A stretch of DNA of 64,000 nucleotides from Porphyra umbilicalis (Eukaryota; Rhodophyta; Bangiophyceae; Bangiales; Bangiaceae). The translations under genes were made by a program, and so were the position numbers. Position 1 is the stretch's first letter, and every line of letters starts with the position of its first letter. Of this stretch, positions 1 through 64,000 are shown one piece after another. The notes under the pieces are model-generated. The model saw nothing but the letters and a program-made list of their open reading frames with translations. It was not told the origin of the DNA and made no database searches. Location of the stretch: assembly GCA_002049455.2 (NCBI GenBank), contig KV918998.1, positions 60,268 to 124,267 of the forward strand, given 5' to 3'.

Positions 1-1048
1 ACGATGTGTAGCACGCCATGGGGAGGGCGAAGCGCTCAGAATCGGCAACTTGGTGCGCTTCTCACGGCGAAGCCAGCAGGTCCTCCTCGTCCGAGAAGAA
101 GAAGAGTGGCGGACCGGGCCTGTGCAGGGCTCGTCAGGGAATGATGAAGCGGCGCGCCTGGGCTTGGATGAGCCCAAATCGCTTGCCGAACGCCTTGGTA
201 GTCAGCTCCCCGGTGCGCGCGAGACGCAGGCCCGCAAACGTGGTCTGATGACTTGCAGCATCACCATCCGCTGTGGCAAGGCGCCGCCGCGGTGGCATTG
301 CGCGTCACTCAGAGGGGGCGGGTGTGGACAATGGTATTATCAGTCTGTGAGAGGGTGGCAAGTGCGCTCAGTGTGGGGCACGTGGCGCCGAGAGGTAACT
401 GGCCGGATGGGGAAGGTCGGGAGGAATAAGACGCGAGCATCTGCAAGTGTGAAAACGGCCAAGTCAACAGAATGTGGGCCCACGGTGTCATCAGAGCAGG
501 TAGTTAGGCATCAATTTGATTTCCGAGAGTGCGCCCTTTTTGTCCTCTTGGCGTGCTGCTCTGTCCGACTTGCTTTCTTTTCGGTGCGCTTCACACCGAA
601 GGCGAGCTGAGGAGTTCGCGCGTTCAACGGTGTGCCACACGTTTCCCTGGCTGTTTTTGTTCTTTTTGAAAAACTGGTATATGGGCGCTTCTCCCTCTTT
701 TCTGTTGCTACCGAACCCGATCTCACAAGTAAACACTGTTTATTTGCCACACATTCTCGAGTTGTCACGAACTGGCACAGTTGTCACGAACTGGCACATG
801 ACGGATACGTGCGACGGGAGGCGGCGCTTGGAAAACCAGCAGGGTCGTCCCTCGTCGTGGAGGCGGCGGCGCTGCGAGGACGCGCAACGAAGGGGGTTGT
901 GCTGGACTGACCACCAGCGTCATCCCCCGTCGTGGATGGGGCGGTGCTTGGCGGTCGCGCTACGGTAGAAGGCACTGGAAGAACGAACGGCATCACCCGC
1001 TGCCCGGGGGGGGCAGAACCTGGTGCCTTGACAGCGTTGTGAGCCGCC
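1..1048. other. No supported gene; short tandem duplication
   Basis: Only short overlapping ORFs of unremarkable composition are seen. At 761-798 a 19-bp unit (GTTGTCACGAACTGGCACA) occurs twice head to tail. The minus strand at about 800-980 shows an imperfect internal duplication of about 70 bp. Nothing else is recognisable. Confidence 0.5.
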
Positions 1049-1510
1049 TCATTCCACCACGGTCAGAAATTTACGGTATGCGAGGCGCAAAGGCCGGCGG
1101 CAGTCCGGGGGTGCGTTGAGGTACGCGAGAGTGCTGTCAAGAGTGGGCAGCATGGGGATATGGTACTGTGCGTAAATTGCTTTGCGCACGCGCGCGAGCT
1201 CCTCCTGCGGGACGCGCCTGCTGGAGCGGCGCGTCTCCGGTGTCCCGTCCTTCGGGCGGTTGGCAGCGTACTCCTCAGTCGCCAGGCGTGAGATGGACGC
1301 GGGGCTCAGCCCGGTCGCCTTTGCCGTGCGCTGGGCGGGCCGAAAAAGGTATAACGACTTGCGGGCGGCAGCCTCCTTATCAAAGTACGCACGGAGAGTC
1401 AGCATGATCGTGGCAGCCCCAGGGCGAACTGTACGTACCAAGCGTGCGCGCTTGGGTTCGCGCTTGGGCTTGGTGCGGTTGCCCGCTGTAACCGCACGCT
1501 GGGGAGGCAT
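1049..1510 (-). pseudogene. Tc1/mariner (IS630)-like transposase, N-terminal HTH fragment
   Basis: The reading frame encodes about 153 residues from the ATG at 1510, which follows a long polypyrimidine tract. A basic start (KPKREPKRARL) is followed by a helical segment (LRAYFDKEAAARKS), then ATGLSPASISRLATEE, which reads as the helix-turn-helix of IS630/Tc1-type transposases. Next comes RRVPQEELARVRKAIYAQY and PTLDSTLAYL, matching the inter-domain segment of such enzymes (known family pattern: basic residue, 'R..Y..Y...E.PTL'). The frame then ends after about 20 unrelated residues and no DDE catalytic domain follows, so this is a truncated copy or an HTH-only derivative. A paralogue lies at 3191-3672 on the other strand, with the same leader type and domain order. 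A domesticated DNA-binding protein is possible but unproven. Confidence 0.6.
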
Positions 1511-3190
1511 CGTTGCACACTGCACGTGCAGCAGGGAGGGGGGGGGGAGGGGGGGGGGGCGAGCCGGCCGGCAAGCGTCGCAGTCCACACGCAGGCAGAA
1601 AGAAGGGGGGATACAGCGAATGGCGGCAGTGGGCAATGATGGGATGGGGGGCAGCATGACACGGCAAGAACCACCGGTAGCAGGCGCCTGCACGGGCCTC
1701 TCCGATTGAGTGGATCACGAGGGCGGGAAACTGACGAGGATCAGGCTTGCCGGAATGGATGAACGTAAAAATAGGCGTGCATTCGCAATCGGACGAAAGC
1801 GCCCCTTCGTGATCTGAAATCGATCGATAATTCTGACTCATGTCGGCCACCAGCGCTTCACTTCCTGGGTGACCGCCCAGCGCTTCGGAAGTGCAAATTT
1901 TGGGCAGCCAACATAATGTGGGGCTTTCGATGGTCAATTGCGACTCCTGTGACGGTCTCGTGTTCAGCTACTGGCAGAAGCGCAGACGGTACAGGATGGA
2001 CAGTGCCAGAAGTACCCCATATTCGCACTCCTACTTTCTGTGCAAGCGCTACGAATCGTCCAGCAGAGTCTGAAAAATCTCATCGGACAGCACATACTTG
2101 AAGCGCTTGAGTCACGCTATCTTTCTGTGTGCTGAAGTTGCGTGTGAGGCGCATTCTTGGCCACTTTATTCCAGCCTGAACATGCGCGGCCGCAATCCCT
2201 CTTATTGCGTGACATGCACCTTCAGTTAAGAGGGGACATGGTGTATTCGCGAGCAGGTGTAGCCCCGGCATCCATTACAGTCAATACAGTGCCACGTGAA
2301 ACATTTTGACGAGTAATGGGAACTCGATCAGCTTTTGCAGGAAGCGCAGTCCGCTGTCGCGGATCTGAGGGACTCGATACTTACCCAGGCGATCCTTGCA
2401 TATTCACTGCCTCTCGCGCTTGCATCTGCCCACCCGTCCTCCATGCGTATTGCTGTGCACCACCCGAGATCTCCGCCCACCACCACGGCGCACGCCTAAA
2501 GTCTATCTCACTTTATTAGACGCATGGATAGATACCCGACTTGTCCTGCCCATGGTCGTGCCTCTACATGTATGATTGAGCTGCAACTTGTTGCAAAATG
2601 AAGTCAAGGCCACACACTTCTATTCTGTAGAACATGGTGTAAATCGCGTGCCGGGAACGTTTGTGAAGAGATACATACGTGAAAAACAGTAGAGAAGATG
2701 ATGATGCGCTTCTGCCCTTGTTGCTCTCTTGGGGCTCAAGTCTGGTCGACAGGCCCGGATTTCTTAACTGTTCATGCCAAAGGACCACAAGGAAGTTTCG
2801 AAGGCAGTGTGGTGACGTAGCCATCGCTTCAACAAGACGGGGGAGCAACAGACAAGAGGAGAGAGAAAAAGAAAGTCATATATTGCATCGTGGTTCAAGT
2901 TGCGCACCATTTGGGAAGGACTCTAGCAACTGAAGACTTGATCCACATTGGTCGTTCTGTTGCCGGCCTTGTTTGTCTGGATGGCGACAGATCCGATGGC
3001 GCGCGCGCGCACGCTTGGTGCCCTGGCTCGTCAACCGTGCGCAGTGATGCCCCACGACTCCAGCTGGCAGCGTGGCCTTGCTGACACAGGATCTACACCC
3101 ATTCCATGCCGTGCCGTGCGGCTTCCCCCCTCACCCACCTCCCCGCCTGCCCCCACCACCCATCATCCCCCCCGCCCCCTGTATGTCAGC
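1511..3190. other. Intergenic, no supported gene
   Basis: About 1.7 kb of lower-GC sequence between the two HTH fragments. ORFs are short and overlap on both strands. The pyrimidine tracts at about 1530-1560 (minus strand) and 3110-3180 (plus strand) immediately precede the two HTH ORFs and may be parts of their 5' leaders. Confidence 0.5.
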
Positions 3191-3672
3191 ATGCCGTCGC
3201 CGCGCATCGTCAGGCGGACCCCGCGCACTCGCTGGCGGGAAACGCACCGCATCACGCGAGACGTAGCCCTGATCCTGTCCAACCTACGGCGCTTTTTTGA
3301 GGCTGAGAAGGCCGCTAGGGGCCCGACGATGCTCAACCAGCCCACGCTGCGCGTCGTGCGAGCTGCGGGCGTGAGCAGGAACACGGTAACTCGCGTCGGC
3401 CAGGATGGCTGGGCAAATGCCCGGCCTGCCTCAGGCGATCCCGAGCGTCGTGCTTCAAAGCGCCGCATCCCAGTAAAGGAGCTCAGCCACGTGCGCGCGG
3501 CGGTGTACGATCAGTACAAAAATCGTGCCATTCCTACCTTGGACAGAACTCTGGGCTACATGGAGGTGATAGGGGGAGAGCGGCGGTGTCCGAGTCAGAC
3601 GTCGGCGACTCGGATGCGGGGTCGGAGGGGTCGTCAGCGATGGAGGAAAAGTATCCATACACGGTATAAAGC
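3191..3672 (+). pseudogene. Tc1/mariner (IS630)-like transposase, second HTH fragment
   Basis: Paralogue of the minus-strand fragment at 1049-1510. From the ATG at 3191 it reads a basic start, LSNLRRFFEAEKAARG, then RAAGVSRNTVTRVGQD (helix-turn-helix) and RRIPVKELSHVRAAVYDQY with PTLDRTLGYME. A possible splice donor (GAG|GTGATA) falls directly after this segment at about 3566; reading on gives basic filler in this frame and a short acidic tail ending YPYTV in another frame (stop near 3671). No DDE domain follows within several kilobases. The conserved domain and matching end points of the two fragments suggest either truncation at a shared boundary or a conserved first exon. Confident as transposase-derived, unsure whether still expressed. 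Confidence 0.6.
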
Positions 3673-4377
3673 ACCTTAATGATTGGCCGTTCAGGCTCCG
3701 TCCTCGCGCTCACTCCGAAACGGCGCTTCACTACATGGTCTCCTGTGGCGACAAGGATTTGTCTATTTTCATTGAAGAAGTAGCCTGAGGAGTTGCTCAT
3801 TCTGGGAATCACGCTGATCTCGAATCGCGGGGGAGTCACGCGATCTTGTGATTTTGGGAGCCCACAGCTACAAAACCAGGAAGGTACGCACAGATGACAG
3901 GGGCACAATGCGCTTCTCGTCCATCCTTCTCGTCTGCCCGGTCTAGACTTGCTACACATACTGCCTACCAAGTTTGGGCACCATCTGAGCGGATGTCGCC
4001 AATACACGCCGCTTTTTTGGGGCGTCTAATACCATGAGAACGACTTTATTCAAGGTGGCTCTTCTGGGTTGGTGCTTGACAGCGACCCCCTGATTACTCG
4101 GAGCGACCCCCTGAAACATCTTGAGCAACGTGCATAAACATGAGTGGTCAAATGCGATTTGCGCCGCGACCCAAATGCGACCCCCCCGCTGCTGCCTCAT
4201 TGAGAAGGGTGCGGCACTGCCGAGAATCAATCGTGGATGTTGAAAATCGTTCGGCTCTCATCGCCGGCAGCAGCTGGCAACCACGCCCTGGAGGGGAGTA
4301 GCTGCCCGTGTCGTGTACCATCCCTGCCACCGTCATCCAGCAGAGGCTCACAAAATGGGGGATACGGACAGATACTA
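3673..4377. other. Intergenic, no supported gene
   Basis: No convincing coding sequence on either strand; the stretch runs up to the left inverted end of the 1.4 kb element. Confidence 0.4.
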
Positions 4378-5794
4378 GTGTCTATTCTACCGGAAAAAAG
4401 GATCAAATGAGCTTGTGCTGAGGATCAAATGAGCTTCTGCAGAACCGGGGATTCCAGCGATCCTGCATATGAGAATGGGTGATCACGGCCTACAAACCCA
4501 CTTCGTTGCTCTTCCCCGTGAGACCATGAGCATCTCAAGCATGGACCCGAGTGTTGCGGGGAGGAAACCCCGTTAGCTTACCTGCCACGAAAGAAGCGCG
4601 TCAACAACGTATCAGGAAAGTCCATTCTAGCACGCCCGACGTCGACCTGGCCCCCCCCCCCCCCCTCAAAAAGCACAAAAGACGACGATTTCGTCTTGCA
4701 ACGCTGTATGAACTGCCCCATGTTGGCCCCATCTGCGGCCCTTTTCTCTCGCTCTCAGTGTGAGATGAACACGTAAGTCAAGAGGGGGGGTTGTTTACAT
4801 ACCATGCTGAGGCTCACGGTTCCCCAAGAAGTGGTGGAGCCCTGACCAGTGGGCGCTACGAGTGTTCGAGAAACAGCGGGTGGTGGCCACCGTAGGTCCT
4901 CCTTAATCCGCCCGGCCCGACCCGGCCCGACCCACCCCCCTCGCCCACCACCCGACAACTCTTTCGGACCCACCCTATCATGACGACATCCTGCTTGCAT
5001 GCCCTCCGTGCCAACTTTTTCACCTTCTTCGTGCCCCGGTTCTGTCATCTCAGGCAGGGGAACAGACATCAAGAAGCGCGAGAAGTTGAAGGAAATAGGT
5101 CCACCAGGGCATGCTGCTTTGTACAAGAGCCCGTACTTGATGAATTACTGCTCTCTGGGGTGTTTCATAGCGACAGACTGCGTCCTATCAGTGGTCTACC
5201 TTTCTTCCAACACGGACCTCTGGGGAGCTTCAAAAGTTGACGCTTCAGTACCTCTCGAGGTACATTGGCCGAGAGCTGAAGCTTGAGTGGGTGTCCCGAG
5301 GCCAGAACGGCATCGCTGAGCTCATTTATGCAGTCAGAGCCGCCGTTCGCTATAAGGGTTCCTCAGGACAGCCCTGCCGACAGCAGCATCAAACAGTCGT
5401 TTCTGGGTCAAGTGAGCCCCCTCGTACAACAGACACTAGCAGGTTGGCGCCATGGGGGGCGTTCAAGCGTGCCCACGTCTCGGGCAGACGCAATGGTGGA
5501 TGATATTGCGCGCGCGTGTATCCAGAACAGGGCACAGCGCGGACAGAGGGCGGCATTTGAGGTCCCTGGGAGTGGCGGGAACCGCCCCAGGGCGCCCCAA
5601 AAATGGCGCCCCAAACTGACTTTTTCGCTTAACAGAATGTACCCCAGTTCCCCCAGGGCTAAACAGACCACGCTGCGTTCATTCCTGGCGTCAGAATGGA
5701 CAGCAGACAGCGGAAAGTGCTCGAAAACAGACGCTGAAAATGAGGATCAAATGAGCGGAAAAGGATCAATTAAGTCCCCCGGTAGAATAGACAC
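4378..5794. mobile_element. Non-autonomous TIR element (~1.4 kb), TA or CTAG target site
   Basis: The ends are inverted copies: 4375-4393 reads CTAGTGTCTATTCTACCGG and 5779-5797 is its exact reverse complement (19 of 19). If the target duplication is TA (4376-4377 and 5795-5796), the element is 1417 bp with 16-bp TIRs starting GTGTC, as in the Tc1/mariner superfamily; because CTAG is a palindrome, a 4-bp CTAG target is equally possible. Subterminal direct repeats GGATCAAATGAGC occur twice on the left (4402 and 4422) and once on the right (5743). The interior has no recognisable transposase, only short ORFs (for example 4999-5286 and 5283-5822), so it would depend on a transposase in trans. 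Confidence 0.65.
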
Positions 5795-5797
5795 TAG

Positions 5798-7079
5798 ACG
5801 TAAGTTTCGTGTATACCACTGAGCGTAGAAGTTTGGAGCACGGTTCGGAGTGCTCGTACGACAGCTAGTATCCCCTACATCTTCCGCAACCGCCGTCGTC
5901 TGGACGTGCCTCGTCGACCGTTCCACGACTCTGGGTTCGGGTTTCTGTTTTCACACTGTCCATTTTCGCCGCGCGTGCTATATCTACCAAAGGTCTACCG
6001 AGAGGGAATTGCTTCCACGTTTGACGGGCCGGTTTGGGTCTATTTGTGCGACGTCTGCGGCTGCCTTTTTCTCAAGGAGGCAGTTGGCATGACCACATGG
6101 CGAGCAGAGGCGAGAAGGAGCCCTTCTGGCACACCGCGCCACCCACTAGCCCACCTTCCTGCCTCCATATACAGGCGAGGAAGCTGTGCCGCATGCGTTT
6201 CCCTGCTGAGAAGAGAGGCGAAGCGCGCAGCTGACAGGCCGGCCGACCCCGTACCCCCCCCTGCCCCAGTTTTCCCTCCTACCAAGCGCGCGCGTCTGCG
6301 CAAGCAGATTGTGATGGCGGCAGAGACTATGACCACGTACGAGCGTGGGTTGTCTGTGGAGTCGCCTTGAATGAATGACATAGTTATTTGGCGGCTATGA
6401 CGGGTGGGAGGGCGTGGGGCGCCCACAATGACTCGTGCACGGTGGCTTCCTGAAGTGGCGCGTGAGTGCACGATGCCGGTCCGTGCAGCGTGATGCACTT
6501 GGAAATGGGAGGCCGGTCGGTGCCAATTTCTCCGAGGTAGAGGTCCCTGCAAGGAAATCCCGCCCCCCTCTCATGGCCCAGCTGAGGGGGTTGACTTGAT
6601 CCACATTGCAAGTCAGAGGAAAAGACAGGTATTTTCGGCGTAATCCGAGAGGAGGCTAACATATTTTTATCTGACCAATAGACGATTGCATTTCACGCGA
6701 GAACCCAATGGGACGTTGTAACTGCGGTCGCGACCCAGCAGAGCCGATACACTGGGTCTTGACTAGGCGTGGACGAAGCCGAGCGACAATGTCACGCCTT
6801 GCCGTCACCGCCGTCACAGATGATAACCTGTCCATGTACTTTGCTTGTCTCCAACATCGCCATTCTAGTCTTGTGCCAAGTTATGCGTGTGTACGTCCAC
6901 GGCTCCTGATATCATATTGGGGTCATGAGTGGCACACGGCTCGCCGCATGCTGACTGCTAGTCCTGCCTTTTGGGGACCGATGCTCTTCTTTCATGCTCG
7001 TGCTGTGACGATCCTACTTCTTCGTCTTGCTCTCATACAGAATAAAGGTCGTTCCCTATGTCTGAAGTCCTGTGCAGGG
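5798..7079. other. Intergenic, no firmly supported gene
   Basis: ORFs at 5906-6370 (plus) and 6040-6552 (minus) overlap and lack family features. The end of the plus ORF (TKRARLRKQI) faintly recalls the basic start of the two HTH fragments but no helix-turn-helix follows. The reading frame of the next gene is open upstream to 6708, but the composition becomes coding-like only from about 7080. Confidence 0.4.
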
Positions 7080-9217
7080 ATGGTCCACGCCCACGTCGCC
7101 GGTCCCGTAGTGTCGGCCACGCCGCCGCAAGCGCGCAGCGTCTGGCAATGCCAGAGCGTCAGTGGTGTTGACAACGAGCCCCTCGGGCAAGCGCCCCAAG
7201 ACCCTTCGGGCGCTTCGAGGGTGCTTCACACAACATACGGTGCACTGGATGCCCCACTCCTCGCCCGCTTGGACCTGCTGTTCAGTCGTCACTTGGCCGC
7301 AAGCCGTCCGCAGGACATCGTCGCGGCGTTTGCGAATGGCAAGAAGAGAACGTACCGCCGCGTGATCGAGCCCCGAAAAGAGGACGTCAGTCCTCGGCAC
7401 GCACGGCGGCGCCGCGCTCAAGCCAAAGAGGAGGTGGCCCGTATTTTTCACGTTGACCCCGGCGTCGCCTCGGCCGTGATGGACGACGTTTGCCGGCGGG
7501 CCCGCGCGAGCGGCGGCGTCGCGTTGGCGCCAATCGCAGCTGTGAGTGCCCTATCTCTGCGGCTGCAGGCACAGTTTATGGTTGACAACAACAAAAGAGG
7601 CGCCACGTTTCAGCGCTTTCGCCGGCTGCTGGGGCCGCGCGAGTGCCGCTTGGCCACCGCTCAGCAGCTGCGGGCGGGGTTGCGCAGCGCATCGGAGAAG
7701 GAGAAGAAGAAAGCTACTCGAAATGGTGATGAGGTGTACCTCATCAGCCGGCGCGCCGCCGTGGAGGCTCTGATTTTGGACCTGCACAGGCAAAACCAGT
7801 TCATTGAACGTGGGCTGCGCGGTGCGGACGGACGGGCGGTAGCGGCCACACTCCCTTTTGTATTGCAGACGAGCGCCAGTGCCCTGCGTAGCAGTGCGGT
7901 AAAAGACGTCCACATATGTTTTGGGCTTGACAAGGGAGGCTCAACAAGCTCGTGTAAAGCCGTGTTGTCCTGCGCGAATTAACTCAACCCCACAAGTCGC
8001 GGCAACTCCATCTTCTTCGGCGACTTTCCGTGCAAGAAAGACCACCGTGAAGCGCTCGCTCGGATGGCTGACGTCTACGTACCGGACTTGGACACTCTTC
8101 GAACAGGTGAGGTGAACGTGGGCGGCCTCCAGCGTGCTGTGCGTCTCATCCTCATGGGTGACTACTCCTTCATCACCCCCTGGGTAGGTCACAAGGGCGC
8201 CAGCAGCCGCATGCCGTGCCTAATGTGCACAGTTTTCCGACGGCGGACGCATGGCAATGGGCCGCTGGTTGACCGGTGGGGCAACATGCAAGACGGGAGC
8301 CGCGCACGAGACGTGGCGCGGAGTCGGGAGCGCTTCCAGCAGATGGCGGCGGCCTTCGCGGCGGGCGACAACGACAGGCGGGCGACACCCATGCCACTCG
8401 AAGAACACTTTTCCATTGAAAGCCGACCGCTGCTCATTATTGAACCAAGCCACTTCTCCCCCAGGCCTCTACATTTGACCCTGGGGGTCACCGGGCCCAT
8501 CTTGAGATTGGAGATTGAGGCTGTGTGCGTTCTTCATGGGCCGGCGCGGGCGAGTGCCTACGCGATGCACCTCGCATTGGTTCTAAATTCTGCGGTCGGC
8601 GTGACGCTCAAGCCGTACTTTGGCAGGGCTTTTAAGGGCCGCCAATGCCAACTAATTGAGCGGCGCCTGTCAGCTGTCATCGAAAGTTTTGAGACGCACG
8701 CCCCTGCTGCTGATGCGGCGGCGTGTTGAGCGGCCTGTGACACCTGGAAGGAGCTGCTTCCGGTGCTTCTTTGGACAGTGACAGCTCGGAGGACGGGGCA
8801 GCGGCGTTTCGGGCGGGGACGGCTCGATTCGTGGATGGCCGCTGCGCTGCATTTCCGTGGTTTACGGTCACTCTTAAGCTGGACGCGTTGTGCTGTCACG
8901 CACAGGACTTCTTCCATTTGTTTGGGAGCCTGGAGTGTTACAGCGAGCACGGGCTTGAGTCGTGGCAAAGCCATTCCAATCAGAACGCCGCTCACCACCC
9001 GTCAGACAGCTTCCTCAGCAGCTTTCTCTCGTACTTTAAGCGGTCAGCTGTCACCCGTGCACCCCGCAACGACGCGTACAACCGAGGTCTTAAGAGGTCA
9101 CCATCCAAGGCTGGCCCTGGAGCGCGGGATGCCAAAAGTCTGCAGGACAAGCGGACCAAGACGTGGACGTCCCAGGCGGGTGCTGCTGGCGTGCCCGCCT
9201 CATGCCTGCTTCAGTAG
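7080..9217 (+). pseudogene. Broken DDE-type transposase-like gene (DKGG / GHxG family)
   Basis: Frame 1 runs from the ATG at 7080 to an in-frame TAA at 7980, and continues in the same frame after the stop to a TGA at 8727. The frame then changes between about 8763 and 8790 and ends at 9217. Across the breaks the order of motifs fits one protein: GLDKGGS (Asp at 7928), NS..FF, LILMGDYSFI then GHKGASSRMPCLMC (Asp at 8160), PLHLTLGVTG, and KLDALCCHAQDFF followed by YSEHGLESW (Glu at 8944 or 8957). From memory this D..D..E order resembles a family of uncharacterised metazoan and algal proteins and the catalytic core layout of RAG1/Transib and CACTA transposases ('GD[YF]...CP.C'). At least two stops and one frameshift make it a dead copy unless stops are read through. 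The element's ends were not found. Confidence 0.55.
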
Positions 9218-10500
9218 AGCGAGGACCGATGCAAGCTGGCGTCAGACAACTGAGCTGCGGCGGCAACGATGATCCATTCTCACTGAAATCGGCAGCAGGA
9301 GAGTCCACCTGACACCCACGTTCCCGGGGAGGACGAGACGTGGGATGGGACGAGAGAGTTTGGAGAGCTGTTGGAAGCAGAAACTGCCTGCCTGCTGGCA
9401 CTGATGAAGGAGTAGAAAAGGACTTTCCAAAACATCAGCACACCGGAGCGTCCTGCGCTGGTCCTCGTCCGCCGCCCGTTCCCCCACCCTCTGTCCGCAT
9501 CCAGAAAGTGTGGCCGTGCATCAACCACCCATCGGCGACCTGGAAGCTGATGGCCGACAGGGACCGGGCGATGTCGGCGAGGCTTGCCCAGGGACGGCAA
9601 CTGGGCTGTGGTCCGTGTGGTATTAATAACATTGGTGCAATTACCAGTGTACTGAGACCGACCGTAGCCGAGCAATAAAGCGAGTTTTATCGCCGTCGCG
9701 GCGAGGAAGAATGACCTTTTGTTGAAGGGCATCCGATGGGGAGCCGGGTGGTGCCCACGACGGCGACCGCGGACCCATAGTGATTTAATATAAACGAGGG
9801 CACTGGTCGATCGACCGTCCGATCCCAAGCGATCGTAATGAGTGCCGGCAGACAGATACGAAAGGCAAGCAAACAAGCAATAAAAACTGAGCAATGCGGA
9901 AGTAACCCCCCAAAGAGCGTGCGACAGGCCAATTCCCACAATACATGGGCTTTGGCCAGTCAAGGGGGCTACCTGTGGCGAATTGCCAACTGCGGGCGAA
10001 GATATGCTAAATTCCGTGCCACTCGTTAGATTGAGACCAACGCAGGTCGGCACAGTCGATCAATCTTCAGCAAAGAGCCGAAGAAGTCTCGACTGGTGGT
10101 CGTGCGTTCTCGGATTGCAGTCCGTCATGATGAGACCTCTCGACGCGGTCTTGAGAGGCATCACACGGCCACGTAGACATTATCCGAAACTAGAATTGAT
10201 AAGTGCTGCTTTCGAAGAATACCTGACACATCTCTCATGCACCGATGAGAGGTCTCGTTTGGCCGTTTTCCCCACAGGGCGTCCAACCAGGAGGCTGGAA
10301 ACACCATGTCCGCTTTTGGGGGCTCTTAACTAGGTGTGAAGGTGAGCTCAGCCTCCGCCACTTGGCACACAATCCGGTGGACGTCCACTGACACTTTCTC
10401 TCGCAAAAAAACGGAGCACAGGGGTGACCTCCGTCCACAAGAGTCGAGCGAAGTGTCCTACGATATTTTTCGAAGTACTCCCTCAACGTGCACTTGAAAA
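9218..10500. other. Intergenic, no supported gene
   Basis: Short overlapping ORFs on both strands. A palindromic run (GGTCGATCGACC) lies near 9806. No family motifs were seen. Confidence 0.4.
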
Positions 10501-10851
10501 AAACGCTCCAGAGCGGATCCCGCGTCGGTCACCCGTTGTCACGCGCACGCCAAGATGCGGGTGGTCGTTGAGATCTGTTCTGGTCGCCTGAAGGGCCGAT
10601 GGCGTGTGCTGCGGATGATTTGCGCGCACCCCGACCTGGCAGCATGCGTCCAGGAGGTGTGTGTCGCTCTCCACAAATTTGTAGCGAAGCGGGACGTGGA
10701 ATACGAGGGCGAGGATGAGCAGGACTCTAGTGACGGTTCGGTGGTGGACGTGGGATGGACTGCCTCTGACCAGATGGCGTATGCCACAGGGTGTGCGCGA
10801 CGCGTCGAAATTGTGAAGGCATTGGGCCAGCCGTGGGTGGACGGCCAGTAG
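10501..10851 (+). pseudogene. PIF/Harbinger transposase C-terminal fragment (DDE_Tnp_4 type)
   Basis: The frame, open from about 10501, reads RCHAHAKMRVVVE then SGRLKGRWRVL, which matches the well-known C-terminal signature of Harbinger transposases ('R..VE.AFGRLKGR[WF]R.L', where the Glu is the third catalytic residue), followed by PDLAACVQEVCVALHKFV, the usual 'I.AC..LHN' helix. An acidic tail (YEGEDEQDSS) ends at TAG 10849. The upstream catalytic Asp regions are absent, so only about 115 residues of a roughly 350-400-residue enzyme remain. It could derive from the family that mobilises the Harbinger-type element at 16315-20984. Confidence 0.6.
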
Positions 10852-11305
10852 GCTGCTGCTGCAAGTACACATGAGGAAAGTGGGGTGGCTCGGAAGGGTG
10901 ATCGGGGAGAGCGACGGAAGGGAAAAACTACCTAAAAAGGAGATAAATCTGTTAGGCAGTAAGAACGCCGCTGTGCTCGATATAAATGGATCATGACAGC
11001 CACTCGTAACGGTCGTGTCTCTGGAGGGAGGGGGGCGGTGTTGGGACAACGCTGACGGACGCTGCCAGATGCGATCAGGACACAACTACAGCGGGATACA
11101 AGAAACCAAAGTCTGCACGAGACAGGCAAGGCTCGCGATCTATTGTCCAATCATGGGCCATGACGGCCTGCTCGGTGTCGAATCTTGTTGAAGTCGCGAT
11201 TGACAGCAGCGACGAATAAAGCACCGACGTACGGAAAAGAAATCTTTTTTCTGGTCACAAGAAAGACAGGATAGCAAATGACACTGAGTCACAAGACAAG
11301 GACGG

Positions 11306-12084
11306 CTATGCGCGACGGGCCTTGTCCGCGAAGGCGTTCTTCATGTTGATGGCCGCCTGGCGTACGTCCCCGTCGGTCGGCCCATTCACACTCGCACCGT
11401 CGCCACCACGCCCACCGCCACCCCCCCCTCCACGACTGCTGGCCGCAGCATCCTTTGCGGCTTTCTCCGACAATAGATTTAACTCAAAATAGTTGCGCAC
11501 TGCCGCTGAGCTCGTCTTCGTCTTGTCCTTCTTGGATGGGGAGGCGGCCGCAATCTCCGTTGCCGTCTTCTCCCCGGGCACGACCATGCTGCTGAGGGGC
11601 ATCGAGTCCTCGGAGCTGTCCGACTCTCCGCCGTCCGGTCCCAACCCCTCCTCATCGTCCGCGCCCCCGTCATCTTAGGTGCCCGCGTCGCCGTCGCATC
11701 CGCTGCCCTCGGCTGAGCGCGCCGCACCGGCCCCGCCCGCCGCAATCGCCGTGCCGACCACGCTCTCTGCTACCGCCGCTCTTGCGGCGCCACCCACTGC
11801 GGTCTGAGCCGTGGCCACGGTGCGTGGCGACCCAAAAAAGACAGGATCGCGTGCCGAGTCTTGAGCGGAAACCGGGCAGCGCTTAAAAGCCGAGCGGCAC
11901 AGCCCGAATAGCACACACCCTCTAAAATTGAGCAATATATTGTCTTTTTTGTCTGCGCTCAGATCCGTGCGCTTCAGGTCCTCGCACGCATCGTTGTAGC
12001 GCGCGCGCATGTTCTTGGTTTTTTGTCTAAACTCTTGATCGACCTGCTGCGCGCTACCTCCTGTTCGGCGGCAGGTGTGGCGTC
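11306..12084 (-). pseudogene. Unassigned ORF with in-frame TAA; charged, Gly-rich C-terminus
   Basis: On the minus strand one frame is open from about 12084. It passes the first ATG at 12010, runs 111 codons, meets a single TAA at 11675-11677, and continues in the same frame for 122 codons to 11306. Both sides look coding: before the stop, QVDQEFRQKTKNMRARYND and DLKRTDLSADKKDN (charged helices), then an Ala-rich linker; after it, acidic DDGGADDEEG, ESDSSEDS and KKDKTKTSSAAVRNYFEL. The N-terminal half recalls the Myb/SANT-like accessory proteins of Harbinger elements only in general character. No family is assigned. A pseudogene with one nonsense mutation is the simplest reading. Confidence 0.35.
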
Positions 12085-13837
12085 AATGAAGGCATAGCAA
12101 CAGGAAACCGTAAATCAGCCTCAGTTCCGTCAGCTGCCCGCTGCTTGTGCCTGCCCACGGCGGTAGAATTTCTCCATCCATTGGCTAGGCACATTTACCT
12201 CCCAAACCTGTGGAAAAAGAGCGTACCCACCAAGTTTCTGGTTGTCAGAGCGCGCAGTCAGGGTTCCTCTACACTACGCCGAACGACCGAACGCTCGAAC
12301 GCCGCGACGTTCAGACGGTCACACCACATTGTTGGCACCCAGATAGCCCGAACGAGGCCCTTTACTGCGTCAGTAGTTGCAGGATAGTTTTCTGACGGTG
12401 AGGCATCCTGACCACAGAAGCTCAGTTTTCTGTCAGAGTCCGATGCTGCTTCATCTGTGCTCTTTGGTCGCACCGTTAACTATGGGGGATACCTTTCTTC
12501 GCAGTGCAATCAAATAAATACCGCCAAGGCACGCTGCGCCCTTCGCATTGCATTCGAGAACCCTGTTCTCCTGTTCTTGGGCAGTAGTCACCTTTCTCGG
12601 CATCCCCTGTGGGTCTGGTGGCAACTCTGGAGCGCACTCGTGCTTCCAGCATGCAGGTCATGACGGCTCCGCTGTGAACGCCTATTTGGACAGAGGTGAA
12701 GTGTGGCGTGGTCGCAACCGACCGCTGCATGAACGGAAGCGCAGAGTTCAGTGCTGTCCTGCGGCAGCGGTGGGTGATGTGGAGACCCGCGCCTCGACAG
12801 TGTCTGAGCCACCCAGAAAGTCACTCGAGGCGGTCACGTTTACCGTGAGCTCGCGTATGGCACGCCATCATGAGCATGCATCCTGTCGAAAGGCGTCACT
12901 GGACAGGCATGAGCGCACCGCAGTGGTCTGTTGACCGACGTCGTAGATCCGAAAGAGCTGATGCCGCTCCTGGTACTGGATGTGTGGCAGTTCTCGGTCC
13001 TCAGCCACCACATGTACGTCGCATTCGACGCGAAACACTCATTGCAAACAGAGTCAAGACACGCACGCGGCACTACACTGCGCGCTGGTCAGGACAGACC
13101 CCTCTCTGGAAAGAGCCTTTGAGGAATCCCGCCCCGGATGCTCAAATGACACGCGGCTGCGGCATTGCGGTCCTTAAGAGAGCATGGAGAGGAACCGGGG
13201 GAGACACGAGGGCGGCGCGATCGTCACGGCTCCGCGACTGCTCATCCAAACATTGTTCCGATGGGGACCGATGGGCTCTTGGATGGGACCTGATGGGGCC
13301 GCAATGCCCATCGGAACAATCTTTCGATGGGATTGCGATAGGCTTTCCGGTGGGCGTTTACAGCCCATGGCGTAGGCCCTTTTTTCGGCCTTGAGGGCAC
13401 TGACTCGAGGCGCCCCCCGGTGGGACAGCGCATCATCCTAGGCAGGCGCGGACGTTTCAGGCTCTCGAAATAGGTCGGACTGAAGAGCCTCTCTTCCATT
13501 GGACGTAGACCTTGTGCCTTTTGGCCAATGTCGTGCGCCCGTGAGAGACACGAAGAAGCTGAGGAAGAAAAACACGGACGGACGAGCAGAATACTTTTGT
13601 GTCCTCTGCTGCTCGGTTCCTAATGGTAGATCTGCACGACACGGCATGGCTTTTCATGCTCGATTTTTTCTCTATCGAGCGCAGCCAGACAATCGTGCAA
13701 ATGAGCTGCACGAGCGGCGTCAAAGACCACCACACAAAACCCCGACAACAAAGCAACGCAGCCCTAGGCTGTCCCAACCGGGTGTGCTTACGCCGCAGCA
13801 ATCGTGTAATTGCGTCGCCGCAGCATCAGCACACCGC
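12085..13837. other. Intergenic; small hairpin with GATGGG repeats
   Basis: No supported gene. At 13252-13265 and 13307-13320 a 14-bp inverted repeat (ATTGTTCCGATGGG) flanks a 41-bp loop. GATGGG recurs at least five times between 13260 and 13335. Confidence 0.45.
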
Positions 13838-16311
13838 CTACGCCTCCTCCCCCTCATATTCGATCACAGAGCCACCCTCACTCTTGTCCCCCTCATCACC
13901 GGCGCTGGAGCTGGTGTCCGATTCACACGACTCGCTGAAAGACGTGCGCCCTCGCACGCTTCTCTCATCCCCGTCAGTTCCGTAACCATCGTTGGCCCGC
14001 TCGTTGCGTCCACGTGCGTCATTCCCGCCGACGCCGCTCATCCCATCGTCACTCATCCTCCTGTTGCAACCCCTAACCACGCTGGTCGCGCCCTCCTTAG
14101 CAATTCCCATCAGAGCGGCTCCCGCGCGATGGTCGGTGTCGCTGTCCACAACAATCACGACAAGTGCGGGCCGTGCGACCAAGATCTCGTCATCGACGCC
14201 GACGCCGTAATCCTCGGCGCAGTTCGGCATCGCACCCGCTGCCTGGTTGGCCGCTGACGGTCCGTCGGTGCCGCCGGCAGCGGCGCTTGTCGCTCCACGA
14301 CGGGTTGCCGGTGTAACGCACATAGAATACCCGGCTGCAGCAGGGATTGACGGTGCCGCCGTGGTCTTTGGGAGGCCCATGCGGCAGGCCGACATCTTGG
14401 CGGTTGAGTTCGGCGTCTGTCGCGCCACCCGAACCGCCACCGCGCCGGCAAAAGCGGCAAAGACCCAAGCGCCACTTGGGTTGCGAACAACAATTTCTTG
14501 GTCAACTGCGTCAGTGGTACGATACCCGACGTGCACCTTGTTGTCCTTGTGGTTCTCGTTGAAGAGCTTGGTTGACTTGGAGATCTCACCCAACCAATGC
14601 TGGTACAATTCGGTGCCGTTGCCGCCGCGGCGTCGCGAGCAGTTCCCGAGGGCAATCTCAAACTCGTTGCGAGCAAAGCTGGCGATGAAGAAATGATGCC
14701 CGACGACCATGTCGACGTGACAGCGGATGCCGGCTCCGTTGTCCTTGAAAACGCGGGACGCGCCGCCCACCTTCAAGAACAAGTGCTTGGCGGCCGCCAC
14801 CACCACCTTCTTGCCCTTGTAGGAGGTGAGGAAGCAGTCATTCGCCGACCACTTCTTGGCCTTGGAGAGGGCAATCGGGTTGTGGGAGAACCCGAGCACG
14901 GTGAAAAACGGCTTGACGAAAAAGTCCCGCATCTGAGCAATGGTGTGGGGGAAGGTCGTCATGATGACAGCCATCGGCGGCTTCTAGGTGGGCTCAGCGT
15001 CCGCCGCCAACGATGAGAAGTAGATCCGGTTCATGTGGTAGCTGTCGGCAGCTTCAGGCGTCACCACTAACGCTTTGATGGTCTCCTCGTGGATGACCGT
15101 CCTCACCACTTCCGGGTCCATAAGAACTTCGCGGGAGATGGTCGCCGCAGCGATGCAGCGCTTCATGACGGTGCGGATGGGGCGCTGCAACTGAGCCGCC
15201 TGCAGGTCATTCGCCGAAGCGAGCGCCATCGCCGACGCCTTGACGTCCTCCACCTGAAGCATGGGCTTGACGTCCTTGTTGCGACGCTTGTCATTGGCGT
15301 TGCCGCTACTGCCGGGTGCACGGGCTCCGCTCTTCACCGCGACGCGCGAAGAAGCTAACGCCATGACTGTGCACTCGTTGCACTGCCCTTGGCCGTCCAC
15401 ATGTGCCTCGATGCGGTTGGAAGCGGCACGTAGGTGCTCCAGCTGCGCCGTTCTCTTCTCCAGCGCGGCCCACAGCTCTTTGATGCCGTCGCACACGGCT
15501 GTGCAGACCGCCCCACTCTCAAGCGCCCACGCTGCAACGGCTTCGGGCGTCTGGGCCGGTGATGAGGTTCCCGGTATTAACTCCGTCGCGCTGCAGGCAC
15601 CGCCCGCCACATTGTCACTTGCCCATTGAATCTTGTGCTGCGGCGCAGCCGACGTAGGGGATGCCGCCATTGCCGGCGTGGGCTTCTTGCCTTCGCCGCC
15701 GGCAGCGCGCCGACGGAAAGCGGGTGGTGGCGGAAAAGGGGCGGCGAGGGACTCCGTCGACGGCAGCGGGACCGACGCGATGACCGCTGCCGCAGCAGCA
15801 GCAGCCGCCGTCTCCGCTTCCACATTGGCATCCGACGGCGCCTGAGGGAGCGGCACGAAGCCAGGCGGCACCGCGTCCTTGACGGCGGCACACCACGCGG
15901 CGGCGCCGCCGACGCGGCGGCAATAACCGTCTCGGCCGGATTGCCGGCAGACGTGAAACCATCCGAGCCTTGGCATGACATGGAGATCGGCGAGGGTGGC
16001 GGCAGCGTCATGGGCTTGGGGTGCGGCGGCGATGATAACAGCACGGTCGACACTTTCAAGGGTCGGTTGTCGAAAGGCGCAGACCGGTTGGGGCACACCG
16101 CCACCTTGCGCACCTCGGTGACGCCGCAGTCTTCCGGCTGGCGCAGCCCATCCACCAAATTCCACCTGGTCTGAGACCTTTCGTGGATCTCCCCTGCCGG
16201 TGGTGGTTCCGGGAGACTAGTAGTGCGCGGGTGGCCACGGTTTTCGACGCAGTCGGCGTCAACCTCGCCCAAAGCACCGGCCGCGCCGCCCGGCGCCGTG
16301 GCGTTCTCCGT
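13838..16311 (-). pseudogene. Unassigned large minus-strand ORF, main part (broken)
   Basis: Coding-like sequence runs on the minus strand from the Harbinger-type insertion at 16311 down to 13838. The first part (TENATAPGG..., frame a) changes frame near 15890-15905 to frame b (VPPGFVPLPQAPSDANVE...), reaches an in-frame TAG at 14984-14986, and continues in frame for 381 codons (ATG at 14974). Visible features are a Pro/Ala-rich N-terminal part, a helical central region (GIKELWAALEKRTAQLEHL; CIAAATISREVLMDPEVVR), a folded-looking segment (QMRDFFVKPFFTVLGFSHN; DMVVGHHFFIASFARNEFE; GTELYQHWLGEISKST), and a long acidic, Ser-rich tail (SCESDTSSSAGDEGDKSE). Its upstream end lies beyond the insertion at 20988-21355. 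I do not recognise the family. The size and acidic tail recall transposon-borne ORFs. Confidence 0.4.
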
Positions 16312-17759
16312 TAAGAGCATTCCCACCAATGTCGGGCCAACGGTCTGAAACGGTGAAATGAAACCGCTACGTGTGGCCCTGCGAGTGGTCAGTTGCCAAC
16401 GGGCCAACGCGTTGCCAACGGGCAATGTAATGGGTGAAACAGAGTGGGCTACCTTTCGAAGATCTGAGCGCCGTTGGCCTCGACGTTGTTGGCCGCAGTC
16501 TGTGGTTGCCAACGAAGGACACGTAGCAGCGTCGTCGTAAGTATCGAAATGAAGCGGCATCCGTCGAATACGTGCCGAACATGTCACGGAAAGCGTGTGA
16601 ACGGAGCACGAACCGCCCAAATCAAGTCAATCTAGCGAGACACGTGGAGGCCTTTCGGTACCAATCTGGATCGAATCCGCTCGAGTGCGTGACGTGTGTT
16701 GCGGTCGGACCCCCTCATGTGGTGGAAGGCCTTGGAGGCTGAGTCATGCCGGTCGAACGGGCACCTTCAGCCATCGTGGCCTGCCGATGTGCTCGAAGGA
16801 GTGGCCCAAGAGCTGTCTACGTGCCCCCCTCTACTGTGTGCATCCCACCGTTTGCTGACTGGGGCGGTTTCAAAGAAGCGGGCACACCCGCTCTCAGGGC
16901 TGTGCTGCCCGAAAAAGTCCAAGCATCGGCCAAGGAGGGTCAATAGACGGCAGCGACCCACAGACAGGGACTTTTGAGTGCGTCTTTGTGCAGTTGTGTG
17001 GTTGCCCCCTACTGTTGTGGACTCTACAGGCAGTTGAAATCGTGAAAGCGTTGACAGCTCTGGAAGCAGGCTGACTGCAGAACCGTGCACTGGCTCGCCA
17101 ATGCATGAACGTTGACGCCGGTTTTCACAGTCCCACCTCTAGCCCCACCGTGGCCGCACCTCCAACAACCGCACTACCCCACACCCAGCCCCCTACCCCC
17201 GGCCAACCGCGAAGTCGAACCCTGCCCCCACGTCCACCCGCGCACCCCCACCAATCTGCAGCAGCAAGAGGCGCTCGCCAGCCAACGACGCGCGCACCCT
17301 CCCCCCTAGCCTGCCTGCGCCGCCCGCCGACCCGGCGCGCGCGACACTCGCCCCAGGTTTTTGTCCCTCTCAGCCACAACGCACGAAAAACACAGCGGCC
17401 AGCGCTCGGCCCACAGTTCGCGACAGGGAGTGGCGGATCCCTGCGCACGGTGGACCACACTGGGCCGTGGCCCCATCCAGCGGGCGCGACCACACAGGCA
17501 CGCGGGCGTGGTTGCTCTTGGTGACAAAAGCCCTTCAGCGCACGGCGGCCGCAAGCATGCGCCCCTCGGTCACCGCCGGCCTTGTCACCTCTGTGCCACA
17601 ACTCCCACTGTACCACATTTGCTGTGTGGGGTATTGCTGTTGCATGCAAATTTGCAGACCTTGATAGTATAACGCCCAGAGCAGAACATTGTTTGAGTGG
17701 TCCTCTGCCGGTTTCCGGACATGTCATTGGCCAAGACTGCTGTTTCTGGCGTAATTTTT

Positions 17760-20400
17760 AGTGTTCATATCGGCGAAAATTCCAAAGTGAGAAACTCCAC
17801 CGCACGAGCGCGAGCTGTGTGGTGGAATTTTGGAAAATACAATAATTGCGGGGGGGCTGCCGACGTACGTTGACTCCGCAGATGCTGTAGCGGCAGCCAC
17901 CCCACAGAATCGGGGACTGCAGGGGGCAACAGTAGAGTGGGCGGAAGCGGCCGTAGACGGCGGCGCTGGCGGAGGATTTGGTGGCACAGGGCGGTGGGGG
18001 TAGTGGGGAAGGCGGGTGATGGCGGCGAAGGACGCAGCGCCGGAGCCCTTTGCGGCGGAGGGGATGGCGAGGGATGGCGGCGGAAGAGTCGGGACGGCGG
18101 AGGACGGTGACGGAAGCTGTGGGCCGGACTAAGACAGCAGACGGCGGTGGGGGCCGTGGCGGGCGCCGCGGCCGACGACGGCTGAGGTGGAGAGGGCCGC
18201 TGCGGCGAGGGCGGAGGCCTGCCCTGGCGGCCGTGGAGTTGGCGGCAGACGTGGTGGTGGAGGACGGCGGCGGGGGCGGCGGCGGCTGGTTGGGCGACAG
18301 CGGCCGCAGCGGCGGCGGCGGCGGCGGCGGCTTGTGGGGCAACGGCCGATGGCGGTGGGCTGGCGGGGTGCGCAGAGGCGGTGGCTGGTGGCGGCGGGGA
18401 TGCAGGGTGCGGCGGCAGCGGGGGGGGGGCCAGACACGGCGGTGTTGGCGGGAGCGCCGAGGGCGGCGACGGGAGATGGTAACGGCTGAGGCGGCGAGGA
18501 TGATGGCCGGCGACGGCCACGGGGGCCGCAGGAGCGGGGGCGGCGGTCAACGATGGAGGCGGAGACGACGAAGGTGGCGGTACGCAGTGGCGGCGGGGGC
18601 GGCGACGGCAAGGTCGGCAATTAGCGTCGGCTTGGGGGGGAGCGACGGCAGGGGCGCCCGTCTGTGGCGGCGCGGGGCGCGCACGGCGCCGGCGTGGACG
18701 GAGGCGGGGTCGGGGGCGGCTTTCGGCTGCGGCGGCAACAGCAGAAGCAGCTGTTGGCGGTGTCGGCGGGGGCAGCGACGACGGGTTTGGCAGTCGGCGG
18801 TGGCGGACGTGGCGGGGACGTTGGAGGCGGCTGTCAGCGGGGGCAGGCGGGGCGTTGACGGCTGGAGCGGCGGTTGGGCGGCGGCAGCCGACGGCAGTTC
18901 GGACGGCGGCGCCTAAGGAAGTGTGGCGGCTGTGGTGGAGGCGGCGGCGGTGCCCGCCGTCGGCGGCGATGGCAGCTGTGGTGGAAGCGGCGACGACGGG
19001 GACGGGTGCGGGGAAGGGGTTGGCGGTCGACGGGGCCGGCGGTCGGCGGGGGTGGTGGCGGCGGCAGTCGTCGGCGGCCGGGGGGGGCGCGAAAGCGGGG
19101 TCGGCGGTCGGAGGCGGCGGCAGGGGAGGCGAGCGGCAACGGTTGGGCCGGTGGCGTCGATTCTCGGCAGCGCCGGGGGCGCCGGCGGGCGCGGCGACGA
19201 CGGGGGCGGCCGTCGCCAACGGCGTGGTGTGGAGCAATGGCGCGGTCGGCGATCGACCGAAGCGGCGGTCTGCGGGGACGGCGGGGGCGACGGTCGGCGG
19301 CGGCAGGGGAGGCAGCGACTGTGGGGCCGGCGGTGGGAGCGGCAGCGGCGAGACCAGCATAACACGCCGGCGCCGGTCACGGCGGCGCCGGTGGTCGCCA
19401 GCGGCAGCGGCGAGGACGGCGACGGTGAGAGCGGCGGCGGCCTCAAGCGGTATGGGCAGGGGAAGCAGGGGCGGCCGGTGACGGCAACGGTGAGGGGTTG
19501 AGCCGTGGCGGCGGCCGCGAACACCGGCGGTGGCGGTCGACGGTCGCGGGGGCGGCGGGGGAGGCGCGAATGGTAGCTGGTGGTGGCGGCGGTGAGGGCG
19601 GCGGGGGTGGCGGCTGCGAGCGGCGGCGGCGGGGGAGGCGGCGAAGGCGGGGGCTGCGGTCCGAGGTGGCGACGGGGGGGGCGATTGGCGACGGTTAAGG
19701 ACGGGGGAGGCGGCGGTCGGCGGCGGCGGCAAAGGCGGTGACGGCGGGGGGGACGGTCGCCGAGGGCGGGGACGCGGGCGGGGTGTCAGCGGCTAACGGC
19801 GCCGGCGGCCGACAGCGGCGGCGGCGGGGACGGCGGCGGCGGAAATGGCGGCGGCAGCAGGCGGCATGGGCAGGCGAGGCTGGGGCGCCCGACGACGGCG
19901 ACGCCGGCAGAGTCAGCGGGAGCGACGGCGGCGGACACCGGCGGTGGCGGCCGACGGCGGCGGGGGCGGCGGGGGAGCGGCGGCCGGCGCGTGGTGGCGG
20001 CGGCGGTGAGGGCGGCGGTGGTGCCGGTTGCGGACGGCGGCGGTTGACGCGAAGGCAGTGGCCGACGTCGGTGGCGAAGAGGGGGGCGTTGGTCCCGAGG
20101 GCGGCGAGGCCGGCGACTACCGACACCCGCGAAGGCGGCGGCATCCGGGGGGGGCCGCGGCCGACGGCGGTGGGGGCGGCCAGGACGGCAGGTTGCGGAG
20201 GGCAGGGTGGGGGCGACGGCCGTGGGCGCGCGGGGGTGGCGTGCGCGGTGCCAGCGGTGGTGAGGGCGGCCATGGGCGCTGCCGTACGCCACCGCCACTG
20301 CCGTTCGGTGCAGCGGGGGTGGTGCGGGCGCGCACCGTCGCTGGCGGGCACGCGTGGCGGCCTGAGCGGCTTCGTAGCCGGAGGAGGGCCTGACGCGGGG
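17760..20400. repeat. Low-complexity GGC/GGT-rich tract (about 2.6 kb)
   Basis: The plus strand is almost entirely degenerate triplet-like GGC, GGT, GGG and GAC runs, so all six frames are open for long distances: a Pro/Ala/Arg-rich minus-strand frame spans 17765-19732, and Gly/Arg-rich plus-strand frames span 18050-20490. None shows domain-like sequence, and codon periodicity is the same in every frame, so these are composition artefacts. The strong G-skew on one strand may form G-quadruplexes or R-loops. Confidence 0.7.
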
Positions 20401-20733
20401 CCGCTGGGAGCAGCCCTGCCTCGTGTGCCCCCTCATTCGCTCAGATCCACTTGCTTTTCCAGTGTCGGTGGGATCGCGCCGCGTGTCTGACAAGCCCGAA
20501 AGCACGTTCGGCAACGCGCCACCGCACGAGAGATACGTGACACACTTCAACGATCCGGGCTCTGGGGTCGAGATGGCATGCGGCCGTCCAGTTCCGAGAG
20601 AAACAATATTCCATCCGTGGGTGGCTTTCGAAACAAAAATATGATAAATAGGGCAATCTGAGGACAATATGAACTGCCACTTAGCACTCATTTAACCCCG
20701 TGAAACCGCGATGGACCAATCAGAGCACAGAAC

Positions 20734-20804
20734 CCGTTGGCCCCAGGGCCAACGAGTTGCCAACGGAGGCTCCGTTGGCAACTCGTTGGCCCTGGGGCCA
20801 ACGG
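20734..20804. repeat. Perfect 71-bp palindrome
   Basis: 35-bp arms are exactly complementary around a single G at 20769. The arms are built from CCGTTGGC, GGCCAACG and GTTGCCAACGGAG. It lies about 180 bp inside the right end of the Harbinger-type element and contains the same CCAACG core found at its left end (16335-16515). Confidence 0.8.
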
Positions 20805-20987
20805 CTCCGAACCCGAATCGGACGCAAGTACATTCGCGTTTCAACACGCTTGACCTCCGTTGGCAACGCCGCGTGCACGTTCGACATTGTTACCCGCCCC
20901 GAGAACTGGCCAACGGCGAATTGGAGACACGTTTCTGCAACGTGTGCCCAATATGGCGTTGGCCCGACATTGGTGGGAATGCTCTAA

Positions 20988-21355
20988 GGGCGCCAGCAGC
21001 GCCGGTTGGGCGTGGCAGAGGACTTGCCGGCCACGTTGCCCGCTTGAGAACTGGGAAGGTTCGGGTGCAGCTGCGGTGAGTGCCCGACGCTGGCGTCGGG
21101 GGTAGCTGCCGGGATAGTGGCCGCGGCGGCGTGCTTGTTGACACCCTGTGAAGTGCCCGACTGCGGCCCCAGCTCTGTAGTGTAATCCTTGCCGCCCTGC
21201 GGCGTGGCCATCTGCCCTGCGTGCTCCACGGCCTGCCCGTTCCCACCCTGCCGGGTCTCCACCTCCGCCGGCAGGGTGTCGCAAGGCCATGAATCGAGTT
21301 GATTTCGAGCGACTGCTACGCCTGCATCGGCGGAGCAAAGCATGCAGGCCGCCAC
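20988..21355 (-). pseudogene. N-terminal piece of the interrupted minus-strand ORF
   Basis: A minus-strand frame with ATG at 21355 encodes about 122 residues (MAACMLCSADAGVAVARNQL...; Gln/Gly/Pro/Ser-rich, low complexity but not GC-biased like the neighbours). It runs into the right end of the Harbinger-type element, where the element's TAG ends it. On the far side of the element coding resumes at 16311. Removing the element plus one TAA joins the DNA but leaves a frame difference and a TAA, so the ORF carries at least one further small mutation. Function unknown. Confidence 0.4.
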
Positions 21356-21984
21356 CTGGGTACGTTGCCCTCTCCTTGCTGCAGTGTCATTGGGTCTTCT
21401 CCACTCTATTGCATGGCCTTAAGCGTGCGGCCTCGCTGCGGATGTTGGCACAACGTCGTCGGAGGAGCTCGTGCGGAAGCAGAAGCGGCGGGTGTTCAAC
21501 GTGGCGAGGGTGTCGGTGGGCCAACTGGCGGCGCGACCAGAGCGGCACCTCCATGCCCGCGTGCTCCAGAAGCGCAGCTGCAACCCCCCCCGCTGTGAAC
21601 AGACAGCCGGCGTCGGCGACAGCGGAATTAACCGAGCGGCATCTGACGTCAGCAACCTGTCGTGCCGGTATGCCGCTCGGCGATGGTAGTGGTCGGGATT
21701 GACGCGGTGGCTCCGTAGACGGCGTCTGCTGTCATTACCGATCACGCTAAAGGGGGACGGCACTGGCCAGAACCGTTAGGGTCGTCGCCAACACCGCGGC
21801 AGAGCCCCCCCCCTCCCCCCCTTCGCCAATGCTTGTTCATCGTCCCCCATCGACAGAAGTTCTCTCGCGCCGCATCGACCTCCTCTTACGAGACGCAAAC
21901 AACCTGACCGTCGTGATGGGAAGCGCCCTCCCCCCAGACCGTAGATGGAGCATTGCAGTGGACATCATTGGCCAACGGTGGCGC
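21356..21984. other. No supported gene
   Basis: Short overlapping ORFs only; nothing recognised. Confidence 0.4.
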
Positions 21985-22483
21985 TCTCGTGGGCTTGGAG
22001 GCGCATGGTCTCGTCCGGGTTTCCACGCGCACGCCGACAGTGGCGCGCTTTGACTGTGGTACCCGCGTGCAGTAGCACCTGCGTGCAGCCGAAAACTACC
22101 TCGGCGCGCCTTGGTACGACGTTATGCTGTACCACCCGGGCTTTGACCAGTCCTAGAAGTGCATTGGGGAGCTCCGCGCCATCGTGAGGAGGCCGAAGGG
22201 GGACGCTGTCGTCCTCGTACCGTTGGAGGCCGTCGCGCCGGAGCCGCTTTGCCCCTTCGTGGCACGGTGGTGCTTGCGCCTCAAATGACGCATCGTGAAC
22301 AGTGCCTCTGACGTCACTCTACGTCTCGTACCCGTCGAGCACGTGCGGCGGCTGGCGTTTGTGGTTCCTGACTTCTCGGACCTCGTCGGTCGCTGCGGCG
22401 TGGACGCGGACGTACCCTCCAGGAGCAGTCCACTTCAGGAGCGCCGTGACATGCGTTTTCTACTCAACGCGTATTTTCCGTGA
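21985..22483 (+). pseudogene. Decayed coding remnant, unassigned (transposon-associated type)
   Basis: One plus-strand frame stays coding-like over about 165 codons although it has three internal stops (TAG near 22063, TAG near 22156, TGA near 22286). It reads EAHGLVRVSTRTPTVARFD, then RAAENYLGAPWYDVMLYHP, ELRAIVRRPKGDAVVLVP, SDVTLRLVPVEHVRRLAFV and VPDFSDLV, ending NAYFP at 22483. The pattern (R.....Y.G.PWYD....  G.LRAI ... VVPDF) is reminiscent of uncharacterised ORFs that accompany transposases in algal and fungal genomes, but I cannot name the family. It lies directly before a GC-repeat stretch and the Tc1-like DDE remnant. Confidence 0.4.
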
Positions 22484-23088
22484 GTCTCAAGGTAAATGTG
22501 GCGTCGTTTTTTGCGCTCAGTCCGTCGAGATGGAGCACCATCTAGGCGCTAACGAAAGCTCAGGCGCCACCCACCGCCGTCGCCGTGGGCGCGCCAAGAC
22601 GGAGGGGGCTGACGCGAGTGCGGGCGCGGGCGCCAGTGCGGGAGCGGGCGCGATAGCCATCGCCGTTGGTGGGGCGGGCTCGTGCGCGGGCGCCGCTGAG
22701 GGGGTGGGTGCGGGCGCGGGCACCACCGGGGGAGCAGGCACGGGTGAGGGAGCCAGCGGGCGCGCTGTCGCGAGTGCGGGCGTCGGAGGGCGCCCGCACG
22801 CTGGTTCGGGGGCAGCAGCAGCTGCGGGTGGTGGGTCGCAGCCTGGCGCTCACCCGCCTCGCCGGTCGCAGTGTCGCCCTGGTGGCCGCACTGCGTCGCC
22901 CCTTCGTGGGGGGCGACGCGCAGCGTCTTCGAGTCTCGGGGGCGCTCGGGCGGGCCCGACCGGTCGCGCGAGTCCCCCACCGTGTCCGCAAGTGGTGGCG
23001 GGGCTGCCGTCAATGCGACTGCTGGCGGATCCGCTAGTGCTGGAGGTGGGGCGGAGGCGGCGCCGGCCGCTTGTTCTGAGACTGTCAG
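22484..23088. other. GCGGGC-type minisatellite-like stretch
   Basis: Repeats of GCGGGCGC / GGGAGC create Ala/Gly-rich and Pro/Arg-rich open frames on both strands between about 22610 and 23080. No domain is evident. It replaces the expected HTH half of the transposase that follows. Confidence 0.45.
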
Positions 23089-23930
23089 TGGATGGACCGG
23101 CAGGAGGGGAACCGGATATGTGTGGTCACGTGCAACTTTGAACCGTGCCATGCAATATATCGGGTTTTCCTTCAGTCGTGGGCCGTACCACTATGACATG
23201 GCTCGGGAAAAGCCGTCGTTGCGAAACCAACGCAACAACTTTATTGAAACCGTACGCCAGTACCGACAAGCCGGGCGGACGATCTACTATACGGACGAGA
23301 CGTGGCTGAACAAAAACATGACATCCTATCGCACGTGGAATGACCGTACTTCCGACGCATCACTTAAGGTGCCCTTGGGCAAGGGCGGCCGCATAATTTT
23401 GGCACACGTCGGGTCTCGGAAGACCGGACTTGTTGACGGCGCTGTATGGGTGTTTGTCGGCAAGAAGAACTCCGGTGACTACCACGCGGAAATGAATTAC
23501 ACCTCTTGGCTGAAATGGCTGAAAGAGCCGGTGCTTCCCAAGATTCGTAGCGGTGTGCTGGTGATTGATTGGGCTCCATATCATCTCGTGCGCAACGAAA
23601 CAACCCGCCCAGCTGCCTCAAGGTTCCGGAAGGACCAGTTTGCAGATTGGCTGAAAGCGCACAACCTCGTTTTGGCCGAGTGGGGGCCACACTGGCGTAC
23701 TACTTGCACGCGGGCGCTGTTGAAGAAGCGGGCAGACGAGAACCGCCTGCTGCCAGGGCGCCAGATAAGCACCACGTCCCCCAGCCCCTATTTTACGAGC
23801 GCGGCGTACATGTCGCGGCGGTGGCGGCGGTGACGCCGGGGGACGCGAGACGGCACCATCGCGCTTTGGCCGCCTCTTTTGGCGCGGGGGGGACGGGGTA
23901 TAGGTCTGGGAGGGCGGGGGGACCCCGGGC
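23089..23930 (+). pseudogene. Tc1/mariner (IS630)-like transposase, DDE-domain remnant
   Basis: The frame reads ATLNRAMQYIGFSF (end of the N-terminal domain), REKPSLRNQRNNFIE, then GRTIYYTDETWLN with the first catalytic Asp at 23294, RIILAHVGSR, DYHAEMNYTSWLKWL, and GVLVIDWAPYH with the second Asp at 23567 (91 residues apart, as expected). It continues with RKDQFADWLKAHN and then loses similarity. In the +1 frame near 23770-23830 the text DKHHV...LFYERGVHV looks like the continuation, so a frameshift has occurred, and the conserved 'LNPIE.[IV]W' box with the third acidic residue cannot be found. The N-terminal HTH half is also missing. It is a dead copy from the same superfamily as the HTH fragments at 1.0 and 3.2 kb. 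Confidence 0.7.
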
Positions 23931-24070
23931 CGTCCGATGGCGCCGGCAGTGCGACCGCCGAATGTGTCAAGTCAGTGACCCTGAACCCTCTTCCCCGATC
24001 CTTTCCGGTCCCGCCGCCGTCGACTACCCAACATGCACGGCGGGCACTTCCCCCGAGGCTGCTCCGCACC

Positions 24071-24760
24071 ATGGCGGCGGCGGCGGCGGCGGCGATAGCG
24101 CCCGTCTCCGGCGCAGCCGGTGCCGGCCTGCGGCCACCCGACGGGGTGTGCATCGAATGCGGCAACTGCCACGTACGGCGTTTCGGCGGTGGGGTGGCCG
24201 GGCCGCGGCCACCGTGGTCGTGGGCGCCAGCCGTTTCCCCGCCGCAACGGACAGCGGCACTGCCACCGGTATGCACACGGGCAACTATTCCCCCCCCCGC
24301 TTCGTACCCTCGCGCTGCGCGCCGCGCTCCGCCATCGGCTATCTCGCTGGAAGGACTGCCGACGGCGCGCCCCAGCCCCAAACCCGCCACCACCGCGCGC
24401 AAAGCTCTGGGGGCGGCTGCAGCGGCGGCCGGCACCCACGGCGGCCGCGCGGAAGCTGCCCACAGCAGGTGCGTGCGGCGGCCGCAGCCGCTGTGGTGGC
24501 CGCCACGACCCCTTGCAGGCGCCGCCGGCGGCACCAACCCCACCCGTGCCACCGCGCATGCACTCGCCGCCCTCGCCGCACCACAGCGTATCGCAACTCG
24601 CCGACGCGTTTGCCGCGGAGGCGGAGGCGGCGGTGGCGGCGGCGCCCACTTTCCGTGGCGCCTGCCGCCACGGGTGACGCTGCCGCCGGTGAGCCGCCAA
24701 ATTTTGGATGGCGTGGCGGCCGATGTGCGCGGCCGCAGCGTGTCCTGCAGCCGCCTATAA
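24071..24760 (+). other. Possible GC-rich gene, frame unresolved
   Basis: From an ATG in good context (CACCATGGCGG, 24071) one frame encodes about 230 residues with Ala-rich start, CIECGNCHVRRFGG, and a non-repetitive end (VSRQILDGVAADVRG). A second frame is also coding-like near its own end (SVSQLADAFAAEAEAAVAA, stop 24677). A run of nine C at 24290-24298 could hide a frameshift joining them. No family recognised. It may equally be GC-rich non-coding DNA. Confidence 0.2.
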
Positions 24761-24789
24761 CCTCGGAGGGGAGGTGACGGTGGCCACAC

Positions 24790-26640
24790 GAGTGACGAAG
24801 AGCATTGCCCCGCCGTGATGAACGCTTGACACGTCGGTCACGGGGCAAAGACGGCGCAAAGAGCCAAGCATGGCGGCCGAGGCCGCGCAATCTATCTCGC
24901 CTCAGAAGATAAAGAACGACAAAGCCCACTGCACTCGCGCGCGCGTGGTGCTGTTGGCTAGACATTGCCTTCAATTGCCTGGACACACTATCTTCCTTTT
25001 GTTTCCCCTGGCTTTCAGGACAGGGTACTATCCAACATGCGCATAGGGGCCCCCATTCTAGTTTTTTTCCGAGCTAGTGCACGTTGCGGGAGTACGTGCG
25101 AAGAGGAGGCGAGGCCGCGTAGAGACCTCGTGGGGCTCGGGCGGACCTCGCCGTACGGTGAGTCCGACATGGTTAGAAGCGTCACTCTGCCACGTATCAC
25201 TGCATGTGTTTTGGCAGCATGGCCGTACGTTGGGCGCTTGTGAGGTCCAACCATGTGAGAGAAGGGTTTCTTTCTCGTTCAGATGGCTTGAAACAGGGGG
25301 TCTGTGCTGCAGACGAGCTGCAAACAAGGATTCGTGCTGCATATGACCGCGGCGGGTGAGGAATTGATGGCGTAATTGGTGGAACCTGCCCCTGAGATGC
25401 TCTAGACGGTGTTTTTGTTCTTCAAAATTTTGAACGCGCAGGAGAGGGCCAAGATCGGGTACAGCCGCGGCCAAGATCGGGCACAGCCGAGCCGCGTGGA
25501 ATGTGGTGTGACCGTGGCGCGCAGTGACTGAAGCGGGCAGTCGCGAGTGGCGTGACGCAGCTGCCCGCGTGGCGCTGTGCGCGGGCCTGTGACGAGGAGA
25601 GGGCGGCGCAGTGCGTGTGGTCCGTGCGAGGGGGTGGTGGTGTCATAGTGGCGAAACTTGCCGTGCGGGATGCCGCGCAGCTGACCGCGCGGTGCGTCGT
25701 GGGGGGAGGAGACTGGACGGGGGGGTACGTTCGGGGGTGGATGAGGGGTACGTTCGAGGTGTTGTGGATGGGTTGAGGGGCCGTGGGGATGGAGGGGGGG
25801 GGGGTGAGTACGCCGCTGGCTTTCAGGTGGCAGTCCCTACGGCGGCGGCGGCGGCCCCCGCGCCCGCGCCGCCTGCTGCGATAGGCTCGCTGCTGGCAGC
25901 ACGCCTGGCTATCATAGACGAGGGGGCTTGAGTGGCGGGGCACTTGCCCCGGGGGGCGGGTGGAGTGCGCGGTAGCGGCGGCGGAGGTGGACGTCGGTGT
26001 GAGGCCGGAGGTCTGGGGGGGTTGAGGCTGTCGGCGAGCCGTGCGTGACTTGGAAATGTCGTAATCACGGCGTCGCCTGGGTGGCGCGTCGGCGGACGGG
26101 CAGTTTGAGGTGGCTACATTGGGGGTTGATGTTGTTCACGCTGCTGTGGATGGCCGCATATTTCTGTATCTCCATGAGGGGCGTCTTTCCCTCTTCATTT
26201 ATGTTTTCGGCCGCTGTCTGCTTAGAGTTGAAGTGGACGAGCGTTCGTGTACAAAAGGGTTACAATGCATATGGCTTCGTTTGTCTCTGCATTTGTCTGT
26301 GGTTTGGTCTGTTGCTCGCGCACCTTGTTCTGCCTCGCAGCTGTCGTCTCTTCAGCGATTCGCGTGCCACACATCGACTGCTCCTGATGCAGTTGCGTAC
26401 CGCACGTGATAAGCGCTCTGGATCAGGCGATGCACTATGGTAAATGATGATGTGAAGTGCTGTACAGCCGTTCTGTGGTGAGGGGCCGGCGCGCTCCGGG
26501 GCGGACGGCTCGGGCGCGCGCGCCTGCCCGTGGACGCCCGCAGGGACATGAAAAAATAAAAACCAATGCAGTGCATGGAGAATATATCCACGTGCCAAGT
26601 GAAGCTTGACGCGTCATGTTTCGAGCCTAAATGATGGTTC
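24790..26640. other. Intergenic, no supported gene
   Basis: Mixed composition with G-rich patches around 25620-26030. ORFs overlap on both strands and carry no motifs. Confidence 0.4.
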
Positions 26641-26682
26641 GAAACTTACAAAAATAGATGGTCTTCGATCACGGCACAACTC

Positions 26683-26740
26683 CAGCACAGCAGGATCCAA
26701 ACCACGTTACCGCCTCAGCCGCACGACCGTCGATTCCAGC
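26683..26740 (+). repeat. Dispersed ~57-bp repeat, copy A
   Basis: Starts GCACAGCAGGATCCAAACCA. A copy in reverse orientation at about 30588-30640 differs at about 4 of 57 positions, and a shorter, more diverged reverse copy covers about 29362-29396. Orientation (A inward from the left, the others inward from the right) would fit inverted ends of an element of 2.7 or 4.0 kb, but no target duplication is visible. Confidence 0.5.
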
Positions 26741-28040
26741 CTCTTGCACGGATCCGTTGGGCGTTCGCACGCCGCCTGCAGAAAGCCCTGTTACCGCATT
26801 AGAACGTCCATTTCTTGTCGACATTGACAATTATGGCATGGTACCAGAGATCCCCTCACGAACAAAGATGGACATGAAAATTCCGTCCGCGGGTCATACC
26901 TGGTACGCGGCGCGAGGGAACCCGCATGGTTTTATGTAATATGAACAATATTCTTGCGGCATCTTTCTCCAGGGACCCTCAGACCTGATAAACTTGAGTT
27001 GACTTCCGACGCAAAATCTGGTGCGAGGTGCACTGTCCAACACGAATCGGTGGCCGTCTGCACGCCACCTGCACAAGAATCACTCGTGCATGTGTAAGAC
27101 TACTGCGAACTTGCGCCAAACGCGTGTCGAGGCATGCAGAAAAGAGCATGGAGTCTTGCAACCTCAGGACACCCACTGGCGCAGATTTCCATCTGGAACC
27201 TGCATTTCAGGCTGCCATTGGGAGGAGTACCGGTCATCCTTCCAAGAGAGGCATGTGTCCCATGGTCGTGAGGCATGGCATCGCTAAAACGTGCCTGGGT
27301 GTGGACAAAACCTGGTCAGAACGTGAGAGCTCCTCGTGGTGCTGTGCGGGACGATGAGCGGGCACTGCGTGAGGTGGTGAGAAGCGATCCAGATCGAGCC
27401 CATCAGCATTGCTGGCCGTGCAGGTCTGCAGCTCGAATCTACTGAGTTTTGGCTGCTTGATGTACAGTTCCAAGCAAAACAAGAAAACTAAGGTGCTGGA
27501 GTAAGCTAATCACGACACCAGGGCATGCCGGAAAATGCAAGGTACGACCTGCGCAGTGCATCTCGTTGCTGGATCGACCACGAGCCCGGTTCAGGCTCAA
27601 ATTGCTCGTTCAGAACTTGCACGACCCCTCGTTAACGCCTCTGTGGAGCGTTTTTCTTGTGCAAACCATGTTTTCACTTGCATACTTCTGCAGTCGAGCA
27701 TTTCCCACCGACTTTTTGGATGCATCAGAAGCGTCTCTGGAAGCGCCTCCTATGGTGTACAGGGCCATAGCGGCAATGCCCGTATGCAAACGTATGCGGA
27801 TGCTCAACAAGCGCGTGCGAGCTCTCCCGATCTCTCAACGAGGTGTTTCTGCGATTTCTGCACGCTTGCATTAGGACACCCTTGTCGAGGCGCGTGTATT
27901 AAGTCGAGCACGGGTGTCGAGGTGCTGCATGAGTACCGGGTTTTCACACTTAGCTCCCCCTTCTCTGCGACTTGACGGTATTTATTACCAGCCACCGTAG
28001 CGGCAGCTGTCCCCCCGTGAACGACGAAAGGGAATGGTCT
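26741..28040. other. Intergenic, no supported gene
   Basis: AT-richer sequence with scattered short ORFs (for example 27535-27975). No family motifs were seen. Confidence 0.4.
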
Positions 28041-28292
28041 CGGTATTGTGAACTCACTTCCCACCAAGTTCTGTGACAATTGCCAAAGAACTGTGCATCC
28101 CGTGCGGAGAAAGCGGGTTCCGACGCCCCCCATCCCGGGGGTTGCGGAGCTTGCGGCACGATATCCGCGTCGCTCTGCCGACTCTGTGGCGGTTACCCAT
28201 TGCTGCTGCCATTCTCCACCTTTGTTACCGTGCTTCCCCGCTGCCGGCCTGTGCTTGCGCCAGTGGCGGCTACGGCAGCGTCGGCTACCTCC

Positions 28293-28630
28293 CGCTGCGA
28301 CAGCCACCGCCGCTGCGGCGACCGAGCCGCCCGTGTGGCTTCTGCACCCTCGCCACCTCCGCCATGGCCCCGCCCCGCATGGCGGCCGCGCCCCCGCCAC
28401 CCCCGCCCTGCCCCCCCCCCGCTGGCTCTGCCCCGCCTTGCCTCCTGCCCCACCGCCCATCCCGCTGCAATGACCACCGCCGCTGCGGAGACCGAGCCGC
28501 CTGCGTGGCGGCCGCACCCCCGCCACCTCCACCAACGCCCTCCCCCCCCCCCCCCGCTGGCACTGCCCTGCCCCGCCACGTGCTCCACCGGCCCTTCCGC
28601 TTGCTGACCTCCCCGATGTCCTCCATCGTC
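28293..28630. repeat. Two tandem copies of a ~170-bp C-rich unit
   Basis: The segment starting CGCTGCGACAGCCACCGCCG (28293) recurs 170 bp later (28463, CGCTGCAATGACCACCGCCG). Both continue with a GACCGAGCCGCC stretch and CCACCTCC. Open Pro-rich frames here are a by-product of the composition. Confidence 0.6.
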
Positions 28631-28639
28631 GCCCCACCG

Positions 28640-29361
28640 TACCAGCACTACGTATTTCGTTCCCTACTCGGCACAGATCCGGTACTGAGCACCGCACCCG
28701 TTTAGTGTATCAAGTCGCACTTATAAGAACTTGAGCGGACTTCATAGAGCTCTTAATCACGCCCTAATCTCGTCGCCAGCACGCCACAACGAGTTTTTTG
28801 GACGGGGTACGAGCAAACACTCCCAGCGTGCGAGCAGGAGCCCGTTTTCAACGCGCGTTTACGAGCAAATTGGGCCAGAACCGGGCTCGTGGTGGATCCA
28901 GCAACGAGGTGCACTGCGCTGGTTGTGCACAACGTCTGTCCAAATCACCACAGGTCGTGCAACATATCTGCATAGTACAGAGAGTGACATGCACCGGATC
29001 TATCCATTCCACGGAGAATGTGTGCAAATTCCATTCATCGTTTGTGTTGCCGACAGCAAAATTTCTGTTTTTTTTGGCATTCTCAATGAAATCGTGCACA
29101 TGAAACCCTTGGTGACAAAACGCAAGGCGATGTGGGGCCCCAAAGCCATGGGTGCCAAAGTTCTAGTCTTCACGTTCAAGAATGCAGGTACATAAGCTTC
29201 CTATAGCACCTCATCGATGCCAGGGCCGCGATAGCCTCTTCGGAAAGCACGGCGGTAGCGACAGTCTGCATGCTTCTTGGAGATAAAATCAGTCCGTACG
29301 GGGCCATTGAGGCCACCTTGCATAGCGACCTGCAGTGATCCGCACGCGATTTTTCCCGGAA
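28640..29361. other. Intergenic with one possible ORF
   Basis: A plus-strand frame at 28731-29195 (154 codons) has normal amino-acid composition (for example MHRIYPFHGECVQIPFIVCV) but no family I can name. It could be a fragment of a mobile-element gene. Confidence 0.25.
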
Positions 29362-29396
29362 TGCGCGATTTGGAGTAACGTGGTTTAGACCTTGCT
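29362..29396 (-). repeat. Dispersed ~57-bp repeat, copy B (partial)
   Basis: The minus strand reads GCACAGCAAGGTCTAAACCA then CGTTACTCC, matching the first half of copies A and C. Confidence 0.45.
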
Positions 29397-29942
29397 GTGC
29401 GTGTAGGGAAGCGCAACAGGGGGCGGTCGATGCGCGACGACAGGCATCTGAGCAGGCAGCCATGTGCTTCACGCAACGCTGGACCAGCGCAAAGGAATAT
29501 TCACGAATACTTCAGCTCAACTGAAAGCGCGTACGCGAAAACACCCTGGCCTGCACAGCAGCCGGCAGCGGGCGGCGGGACTACAGTAGGACCTCCGCCC
29601 CCCCTCGAGCCGGCGACAGCGACAGCCAGCTCCACCACCCCCCGCTTGCTCCCCGGCTCGCCCCCACCAACACCACCTGTCGAGAGAACGGGCCGGGCGC
29701 CAACTGTCATGCTTCCCTTGATTCTAATGACCGTGTTGATTCAGCGCACTTGATTTCATACACTTATTGATAGCCCAGAGAATAAGTATAATGCTGCGAC
29801 AGTAGCCCCTATACACTCATCAATCCAGAAATGATAGAGCTGGTGCGAATCCTAACAAATCTGACCTTTGAGCGCCGGCTCAAAAGAAACATGGGATAGG
29901 TCGAGTCCATCTTCAAGAGAAGCATGAAAAGCAACACAACTA

Positions 29943-30103
29943 TTGCAGTCCCCCCAATTTTGGCCGATCCCGACAAGAACAACTGTGCAGAACAGATGCA
30001 CGACAGCCATCCATCCGGCCGGATACGACCTCTCAACCAATCAGAAGTTGTGCGGGCTGTAGGTTGTTCTTGTCCGGATCGGCCAGAATCGGGAAGACTG
30101 CAA
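29943..30103. mobile_element. 161-bp Stowaway-like MITE with TA duplication
   Basis: The ends are 41-bp inverted repeats with about 5 mismatches (left starts TTGCAGTCCCCCCAATTTTG; right is its near reverse complement), separated by about 79 bp. TA lies directly outside both ends (29941-29942 and 30104-30105). Small size, terminal inverted repeats and TA target fit a Tc1/mariner-mobilised MITE. A diverged related end (GCAGTCCC...TTGGCCGATGA) is seen on the minus strand at about 61715-61753. Confidence 0.65.
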
Positions 30104-30587
30104 TATGGCTGTACACCCTCCCATGTACGGTGCACGGTGGTTCTCCATCATGTCGGGATCCTTATCTCCTCGGAGGTGGGGTCACGTGAAAGGTACTGGC
30201 ATTCCTACTTTCAGATGCTCCCAGTGCCAAAATGTCAATCTTCATCCTGCCCTTGGGAGGTGCTGAGAGCGCCTATTTCATCTTTTACATTGTTTTGCCG
30301 GATAAACATGTAGCCCCCTCCCTCCTTTTCTCCTGCAATCAAAAGCCGAAACGAGGTGCGTGCATGGTACAGTCTTTCTCCATTCGAAGGCACCCTTTGT
30401 GGCAGCCATTCAATCCACAACTGAGTGCAAGTGGCCCCGGTTTTTCGTGTCGAAGAGGACGATCGCTGCTCAAGATCGGCCTTGATCGCACCGTAGAGCC
30501 CGGTCGACCTACATTCGTTACTAGGCACCGGTGCCCAAGAAAGGATGTCACAGGAATGGAGAATGACTGTATGGGGGCCGGAATCGA

Positions 30588-30640
30588 CTGTCGTGCGGCT
30601 GAGGGGGTAACGTGGTTTTGATCCTGCTGTGCAGCCAAGC
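30588..30640 (-). repeat. Dispersed ~57-bp repeat, copy C
   Basis: Reverse-oriented copy of the repeat at 26683-26740 with about 4 differences. It lies about 200 bp before the host gene at 30856. Confidence 0.5.
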
Positions 30641-30855
30641 GTCTCCAAGACACGCATCCTGCGGTATCTCTGCACTACTCGCCCACCATGTACCGCGGTG
30701 GGCATGTCCATGGATCTGCCTCGTACGGCTCCCCATTGGCTTTTCTGCATGCCCTCCCCCTCCGCATGCACGCTGCGCCGGCGGCGTCGCTCTGCCTCGG
30801 CCGCCGTTCTTGGTCACCCGCGCCGCCGCGCCACCACCGACGGGCGGCGGTCATT

Positions 30856-32040
30856 ATGGACGCCGTGGCTCCTGCAGACCGTAGCCGAGTGCCCGATGCG
30901 GACCTCACAGCGCCCGCCTTGGACCACCTGTGGTGCCCGCCGCCCCCCTCTGCCAAGGTCGTGAGCTATGGAGACATGCACGACTGCATCTACCCAAATC
31001 TTCCCGAAGACGGAGCCTTCCAAGGCTTTGTCGGCGAGTGGGGCTTTTACGGCGCCGAGGGCGTGCCGGGCGTGCACCTGCCCACCCCCGCCGCAGCGTT
31101 GAGCCGCGTCCGCGGCGGCAGCGGCGCCCGCGTCTGGTCGCACCACCCTGGCGCGCCGTCCATGGTCCAAGTCAACCTCCATACCCCCGAATCGATCACC
31201 AGCGGCGCGCCGGCCACCCTCCGCCCCGCCGACGGGCTCTACCAAAAGCGGTGGACGCACGACTGTAATGCCGGCCGGTCCGAGCCGGTAGTGGTGGGCG
31301 GCCCCGGCGCCGGCGGGGTACTCTTTGCGGGCACGGGCGGGGGCGTGTGGGGTCTCCCCAGCGGGCCCGGGCCCGCCGACGCGTCGACGGACGCGTCGCC
31401 CGCGGCGGGGTCCACGCTGATGGAGCTCTTCCTCCGCGGCCAGGCGCGGTGCTGGTCCGTCGTGTGTGGGTGGATGGCCGGCGACGCGGACGTGATGGTC
31501 CGCTTGCTCATCCGCGAGACGCGCACCGCGGGGTGGGGGGACGTGGAGGCCACCCCCGTGGAGCTGCCGCCGGAGGCGCCCGCGGCGCCACCGACGGCGG
31601 TCACCGACTGGGTCGGCGGCCGGCCAGGGCCAGCAGACGGCGCCGCTGCGGGCGTGGGCGTCGCCAAGGTGCTGGCGCTTGTGCCGCCGCTGCGCGCCGA
31701 GGCGGTGGCGGGCGGTGACGCCAGTGGCGGCGACGGCGACGGCGGTGGCCGTGAGATGCGGGTGTGGGACGTGCCGGCCGTGCGGTGGGCGCCCGCCGGC
31801 GGCGGTCGCGACGGCGGCGCCTCGCGGCACGTTGCGTTGGAGGACGGGCTGTACCTGTCGGTGATGGCCGACCCGGCCGGTGGGGGGGTGGTGGAGTTTG
31901 GGTCGGCGGACCCGCCCGCCGGGCAAGCGCGCCAGCGTCTGTTGCTCGTGATTGAGGCGGGCGCAAAGATCAGCCGGGTCGTCCATGAAACGTACCCGTG
32001 GGTGGGGGGGGAGGCGTCGGAGGCGTTGGCTAGTCTGTAG
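30856..32040 (+). CDS. Conserved-looking 394-aa protein, function unknown
   Basis: A single uninterrupted ORF from ATG 30856 (MDAVAPADRSRV) to TAG 32038. The frame is open further upstream to an ATG at 30688, but that extension is Arg/Pro-rich and looks like leader sequence. The N-terminal half has folded-protein character: HDCIYPNLPEDGAFQGFVGEWGFY is divided here as HDCIYPNLPEDG and FQGFVGEWGFYGAEG, then SMVQVNLHTPESIT and LRPADGLYQKRWTHDCN. The middle has a W-rich stretch (ARCWSVVCGWMAGDADVMVR) and a Gly/Asp spacer; the end has HVALEDGLYLSVMADPAGG and a segment RLLLVIEAGAKISRVVHETY. Alternating polar and hydrophobic strands with 'G.W..Y' and 'DGLY' suggest a beta-barrel of the lipocalin / DUF3598 kind, but this is a guess. 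No signal peptide. Confidence 0.6.
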   Translation: MDAVAPADRSRVPDADLTAPALDHLWCPPPPSAKVVSYGDMHDCIYPNLPEDGAFQGFVGEWGFYGAEGVPGVHLPTPAAALSRVRGGSGARVWSHHPGAPSMVQVNLHTPESITSGAPATLRPADGLYQKRWTHDCNAGRSEPVVVGGPGAGGVLFAGTGGGVWGLPSGPGPADASTDASPAAGSTLMELFLRGQARCWSVVCGWMAGDADVMVRLLIRETRTAGWGDVEATPVELPPEAPAAPPTAVTDWVGGRPGPADGAAAGVGVAKVLALVPPLRAEAVAGGDASGGDGDGGGREMRVWDVPAVRWAPAGGGRDGGASRHVALEDGLYLSVMADPAGGGVVEFGSADPPAGQARQRLLLVIEAGAKISRVVHETYPWVGGEASEALASL

Positions 32041-33190
32041 GGGTGACTCATGCGGGCTGGGGGATGACTGGTTGGAGCTGCGGTTGCACAGTAGAGCGGG
32101 CGGCACCAACGCTGGCTAATTTGCAGGGTTGCAAGTTTACGGTGTACTCATCCGCTGAAGGTTTCATTTCAGTATAATTATAGAGAGGCTGACAGTATAG
32201 TTTTAGTAAGCATTTGTGAAAGACTTATGCGTTCCACGTTCCAATATATATCCAAATGTACTCCGACCGTTTCGCCTGCCGATCTACCTTGTCACCGGCA
32301 ATGGCGCGAGCGTACGGTGGCGCTGCGGGCAATGCCAGGCAGCCGTTTCGCGGGGGGGGGGGAGCTGCACGCTATGCCAGGCTGCCGTTTCGCTGGGGGG
32401 GGCAGCGCTGCGGGCAATGCCAGGCAGCCATTTCGCGGGGGGCGGCGGCACTGGCTGTGTCGCCAGAGCGCGTCGTGGCTGAAGCACTGGGGGGACCTGC
32501 GGGCACAGCTCCCGCCGGGAGCCCGAGCCTGCCCCGCACGCCACACTGCACACCGCCTGCCCGAGCCCCCGTCCCAGGTGCACAGTACTCATGCGCGGCC
32601 GTCGCCCACCGCCTACCTCCCCCCTCCACATAAGAGCGGTGGGCACAACAGGGGCCCACTCCCCCCCACGTCCAGGCCACCCATCCCGCCACACCCGGAC
32701 GACTCCCACCCCCGACGCCCCCGCCCCCCCTCCCCCAGCGCCGACTTTCAATTATAGTACTTCATATCATCTTGACATGAGTAAAGGGAAAGCAACTACC
32801 AACACGTGGTGCACACGTTGCATAATTATAGTTAACCGATCCATGGTTTGCATTAATGCAGTGAAATTTTCACGTGCATTAATCCGACTATAATTATCCC
32901 CTCTCAACCCTTCTAATTTGGGACGATGAAGGAGTAGCCGCTGAGTTTGGTCACCACCCGCACTGCAGCCCCAGCGGGAACCTCCGACACGCTCGCACCA
33001 CCGCGACCCACGAACCAGATGTGCGTCAAAAAAGCCAGTGGCATTCTCCGCGCTCCCGCTACACCAACTGCTGTAGCCACACCTGTGTACACCCGCACGC
33101 CACACCACGCTCGCAACCATAAATAAGAAAGAAAACAGTCCGGACACTGTCCACACTTCTTCCACCGTCCCCACCCAACCCGTCCCCTAC
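32041..33190. other. Intergenic; short tandem repeat and AT-rich palindrome
   Basis: At about 32320-32450 a 42-43-bp unit (core AATGCCAGGCAGCCGTTTCG followed by a G run) occurs three times. At 32819-32903 an AT-rich imperfect palindrome has outer arms with ATAATTATAGT and inner arms with GCATTAAT and GTGAAA. ATAATTATAG also occurs near 32174, so 32174-32900 could be a small decayed element. No gene seen. Confidence 0.5.
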
Positions 33191-34128
33191 TTAGGCCATC
33201 GTCGCCTTGATCCACCGGGCGTAGTACGCCACCTTGGTGCCGACGTTGGGCAGGCCCTGCGGGCACAGCTCCGCGGCCGTCCCAATCCAAAAGCTCGACA
33301 CCGCGTACAGGGTGTACACCTTGGTCTTGACGCCGCCGTCCACCTTGGTGTCAGCGCGGAACATGGGCCCGCCAACGTCGCGCTGGCACAGCGCCCCCGA
33401 CCGCGTCGACCCATAGTTGGTGCACACCTGCGCCCACTTGTTGATCGGCAGCCGCTTGCCGCTCGGCAGGCGCACGCGGTCAAACACCTTCATGCACGCG
33501 GACCACGGGCGGAGCGGCTGGTAGCCGCGCTTGAGCTGCAAGCTCCCCGCCGACGCGGCCTTGGCGTCGGTCGCCCCAAAGCCCGTCACGTAAAAGCCGT
33601 GGGGCTTGCCAAAGTCCGTGTTCAACGCCACGGGCGCGACGCCGGCGGCGATCAATTCGGCTTCCGACGCCGGTTTCGCGAGCGCCACCACCGCAATGTC
33701 GTGCACGTCCCCGACCGGGTTGAAGCGCGGGTGGACGGTCACCTTGGCGACCTTGAACGTGAGGCCGTCAAACAGACGCGCGCCGCCGACGCGGATAACG
33801 TCGCCGGGCAGCACGTTGCAGCCGGCGCGCGTCAGCACGTGCGTCGGCGACACGAGGGAGCCGCCGCAGAAGAAGCCCTTGCCGTCGGGGGTGAAGAGTT
33901 TGGCGAAAAACTGGGAGCCGGTGTCGGGGTCGAGGTCCGTGACGGCCTTGCCGCCGACGATGCGGCCTTTGCGGCCGCTCGACAGGGGGGGGGGGCGGGC
34001 ACCACCAGCGCCGAGCTGCGGTCCCCGCTGTTGACCGTCAGCACGGCGGCCGACTGTGCCGAGGCGACGCCGACGGCGGCGACGGTGGTGGCGAGGGCGG
34101 CGACCGCCACGGAGAGGACGCGGCCCAT
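33191..34128 (-). CDS. Secreted trypsin-fold serine protease homologue lacking catalytic His and Ser
   Basis: The ATG at 34128 starts a clear signal peptide (MGRVLSVAVAALATTVAAVG, then VASAQ). The mature part begins GRIVGGKAV, the S1 protease start, followed by FFCGGSLVSPTHVLTRAGCN, VHPRFN, HDIAVVAL, GFYVTGFGA, CQRDVGGPMF and YYARWIKATM, closing at 33191. The fold is complete at about 265 residues. In place of 'TAAHC' it has TRAGC (Gly codon at 33821-33823), and in place of 'GDSGGP' it has RDVGGP (Val codon at 33374-33376); the oxyanion-hole Gly is also Arg. Only the catalytic Asp (HDIAV) remains. It should be an inactive protease homologue, perhaps a binding protein. Signal peptide and protease domain are in different frames, joined at a run of ten G (33985-33994): one base is missing or two are extra. 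Confidence 0.85.
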
Positions 34129-34320
34129 GGTTGGCGGTTGGGGGGAGCGAGGGGGAAGCGGGAGACTCGGAGGGAGAGGAAACGGGAGAGGAAGGGGGAG
34201 GGGGTGGGTGAGCCAAGAAAGGCGGGCGGCGTGTTGGTGGTGTGTGGTCGTCGGCCGGTGGGGAGTGCGTGTGATGGTGATGACAGACAAGACCGGCACT
34301 GGAGCGCTGCCCAGTGTGCC

Positions 34321-34330
34321 TCATATAGGG
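34321..34330 (-). promoter_or_regulatory. TATA box of the protease homologue
   Basis: The minus strand reads CCCTATATGA about 190 bp upstream of the ATG at 34128. This predicts transcription starting near 34295 and a leader of about 165 nt, which is rich in pyrimidines on the coding strand. Confidence 0.45.
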
Positions 34331-35485
34331 CACGCCCGGCCCCGCCCGCGCGCCGTACCCCGGCGGCACGGGCGCCGGCGGGCGCCGCCCCGCCGCCCCG
34401 CGCCGCCACCCCGGCTGGCAGCAGCGCGCTGCCAGCCGACGGCGCCCCCGGCGGCAGCGGCGCAGCCGCGGACGGCAGCGGCGGCGGCGACCGAGGGCGG
34501 CGAGCGCCACCCGCGCCCCCCCGCCGGCCTCAACCGTCAGCCGCTCGACACGCGGCGCGGCGGCCCGCCGCACCGGGGGCGGGCGCTGCTGCGGCGGCCG
34601 ACAAACCCCCCCGGGGGAGGCGGGTTTGCCGCCGCGGGCGCGCGCGCCGCCCGCGGCGGCACGCGCCACCCGCGCCACACGCGGGCGCACCGTCCCAATG
34701 GCGCCGCGCGGGGAAGCGGCGGGAACGCAGTGGCCGCCGCGGGTGCCGCGCCGCGGCGGCGCCGGCGAGGAACCCCGCGGGCGCCCGGCCAATGCGTCAC
34801 TGTTGCCCGCCGCCGGCGCGTCGGCAGGGGGAACGGGGGGGGGGGAGTGGCCGGCGGCCGGCGCGGCGGCGGCGCACTCCGTCTGCGTGCCGTGCGCCCG
34901 CCGCGTGACGCGCCGGCGGCTGCCGCCACGCGGGCAACGGCGCGCGCGCCGCCGCCGCCGCCGCCATGGCGGCGTGTGGCAGCAACGCCGCGGGGCGTGC
35001 GCCGCGCCGCCGCGCGGCGGCAATGACACGGGGGCGGCGGGGGGGGGGGGCGCGGGCGCCCGCGGGCACAGCGGCGCGGCAGCGCCAGATGACGTGCACG
35101 TCATGCACTCGTGAGCCGCAAAGCGTCGGACGGGCAGCATGCACGCGCGCCAACAGGGCCTGCTGGGTGGCAGTACAATGGCGTCGCAATGCAAGGCTCC
35201 ACCCAGCCAGTCCCTCGGCATCTCTGGAGAACGACTTGGACATTGACTTGTTTTGTACTTGTCGCAACAGCTGCGTACGACAGCCTCTTGGTCACGGTGC
35301 AGGTGCCGCACGCGTCTGGCAAACGTCGACGGTGCCCGCACGGTTCCCACCCACGCCGCGCAAGGGGTCCGTGCCGTCATCCGTGGCCGGTGCTTGTCCC
35401 GCCAGTGAGCTTCCGCACTGCCCCCTGGACCGTCACTTCCGTTGCCACCAGTATCTCTTGCTCACTCGCAGAACCGGCCATCGTC
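34331..35485. other. Extremely GC-rich intergenic region
   Basis: From about 34330 to 35080 the sequence is nearly pure G+C, so long frames are open on both strands (a minus-strand frame reaches 35380). None has domain-like sequence, and the stretch lies upstream of the TATA box. Probably a promoter/CpG-rich spacer. Confidence 0.5.
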
Positions 35486-36098
35486 ATGGACGCTGCCACC
35501 CTGGACGCGGTGGAAGCCCGCGTCGAGGCGTTGGAGCGGCTGGTCTTTGGGGACGCCCCCCCCCCCCCCACCCCCCACCCCGCGGACCCACTCCCCCCCC
35601 CTACTCGTCTCCCTCCCCGCCGTCCGCTCCAACCTCTTGGGGCTCCTCGGCCCCGACGGCCCCGCCGCCGTGGTGGCGGTGCACACGCTCCCCGCCCTCG
35701 AGGGGGTGGCGGCGGACCCCCCCCCCTCCCCCCACGCAACGGCGGCGGCGGCCGCGGCGGTCGCCGCCGCCCTACCCCGCATCACCGCCGCCGCGGTGGA
35801 CGCTGGGGAGGTCCTCCGCCTCGGAACCGAGGCAGACGGCGTTGCGTCTGGGGACGCGGCGCTCGCCGCCGGCGCGTCGGTGGCCGTCGGCGCCGGCCGC
35901 GCCGCCGTCGACCGCGCCGTGTCGGTCGTGGCATCCGTGGAGGCAGACGTGACGGGGCTGGGGGTGGTGGTGGCGCGCCTGGCCATGGCCTACGCGCGGC
36001 TGGTGGGGGCCGTCGAGGGGGAGCTCGGCCGCTTGGGCGACGCGGTGGCAGACGTGGAGCGGCGGCGGGCGTCCCAGGGTGTGGGGGACACCCCATGA
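35486..36098 (+). CDS. Small coiled-coil protein, frame change at a C run
   Basis: From ATG 35486 the protein starts MDAATLDAVEARVEALERLV, then FGD, a strong amphipathic helix. It enters a Pro-rich segment over C runs (14 C at 35556-35569, 9 C at 35593-35601), after which coding continues in another frame: SLPAVRSNLLGLLGPDGPAA, Ala-rich helices, EADVTGLGVVVARLAMAYAR and AVEGELGRLGDAVADVERRR, stop at 36098. Total about 200 residues, almost all helical. The start resembles dynactin subunit 3 (p22/p24: 'LQARVEELERWVYG'), and length and helical content agree, but red algae are thought to lack dynein, so I treat this as a weak lead. The frame change is best explained by a one-base homopolymer error. 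Confidence 0.5.
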
Positions 36099-37815
36099 GG
36101 GCAGCAGGTGCACCCGTTTTGGGTGTCTGTGTCCCCGTGTCGGTCTCGGTAGCCCGGTGATCGCTGCGGTCGTGTGACGCGGGCGGATGGGCGGCCTCCC
36201 GGCAGCGTCGTGGCGGCCAAGCGCCGCGCCTAGTTTGGGACCATTGCGGTGGGAACGGTCGGAGCGCATCCACCTGCACGGGTGACGCGCCGTCGCCAGG
36301 TCGGCGGCGGAGCAGCGGCGGGCGGCGGCGGGAGGCGGATCTCGGCTTGTCAGTGAGCGCCGTCGCGCGCCGCCCACCGCGCGCTCTTGACGGCAGCCAC
36401 TGCTGCCGCCGCCGCCGCCGCAGCTGCACACCCGCCCACCCCCGCCCGCGTGCCGCCGGCGTTGCGCACCGCCGCCGCCGCCCGGTGCGGCGCGGCGGCA
36501 GCGCGGCCGCTCGCCCGCTGCGTCCGTGGCGTGTGCACCCGCGGTGGTTTCCCGGCATGCACGGTGCCGCCCGCTGGTGTGGCCCCGTCTGGCAGCTGCT
36601 GGCAGCCGACGACCGCCCGCGCGTATTCGCCGTGCCGGCAGGCGCCCGCGGGGGTTGGGCTGCACCGGCCGGCGCAGCGGGTGGCTGCCGCCGCCACGGG
36701 CAGTGAGTTGGGCGGCGGCGGCGACGCTATCCGAGCGCACTCCGCGTCCCAGACGAGCGCCCGGCTGTCGGCATCAGACGAGGCAATGGCCAGCGGGGGC
36801 ATCAACGTCCGTCCAATGGCGGCGGCACCGTCGGCCGAGTGCCAGGCGACCGTCTGCACGTCACGGGCGCGGCCGTCGGGGCGGCGCTGGCTGCGGGTGC
36901 GCCTGCACCCGCGGTCACGCACGCCGCCTCGGCTCCGCTGCACCCCCCTCCGACGCTGCCGCTGCGTCGAAGCTGCGTCGCCGCCCGCCACGTGGAGCAG
37001 CGCGGCCGTGCCGCCCGCGCGCAGCGACGGGTGGCGGCTCTGCTCGACGGCGGGGGCACATTCCCCGCGTGGGCGCCCGGTGCGACCGCCATCGCCGCGT
37101 TTCGCACACGCTGCTGCCTGACGCGGGGCGACGGGTCGTCTGACACGCGGGCACGTGGACGGCGATGGGCGGCGAGCGGCCGTCCCCCTCGTTGCGTGTG
37201 GCTGGTGAAGCGCGTGTGCGGCAGTGCAAGCCGCCGGCCACGGCGGCAGCGGCGGTGGCGGGGGAGCAGGGGTCTCGGTGGGCGCGGTGGGTGTGGAGTG
37301 TGGTGGGCGCGGCGGCGGGGCGGGGGGCGTCACGGTGGACGTGGTGTGCCAGCGGCGGCAAGGTCGTGTCGGGAACAGAGTGCTAGAAGTGGGCGGTACA
37401 TTGCGCTGCCCGCCATTGTGGCCGCGGCCACCACATGACGAATCGACGCACGCGGTAATGGGGTCGCTGCTGTAGCGTAACGGCATGGCGGGCCAGTCCT
37501 GCGCGGGGTGCAACACTTGCACATGAGCCAGTTGCTGTTACGCAGCCGGCCACAGGGGCTTCTCCCGTCCGACGCTCGGAAAAGTCGACGTGGTGTTGGA
37601 GACCAACTGGGCAGCGTGGTTTGAGTCCGATGCAACCACACTGGCTGAGTCTGGTTGCGAGCGGGCCATATCACCCACAAGAACAGCCCCAGATGGTTTG
37701 CCGCGCCACGTGCAATGCTTTCCTAGGTACACCACGACCTGATGCTACGGGGGCACCCCCGCACCTCCAAAAAAAGAAAAAAAAGGAAACACGGAAGGTT
37801 CGACATGCCCTACAT
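36099..37815. other. Possible WD40-repeat gene on the minus strand, unresolved
   Basis: On the minus strand at about 36735-36875 one frame reads DVQTVAWHSADGAAAIG then PPLAIASSDADSRALVWDAE, a good match to a single WD40 repeat (V..VAW....G....LA.ASSD.....VWD). The same frame is open from 37522 to 36350, but the flanks are Arg/Pro-rich, and neighbouring coding-like pieces lie in other frames. Either a decayed gene, a gene with homopolymer frameshifts, or chance. The rest of the stretch shows nothing. Confidence 0.25.
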
Positions 37816-38442
37816 TTACGCCTGCTCCGCATCGCCACCGGCACCACCAGGCTGGCGGCGCGCCACGTTCTTGGCCTTGCGGTCCAGCACTTCCGTGATC
37901 GTGTCGCGCTTGCTCGAGATGAAGGTGACCGGGCGGTTCGCCTTAAACGTCGTCCGGTACTTCTTCTCGGGCGCCCGCGGGCGCTGGTGCGGCAGCGGGA
38001 AGGCAATCGACGAGTTGTGGAACTGGAGCGTGCGCGGGCGCTTGCAGTCCTTGGCCGCAACGGCCACAACCTTAAGCACCATGATCGCCGACCAGCGAGC
38101 ACGATGGCGGCCGCTCATCTCCATGTACATCTGCTCCACGGCGCCCGACATGGTCACGTCGCGGAACTCCTTGTACATATTGACCGTGTCAGACCGCGAC
38201 TTGTAACGCAGCCACACGGCGAAGTTCTTGACGGTGTCGGGCTTGGATTCAAAGATCTCATTGACCGCCAGGATCTCACCGACCGAGCGCTTCACCTTCT
38301 TGAGCTGCCGCATGTAGTACCAGAAGCGGGACTGGGCGACCACCGAGTTGGGCGCAAAGATCTTCATCCGGAAGACGGGGGTGTCCGCTTCCCCGTCGGC
38401 GGGGATCTTGCGGCCCACGACATTGTATTGGTGAAGCCACGC
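37816..38442 (-). CDS. RPL18A: Cytosolic 60S ribosomal protein eL20 (L18a), last exon
   Basis: Coding from about 38442 down to TAA at 37816. It reads LHQYNVVGRKIPAD, FRMKIFAPNSVVAQSRFWYY, MRQLKKVKRSVGEI, VKNFAVWLRYKSRSDTVNMY, KEFRDVTMSGAVEQMY, GRHRARWSAI and FPLPHQRPR, which matches eukaryotic eL20 almost end to end. The first Met codon is not in this exon: a TAG lies in frame just upstream (38443-38445), and the sequence CACTCATCGTAG|GC looks like a splice acceptor, so a short first exon holding the start must lie above 38445, as in many eL20 genes. After the usual end there is an extra tail of about 30 residues (SSKRDTITEVLDRKAKN then VARRQPGGAGG...). It is a component of the large ribosomal subunit. 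Very confident on family; the start exon is not located. Confidence 0.95.
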   Translation of the reverse strand, partial: AWLHQYNVVGRKIPADGEADTPVFRMKIFAPNSVVAQSRFWYYMRQLKKVKRSVGEILAVNEIFESKPDTVKNFAVWLRYKSRSDTVNMYKEFRDVTMSGAVEQMYMEMSGRHRARWSAIMVLKVVAVAAKDCKRPRTLQFHNSSIAFPLPHQRPRAPEKKYRTTFKANRPVTFISSKRDTITEVLDRKAKNVARRQPGGAGGDAEQA

Positions 38443-38445
38443 CTA

Positions 38446-39797
38446 CGATGAGTGACGCAAATGCGAGGAAATGAGAATAAAGCACGCAGCGACAGCAGCA
38501 TTCGGAGGCAAGACGGGAGCATGAAGCCCGACAAGAACCGAATCCGTCGCGCACCAAGGGAACCGACCGAAGCGAAGCCGCGTCATCCCAGCACGCACAG
38601 TCGCATACAAGCGGGTGTCGTAACAAGCAGCGTCAGGGAGCGATGTAGAGTGAAGCAGGGCACAGAGGAGCCGCAGTCACGTCACATCGAGCAGCCGACC
38701 GATGCCCATTTTGCAGCATCAGTAGAATAGCGGGCGAGAGACACGCAATGGGATCCAATGCAGCAACGGAACCAGATGAACGATGCACAATGATCATCAA
38801 GCACAAGGACAGAAAAGAGGCAACAAGACCATACCAAACACGGCAGTGGATGTGTCAGAGCTGCACCCAGGCAGAAGGGACTCAGCACTTCGGACGACGG
38901 CCGAAATTTTTTCCGCAGAGCACGGAACAAACAAAAACAAGATCAAGAGGAGCAGGGCATCGGCGAGCACCCCCCACGTTCAATGCGGTGACAATGAAGG
39001 GCACGACGCAAACCACACCAAACCGAAGATGCAAGCCACCACACAACCCCACGCGCAGTAACATGGTCCTATACGTACCATCTCGGAGGGTATTAGGTGA
39101 CTTGCGGGGTCACCACGGGGAAATCGTGCGGAGGGGCGGTCGGGTCGACTCGACTGCAGCCGTAGTCGTGACCGCCGGAGACGACGATCACGACGGCAGA
39201 GTGCTGCCGGTGCAGCAACGTCGGCGCTCTGCGAATCCCGCACCACAATCACGGTCGAAACAATCGGACAATCCCGCAATTAGAACAGAAGGTCAATTGT
39301 GCAGAGAAGCATATACGACCCACCTCCAGTACATACTTACTTCGTGGAATCGGTTAAGAAAACGGGGGACAGCTGTGAGATCAAGTCATAGAGCTGTATT
39401 AGTAGCCCCCTTCGGCAGACATGCTGCTTCGGAAATCGTTTTCATTCCAGGATAATATTTCTCAAGTAACACATGGGATCAGGAGTTGAGCATTGCTGTT
39501 ATCCGAGATGCGATTCAGCTGCACAGACGTGTGCTTCGTGCGTGCGCTCTCTTCTCCCTTCCGTTGCCAACTTGGACAGCACTGGACCTTCTAGGATGCC
39601 AGGCTCTGTGCCGAGCGGTGCGAGACGGACTGACGTCCTCCCGCAGCAGTCGATGCGCGGCGGCCGCTCTGCGCCACTCCTGTGTGGGCTGCTGCAGGCC
39701 CGACTTGCCGCTTGCCCTTCCCCTCTTTCTTTACCCTACCCCTGAATCACCTCCCCCGTCCCGCTTTCCCCCCCCCCCGCCTCCCCCCCTGTCTACC
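38446..39797. other. eL20 upstream region and spacer
   Basis: Contains the unlocated first exon and promoter of the minus-strand eL20 gene and the 5' leader of the plus-strand PB1 gene (a pyrimidine-rich stretch at 39720-39790). ORFs are short and overlapping. Candidate eL20 start codons on the minus strand lie between 38490 and 38640; none can be chosen from sequence alone. Confidence 0.45.
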
Positions 39798-41350
39798 ATG
39801 TCATCCCCGACCGCCCCCCCCCCGGTGCTCGACATCCAAGCAACGATGGACGGCGGTGCGATGCGGCGCCTGCGCACGCCGTCGCCCCTCACGTATGGCG
39901 CCCTTGTCGCTGCGTTGACCAACACATTCGCGAGCACCCTAAATTTCGACGTCTCGTGGATCGACGACGAGGGCGACGCGGTCGCCCTGTCGTCCGACAC
40001 TGATTTGGCAGAGGCCGTCCGCCTCATCAGCGCGTCGGGGGTGCTGTGCTTGGTTGTTGCAGCCGGGCCGCCGACCGCGGCGGCCACAGCGGGGGCGGCG
40101 ACGGCCGCCGTGCCATCGGCGGATGGGCACACGGCGACGCGTGCCAGGGGCGTGGAACTGAGGGAATTAGCCGCTCCCGTCACGGCCGCTGCACCGGTGG
40201 CGGCGGCCGCCCCCGTCACAACGGCTGCTCCCGTGTCGGCCGCTGCCCCCGTGGTGGCTACCGGCCCCGTGGCAGCCACCGCCCCCATGGCGGCCACCGC
40301 CCCCGTGGCAGCCACCGACCCCATGGCGGCCACCCCCCCCATGGCGGCCACCGCCCCCGTGGCGGCCACCGCCCCCGTGGCGGCTACCGCCCCCGTGGCA
40401 GCCACCGCCCCCGTGACGCCGCCGCCGCCGCAGACGCCAAGGCCGCTGATGGCAGCAACCAGAGCGGCGGCAGCAGACCGCCACGCCATCCCCGTCGCCG
40501 CAGCGGCCGTGCGGCGGCCTCGCGACGTGGCCGCGTCGGCACCGCCACCCGTCCGCGCCGCCGCCGTCGACGCTGCCGCGACGCGCCGCACCGCGGCCGC
40601 GGCGGCCGCGGCGGGCGCCACCGCCGCCGACGCTGCCCGCGTGGCGGCAGCGGCCCGCGGCAGTGGTGGTGGCGGCGCCCGCGGCGGCGGGCGCCCGCGC
40701 GCGACGGGTGCGCCCAGCGCCCCGCCCGACGTGGGCGCCCCCCCGGCGACGCACGTCCCGCGCTTTGTGGCCGGCGGCGGCGGCGGCGGTGGTGGAGGGG
40801 GGTGGGGGGGCCCCGTCGCCGCCGGTCCGGACGGCTGGGGCGCGTGGTCGGGGGGCGGCGCGGCGGGCCCCGCCGCCGCCGCTCGCGCGTGGGGGCCCGC
40901 CGGCGCTGCGGTGGTGAGCGGGCGGGGGGGGACCTGCTGGTGGAGCCGCACGTGGCAGAGTGACGGGCGCGGGCACGGGACGGGGCGCCGTTGCGCGCGC
41001 GGGCACGGGCCTCTGACGGCGCCGCCGCCGCCGCCACCGCCATCGCCGCCACCGCCGCCGCCACCGCCGCCGCCACCGCCGCCGCGTGTGCCTCCGAGAG
41101 GCCTCTCGCGGCGCCCGCGCCGGCCCCGTGTGCGGGAGCGTCGCGCACGTGGGCGTGACGGCGACGTTGGTGACGGCTTTTCGGGCACGGGGTGGAGCGC
41201 CGTCGGCTTGTCCGGGATGGGCGGCGGCATGCGCGGCATGCGCGGCGTGGACGGCGTGCGCGGCATCGACCACCTCGGCCGCATGGTGGGCGCGCGCGCG
41301 GGCGGCGTGCGCATCCGCAGCGCCCGTGGAGGGACGGATGGGGACGACTG
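39798..41350 (+). CDS. PB1-domain protein, 5' part; interrupted by the 14.5 kb element
   Basis: From ATG 39798 the first 95 residues form a PB1 domain: LDIQATMDGGAMRRL, LTNTFASTLNFDVSW, then the acidic OPCA motif DDEGDAVALSSDTDLAEAV. No Lys is seen at the basic PB1 site, so it looks like a type I (acidic) PB1. Residues of about 125-210 are a tandem array of 6-residue units (PVAATA, 18 bp each), followed by Ala/Arg/Gly/Pro-rich low complexity. At the 3' end the repeat module begins (GMGGGMRGMRGVDG, AGGVRIRSARGGTDGDD). The frame then enters the mobile element and stops at 41384. The rest of the gene lies at 55808-57136; the two parts are in frame when the element and one CTG are removed. Function unknown; PB1 domains mediate protein-protein assembly. 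Confidence 0.75.
40180..40419 (+). repeat. 18-bp tandem repeat encoding PVAATA
   Basis: About 13 units of GCCACCGCCCCCGTGGCG with substitutions, in frame within the PB1 gene. Confidence 0.8.
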
Positions 41351-41412
41351 CGCTGCGGTGCTTAAGTGGAGTCGGAGCACATAGACCTTTTTCCCGATGC
41401 GGAACACACATT
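41351..41412 (+). repeat. Left terminal inverted repeat of the 14.5 kb element
   Basis: 62 bp, identical to the reverse complement of 55743-55804; outer end CGCTGCGGTGC, inner end CGGAACACACATT. Confidence 0.92.
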
Positions 41413-42764
41413 GTCGTTTTTGCGGCCGTGGCATTTTGACTGGGCATCACGCATTCGTCAGGCATGGCGCCCGACACATTCTCCCATGCGCGACCCATAA
41501 AAGCGCGAACGAGTGATATATGGAGAATGTGTGGTGCTTACATCATCATTATCGCCAATGGGCTGGCGGCATGCAACTTGGGGCGGTCCAATAGGAGCAA
41601 AGAAAAAGACAAAATCATCTACTAGATGAGGCGTGGCGCATGACGTCTGGCTCGTCTCTGATTGTTGTAGCGGTCAGCATTCATGACCTGGGCTGGCAAC
41701 TCGATCAGGCCTGTCTACTGTCGCGAGTGTCGGTCGCTAGCACTCATGTTGTGACCGCGAAGAGCTCGAAGAAGGGCGGCTTCATCAAGCGGAACTAGGG
41801 CAAACTGCGTTCAGAAACCTTCATGGCTGCACCTCGCAATAGGAGTTATACCGCTTTTACTTGCAAGAATCCCCATCAAAGACAGGATACGAAAAAGAGC
41901 TACTGCACATGAATGCCACGAGAGTGGTCCGTGATACGATGAAAGTAGAGTTTTACGGGACGTGGCATCCACTGAGTGGGACATAAAACGTTTCGGAGAA
42001 AAAAGAGTGACAAGTGTTCCGCAGTGGCCCCCACTGCGTTTCTGTCAGATTCCTTCAGTATCGACAATAGACGGGGGCTTCTTAGTGGCTTGGCGGGCTT
42101 TGGGGGGAGGATTGTCACGCTGGTCGCGCCTCGACTGGGCGATCGACTGTTCAAGAGAGCCGCGAATTGTCATATGGGTGGCCACAGCCGCTTTCTCTGT
42201 GGTGACGACGGAGGCGTGACGCGCAGCAGGTGCGCTTCTTGTGGAGACTTGCTTTGGGATGCAGCCTTCCCACCGCATACTACGAGATACAGGACGCGCT
42301 CGACGGTATGCCATCAATCTTCCTCCCGCCTCCCGCCTCCTGCCGTCATCATTCCCCTGCGTTTTTCGTTTGAACCGCCCTGCCTGTTCTGGCGTGCCTG
42401 TCATGACTCTAGACGGGCATGAGCGCATCGCGTCAGCCTGCAATGGACATGCAGCATGCGCGTCAATGGTCGCGGTGATCATTCTCATGTCATTCTACCG
42501 TGCTCCACCCGTCCGGAGTGCATGACCGCGGACGGGGCGCGGTAGGACTAGCCGCTCGTCAGTGTCATCACCATGGACGTGGGGACACTGTTTCGCAGCC
42601 GCGTGGCGGCCGCAGTGGCGGGGAAGGGAGCAGTCGTGGGGGAGGACAGTCGCGGGGGAGGGAGGGGTAGGGGTACATGTTGGAAGAGGTCGCATGACAA
42701 ACCATGTTCAAAGGAAGTCCCGAGTAAAGGAAGAAAAAAACATCCATCTATCAACAATACAAGT
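41413..42764. other. Left subterminal region of the 14.5 kb element
   Basis: About 1.35 kb without a convincing gene. A TATA-like CCATAAAAGC lies near 41505. The minus-strand ORF1 ends at 42765, so this also holds its 3' untranslated region. Confidence 0.5.
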
Positions 42765-44825
42765 CTACGCCGACGTGGGAGGGCTTTCAGGCTCGACCTC
42801 CTTGACGTCGGCAACAACCCAAAGTCGACCACAGTCCCGCACGTGCGTCACCTTCTTGCGCAGTAGCTTGTCCGACCTAAACGAAAAGGAGTACGAAAAC
42901 ACCTGGGAGGGGATCGTCACGTTGTTCAGCACGTTGATGGCAATGCTACTCACGTCCCAAGTGGAAGAGCCGCCGTCCGCATTCATGCCAACCGCACGAG
43001 CCTCCTCCGTCGACGTGTCCTCCGTCCGCGCAGTGCTGGCAGCCCGGGACGGCGCCACCGACGAGCCGATAGTCGTTCTCTGGTCGGCGTCGCCGACCTC
43101 GGCCGTCCCAACGTCCCCCAATACCGTGGTGGTGCCGTCGGGTGCGGCCAGCAACCCGCTCCTTGCCACAGGCGATGCGCCGCGGACCGCAAGCGATCCG
43201 CTCTCGGCGTGTTGGCTGAAAAGCAGTCCGTCTGGCAGCAGCTGAGCAACTCCGCGATTGTCCTTCGTGAGCTTGATGATGGCGACGCGACGCACCCCCT
43301 TGAGCAGCTCAATTGACCGACTCCGCTCCGACACGCCGGGAACAGCCCTGACAAACCTTTTCAGGGCACTTGTCTCGACCGTCGGCTGCACCCTGGACTG
43401 CTGGACGACGAGGCGGTAGGCATACATCCCGGCGGAGCACACCTCCACGTCGTTCTCTTCCCCGCCCGACTGGGCGGTCACGTACGTGTGCAAGGATACC
43501 TTGCCCGCCGCGGACATGTCCAAGAACGACGCAAGAGGGATCTGCGCCCCCCAGCCGCCGCGCGGCCAGGCGGGGCACGGGTCTACCGACGAGATGATGC
43601 AGCCGGGAATGTCCGCCAGGGGGGGAGCAGGTACGTAGGAGGCCGCTGCATCGACGTCGTTGAACGTGGCCACCTTCTTTGCGTGGCCCCGTACACGCTG
43701 GCCAGGTCCTTGGCCGGTCTCGGCCGCCGACGGAGCGCGGGGTGACGCAACGCCTGAAAAAGCAGCGCCTGGAGCAGAGCGCTTGCGATTCCGCCCCGTC
43801 ATTCTGCCAACAGGCAACGAAGCGACGGGCGACTCCACCGGCCAATCTTTCACCGTGGCCAATGTGCGGTTCACCGTCTTGAAGAAGCCGGCAGACAACT
43901 CTCCGACGAGGGTTGCCGATGGGCTGCCGGGCACCCACCGAATGGAGCCCCAGCCAAACACGAGCGTGGCTTTGTCGGTCGCAGGACCGTTGGTGCCGGC
44001 AGTCCCTGGGAGGATGACACATCCCGCGGCCTCCGCCTGCCGGGCGCCCTCCTCGGTGGAAAGGTGTTGGCGTAGCTTGGCCAGCTCCGCAGCGCTTGGC
44101 GACCCGGGCGTCGAAGTGTCGATGTTCCACAGGTCCAAAGACGAGCGCACAACGAGGCGCCGCGACTCCCACTGCGAATCACCTTTCGGGTTCACACCAG
44201 CGTTGATCTCCGCGCACCGGAGGGATGGCGGATGCCCGATGAACTGAAACTCTTGTTTGACCCGGCTGGTCATGTAGAGGCCGCGCTCGCCAACGGAGAG
44301 CTCGTCGCAAAGCCACAGCCACCCGGTCAGAGGGTTATTAAACACCTCCCGTGAGGCGCCATCGATGCACTCGCGGGAGCCTTGAGGGGCCAACCCTGCC
44401 AACCAGGACATCTCCGAAGCAAGGAAAGGGATGACTAGAGCGGGGGTGCACAGGTTCTTGTTCACGACAGGCGGGGAGAGGTAGAAGATGTACCTGATGA
44501 CGCTCCCCAATAGCGCCTTCTCTCGGGCGTCGGTGGCCACCCGCGACACCCCCGACAAAAACCCAGATGATCGCCCACGTGACGGGCGAGGTCTCGGCAG
44601 TCCCGTCGCCGCTGCAGCATGCCCAGGCGAGCCTGCCACAGGCACAGAGGAAGGCGCACGCACAAGAGATACACCGCGTGACGTCAGTGCGGCCGGCTCC
44701 ACGACCGCCAGCACCGACGAAGCGGTTGCAGGGGAGTCGGAAGGCATCGCCGAGGGAGCCACCGTCAAAGACACAGCGGCAGCCGTCGTCGCCTCGTCCG
44801 AGGCGGACGCCACTACTGGCGCCAT
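42765..44825 (-). CDS. Element ORF1: 686-aa protein of unknown function
   Basis: An uninterrupted minus-strand ORF. The ATG at 44825 (MAPVVASASDEATT, context GGAGATGGC) is preferred; the frame stays open to an ATG at 45062, but that 79-residue extension is Pro/His-rich and reads like a leader. Residues of about 1-100 are low complexity. From about 110 on it has folded-protein character: EKALLGSVIRYIFYLSPPVV, FLASEMSWLAGLAPQGSREC, GWLWLCDELSVGERGLYMTS, LVVRSSLDLWNIDTS, TLVFGWGSIRWVPGS, then a basic linker (GRMTGRNRKRSAPG), QIPLASFLDMSAAGKVSLHT, AGMYAYRLVVQQSR, RRVAIIKLTKDNRG, and near the end VLNNVTIPSQVFSYSFSFRS. No family recognised. Its conservation inside an intact transposon suggests a role in transposition, replication or host interaction. 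Confidence 0.75.
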   Translation of the reverse strand: MAPVVASASDEATTAAAVSLTVAPSAMPSDSPATASSVLAVVEPAALTSRGVSLVRAPSSVPVAGSPGHAAAATGLPRPRPSRGRSSGFLSGVSRVATDAREKALLGSVIRYIFYLSPPVVNKNLCTPALVIPFLASEMSWLAGLAPQGSRECIDGASREVFNNPLTGWLWLCDELSVGERGLYMTSRVKQEFQFIGHPPSLRCAEINAGVNPKGDSQWESRRLVVRSSLDLWNIDTSTPGSPSAAELAKLRQHLSTEEGARQAEAAGCVILPGTAGTNGPATDKATLVFGWGSIRWVPGSPSATLVGELSAGFFKTVNRTLATVKDWPVESPVASLPVGRMTGRNRKRSAPGAAFSGVASPRAPSAAETGQGPGQRVRGHAKKVATFNDVDAAASYVPAPPLADIPGCIISSVDPCPAWPRGGWGAQIPLASFLDMSAAGKVSLHTYVTAQSGGEENDVEVCSAGMYAYRLVVQQSRVQPTVETSALKRFVRAVPGVSERSRSIELLKGVRRVAIIKLTKDNRGVAQLLPDGLLFSQHAESGSLAVRGASPVARSGLLAAPDGTTTVLGDVGTAEVGDADQRTTIGSSVAPSRAASTARTEDTSTEEARAVGMNADGGSSTWDVSSIAINVLNNVTIPSQVFSYSFSFRSDKLLRKKVTHVRDCGRLWVVADVKEVEPESPPTSA

Positions 44826-46128
44826 CTCCACTCCGGAACACTCGTGTGCGGTGGCGGTGTGTGCGATGAGGCAGCAAGTGACACACTGGTTGGTGTTGTC
44901 GGTGGGGGGGATGGAGGTGGGGAGAAAAAGCGGTGGACACGTGGGGCCACGAAGGGGACGGAGTGATGGGGACGGAGTGGAGATAGGAGGGTGGGGGAAC
45001 CGTGGTGTGACCGGGACCGCGGTGTGATGGGGGTCAAGGTGATGGAAAGACGGTCGGTGCATGAAACGGGGGCATCAGAGGCCGAAGAAATACGTCTCCG
45101 CCGAAGCAAGGCGGCACCGCGGAGGAGCATGGCTACAACGGGTGTTCGGAGAAGGAGGACCGACAGAGAGAAGGTCGACCCACTGACCAGCAGAGAAGCC
45201 GAAGCCGACGGATCGAGGCAGCGACTGCCGTCGTGGCACAGTGCCACGGCCACGGCCAACAACAAGTATGCGGACTTTGTGCGACAGCTCCCAGGCGTGA
45301 TTTCATATCTCGTAGGTCAGCGTTCTGAAGTCCCAGTTTCGAGGTGGTCATGTCGCCAAGAACCAACGAGAAACGGACATGTATAATTTAATACGATTAT
45401 TGAACGTCAAGTGCAGACCAAGGCGTCGGAGTTAGCCTGGCAAAACTGGACCAGCGCTACGTGGGGAGCCAACGTTTGAGATCTGTACAAGCCCCTACCT
45501 CCCCTCAGGTGACCACCCGCCTCTACCGAGGTGGCCACAATCGGCCCTCCACGAACGTCTTCCCCGACAGGCGCCACGCCACTTAGCCGAATCGCTCGCC
45601 CTCGGACTCCCTGGGATTGGATTCTGGTCGGCAGGCCGCCCTCATCATTCTTCCTCAGCCCCCATTTTCCACAGCCCCCCACCCCGACTGCTGTCCCTTG
45701 TCACCACGCGTAGATCAATCCGAGCCGGCGGTACAGGCGCCACCAAGACAAGTTCAGTTGCCCCGCCGATCGCCATCTGCCGCAGCCGTCCGTACGGCCG
45801 GCCTCAGTCAGCTCACGTGGAAGAACGTCGCCTTCTGGACACGTCCGCCGATGACGTTAGTCCGGAAAGATATGGGCGCGCACGTTCCGCTCCGTCAATG
45901 AATCTGGTTGGCTAGCGGGCTGGATGGATCTGTCTGACAGGATGTGATCTGTGGTCTTGACTAATCTCGGATGCACGGAAGCATGCTTGTACATAGAGGT
46001 AGGTAAAATGACTCGACAACCACCTGGCCACGCCATCACCCCCCATCTCGCCGCGCCACCAAGACGCCGAACCCGAGCCCCCATGCCCTCCCCCCCCACC
46101 CTTGTCTCTAGAGGACGCGAACGACACC
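44826..46128. other. Spacer between element ORF1 and ORF2
   Basis: Holds the pyrimidine-rich leader of ORF1 (44830-45060) and about 1 kb with no convincing gene. Short plus-strand ORFs are antisense to the leader. Confidence 0.45.
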
Positions 46129-46611
46129 TCACAGAGGAGAATAGTGGATGTAGCACACATGATGAGAACAATGACTGCACCCACCGTACGACTTCTTGGG
46201 ATTCTGCTTCACGCGGGACTTGTAAGAAGGCGCATGGTGGCGCTCATGCTTTTTCGGACGTCCGTCCGAGCCGGCACCGACGAGCGTATCAGTACGCTCG
46301 ACAGTGGCCGCCTTCCACAACGCCACCGGCGCGGCTGCGCCCGTTGCCGCTGTGCCCGTTGCTGCACTTTCACCGGCACCTGGAGCTGCCGTCATTGGCG
46401 TGGTGACAACGTCTTCGTCATCGACGAGGTCGACGTCCCAACTTCCGTGGGCATCAGGTGGCGATGGTGGGTCGTCCACGACGTATCCGCTCCGCAGGCG
46501 GATGCCCACGATCATCGTGCCGTCCACGAACTTGACGACCTTGTTTAGATGCCGAACAGGGCGGGCCCGTCGAGGCTTTTGGATGTTGGAGATAGCAATG
46601 GCAGGGATCAT
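46129..46611 (-). CDS. Element ORF2: 160-aa basic protein
   Basis: From ATG 46611 the protein reads MIPAIAISNIQKPRRARPVR, HLNKVVKFVDGTMIVGIRLR, SGYVVDDPPSPPDAHGSWDV, an acidic patch (DLVDDEDVV), an Ala/Gly-rich linker, a basic segment (DGRPKKHERHH, SYKSRVKQNPKKS) and a Cys/His end (GGCSHCSHHVCYIH) that could bind a metal ion. A TATA box lies about 175 bp upstream (46783-46790). A 50-codon ORF from ATG 46760 ends with TGA overlapping the start codon (ATGA at 46611-46608); since the TATA box predicts transcription near 46755, that upstream ORF may or may not be in the mRNA. Function unknown. Confidence 0.5.
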   Translation of the reverse strand: MIPAIAISNIQKPRRARPVRHLNKVVKFVDGTMIVGIRLRSGYVVDDPPSPPDAHGSWDVDLVDDEDVVTTPMTAAPGAGESAATGTAATGAAAPVALWKAATVERTDTLVGAGSDGRPKKHERHHAPSYKSRVKQNPKKSYGGCSHCSHHVCYIHYSPL

Positions 46612-46782
46612 GGCGCCGAAGAATACGCGGAAGCGTTGGGTGATAGCGGTGAGGCCGGGGGAAATGGAGGGAGGTAGGGACGGGGGACGAAGAAGAAGAC
46701 GAGCGGGGATGGGCGGCGATAGAGCCTTGGCTGTGTGATGGTGGACGAAGAATGATGCATTGATCTCTCTCACAGGAGCTCG

Positions 46783-46790
46783 TTTTATAG
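46783..46790 (-). promoter_or_regulatory. TATA box before element ORF2
   Basis: The minus strand reads CCTCTATAAAACGAG, a textbook TATAAAA, with an expected start about 30 bp downstream, near 46755. Confidence 0.6.
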
Positions 46791-48312
46791 AGGACAATAG
46801 GGTCGAAACAAAAGGCGCGCGGGCGAGAGGGGCGCGCGTGGTTCCTCGCTGGAACTGGGCCGTGGGGTACCGTGGCACTCGCCATTGAGGTTGCAGGCAG
46901 ATTCAAGCACAGCGGCCGCGGCCGTGGCACCGACTAGCCGCGGCAGCCGCAGCCAGGTGTCGCGCATATGCGGTCTGCCGGCTCGAAGATGACACAGCGA
47001 GCGTCACGCCTCCGTGCAGCTGCCACGGCTCGTGCCCCGAACCGCCTGCAAGCAACAAGGAACACCGAGGCCCCTGCAGGGGCCATTCTGCTGGCCGCTG
47101 GCCCGCAGCGAACGTCTTGCCTGTGTGCAGCTGCCACAGCTCGTGTCCCGAACCGCCTTCAAGCGACAGGGAACACCGAGCAGCACAGCAGTGCCAACTG
47201 GCAGTTGGGCTGCTGCTTCTGCATGGACGCTCCGCGGCTGCAATGGCTACGTCGCACGAGAGGGCCACTGCAACTGCAAGGACCACCCCCTATCGAGGCC
47301 GCGGATGCTGCGGTTGGAGGGCCATCGTGGGGCAATAGCCTTCACCTGTCACTAGACATTGGATTTTTTACCACAGCCAAGAAAGTAGACAGCGCCTTCA
47401 TTGGAGTTTTGACCACAAGAATGAAACGTCGACAGGGCCTGGCGCTCCAACGCCAGCTCGCCGTGCCCACGACCGCGGTCGCGGCCTCCGCGCGGCCGCG
47501 ACCGTGGCGCCGTCGCGGCGGACTGTCCTGCTGACATGCGCTGGAGTTCGGGTCAGGCGGCACTGATGAACTTTCGTAGCTGCGATCCGCTGCAGCTTAA
47601 GCTTCCAGCTGCAGCGGCCGCGAAGCCGCGGCCATTTACAACACGTCTCGTTCGTGCTATCCCCCATCCGCTTTTGGTGAGACTTGCCGCGGCCTCTCAG
47701 CAGCGACTGCAGCGGCTGTGCCACCTGGGTACTGCAGCTGGCACGCCGTGGTTCTTGTTCCAGGAGCATGGTCAGCATAGTTCCGTGGTTGTGTGCCGCT
47801 TTTGTGGGGTTGCGGCCGCCTTCTGTAGCTGGGCTGGCCGATCAACGAGCGGTCGTGCTGCCTTGCAATTATGCGCGAAGACTGAGCGCAGCTACGTCAG
47901 GCGGCACTCAGCTGCCACTGCCTGCACCTGAGCGCCACCTGACACTACCGTGCCCATTCCTGCGTTGAACACGAAGTGCGACGAGAGAGCCGCTACGTCA
48001 CGCGGTTTTGAAGTGCCACTGCCTGCCGTGGCACTGAGACGCAGCTGCGGCCGCTCCTGGCGCGGCGCGCCGCACAAACCGCAGCAGACGCGTTGTCCGG
48101 CTGCGCCGTAACGTTTTTTGTCCAGCACCCGACCCGACCGAAACACAATAAATACCCGCTTGGCGGCATCAGGTGCCTCGATTGATTGCACAGCACTCTC
48201 GAACAATACAACCGATCAACGCTCCGCGGTGCGGCCCCCTCCTTCGCCGCGGCCGCGCTCCTCCTCCACAACAACCTCCCCTCCAACTGCGGCCTCGACT
48301 CTTTCACCAAGG
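46791..48312. other. Spacer between divergent element ORFs; 111-bp direct repeat
   Basis: About 1.5 kb between ORF2 (minus) and ORF3 (plus). A segment with GTGCAGCTGCCACGGCTCGT at 47014 recurs at 47125 with changes (about 65 bp similar, offset 111 bp). Many CAGCTGCCAC / GTGGCAGCTG-like motifs recur to 48060. A TATA-like AATAAATACC at 48144-48153 lies about 160 bp before ORF3. Confidence 0.5.
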
Positions 48313-49098
48313 ATGAGTTCATCCAACAAAAGCCGCTGCTACAGCATGTGCACGACGGACTGTGCGGGCAACCAGGCCGCCAGCAACCAGGCAGTCAACT
48401 CTCTCGACGTCATGCCGATCGCCGCACGTCACCAGCTCGCCTCCCCCGACAACCGTGAGGCACCTGCCGCGGGTCTGACGGCCAAGGCCGATGACGAAGG
48501 GGCCGGGGCGGATGACCGCAAAGCTGCCGCCGCCGAAGTTGTCGTGGTCGACGACGAAGGGTCCGGGGCGGATGACCACAAAGCTGCCGCTGCCGAAGTC
48601 ATCATTGTCGAAGAAGAAGGAGCCGGACCGAATGGCCCCAAAGCTGCTGCCGCCAAAGTTGTTGTTGTCGACGACGAAGGGTCCGGGGCGGATGACCACG
48701 AAGCTGCCGCAGCCGACGATGTCAATGTCGATGAGGCGGCGGCCGCTGCGGCTTCGGCGCTCACACGTGCTGCCGTACGCAGCGCAGAGGTGGTAGCAAA
48801 CCCATCGCCCGCCGTGGACGTGGGCGCCGTGCCTCGGCGGTACAACAAGCGTAGCAAGCATTCCCGCCGCTACCACCTGCCGCGATTCGTGCCCAAGGCG
48901 CCGCGAATGATGGTGGTGGCGCACCGAGCGCCCCGCATTGTTGCGGATCCGCCGACGCCACCGCCTAGGATGGCGGGCTCAGCGGCGGGCTCAACGTCCA
49001 CAGATGGCGAAGAAGAAAGCGACGACGACGAGACGAACGGCGAAGGAACCGCGGACGATAACGTGCAGGACACGGAGGACGAGGACAATGCGCTGTAG
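48313..49098 (+). CDS. Element ORF3: 261-aa protein with acidic 20-residue tandem repeats
   Basis: From ATG 48313 (MSSSNKSRCYSMCTTDC) the protein has a Ser/Cys start, then four tandem 20-residue units encoded by 60-bp repeats (48493-48732) with the pattern DEG.GADD.KAAAAEVVVVD, then an Ala-rich helix. A basic region follows (PRRYNKRSKHSRRYHLPRF) and the tail is strongly acidic (DGEEESDDDETNGEG). The frame is open upstream to 48118, but the ATG at 48313 is the first after the TATA-like box in which composition becomes coding-like. The alternating acidic and basic blocks suggest a nucleic-acid or chromatin-associated protein. No family recognised. Confidence 0.6.
   Translation: MSSSNKSRCYSMCTTDCAGNQAASNQAVNSLDVMPIAARHQLASPDNREAPAAGLTAKADDEGAGADDRKAAAAEVVVVDDEGSGADDHKAAAAEVIIVEEEGAGPNGPKAAAAKVVVVDDEGSGADDHEAAAADDVNVDEAAAAAASALTRAAVRSAEVVANPSPAVDVGAVPRRYNKRSKHSRRYHLPRFVPKAPRMMVVAHRAPRIVADPPTPPPRMAGSAAGSTSTDGEEESDDDETNGEGTADDNVQDTEDEDNAL
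48493..48732 (+). repeat. Four 60-bp in-frame tandem repeats
   Basis: Units start at 48493, 48553, 48613 and 48673. Units 1, 2 and 4 are closest; unit 3 is the most diverged (GPNGP instead of GADDH). Confidence 0.85.
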
Positions 49099-50851
49099 CG
49101 GCCATGACATGGGGTGCGGCCGCCCGTCTGAGTAGCATCAGTTGAGGAGAGAGCTGCGGCGGTCGATGCAACGTCGATGCAGTCATCCAGCTTGCACATA
49201 GAGGGCGGACCGTGTGCGTAGAAAGGAGACGGGCATTTGAGTTAGGCTCCAAAATTGCGCGTGTCGCGTCATTGAGAACCTCCTTGCGCCCACTCGCTCT
49301 CGCCCTGCCGTCGCCCTCTCGCCGCCCTCGTGTTGCAGCAACTCCGCGGGCGCCCATCCACACCAGTTGTGTCAAAGAAGGTGTACGGTCATAAAACAAC
49401 ATCGATGAAGCGTCGGCAACCAGCCGGCCAGTCGGCGATATCCACCGTGACTGGACCGCCTAGTTCACACACGTACAGATCCTCAGTGCCTCACGGTCGT
49501 CCATCAATGAAGCGTCGTCAGCCTGACGTGTCAGCTCCGGACGGGCACTTCGTGAGCACGACCACCGCCGCACTGTAGGAGGGCCACCCCTCACTTCCAA
49601 GAGTATTTTTTCCAAAAGGAGATCTCATGGGGATCGGTGCTGCGGGTTGCGGGGAGAAGCGTGTACGGCGGAGCAAGAAAAAAGCAACATAAAAAAATCA
49701 GGTGCCAGTACTGACAAAGGAAGGGGTAAAGCGCCACCGAAGGATGCAAGCTCGAGACATGCACCCGGCCTACCGGGCGAAACTGAAGAAGCCCACACGC
49801 ACCAGTGACATGCCTTTGGCCACCGAGTTAAAGGAGGGAAAACGCGGGAAATTGATGAAGACGTACCAAGGAGCGCAGAGCTTCTTTCATCCACTCTTTG
49901 ACCACAGCCGTCGATCACAGACGTCGTTGCATTCGGACGCGGTGAATCGATGGTTGGCTCTTCGGGTTTCCCGTCACGAGCTCTTGTGGAAGCCTGTGAA
50001 GCGGCGCCATGTCGACGACGACGGCGAGAGGGGCACGAGAAGATCAGTACGAGAGGACGTGTGCTGTTCGACTGTGTGGCAACAGCTCGAGAGTTGCCAC
50101 GTTGCAGCGCAACGGGTCACGATTGCCGCGTTTTGGGATGCGAGTGTCTGCCGAAAACAGCGTGGTAGCACCCCGTACTTTTGTACCGTTTGGGCATGTT
50201 CTCCACTGGTTTTGTATCTTCCCAGCTATTTTCATTGCATCATTTTCCCGTTTTCGTGTGCAGTTATATTTTTCATACTTAATCGAGGATCACAAGTACA
50301 TGTAGACATGACGGGCAAAGACCCGCATCAGGTCTCATCAACAGTGGTTCGCAGTTTTTTGGACCGCTTAGCCCCTGATATGGGAGTGCCGCTGGGCTGG
50401 ATAATGACCGGCCCAGCCGTCCGACGTCGGCCCGTGTCAGCTCGTGTCATCCAAGACCGAGCAGGCCTTAACGCTTGCGTGGTCAGTCCTGCGTGACCGC
50501 CACGGTCTGTTGCCGCTTGCGTTGCCTCATGCCTCTTGCTCTCCCCTTTCCCGCTTTTGTGCCTCGCTGAGCTGCCTGATTCAAGACGTGGGCCCAGTTC
50601 CTTCGTGCTATTCTTGAATGCCGTGCCCGGGCTGGGAACGCTCGCTCTCGTCCCGGTTGGTGGACCCTACGGTCGTCGGCCGGCGCCCACCGTCGTGGCG
50701 TGACGCGACTACTTTTGTGGCTTGACAACGTTCGGTGGCGCTGGTTGTGGGTGCTACGGTCCCAGGCCGGTGTCCGCTGCGAAGGCGACCTACAAGGGCA
50801 TCCTCTGGTATCACGTTCGAAGTCGACGCGCAACCGACGCCCTACGCGCGC
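49099..50851. other. Spacer before the DDE-like ORF, possible small ORFs
   Basis: A 57-codon frame at 49405-49578 contains MKRRQP twice. A 62-codon frame at 50309-50496 (MTGKDPHQVSSTVVRSFLDR...) follows a TATA-like TTATATTTTTCAT near 50265; either could be a small gene or an upstream exon of ORF4. Nothing else is evident. Confidence 0.35.
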
Positions 50852-53800
50852 ATGGACGGGGATGGTGCTGGTTCTGCGGCAAGCAGTGCTGCGGCAGGCG
50901 CAAACTCCGACGTTCAGGTGGAAGCGGCGGGCGTCGCCAATCCTGGTGCGCCAAGTCGCCGCTCCTACCACCGGCGGGTGATTGCGCCTCTTTCTAACGA
51001 GGAGGGGAAGCGGACGTGGGTTGTGATAGGGCCGATCACAAAGCCTGTCGACCCCGAGACGTTTCGGTTCGATGCTCATGTGGTTGCACACCCGCGGTGG
51101 ACTGGCCGAGAGGTCTTCGCTCGTGTGGTTTCGGCTCTCGTGTCCCGTGAGCGATACTCCTCCGTAGCTGCTGCGCACGAGTCATTGCAAATCCTTGCTC
51201 GCTCGGCGCGGCTTGAGGACGACGACGGGCTTGAGGAACCGTCATGGTTTGGCCTCGTGGGGCTGGGGCGGGACTTAACGCCGACGGAGTGCAACCGCGT
51301 GGTGGCGCGTGGAAGGCTGGCTGTCTCGAAGAACAAAGGTCGGCGGGAGAAAGGGGACGTCACAATCACCGTCATTGGAGACGGAAGCCACCATCCCTGG
51401 TCGCGGTACGGCGTTGAGCTGGACCACAAAAGGGTGGCCTCGCACACTGCCACCGTGTGCGTCAACTCGGTCCGATTTGGGCAGTTGCCTGCCAAGCGAA
51501 AGAGGCGAGCGGTAGGCGTCACCAACGCCCGCACGATACGGGACGTGCGGCGTGAGACTGAGTTCACCACACCGCCGACCTCCATCGATGGAGACTCGGA
51601 CTCGGACAACGACAACTACGAGCTCAAGAAACGGCGGCGACGCCACCGACGGGACGCACCATGGGGGCAGAAGGCCCCAAGGATGCTGCCGACACCAAAG
51701 GAGGTTCGAGACGTGGTCCGTGGTGCCGTAGATGCTCCCGGCGTTACCCCCCACTCTTTGCTCACCCTAGATCCCAACGGTGGCGTTCGGATTTGGCGCT
51801 ACGTTGTCGGGACAGCATCTACTGGGACTAGGTGGTACACTCTGGCCAACGGTGTACGCAAGCGGCTGGCCGCGCCCTATCACAGGCGCCAGCTCCGACG
51901 AGTCGCGACATTCCAGCGAAGTACCGACGGCCGCGGCGCTGAACAGAAGAGCGCAGCGAGCGCTGGTGGTCACGGGCCGCCGGTTGGTCATCAGTCCAGC
52001 CTGGCTGCTGCGGTCGACTTTGCCGCCACGGGTCGCGCCGACGCGGCAGATGAGCTGCGGTCGCGATTTCATATTGCCCGTAGCACGTACCTGGAGGACC
52101 CACTCCAGGCGGGCTCTGCGCGAAGTGATTTTGGCGACAGCGGGCGGGAGCTGGTCCTCGCGGTAGAGTTTGACGCCGTCTTCGCGCTACAGCGCGCCTT
52201 CCGAGAGGACGCGAAGCCGGCACTGCTAAAGGACATCGAGCAGTCGCCCGCCGCCCTGACCTTGGCCGGCGACGGTGGGCCGGTGCGACGCACGTCCATG
52301 ACAATCTTCACCCTCACTGCCTCCTCCTCGCTGTTGCGCAAAGGGCGCACAGCGCTTATCCCAATATTAGTCATTTTGGGTGGAGAGCAGGCCGTCCACT
52401 CGGCCGTGGGCGAGCGGCTGCGGGAGCGGGTCAAGGCGGCCCTTCTCGCCGATTACTCGGTGCCTGTTCGTCGTCCGCGTGACGTGACCATGGCCACTGG
52501 AACCGCACGCTCTGCTTCAGCCGGTGTCGAGCGCTTCTCCAACATCGCTCCGACCATGCCTGACACACATCCCGCGCTCGCTACCGTGCTCGCTGCGCCG
52601 GCCACGGACCTTCCGTGGTCTACCGCGGCGTTGCGCTTCTTGTTTCTGCTTCGGCTGTGCGGAGACTTTGCGATGATTGCGCACTTCCTCACCCTCACTG
52701 GGTGCAGCGACGGGAGCCGGTGCCCTTACTCGTGGCCCTGTCTGCCGGCATCGTACCTGTCGGTCGCCCTGTTGACGGCTGTGTCTGGTCGAAGTAGAGA
52801 TGGCAGCCTTCTCTCGGCGCACTGGGAGCTCGTGGTCTGGGGGCTTGCAAGGTGGTGTACGCTGCGCGGTGGTCGCTGGAAGACTATCGGTGGGCGCCTT
52901 GTCTGGTCGTGCGCGGCCTGCAAGAGGAATCTTGTTGGCTACTCCACGTCAGGCAAAACGGTGGCGTGCACAGCCCCGCTGTGCCCGATGCAAGGAAAGG
53001 CGAAGGCTGAGCTGCTACAGCGCCATGCGTACACCCCACTGTCGGACGTGTTTCGACTGCTTCGCCGCCGCCTCGGCGGACCGCGTGGCTACCCTCTGGT
53101 CGGAGACATCCCCTTCCTCGTCCAGGCACCGGTGATGCACTGCTGTGGGAAGCTAGGCAAATGTGTCATTTACTTCATGCTGGCGTTGCTCCCCGAGACC
53201 CACCAAGCTCAGGCTCGCCGCAAGATCTACGCCCTGCTGGGCCGGTCCAACACTGGCGCCATGTATCTGCGCGAATTTGGACGCCTCGGCGCCATGGTCA
53301 TTGCGCTACCAGGCGTTCTTGGTGCCAATATCTCGCTTGATACAGGCGCCGTGTTGATGCTGCGCCTTTGCCAGCTTCTCACGGCGTCGTGGCGCCGGGC
53401 CCTCGTCGCTAAGTCAACAGTGGAGCGGGAACGTGCCGCCGCAGCTTTGCAGGTTTCTGCCGCGCTGCTGGCCCCGCTGTACGCCGCTCTCAAGCCGCAC
53501 GATCCGGTAACGAAGAAGGCTGGCGTTCTCAACCTCTACTTGCACACGGCGATGGCGCATGTGCGTCAGACTCTTGGCAATGCGTCACCCCTGCTGCGGT
53601 TCATTTCGGACGACCACATTGAAGGGACAATTGCCGATATGAACCGCTACTTCCGCCTTCGCACCAACAATGTCTCTCGTGGGCAATCGGTGGTCAACAA
53701 GCAGGCGCTGATCCCCCCAGAGTTCAAGGGCGAAAAGGAGGTCAAGACGGCTGAGAAGATGCTCTTCACGAAGGACATTGCTGTCTGCCCATGTGTCACC

Positions 53801-55201
53801 AAGATTGGGCTGCCAACGGTGGCCAGCTTTGAAGCTGTTGTGCGTTTTGCCTGTTCTGAGTCGGAGCTGTCCGTCACCGTCGCCGAGTCAGCGGCTGTGA
53901 CATCTCCGAAACAGATGGCGCTGGTGGCCAGCGCGAAAGCGGCGGTCACGGCGGCCACTGAGGCTGCCGCAGTGGCGTCGGATGCCAAAGACGTCGCCGT
54001 GGCGGCCGAGAAGAACAGCACGGCACCAACTTCAGTGGATGAGATGGGCACCGTGGAGCCCGGAGCGAATGTTGCGGATGCTCTCTCTGCCGAGCGCGCC
54101 TTTGTCGCGGCCAATGAGGCCACCAAGGCGGCCGCCAAGGTGGCCGAGGAGGCGCTGGTCGTGGTCTTTCGGTTTGCGCCTTTGCTGATCAAGCTGCACG
54201 CCGGCGCTGATGAGGTGGCGCCCAACCTCCAGCCAATGAACGTGCGCGGCATGGACGGAGAACTACAAGAGAAGTTGGAGGCAACGCAGCGCCGCATTCA
54301 CATGTGTCTTTGCGGCGCGTTGACGGGCGGTGCACCCGCTGCCAGCGTCATTGCAAGAACTGCCATGGAGGCCACCGCCGCCGCGAGAGCCGCTGCGACT
54401 GCCAACAATTCCTCTCGATCACCTGCTGACGCCGATGAGACCGTCAATGCCGGCTTGAATCACACGGAGCACGTCGGTTGTCCCAGGGACTCAACAACGG
54501 GGACTGCCACGAGAACTGCGGGTGGCGCCGAGGAAGCCATGCTTGGCGGCGCTGCGGCGGTGGAAGCCAATTGGTATGGCTCGGCACACGATGAGGAAGC
54601 GGGAGACGGTCACTGGTACGATGATGACGAGTTTCCTGGGGGGGGCAGTCGGATGGAGGCCGGCTCTGCAAGCCGAGGGGACCAAGGCGAGGACATCGTG
54701 CTCCCCGACGACGAGCATCCGGATTTGGACACGCCCGTCCATGGCGACCGCAGCTACCAGCTGGACGACCTCGAGCTGACGGACAGCGACAATGAAGGCG
54801 ACGAGGGTGCCGCTGCGGCGGTGGCCGCGACGAATACCGGCGTGGGCAGCGCGGAGCATAGCACTGGCAACTTCTTGCTGCAGTTGGCCATAGAGGACGC
54901 GAATTTGGCCCTGGCCCTGCCAGCCACGGCCGTAGTGGACGTCGTCCTGGGCGGCACTGTACACACTCCGGGCTCCCTCGAGGCATCCACCATGCGTTGT
55001 CGGCTGGAGGAGGAACTCACCATGATGGAGCTCTTCATTACGCGGATGCGTACACCCGACTTCGAGTCGTGGACAAGAAAGGATGGCGTACTGCTGCGGG
55101 ATGTTGCTCTTGCGGCCGAGCGCTTGCGCCACACTCTCCTCACGAAGATGGTTGCGTTGGACGTGGGCGATAGTGAGGAAGACGTATGCGTGACAGAGTG
55201 A
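50852..55201 (+). CDS. Element ORF4: 1449-aa DDE-transposase-like protein
   Basis: Uninterrupted from ATG 50852 to TGA 55199. Approximate residues: 1-70 low complexity; 80-170 folded; 250-280 basic (KKRRRRHRRD); core of about 470-940. Landmarks are LAGDGGPVRR (Asp 474), RLCGDFAMIAHFLTL then CSDGSRCPYSWPC (Asp 605), WSCAACKRN plus CTAPLC about residue 686-710 (possible zinc ribbon), YPLVGDIPFLVQAPVMHCCG, LYLHTAMAHVRQTL, and SDDHIEGTIADMNRYFR (Glu 924). The order D, then 'GD[FY]..(11-16)..CPY..C', then Glu in a helix with 'NR', is that of CACTA/CMC and RAG1/Transib-type transposases; assignment of the three acids is my inference. After about 1000 come Ala-rich helices and an acidic tail (DDEHPDLDTP, ELTDSDNEGDEG). 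It is the probable transposase of the element. Confidence 0.7.
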   Translation: MDGDGAGSAASSAAAGANSDVQVEAAGVANPGAPSRRSYHRRVIAPLSNEEGKRTWVVIGPITKPVDPETFRFDAHVVAHPRWTGREVFARVVSALVSRERYSSVAAAHESLQILARSARLEDDDGLEEPSWFGLVGLGRDLTPTECNRVVARGRLAVSKNKGRREKGDVTITVIGDGSHHPWSRYGVELDHKRVASHTATVCVNSVRFGQLPAKRKRRAVGVTNARTIRDVRRETEFTTPPTSIDGDSDSDNDNYELKKRRRRHRRDAPWGQKAPRMLPTPKEVRDVVRGAVDAPGVTPHSLLTLDPNGGVRIWRYVVGTASTGTRWYTLANGVRKRLAAPYHRRQLRRVATFQRSTDGRGAEQKSAASAGGHGPPVGHQSSLAAAVDFAATGRADAADELRSRFHIARSTYLEDPLQAGSARSDFGDSGRELVLAVEFDAVFALQRAFREDAKPALLKDIEQSPAALTLAGDGGPVRRTSMTIFTLTASSSLLRKGRTALIPILVILGGEQAVHSAVGERLRERVKAALLADYSVPVRRPRDVTMATGTARSASAGVERFSNIAPTMPDTHPALATVLAAPATDLPWSTAALRFLFLLRLCGDFAMIAHFLTLTGCSDGSRCPYSWPCLPASYLSVALLTAVSGRSRDGSLLSAHWELVVWGLARWCTLRGGRWKTIGGRLVWSCAACKRNLVGYSTSGKTVACTAPLCPMQGKAKAELLQRHAYTPLSDVFRLLRRRLGGPRGYPLVGDIPFLVQAPVMHCCGKLGKCVIYFMLALLPETHQAQARRKIYALLGRSNTGAMYLREFGRLGAMVIALPGVLGANISLDTGAVLMLRLCQLLTASWRRALVAKSTVERERAAAALQVSAALLAPLYAALKPHDPVTKKAGVLNLYLHTAMAHVRQTLGNASPLLRFISDDHIEGTIADMNRYFRLRTNNVSRGQSVVNKQALIPPEFKGEKEVKTAEKMLFTKDIAVCPCVTKIGLPTVASFEAVVRFACSESELSVTVAESAAVTSPKQMALVASAKAAVTAATEAAAVASDAKDVAVAAEKNSTAPTSVDEMGTVEPGANVADALSAERAFVAANEATKAAAKVAEEALVVVFRFAPLLIKLHAGADEVAPNLQPMNVRGMDGELQEKLEATQRRIHMCLCGALTGGAPAASVIARTAMEATAAARAAATANNSSRSPADADETVNAGLNHTEHVGCPRDSTTGTATRTAGGAEEAMLGGAAAVEANWYGSAHDEEAGDGHWYDDDEFPGGGSRMEAGSASRGDQGEDIVLPDDEHPDLDTPVHGDRSYQLDDLELTDSDNEGDEGAAAAVAATNTGVGSAEHSTGNFLLQLAIEDANLALALPATAVVDVVLGGTVHTPGSLEASTMRCRLEEELTMMELFITRMRTPDFESWTRKDGVLLRDVALAAERLRHTLLTKMVALDVGDSEEDVCVTE

Positions 55202-55742
55202 CTTTTTTTGGGGCGTTGACGTCGACGTGGGGTGGAACGTGCGGCGGTAGGGCTTGCGGGTGCGACGATTGGGATCAAGGAAACTGTAGTGTTGACATGT
55301 GCCGCATATTAGCCTGTCTGTTGGGACACAGTAGGGGTGTTTTTTTGGTTGGCGGCGCGTCCATGGGGGGGGTGAGGATGCTGCTGTGGCTTCCACGCAG
55401 TGCTCGTGTACAGCACGTGGGTCACTCGTCCTCTCTGCTTACTGCTGGGACATTTTTCCACAGGGTGCGCAGTACGCCACCAAATGTACTGCAGGAGGCC
55501 ACAGAAGACACGGCATCCGGACGCATTCATTTTTAACCGCATTTGCGCCTATTACTCATTCGGGTGTGAAGCGCTGATGGGCTCATCATTGGCATCTGAA
55601 CGAAGCGTGTCTGTGCTTGCGACAATGAGGCGTATCATGTGGTGTAAAGAAATCAAATCAATGGTGAGCCCAAGTTTTCAGAATAGTCCAATGCGACGAA
55701 AACCTGCACTTATGACTACTCCCTGAGGGGCCCGCATCACCA
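55202..55742. other. Right subterminal region of the 14.5 kb element
   Basis: About 540 bp without a gene, between the ORF4 stop and the right inverted repeat. Confidence 0.6.
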
Positions 55743-55804
55743 AATGTGTGTTCCGCATCGGGAAAAAGGTCTATGTGCTCCGACTCCACTTAAGCACCGC
55801 AGCG
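55743..55804 (-). repeat. Right terminal inverted repeat of the 14.5 kb element
   Basis: 62 bp, exact reverse complement of 41351-41412; outer end GCACCGCAGCG followed by the duplicated CTG. Confidence 0.92.
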
Positions 55805-55807
55805 CTG

Positions 55808-57136
55808 GGAGGACTGGTTGGACAGGATGGACGACGTGCCTGGTATGGACGCGTTGAGGGACTTGCCCGAGTGGATTGACAATGTCGTGGATGGTGCCAC
55901 GGGTGGCATCGTCGCCACGATGGGCGACGGCGGCGGCTTGCCCGGCATGGTCGGCGGCATGCGTGGCATGCGCGGCGTGGACGGCATACGTGGCATCGAC
56001 CGCCTCGGCCGCACGGTGGGCGCGCGCGCGGGCGGCGTGCGCATCCGCAGCGCCCGTGGAGGGACGAATGGGGACGGATGGGAGGACTGGTCGGACGGGA
56101 TGGACGACGTGCCTGGCATGGACGCGTTGAGGGACTTGCCCGACTGGATTGACAATGTCGTGGATGGTGCCACGGGTGGCATCGACACCATGACAGGCGA
56201 CGGCGGCCGCCTGGCGGCCGTGCTCGACGCCCTCGATAGTAGCGGCAACGGCGCCGGCGCCGGCGCCGGCGACAGCTTGCCCCTCGACGGCGTCTCCCCC
56301 CCCGTCATGGACGCCCTCCGCGCCCTGCCGGCGGCCGTCACGCCCGCCACCCGCAACGTGGCGGCGGGCGCAATGCGCGCGGCGGCGGGCGGCGGCACTC
56401 GCCTCCCCACCCTCCTCACCGCCGCCACCGAGGTGATCCTCCCGACCGTCTGCTCGTTTGCGGTGCAGTCGGTCGGGGCGCCGACCGCCCTTGCCGGCGG
56501 AGCGTCGCCATCGACGGGCGGTGCGGCGCCGTCGGACGGCGCCATCGCCGCGCTCGTCGCGTCGCTCGGCGCGCAGTTGGGCCCGCTTCTGGGCGAGGGG
56601 CCGGCGGAGGGCGTTGCCATGGCGGCGGGCATTGGCGTGCGGGACCCGGCGGTGCTCGCCGTCCTCCAGATGCTGCGGAGGGAGGGCGTTGCGCGGGGGG
56701 GGGGGCGGATGACAATGCGGCAGGCGACGGGTTGTCGCCGTTGGCGCCGTCGCCGATGCCGTCGGCGCCGTTGCCACGACCGCTGTCGCCGCCGCCGCCA
56801 CGGCCGCCGCCGACCGCGCCCCTGCTCGTTGTCCCGCCGCCTCCATTGCAGGCCGGCGCGGCGGGCCCGCCCGTGGCGAGCCTACAACGCGCCCTCACCG
56901 CCGTCGGCCTAATGGCGGCCGGGGACGTGGATGCTCCCGGGTGTGCCGGCCAGTATGGGCCGGCGACAGCCGCCGCCGTCGCGCGCCTGCAGCGGAATTT
57001 TGAGTTGGACGTGCCCGTGTTGGGGGTCTATGACGACCTAACGGCCGCGTCCATGCGCTCCCTCCTCGACGCGCCGGAGCCAGTGGTGGCGGCGGCAGGC
57101 TCAGCCTTTGGGGAGGGGGTCGACGCCACGCCGTAG
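55808..57136 (+). CDS. PB1 gene, 3' part: tandem modules and peptidoglycan-binding-1 fold
   Basis: Continues the reading frame left at 41350. It opens with the rest of module 1 (EDWLDRMDDVPGMDALRDLP, EWIDNVVDGATGG), a second module (GMVGGMRGMRGVDGIRGIDR, VRIRSARGGTNGDGWEDW) and a repeat of MDDVPGMDALRDLP; the period is about 270 bp. An Ala/Gly-rich helical region follows (PPVMDALRALPAAVTPAT; AIAALVASLGAQLGPLLGE). At a run of eleven G (56695-56705) the frame must shift (one base missing or two extra); then a Pro-rich linker leads to VASLQRALTAVGLMAAGD, GQYGPATAAAVARLQRNFEL and YDDLTAASMRSLL, a peptidoglycan-binding-1 type three-helix fold, ending at 57136. The joined protein would be about 960 residues. 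PB1 with this C-terminal fold is not an arrangement I know. Confidence 0.65.
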
Positions 57137-58557
57137 GCGGCGTGGGGGAATGTGGGTTTGGAGTAGAAGTGAGTTAGCGTTTAGTGGTCCGCCGCCTTGG
57201 CCGTCTCTGGCGGGACCACGTTTCGACGAGCTCGGGGTGCTGGCGCCGACCCACCGCCTGGCGGCGCCTTGACGACCGCGTGCGCTCCGTAGCGTGCGTC
57301 GTCAGTCGGTGAGGAGGCAAATCGTGCGGCGCGTCTCGTCGCCGGCAATGCTATCCCGGTCAAGGTCCCCTCTGGTGAGGACCGCCAGTGTCAGGAGTTT
57401 GCGGCCGTCGAGGACTCAGGCGCCGCGCCTTGTTTTCTGGGGTCCAAGTAAGAGAAAGTGCTGTGAAGGGCCTGACGTCGCATATCCTCTGGCCTGCACA
57501 TGCCGGAAGCCCGGCATCCTACTGCCATCTCCTGGTGCAGAAGGAGTCCAACAGCGCGATGTATGGTATCGGCTCGCCACGTATCCCGGATACGGGAGCT
57601 GTGGGGTGTATGTCCGTAGAAATGGTAGTCTCGCTCCTGTCGAATGATGGAGCTCATTGGCTCAGCTCTCAGCGAGCTGCGGAACTCTGCGCCGAGATTT
57701 TCCGTGCAGGCCCTTATGCGGTGGCACCGCCTGGGCGAGGCGTATCCGGATACTGTAGCGAATGGCACCAACTATTGGAAAGGGCCTCGCTCCCAGTGAC
57801 GGGGATTTGATGTCGCGGGCCGCTGCCACCTCGACAGCCCTACACACGCATCCATGCGATACGTACGTAGCTCCCGTACTTTCTTCCTTCTTCTTCCAGT
57901 TCTGACTGTGGCTACTGACGCGAGTCAGCTGGCTCGTCCGACCCGAATCCCGGTGTCGGCCGCAGGGAGGGGCGACGGGGAGCACAACTTGCACGTTAGT
58001 TGACACCTCCTTGTGCCGCAGTGATCCCCTTCGTTTCTCCTCATTCTTTGGATGCGTGCCTGAGTGGAGCGGCCACGCCACGGTATCCGGATAGCGGCCT
58101 TTCGACGGCGCCGCCGACGGGAAATGCGCCGTCGTGGCGCCCCCACGTCGATCGCACCGCACCGTCGGCCGTGTGTGCCACCGGTCACGTTTCTCTCCTG
58201 TCGTGCTGAGGACCACTCGAGCAGCGATCCTCCTGACGCCCGTTGAGAGTCCCCAATACTCGTCGTGCCGTACAGTGTTTGGCTGACGGTAACCCAGGTG
58301 GCGTCAGCCCCAGCCTCGCGCTGGCCAAACCGGTGTGCCGTCTTTATCTGGTGCCTTTGACGGTCGGCGGTCGTCTTGGGCGTGCGCTACTCCTGGCCGT
58401 GACCACCGCGCCCGCCAAGCGTTCCGTCCGAGCGGAGCAGGTGCACGTCCTCACATCCCCGTGTCTTGAATCCGCCAACGGCGGACCTGGCTTTTCTTGA
58501 GGTTGCAGCGGCGCGACGTCCACCTCCGGTGGCGCCCCCCCCCCCGCCCCGCTCACC
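57137..58557. other. Intergenic, no supported gene
   Basis: Short ORFs only. The palindromic sequence TATCCGGATA, or near copies, occurs at about 57580, 57745 and 58082. The last 70 bp are pyrimidine-rich and form the probable leader of the amine oxidase gene. Confidence 0.45.
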
Positions 58558-60573
58558 ATGCCCCTACGCCTCTCCACCTGTGCAATGATATGGCCGGTGT
58601 GTTGGGCGTTGGCGCTCGCCGCCGCCGCCACCCCCCGCTCCGTCGCTGCGGGCGCCTATGACGGCTGCCGCACCATCATTATCGGGGCAGGGATGGGCGG
58701 CGCCTACACCGCCTGGCGATTAGCCGTTGACGACGGGGGCGCCACGGTGCCCGCCGCCTCCATCTGCGTCTTTGAGCGCGCCGCCCGCCCCGGCGGCCGC
58801 ATCCGCACCGTGACGGACCTGCCGGCCGCCTTTGGCGGCGCCGCGCTGGACGTTGGCGGCTACCGCTTCCACCGCGCCGAGCACCCAACGCTGCGGGGCC
58901 TCGTGGAGGGCCCCCTCGGCTTGACCACCCACTGCTACTCGGATCCCCTCGGCGACGCGCTGCGGGGGTTGGCGGCCAACGGGAGCGTGCACGTGACGCG
59001 CCGCGTGAGGGCGTGCCCGCTCATCACGCGGCCGGCGCTCATCGCGCGGGGCTCCCGCTTTGTGCCCCGCGCGGGGGTGCCCTTTTCCACGTCCGCGACG
59101 GTCGACGAGCAGGTCAAGGCCAAGTGGTCACCCGAACTCCCCTACACCATCCCCCCCGACGCGCGGTGGGGGCTCGGTGGAAACTCCCCGGCGGCCCCGC
59201 GGAGCCCCTTTGGCCTACTCTTTGGTCCACGGTCCGTGTTGCCCGAGATTGCCTCGCGGTGGATCCGCCTCGTCACTGCCCCCGACTACGCGGCCGCGAT
59301 GGGGGTGGCGGACGAGATGCTTGCCGCGTTGCGGGGCGCGACTTTCCGCGGCGTGCCGCTCCACGAGCTCAGCGTCTACCAGCTGGCGATCGCAGTCGGC
59401 GTGACGCCCGAAGAGTTGGCGCTCACGCAAGACACGTCGGCGGGGGCCAACGTTGCCGCCCAGGTGGCTGTGTCGAGCATCGTCGGGGAGACCATCCGCA
59501 ATGTGGCGCTCGGCATGGCGCCGCTCGACGGGCCGCGGGACTTTGTCGTGCCGGTCGCGCCCGACGCGTCGGGCGCGGGCGTCAACCGGACGGGCATGGG
59601 CACGATCGTCGAGCGGCTGCTCGACGCGGCCACCGCGGCGGGCGTGCGCGTCTTTTACAACCACAGGGCGGTGCTCGCGCGCCCGTGGTGGTCCACCTCC
59701 ACACTCGTCGCGTTTGAGGGCGGGGCGGTCGTCCGCGCGAGTCGCCTGTTTCTCAACATGGGTAAACCCGACGTGGTCGCCCTCGGCACCACGTCCGTGC
59801 CGACGCATGGGGCGTCGCCCGCGTTTCGGCGCGCATTTGCCGCGCTGCGCGTGTTTGGCCTCTCCAAAGCCTACTGCGCGTGGCCCGACGCCTGGTGGTT
59901 GACCGCCCTCAACGCCACCGCCGGCATTGGCGGCAGCGGCGGGCCGACCGTCTCCCTCCGCTACCACGACGGTTCCGTGCGGTGCGCCGACGCGGCGACG
60001 CGCGGCGGCTGCTCGGGGTCCCTCCTCGTCTCGTACAACATCGGGGACGTGGCGGGCGCGGCGAGCGGCCTCTACATTGCCTCCCACGACGGCGCCGGGT
60101 TGTCGGCCACGTCCGACACGGACGCGCCGCGGGTGCTCGACGGCGCCGCGCTCAGCGGCCGGGACCGGCTGTTGTGGGACGCCATCCACGGGGAGCTCCG
60201 GCGGCTGCACGATCCGCTGCTGGCCGCCGCGGGGGTGGCGGGCGGCGTGCCAGACGCGGCCGCCTGCGTCACGGCCGGCTGGGTCGACCTCGGCGTGCAC
60301 GTGGCGACGCCAAACGGGGCGGGCGTCGGGCTCCCCGACGACGCCCTCGAGGCGTTTGTGGCGCCGGCAGCGGGGGGGGGAGGCGCCCGCGGCGCCCCCG
60401 TCCACCTGGTCGGCGAGGCGTACAGCCAGGAGCACGCGTGGGCCGAGGGGGCCCTCCGCTCTGCCGAGCGCGCGCTGTACCACGGGGTCGGCTTGGGGGT
60501 GGGGCGGCCGCCATGGCTCGACGCCATCCTCCACGACAGCGTCATTGTCCGCTTCAACCGCGGGGGGGCGTGA
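58558..60573 (+). CDS. Secreted FAD-dependent amine oxidase (possibly L-amino-acid oxidase)
   Basis: A 671-aa ORF from ATG 58558 (context CACCATGCCC). Residues 1-31 form a signal peptide (ICAM-like hydrophobic core MIWPVCWALALAAAA). Residues 39-54 hold the Rossmann dinucleotide motif (TIIIGAGMGGAYTAWRL), then FERAARPGGRIRT (the usual 'E....GGR..T' box) and LDVGGYRFH. Near the C-terminus VHLVGEAYSQEHAWAEGALR is the second FAD box ('GE......W..GA..SG'). The length, motif order and signal peptide fit flavin-containing amine oxidoreductases. Secreted members in red algae and other organisms oxidise L-amino acids to oxo-acids, ammonia and hydrogen peroxide, often as defence, so that is the likely activity; substrate residues cannot be assigned here. 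Polyamine oxidase is the main alternative. Confidence 0.8.
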   Translation: MPLRLSTCAMIWPVCWALALAAAATPRSVAAGAYDGCRTIIIGAGMGGAYTAWRLAVDDGGATVPAASICVFERAARPGGRIRTVTDLPAAFGGAALDVGGYRFHRAEHPTLRGLVEGPLGLTTHCYSDPLGDALRGLAANGSVHVTRRVRACPLITRPALIARGSRFVPRAGVPFSTSATVDEQVKAKWSPELPYTIPPDARWGLGGNSPAAPRSPFGLLFGPRSVLPEIASRWIRLVTAPDYAAAMGVADEMLAALRGATFRGVPLHELSVYQLAIAVGVTPEELALTQDTSAGANVAAQVAVSSIVGETIRNVALGMAPLDGPRDFVVPVAPDASGAGVNRTGMGTIVERLLDAATAAGVRVFYNHRAVLARPWWSTSTLVAFEGGAVVRASRLFLNMGKPDVVALGTTSVPTHGASPAFRRAFAALRVFGLSKAYCAWPDAWWLTALNATAGIGGSGGPTVSLRYHDGSVRCADAATRGGCSGSLLVSYNIGDVAGAASGLYIASHDGAGLSATSDTDAPRVLDGAALSGRDRLLWDAIHGELRRLHDPLLAAAGVAGGVPDAAACVTAGWVDLGVHVATPNGAGVGLPDDALEAFVAPAAGGGGARGAPVHLVGEAYSQEHAWAEGALRSAERALYHGVGLGVGRPPWLDAILHDSVIVRFNRGGA

Positions 60574-62289
60574 GGCGGGCTCGGGGGAGAGAGAGGAAAT
60601 CGGCGCCGAGCCAGTGGCGGAGTGGCGAGGAGCCTCGCAGCACGCGAGCTGCGAAGGTTGGGGGTTGCTCCACGCGCCCGCTCGGTCCTGCGACGTCTTT
60701 GCACGTGCGCCACCCTTTTTTTTTAGCGAAGCTTCTAGTAGGGATCCATTCGTGTTCTCAACGCTCAGGCAGCCACGTTGCATAGAATGGATGGCTCTAG
60801 TCCATTTGATGGTCACCCTGTAGGCCATTTTATTGGATGGTCCCATCTGCACGCCCAATCAAGAATATCCACGTTTCAGCATTCGATGGCTCACGATCGT
60901 TCTGGTCCAGATGGATTACACACGCAAGCGATTACAGATCCCGCCAAAAGCGTTTACAGATGCCTTCGGAGAACCCCCACTGTACAGTATACACTCCACA
61001 CCAAGGCCCAGAAATGGTCAGCAGCGCGACTGCACTGCCTCTCCGCTCTCTTCCGTCGTTTCGCCATCTTGTCATCTGGCCCCTCCGTCGGGCCTTTCAC
61101 ACCACCACTCCATCGTCGTCACCGCACCGCCATGCTCTCTCTTTGACGCGCGCGCCGCATCCGCTCCTTCTTCGGGCCCGCGCTCCGCATCCGCCCCTTT
61201 TTTCGCCCCCCCCCCTCCCCCTTTCTCTTGCCGCATCTGCCCCATTCTTTGCCCCCCTCCCTCCCCCCATCCGCACGCCATGCAAGTCGCGCTGTACTGA
61301 CGTTCGTTTTTTTCCTCCATGTGTTTCACGTCCTTCCCCGTTCCCCCCCCGGCCCCTGCCAGAGTTTTTACTCATCTCTTGTTCATTTCTTGAGGCATCT
61401 GGCGGCCTCCGCTGTCGACCTCCCCCTGCGTGTGGCGGCGCGCCGGGTGCTGTGTTTATTTGCTTTGCTGACCATTGTTTTAAACTGAGAACCATACGAC
61501 AAAGATGAAGATATCAAATGGGGACCGACAATGGGGACGCGACAACTGGAGAAGAGAAAAAGACACAGCGACAACTGGGTAAGAAAAAAGGGTCCCAACG
61601 CCATGGTGGTCACAAGAGCAAAGGGACAGGACGACTAGCAGCCATTACAGTGACGAAGCTCGGAATTCTATGACAGCATCGAAAAGACTTTCTCCCTCAA
61701 TGTGTTGCTGATCCCCCAATTTTGTCCTCATCGGCCAAGACCGGGACTGCTTTGTAAAACAGGCCAACCATTGGTCTAGAACAGCATTAAACAGCTGCTG
61801 AGTGCGTATCTTCGACGCGCCATTGGCTCTCCAACCGCCAGGTTCGTGCAGAATCGAGATTCTCCGTTTTCTTGGGATATTCTTCCGTTCTCAGTCGTCT
61901 CATGTGGTAAAGTAGCCCAGAGCAGTGAGTTATCGAGAGTTTCTTCAGGATTCTCAAATATTCTCAGAAGGACGAGTGCGCCGATCGTGCGTTTGCGGGC
62001 CGTACGGGCACATTCTGTACAGATGGGACCCAACATGCACTGCTGTTGCTCCTCTTGGCCAATCACAAACGTCCCTGCATTCCAGCTTGTGGGGGGTGGC
62101 GCTCCGGCCGTGGTGCGGACACTGTCCAGCTCACTCCCACCTCCGCCGTGACCAGTGCTTTGCTTGACAGGCGGTGAGTGTTTTCCGTATGTTCGACACG
62201 AAACAGCAGAGCACGACAGGCCGAGAAAATGAATGCAGACTGTCACCTCTGAAACGGAGAGCAAGTCCCACGATCTAAGCATATGTGTG
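60574..62289. other. Intergenic; diverged MITE end
   Basis: No supported gene. A long pyrimidine-rich patch spans about 61070-61350. At about 61715-61753 the minus strand reads GCAGTCCCGGTCTTGGCCGA, related to the end of the MITE at 29943-30103. Confidence 0.4.
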
Positions 62290-62294
62290 CAGCA

Positions 62295-63340
62295 CTACAC
62301 TTTGAGAGTACCCTGTCGTAAAGACCAGGAAATATAACATACGGAAGCCTGTTGCCCCGGCCTCGCACAGTCCTCCAGTGTCTGGTACTGCGTCTCCGAC
62401 GCGGGCAGCAGCTCGATCGCATCCGACCGCGTCGCGTCGGCGGCGGCTCGCGACACGAGCATCTTGTGTCGCACGTGCTGGCCGAGGGAGGGCACCTCCG
62501 TCGGCGCCAGGGTGCAGACGGCGATGGCAGCACCGGCGGCTCGGCAGTCGCGTCCTGCCCCGTCAATCCACTCGACATGACGCTCGCCGCCATCAGCTCC
62601 CGCATCCCTTGGGCGAAACCCATGCGCCACTGGGTGCGGCAGAAAGCGTTACGGGCAGTCGCGCAGAGGTGGTTGATGATGTGCTCACGTTGACCCAGCT
62701 CTATGGTGGCCTTGTCGGCGACTTCACGAATCCTCCCGAGGTCGGTATCCAGCTTGCGGATGCGAGCCTTTACGCGGCTGATGGCCTTTCGAAGCCGGAA
62801 GGTGTCCCTGGCTCCCACCGCCAACGCGGTGGTCAATTTTTGGAGCGACGAGGTGTCCCGCCGCAGCCTCTGAGTCAACTGCATTTGCATGTCGGCGATA
62901 GAGGTGACGCGCCTACGGATCAGCCTGACGTCGGGCGCGTGAGCGCGCAACGACACAACAGCCTCGGAGATGCCGCTGCAGGTCGCCACCCCCTTGACGA
63001 CAAGCGCAGCCGCCACATCAAGGGCGTCCAGGTCGCCAGTAGCGGTCGCAGCAAAGACGACTGAGCCCCCCCGCCCGTCAAGCAGCAGCTGACGACGAAG
63101 TTGGGCCGCCCAAAGCAGCTCCCTGGCGGTGTTGTCGTCGATGGCGCGGCGGACTGTTTGTTGAAAACAAAGCGCGGGAGGGGAAAACCGATCCAGAGAG
63201 CACGAAGAAGGGTTGCCGTTCAGTGGGAGGTGCCGCGGCGAGCGGCAGCGCCAAGGCCGGCGGCGGCGGCGGGGGCGGGGGCGGTGGCGGTGGCGGTGGC
63301 CGGGGGGGGGGGGGGGGGGGTGCAAACGTTGCCATGGTCG
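62295..63340 (-). pseudogene. Unassigned helical protein gene, broken or frameshifted
   Basis: The minus strand encodes a coiled-coil-like core at about 63170-62560: TVRRAIDDNTARELLWAAQL, RLIRRRVTSIADMQMQLTQR, LRRDTSSLQKLTTALAVG, LRKAISRVKARIRKLDTDLG, TARNAFCRTQWRMGFAQGMR. Near 62560 coding-like text moves to another frame (AIAVCTLAPTEVPSLGQHVR, SDAIELLPASETQYQTLEDC), ending at 62295. Upstream, a possible start (MATFAPPPPPP, ATG near 63337) lies in a third frame across a run of about 20 C/G at 63301-63320. At least two frame changes are needed to make one protein, so it is a pseudogene, or spliced, or misassembled at the homopolymer. Family unknown. Confidence 0.4.
63301..63320 (+). repeat. 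Poly-G run of about 20
   Basis: An almost pure G tract next to GGCGGT repeats. It lies in the leader or first codons of the minus-strand ORF and is a likely site of length error or variation. Confidence 0.8.
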
Positions 63341-63489
63341 CAGAGGAGGACTGGCTTCCATCCCCCACATGCCGATGTGGAGTGCGCTGCGGCCGCGTTC
63401 CACCAGGCCTTGTGCAGCACACTTCCGGTGCGGTGAGCTCGACGGCCACGGCGGGGCATTCTTCATCGAGTTGAGACGCTTCTAACGCT

Positions 63490-64000
63490 GTAAAGCAATA
63501 CACCCCCGTCGGCCCGGAAAGTTAATCCACATGGGCTCGAAGAAAAAATCGGCCCTGGCGACCACACACAGGCCGATTTCAGATTCCAATGTGGGTCCCC
63601 ATTGCCAGCAATGACATTTGCGTCCCACCCCCAGTGAAGCGCCACTGCGCCGGGGAAAGGGCAGGGTCAGCCCGAGGTCTCTGTGAGAAGCTTGTAGCCC
63701 GCCTCTCGTATGTAGTGCTCGTGTGGTGTGTCCGCATCGGCCGCACGGGGTTGCTCCCGTAATCATTTGGACGGCACAGGGGGAAGCGAATCACGGCTGA
63801 CAAGGGGGTCTCACCCGTGCGCGCCCGCACGCCACGCACGTGCGGATGGGCGCGTTGGCGCGGCAGCCGACGCGATGGAGCGGCGACGCCTGTGCACACC
63901 CCCTGGCGCGGGCCCAGACGCGTGCAGCCAAGCGGGGCAGACCACGCGACCGTTGGCAGCGGCGTGTGTCGCCACACCGGGCGAGGCGTTGCCGGAATTG
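63490..64000. other. No supported gene at window end
   Basis: Only short overlapping ORFs were seen. Confidence 0.4.

Follow-up and report, generated by a model that had tools for sequence, protein, structure and literature searches.

The window, a stretch of 64,000 nucleotides of the Porphyra umbilicalis genome with a GC content of 63.6%, contains a 14,454-bp transposon (positions 41351-55804, 61% GC) inserted in a host gene. Protein content marks the genome as that of a red alga: ten of the 11 phycobilisome-family matches are on contig C665 (185,000 bp), evidently a plastid, and for two adjacent proteins encoded there the best PDB hits include R- and B-phycoerythrin chains, the top beta hit being a chain with the label “Bacterial fluorescent protein beta.” The element begins with CGCTGCGGTGCTTAAG, its right end is the complement of this start, and CTG flanks it on both sides. 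An inverted-repeat search returned arms of 63 nt (41350-41412 and 55743-55805) that are 100% complementary. Since the outermost base of each arm is part of the duplicated CTG, the element is taken to have terminal inverted repeats (TIRs) of 62 bp, the left one at 41351-41412 on the forward strand and the right one at 55743-55804 on the reverse strand, and these are identical at 62/62 positions. The two copies of the target site duplication (TSD) are at 41348-41350 and 55805-55807. A first-pass annotation had proposed a complete DNA transposon of about 14.45 kb in a host gene, with mismatch-free 62-bp inverted repeats and CTG on either side, and each part of that description holds, with both main genes open.

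The interrupted host open reading frame (ORF) is on the forward strand, with its 5' part at 39486-41350 and its 3' part at 55808-56912. The 5' part carries a PB1 domain, recognized by a profile match (E 3.2e-09), and both parts are defined by the rejoined frame. As the same annotation had stated, removing the element and one CTG joins the two parts in one frame, giving 990 codons whose sole stop is the terminal one. It had also pointed to a neighboring copy of the host module as an internal “empty site.” This is real, since two pairs of module repeats align: the left half of the disrupted module (41198-41346) is 92% identical to the intact neighbor at 55928-56076, and the right half (55806-55956) is 89% identical to the neighbor at 56079-56229. 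The intact downstream module has ATG at the position of the target's CTG. Formally, this site could equally be read as a 1-bp TSD with TIRs that start GCGC, but the 3-bp CNG reading is preferred because the extra C is absent from the right side of the related C424 and C18 copies described below.

Within the element, a single open frame at 50735-55201 on the forward strand codes for a putative DDE transposase of 1488 amino acids, a reading that draws on the ORF, its homologues in the genome, and their alignment. The protein has at least 45 matched stretches at at least 30 places in the genome, including its own locus, and this count is a lower bound, with 31 of 905 candidates scored. On the reverse strand, at 42765-45062, is an accessory gene of 765 amino acids with nine matches in the genome, its own among them. 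The alignment of seven accessory relatives has 33 invariant columns, all of them within residues 161-386. There are no in-frame stops in either gene. Three other ORFs, of 249 amino acids (46129-46878, reverse strand), 326 amino acids (48118-49098, forward strand, with a 60-bp tandem repeat at 48489-48731), and 264 amino acids (49702-50496, forward strand), are unsupported as genes, with no Pfam match and no protein homologue at the compared loci of relatives. The earlier count of four long intact ORFs is therefore borne out for the two genes with homologues and not for the ORFs of 326 and about 250-265 amino acids.

Further copies, each with flanking 3-bp repeats, had been suggested as the test of a mobile element, and the genome has them. 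A 131-base query from the element's left end was searched against the assembly (83.8 Mb in 665 contigs, with the window's contig designated C238), and 29 end-like matches were found, two of which are the window's own ends. Flanks were examined around 26 of the remaining 27, the match at the edge of contig C427 being left out. Both ends were readable in sixteen copies, including the window element and three of full size on C293, C30, and C41. Of these, 12/16 have a perfect 3-bp direct repeat, and every one is CNG (CTG 3, CCG 3, CGG 4, and CAG 2). The other four lack a perfect repeat: C424 (CAG/GAG), C7 (CGG/CCG), and C18a and C18b (CCG/ACG). Counted as distinct sites the figure is 11/14, since C68a and C68b arose by duplication of a single insertion, in inverse orientation, and the flanks of C18a are those of C18b. 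For ends read singly, the flank is CNG in 7/8 and ACG in one (C18c). By chance, a random pair of 3-mers is expected to match in 2.0% of cases, and CNG makes up 10.1% of the trinucleotides in the analyzed sequence. The related copies with their CNG repeats exclude chance as the source of the TSD pattern.

The limits of the three full-size relatives were set by inverted-repeat searches. They are at C293 62298-79181 (16,884 bp, TSD CCG, TIR match 47/49), C30 90550-107932 (17,383 bp, TSD CTG, TIR match 32 bp at 97%), and C41 62605-78972 (16,368 bp, TSD CGG, TIR match 33 bp at 97%). Together with the window element and its CTG, this makes four full-size elements, and all four have a CGC[A/T]G start and CTTAA at positions 11-15. 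A comparison of ORF content between copies, also suggested at the outset, shows the same two divergent genes, transposase and accessory, in the same arrangement in all of them. Among the relatives, one in-frame TAG interrupts the C293 transposase match and one TAA the C41 accessory match. Divergent accessory and transposase matches 4-8 kb apart occur on C238, C293, C41, C30, C295, and C272, that is, on 6 of the 9 contigs that bear an accessory match, the window's included. On C18 and C477 the accessory match comes without a transposase match, and on C20 the nearest transposase match is 27 kb off. The company the accessory protein keeps and its divergent orientation suggest that it is a transposition cofactor. 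Its position, as opposed to its sequence, is comparable to that of the second protein of En/Spm or Harbinger elements. Subterminal motif arrays were sought in two elements, C238 and C293, and nothing convincing was seen (two 8-mers three times each in C238 and GC-rich 8- to 10-mers three to five times in C293).

In addition, there are ten short copies of 1.1-2.6 kb, which are internally deleted and keep both ends. Their 62-bp ends agree at 48-59 positions in nine of the ten and at 36 in C27, where an indel is probably the reason. They retain the 5' end of about 132 bp (41351-41482 in the window element, 76-83% identical) along with the 3' 939 bp, whole or in part (54866-55804, comprising the last 112 or so transposase codons and the 3' end), with an overall identity to the window element of 67-83%. 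By this divergence, they look like members of a sister subfamily. In a search of the assembly that skips very common words, the middle 5.3 kb of the window element had no second copy beyond 98 bp at 81% identity on C133, a contig that also bears a transposase match. The identical TIRs, the single-copy middle, and the diverged short copies make the window element look like a young, single-copy member of its family.

Two C18 copies, of 8.1 kb and 17.5 kb, hold a Dam-type methylase, a DDE_3 transposase, and a PHD-like ORF. A reading of these ORFs as cargo of the element was rejected, because the outer flanks of both copies are identical, which suggests that a single old insertion was multiplied and that its copies then received nested insertions.

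The case for the transposase is built on an alignment of the core of 12 relatives, all from this one genome. D513 (52271-52273), the candidate first catalytic Asp, is present in 6/6 rows that cover it, the other 6 of the 12 stopping short. The candidate second catalytic Asp, D644 (52664-52666), is in 12/12 and opens the pattern D-x11-G-x6-C. It is followed by a C(2)C motif, C726-x2-C729 (52910-52921; C726 in 12/12 and C729 in 11/12), by H802 (53138-53140, 12/12), by an H(4)H motif, H937-x4-H942 (53543-53560, 12/12), and by the candidate catalytic Glu, E963 (53621-53623, 12/12). Other residues conserved in 12/12 are C663, C669, C745, C750, D959, and D960. When the string of conserved columns was permuted, the ordered arrangement of D, C(2)C, H, H(3-4)H, and, 17-22 positions on, E arose in 1 of 100,000 permutations, which ignore the clustering of conserved columns and use an H-to-E distance taken from the spacing of RAG1. 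C(2)C alone arose in 11%, and D-x11-G-x6-C, a pattern picked after it had been seen, in 0.14%. The C(2)C begins 82 residues past D644, an unusual spacing, and is followed by the invariant pair C745/C750; a motif so late, with a second pair behind it, may be an unrelated zinc ribbon. A structure prediction of the core from the single sequence gave a mean pLDDT of 39.3. The catalysis and fold of the 1488-aa protein are put forward from its conserved residues.

Profile searches with the 1488-aa protein in Pfam, NCBIfam, and PDB gave nothing above chance. Its best Pfam match, Ufm1 (E 0.078), was regarded as chance, and so were other sub-threshold matches, among them RZ-type zinc finger (0.039-0.22) and primase zinc ribbon (0.067). 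Pfam scans of the transposase and accessory families and of six further ORFs from the window element gave no match above the cut-off. In the PDB profile searches with the transposase, RAG1 and Transib were absent and the best matches (E 0.06) were to unrelated proteins; the accessory family has no PDB match and no Pfam match, Myb/SANT included. The phage, viral, and prokaryote collections yielded no relatives of the element's proteins. As controls, the same Pfam scan recognizes the genome's EnSpm protein L059 (Transposase_21, 2.9e-09), and its Plavaka proteins L056 and L058 match PF18759. Scanned members of the transposase family matched none of Transposase_21 (tnp2), PF18759, and PF18758. Across the whole genome, profiles matched KDZ (Kyakuja-Dileera-Zisupton, like the window family a eukaryotic DNA transposon group present in this genome) 28 times, Plavaka 123 times, and tnp2 136 times; compared by eye, none of these matches is at a place matched by the window transposase.

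The closest comparison is with the EnSpm-Mirage-Chapaev-Transib-Plavaka-RAG1 group. According to a 2025 paper, its transposases carry C(2)C and H(3-4)H after the second D and before the last E, with two C and three H conserved, its TSDs are of 2-5 bp, and its ends are usually CA..TG, “in most cases,” and so not strictly required (PMC12730594). The window family has C(2)C, three H, and E in that order, with H802 possibly the equivalent of the group's third conserved H, and a 3-bp TSD that is perfect in 12/16 copies. Its ends depart from the group's, being CGC..GCG in all four full-size elements, in keeping with the first impression that they are close to, but outside, the CACTA rule.

EnSpm/CACTA elements are like the window element in their 3-bp TSD, their TIRs, and a large transposase whose second D and E enclose C(2)C and H(3-4)H. 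They also resemble it in carrying a second gene and in having internally deleted derivatives. However, EnSpm/CACTA ends are CAC..GTG rather than CGC..GCG, and the window element differs in its CNG target and in having no Transposase_21 match. Nor has its transposase any profile similarity to the one EnSpm protein of this genome that was compared (an hhalign probability of 0.4-0.5% for the family, with shallow profiles of Neff 2.3-2.6). RAG1 has D600, D708, C727, C730, H795, H937, H942, and E962. Transib/RAG1 thus shares the order D, D, 2C, H, H-x4-H, E, and the RAG1 spacing is nearly the same as that of the window transposase from the C(2)C onwards. The Transib target, CGNCG, is GC-rich, as is the window family's. 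In contrast, the Transib/RAG1 duplication is 5 bp, and the window C(2)C is further from the second D. PlavakaB has a TSD of 2-3 bp, like the 3 bp seen here, whereas Plavaka ends are CATCA or TGT and the Zisupton TSD is 8 bp, by the accessible text of PMC12730594.

With its matching ends, CNG duplication, rejoined host frame, three sister elements, and ten short copies, the window element is probably a full-length, recently inserted cut-and-paste transposon of a diverse red-algal lineage with a DDE transposase of the CACTA/EnSpm-Transib-RAG1 type. A separate DDE superfamily with no special tie to CACTA/Transib, in which C(2)C and H(4)H are convergent zinc chemistry and movement is still by cut-and-paste, is unlikely, though it is the likeliest of the alternatives. 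In its favor, no profile ties the transposase to any family, the ends and the CNG target are unlike those of the published relatives seen, and C663, C669, C745, and C750 are extra cysteines in 12/12. It is opposed by the rarity under permutation of the ordered D-D-2C-3H-E in the 12 relatives and by D-x11-G-x6-C past the second D, which by eye is also found in Plavaka L056 and L058. EnSpm L059, again by eye, keeps the G and not the C, and this counts against the CACTA/Transib-type reading.

A NuwaI-like element of the PIF/Harbinger type (PHIS) is a very improbable reading. NuwaI has 3-bp CWG TSDs and two ORFs (PMC4482050), as well as ends in GGG and a Myb/SANT second protein. The CWG duplications of PHIS/NuwaI are the only published target rule of the CNG kind found in the literature consulted, and the two ORFs are a shared feature too. 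However, 7/12 perfect TSDs in the window family are CCG or CGG, not CWG, its ends are CGC, and there is neither a PHIS-type DDE match in the scanned transposases nor a Myb/SANT match in the accessory family. An assembly join as the origin of the inverted repeats had been raised as a worry. In favor of it, the element as a whole has no second copy in the assembly, from which it was judged. An artefact of this kind, or a chance inverted duplication, is extremely unlikely, because sister copies occur independently, each in its own flanks and with its own TSD, the host frame rejoins exactly, and the gene pair recurs on five other contigs.

On the preferred reading of a CACTA/Transib-like cut-and-paste transposon, the 1488-aa protein would be an RNase H-fold DDE transposase with D513, D644, and E963 as its catalytic residues, and its C(2)C and three histidines would form a zinc site. 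The transposase and the 765-aa accessory protein would bind the TIRs and excise the element. Its joining to the two strands of a CNG site would be staggered by three bases, and repair would then duplicate the triplet. For the short copies, mobilization would be in trans, and excision from a gene would leave an in-frame scar of one codon, the 3-bp duplication. That the element works like CACTA/Transib is likely; that it is a member is unproven, and perhaps it represents a deeply divergent lineage of this type, of superfamily rank. The fuller proposal, a new superfamily-rank branch of CACTA/Transib/RAG1, seen so far in one red-algal genome, with CNG targeting and a dedicated accessory protein, is possible but somewhat short of an even bet. 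On that proposal, what is recognized at the target could be CNG in its methylated or hemimethylated form, since this triplet is symmetrical and is the classic context of non-CG methylation.

The first-pass annotation considered the element the best candidate for an undescribed system. The part about being undescribed fits the lineage, which looks new in its unrecognized transposase and in ends and a CNG target unlike those of the published relatives seen. The mechanism, on the other hand, is ordinary cut-and-paste, with an already known anatomy of TIRs, a 3-bp TSD, a large DDE-like protein with an accessory gene, and short copies. A published description was not found among the matches listed in the open-access literature, which is weak evidence with Repbase outside the search; PMC12595863 was a false lead.

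The finding points to a red-algal lineage of large DNA transposons that profile-based annotation would miss, with transposase-like matches at at least 30 places in this genome. The CNG rule is a precise and testable prediction for every new copy. Three-base scars, if true, would make insertions in genes unusually forgiving. Since the window element looks intact and young, it is a candidate tool for insertional work in organisms for which genetic tools are scarce. A RAG1/Transib-like core, if true, would widen the known range of the transposase group ancestral to V(D)J recombination.

Relatives of the main element are found on contig C18, and several kinds of ORFs lie between their ends. The ORFs are at L023:4711-6075 (minus strand), L024:4253-5773 (plus strand), and L025:1953-3584 (minus strand), these L-numbers being stretches taken around end-like matches to the element; the types among the ORFs are DNA methylase (Dam-type), transposase (DDE_3/HTH), and PHD-like. 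The C18 copies have common outer flanks, and their ORFs are likely nested insertions into one old copy that was itself multiplied. An internally deleted short copy occurs twice on contig C68, in opposite orientations (58955-60137 and 72370-73552; L026 and L027). Both occurrences include the flanks and lie about 13 kb apart; the pair is an inverted segmental duplication.

A search of the assembly with the transposase also revealed seven stand-alone frames of 243-302 aa, on C8, C113, C48, C100, C21, C55 (39504), and C287. Their similarity is confined to transposase residues within 765-1037 (54-57% identity), and they lack both candidate catalytic aspartates; three (C48, C100, and C287) contain an internal stop. 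They may represent remnants or domesticated genes, or else partial transposases with a repressor-like role.

Within the window, the interrupted host ORF carries an 18-bp tandem array (40135-40472) encoding a repeat rich in Ala, Thr, Pro, and Val. Single open frames encode a 729-aa protein with a trypsin domain (33191-35380, minus strand; E 2.6e-18) and a 671-aa protein with an NAD(P)-binding/amine-oxidase-like domain (58558-60573, plus strand). Other DNA transposon types are abundant in the Porphyra umbilicalis assembly: at E<=0.001, scans of its whole length list 28 matches for KDZ, 123 for Plavaka, and 136 for tnp2.
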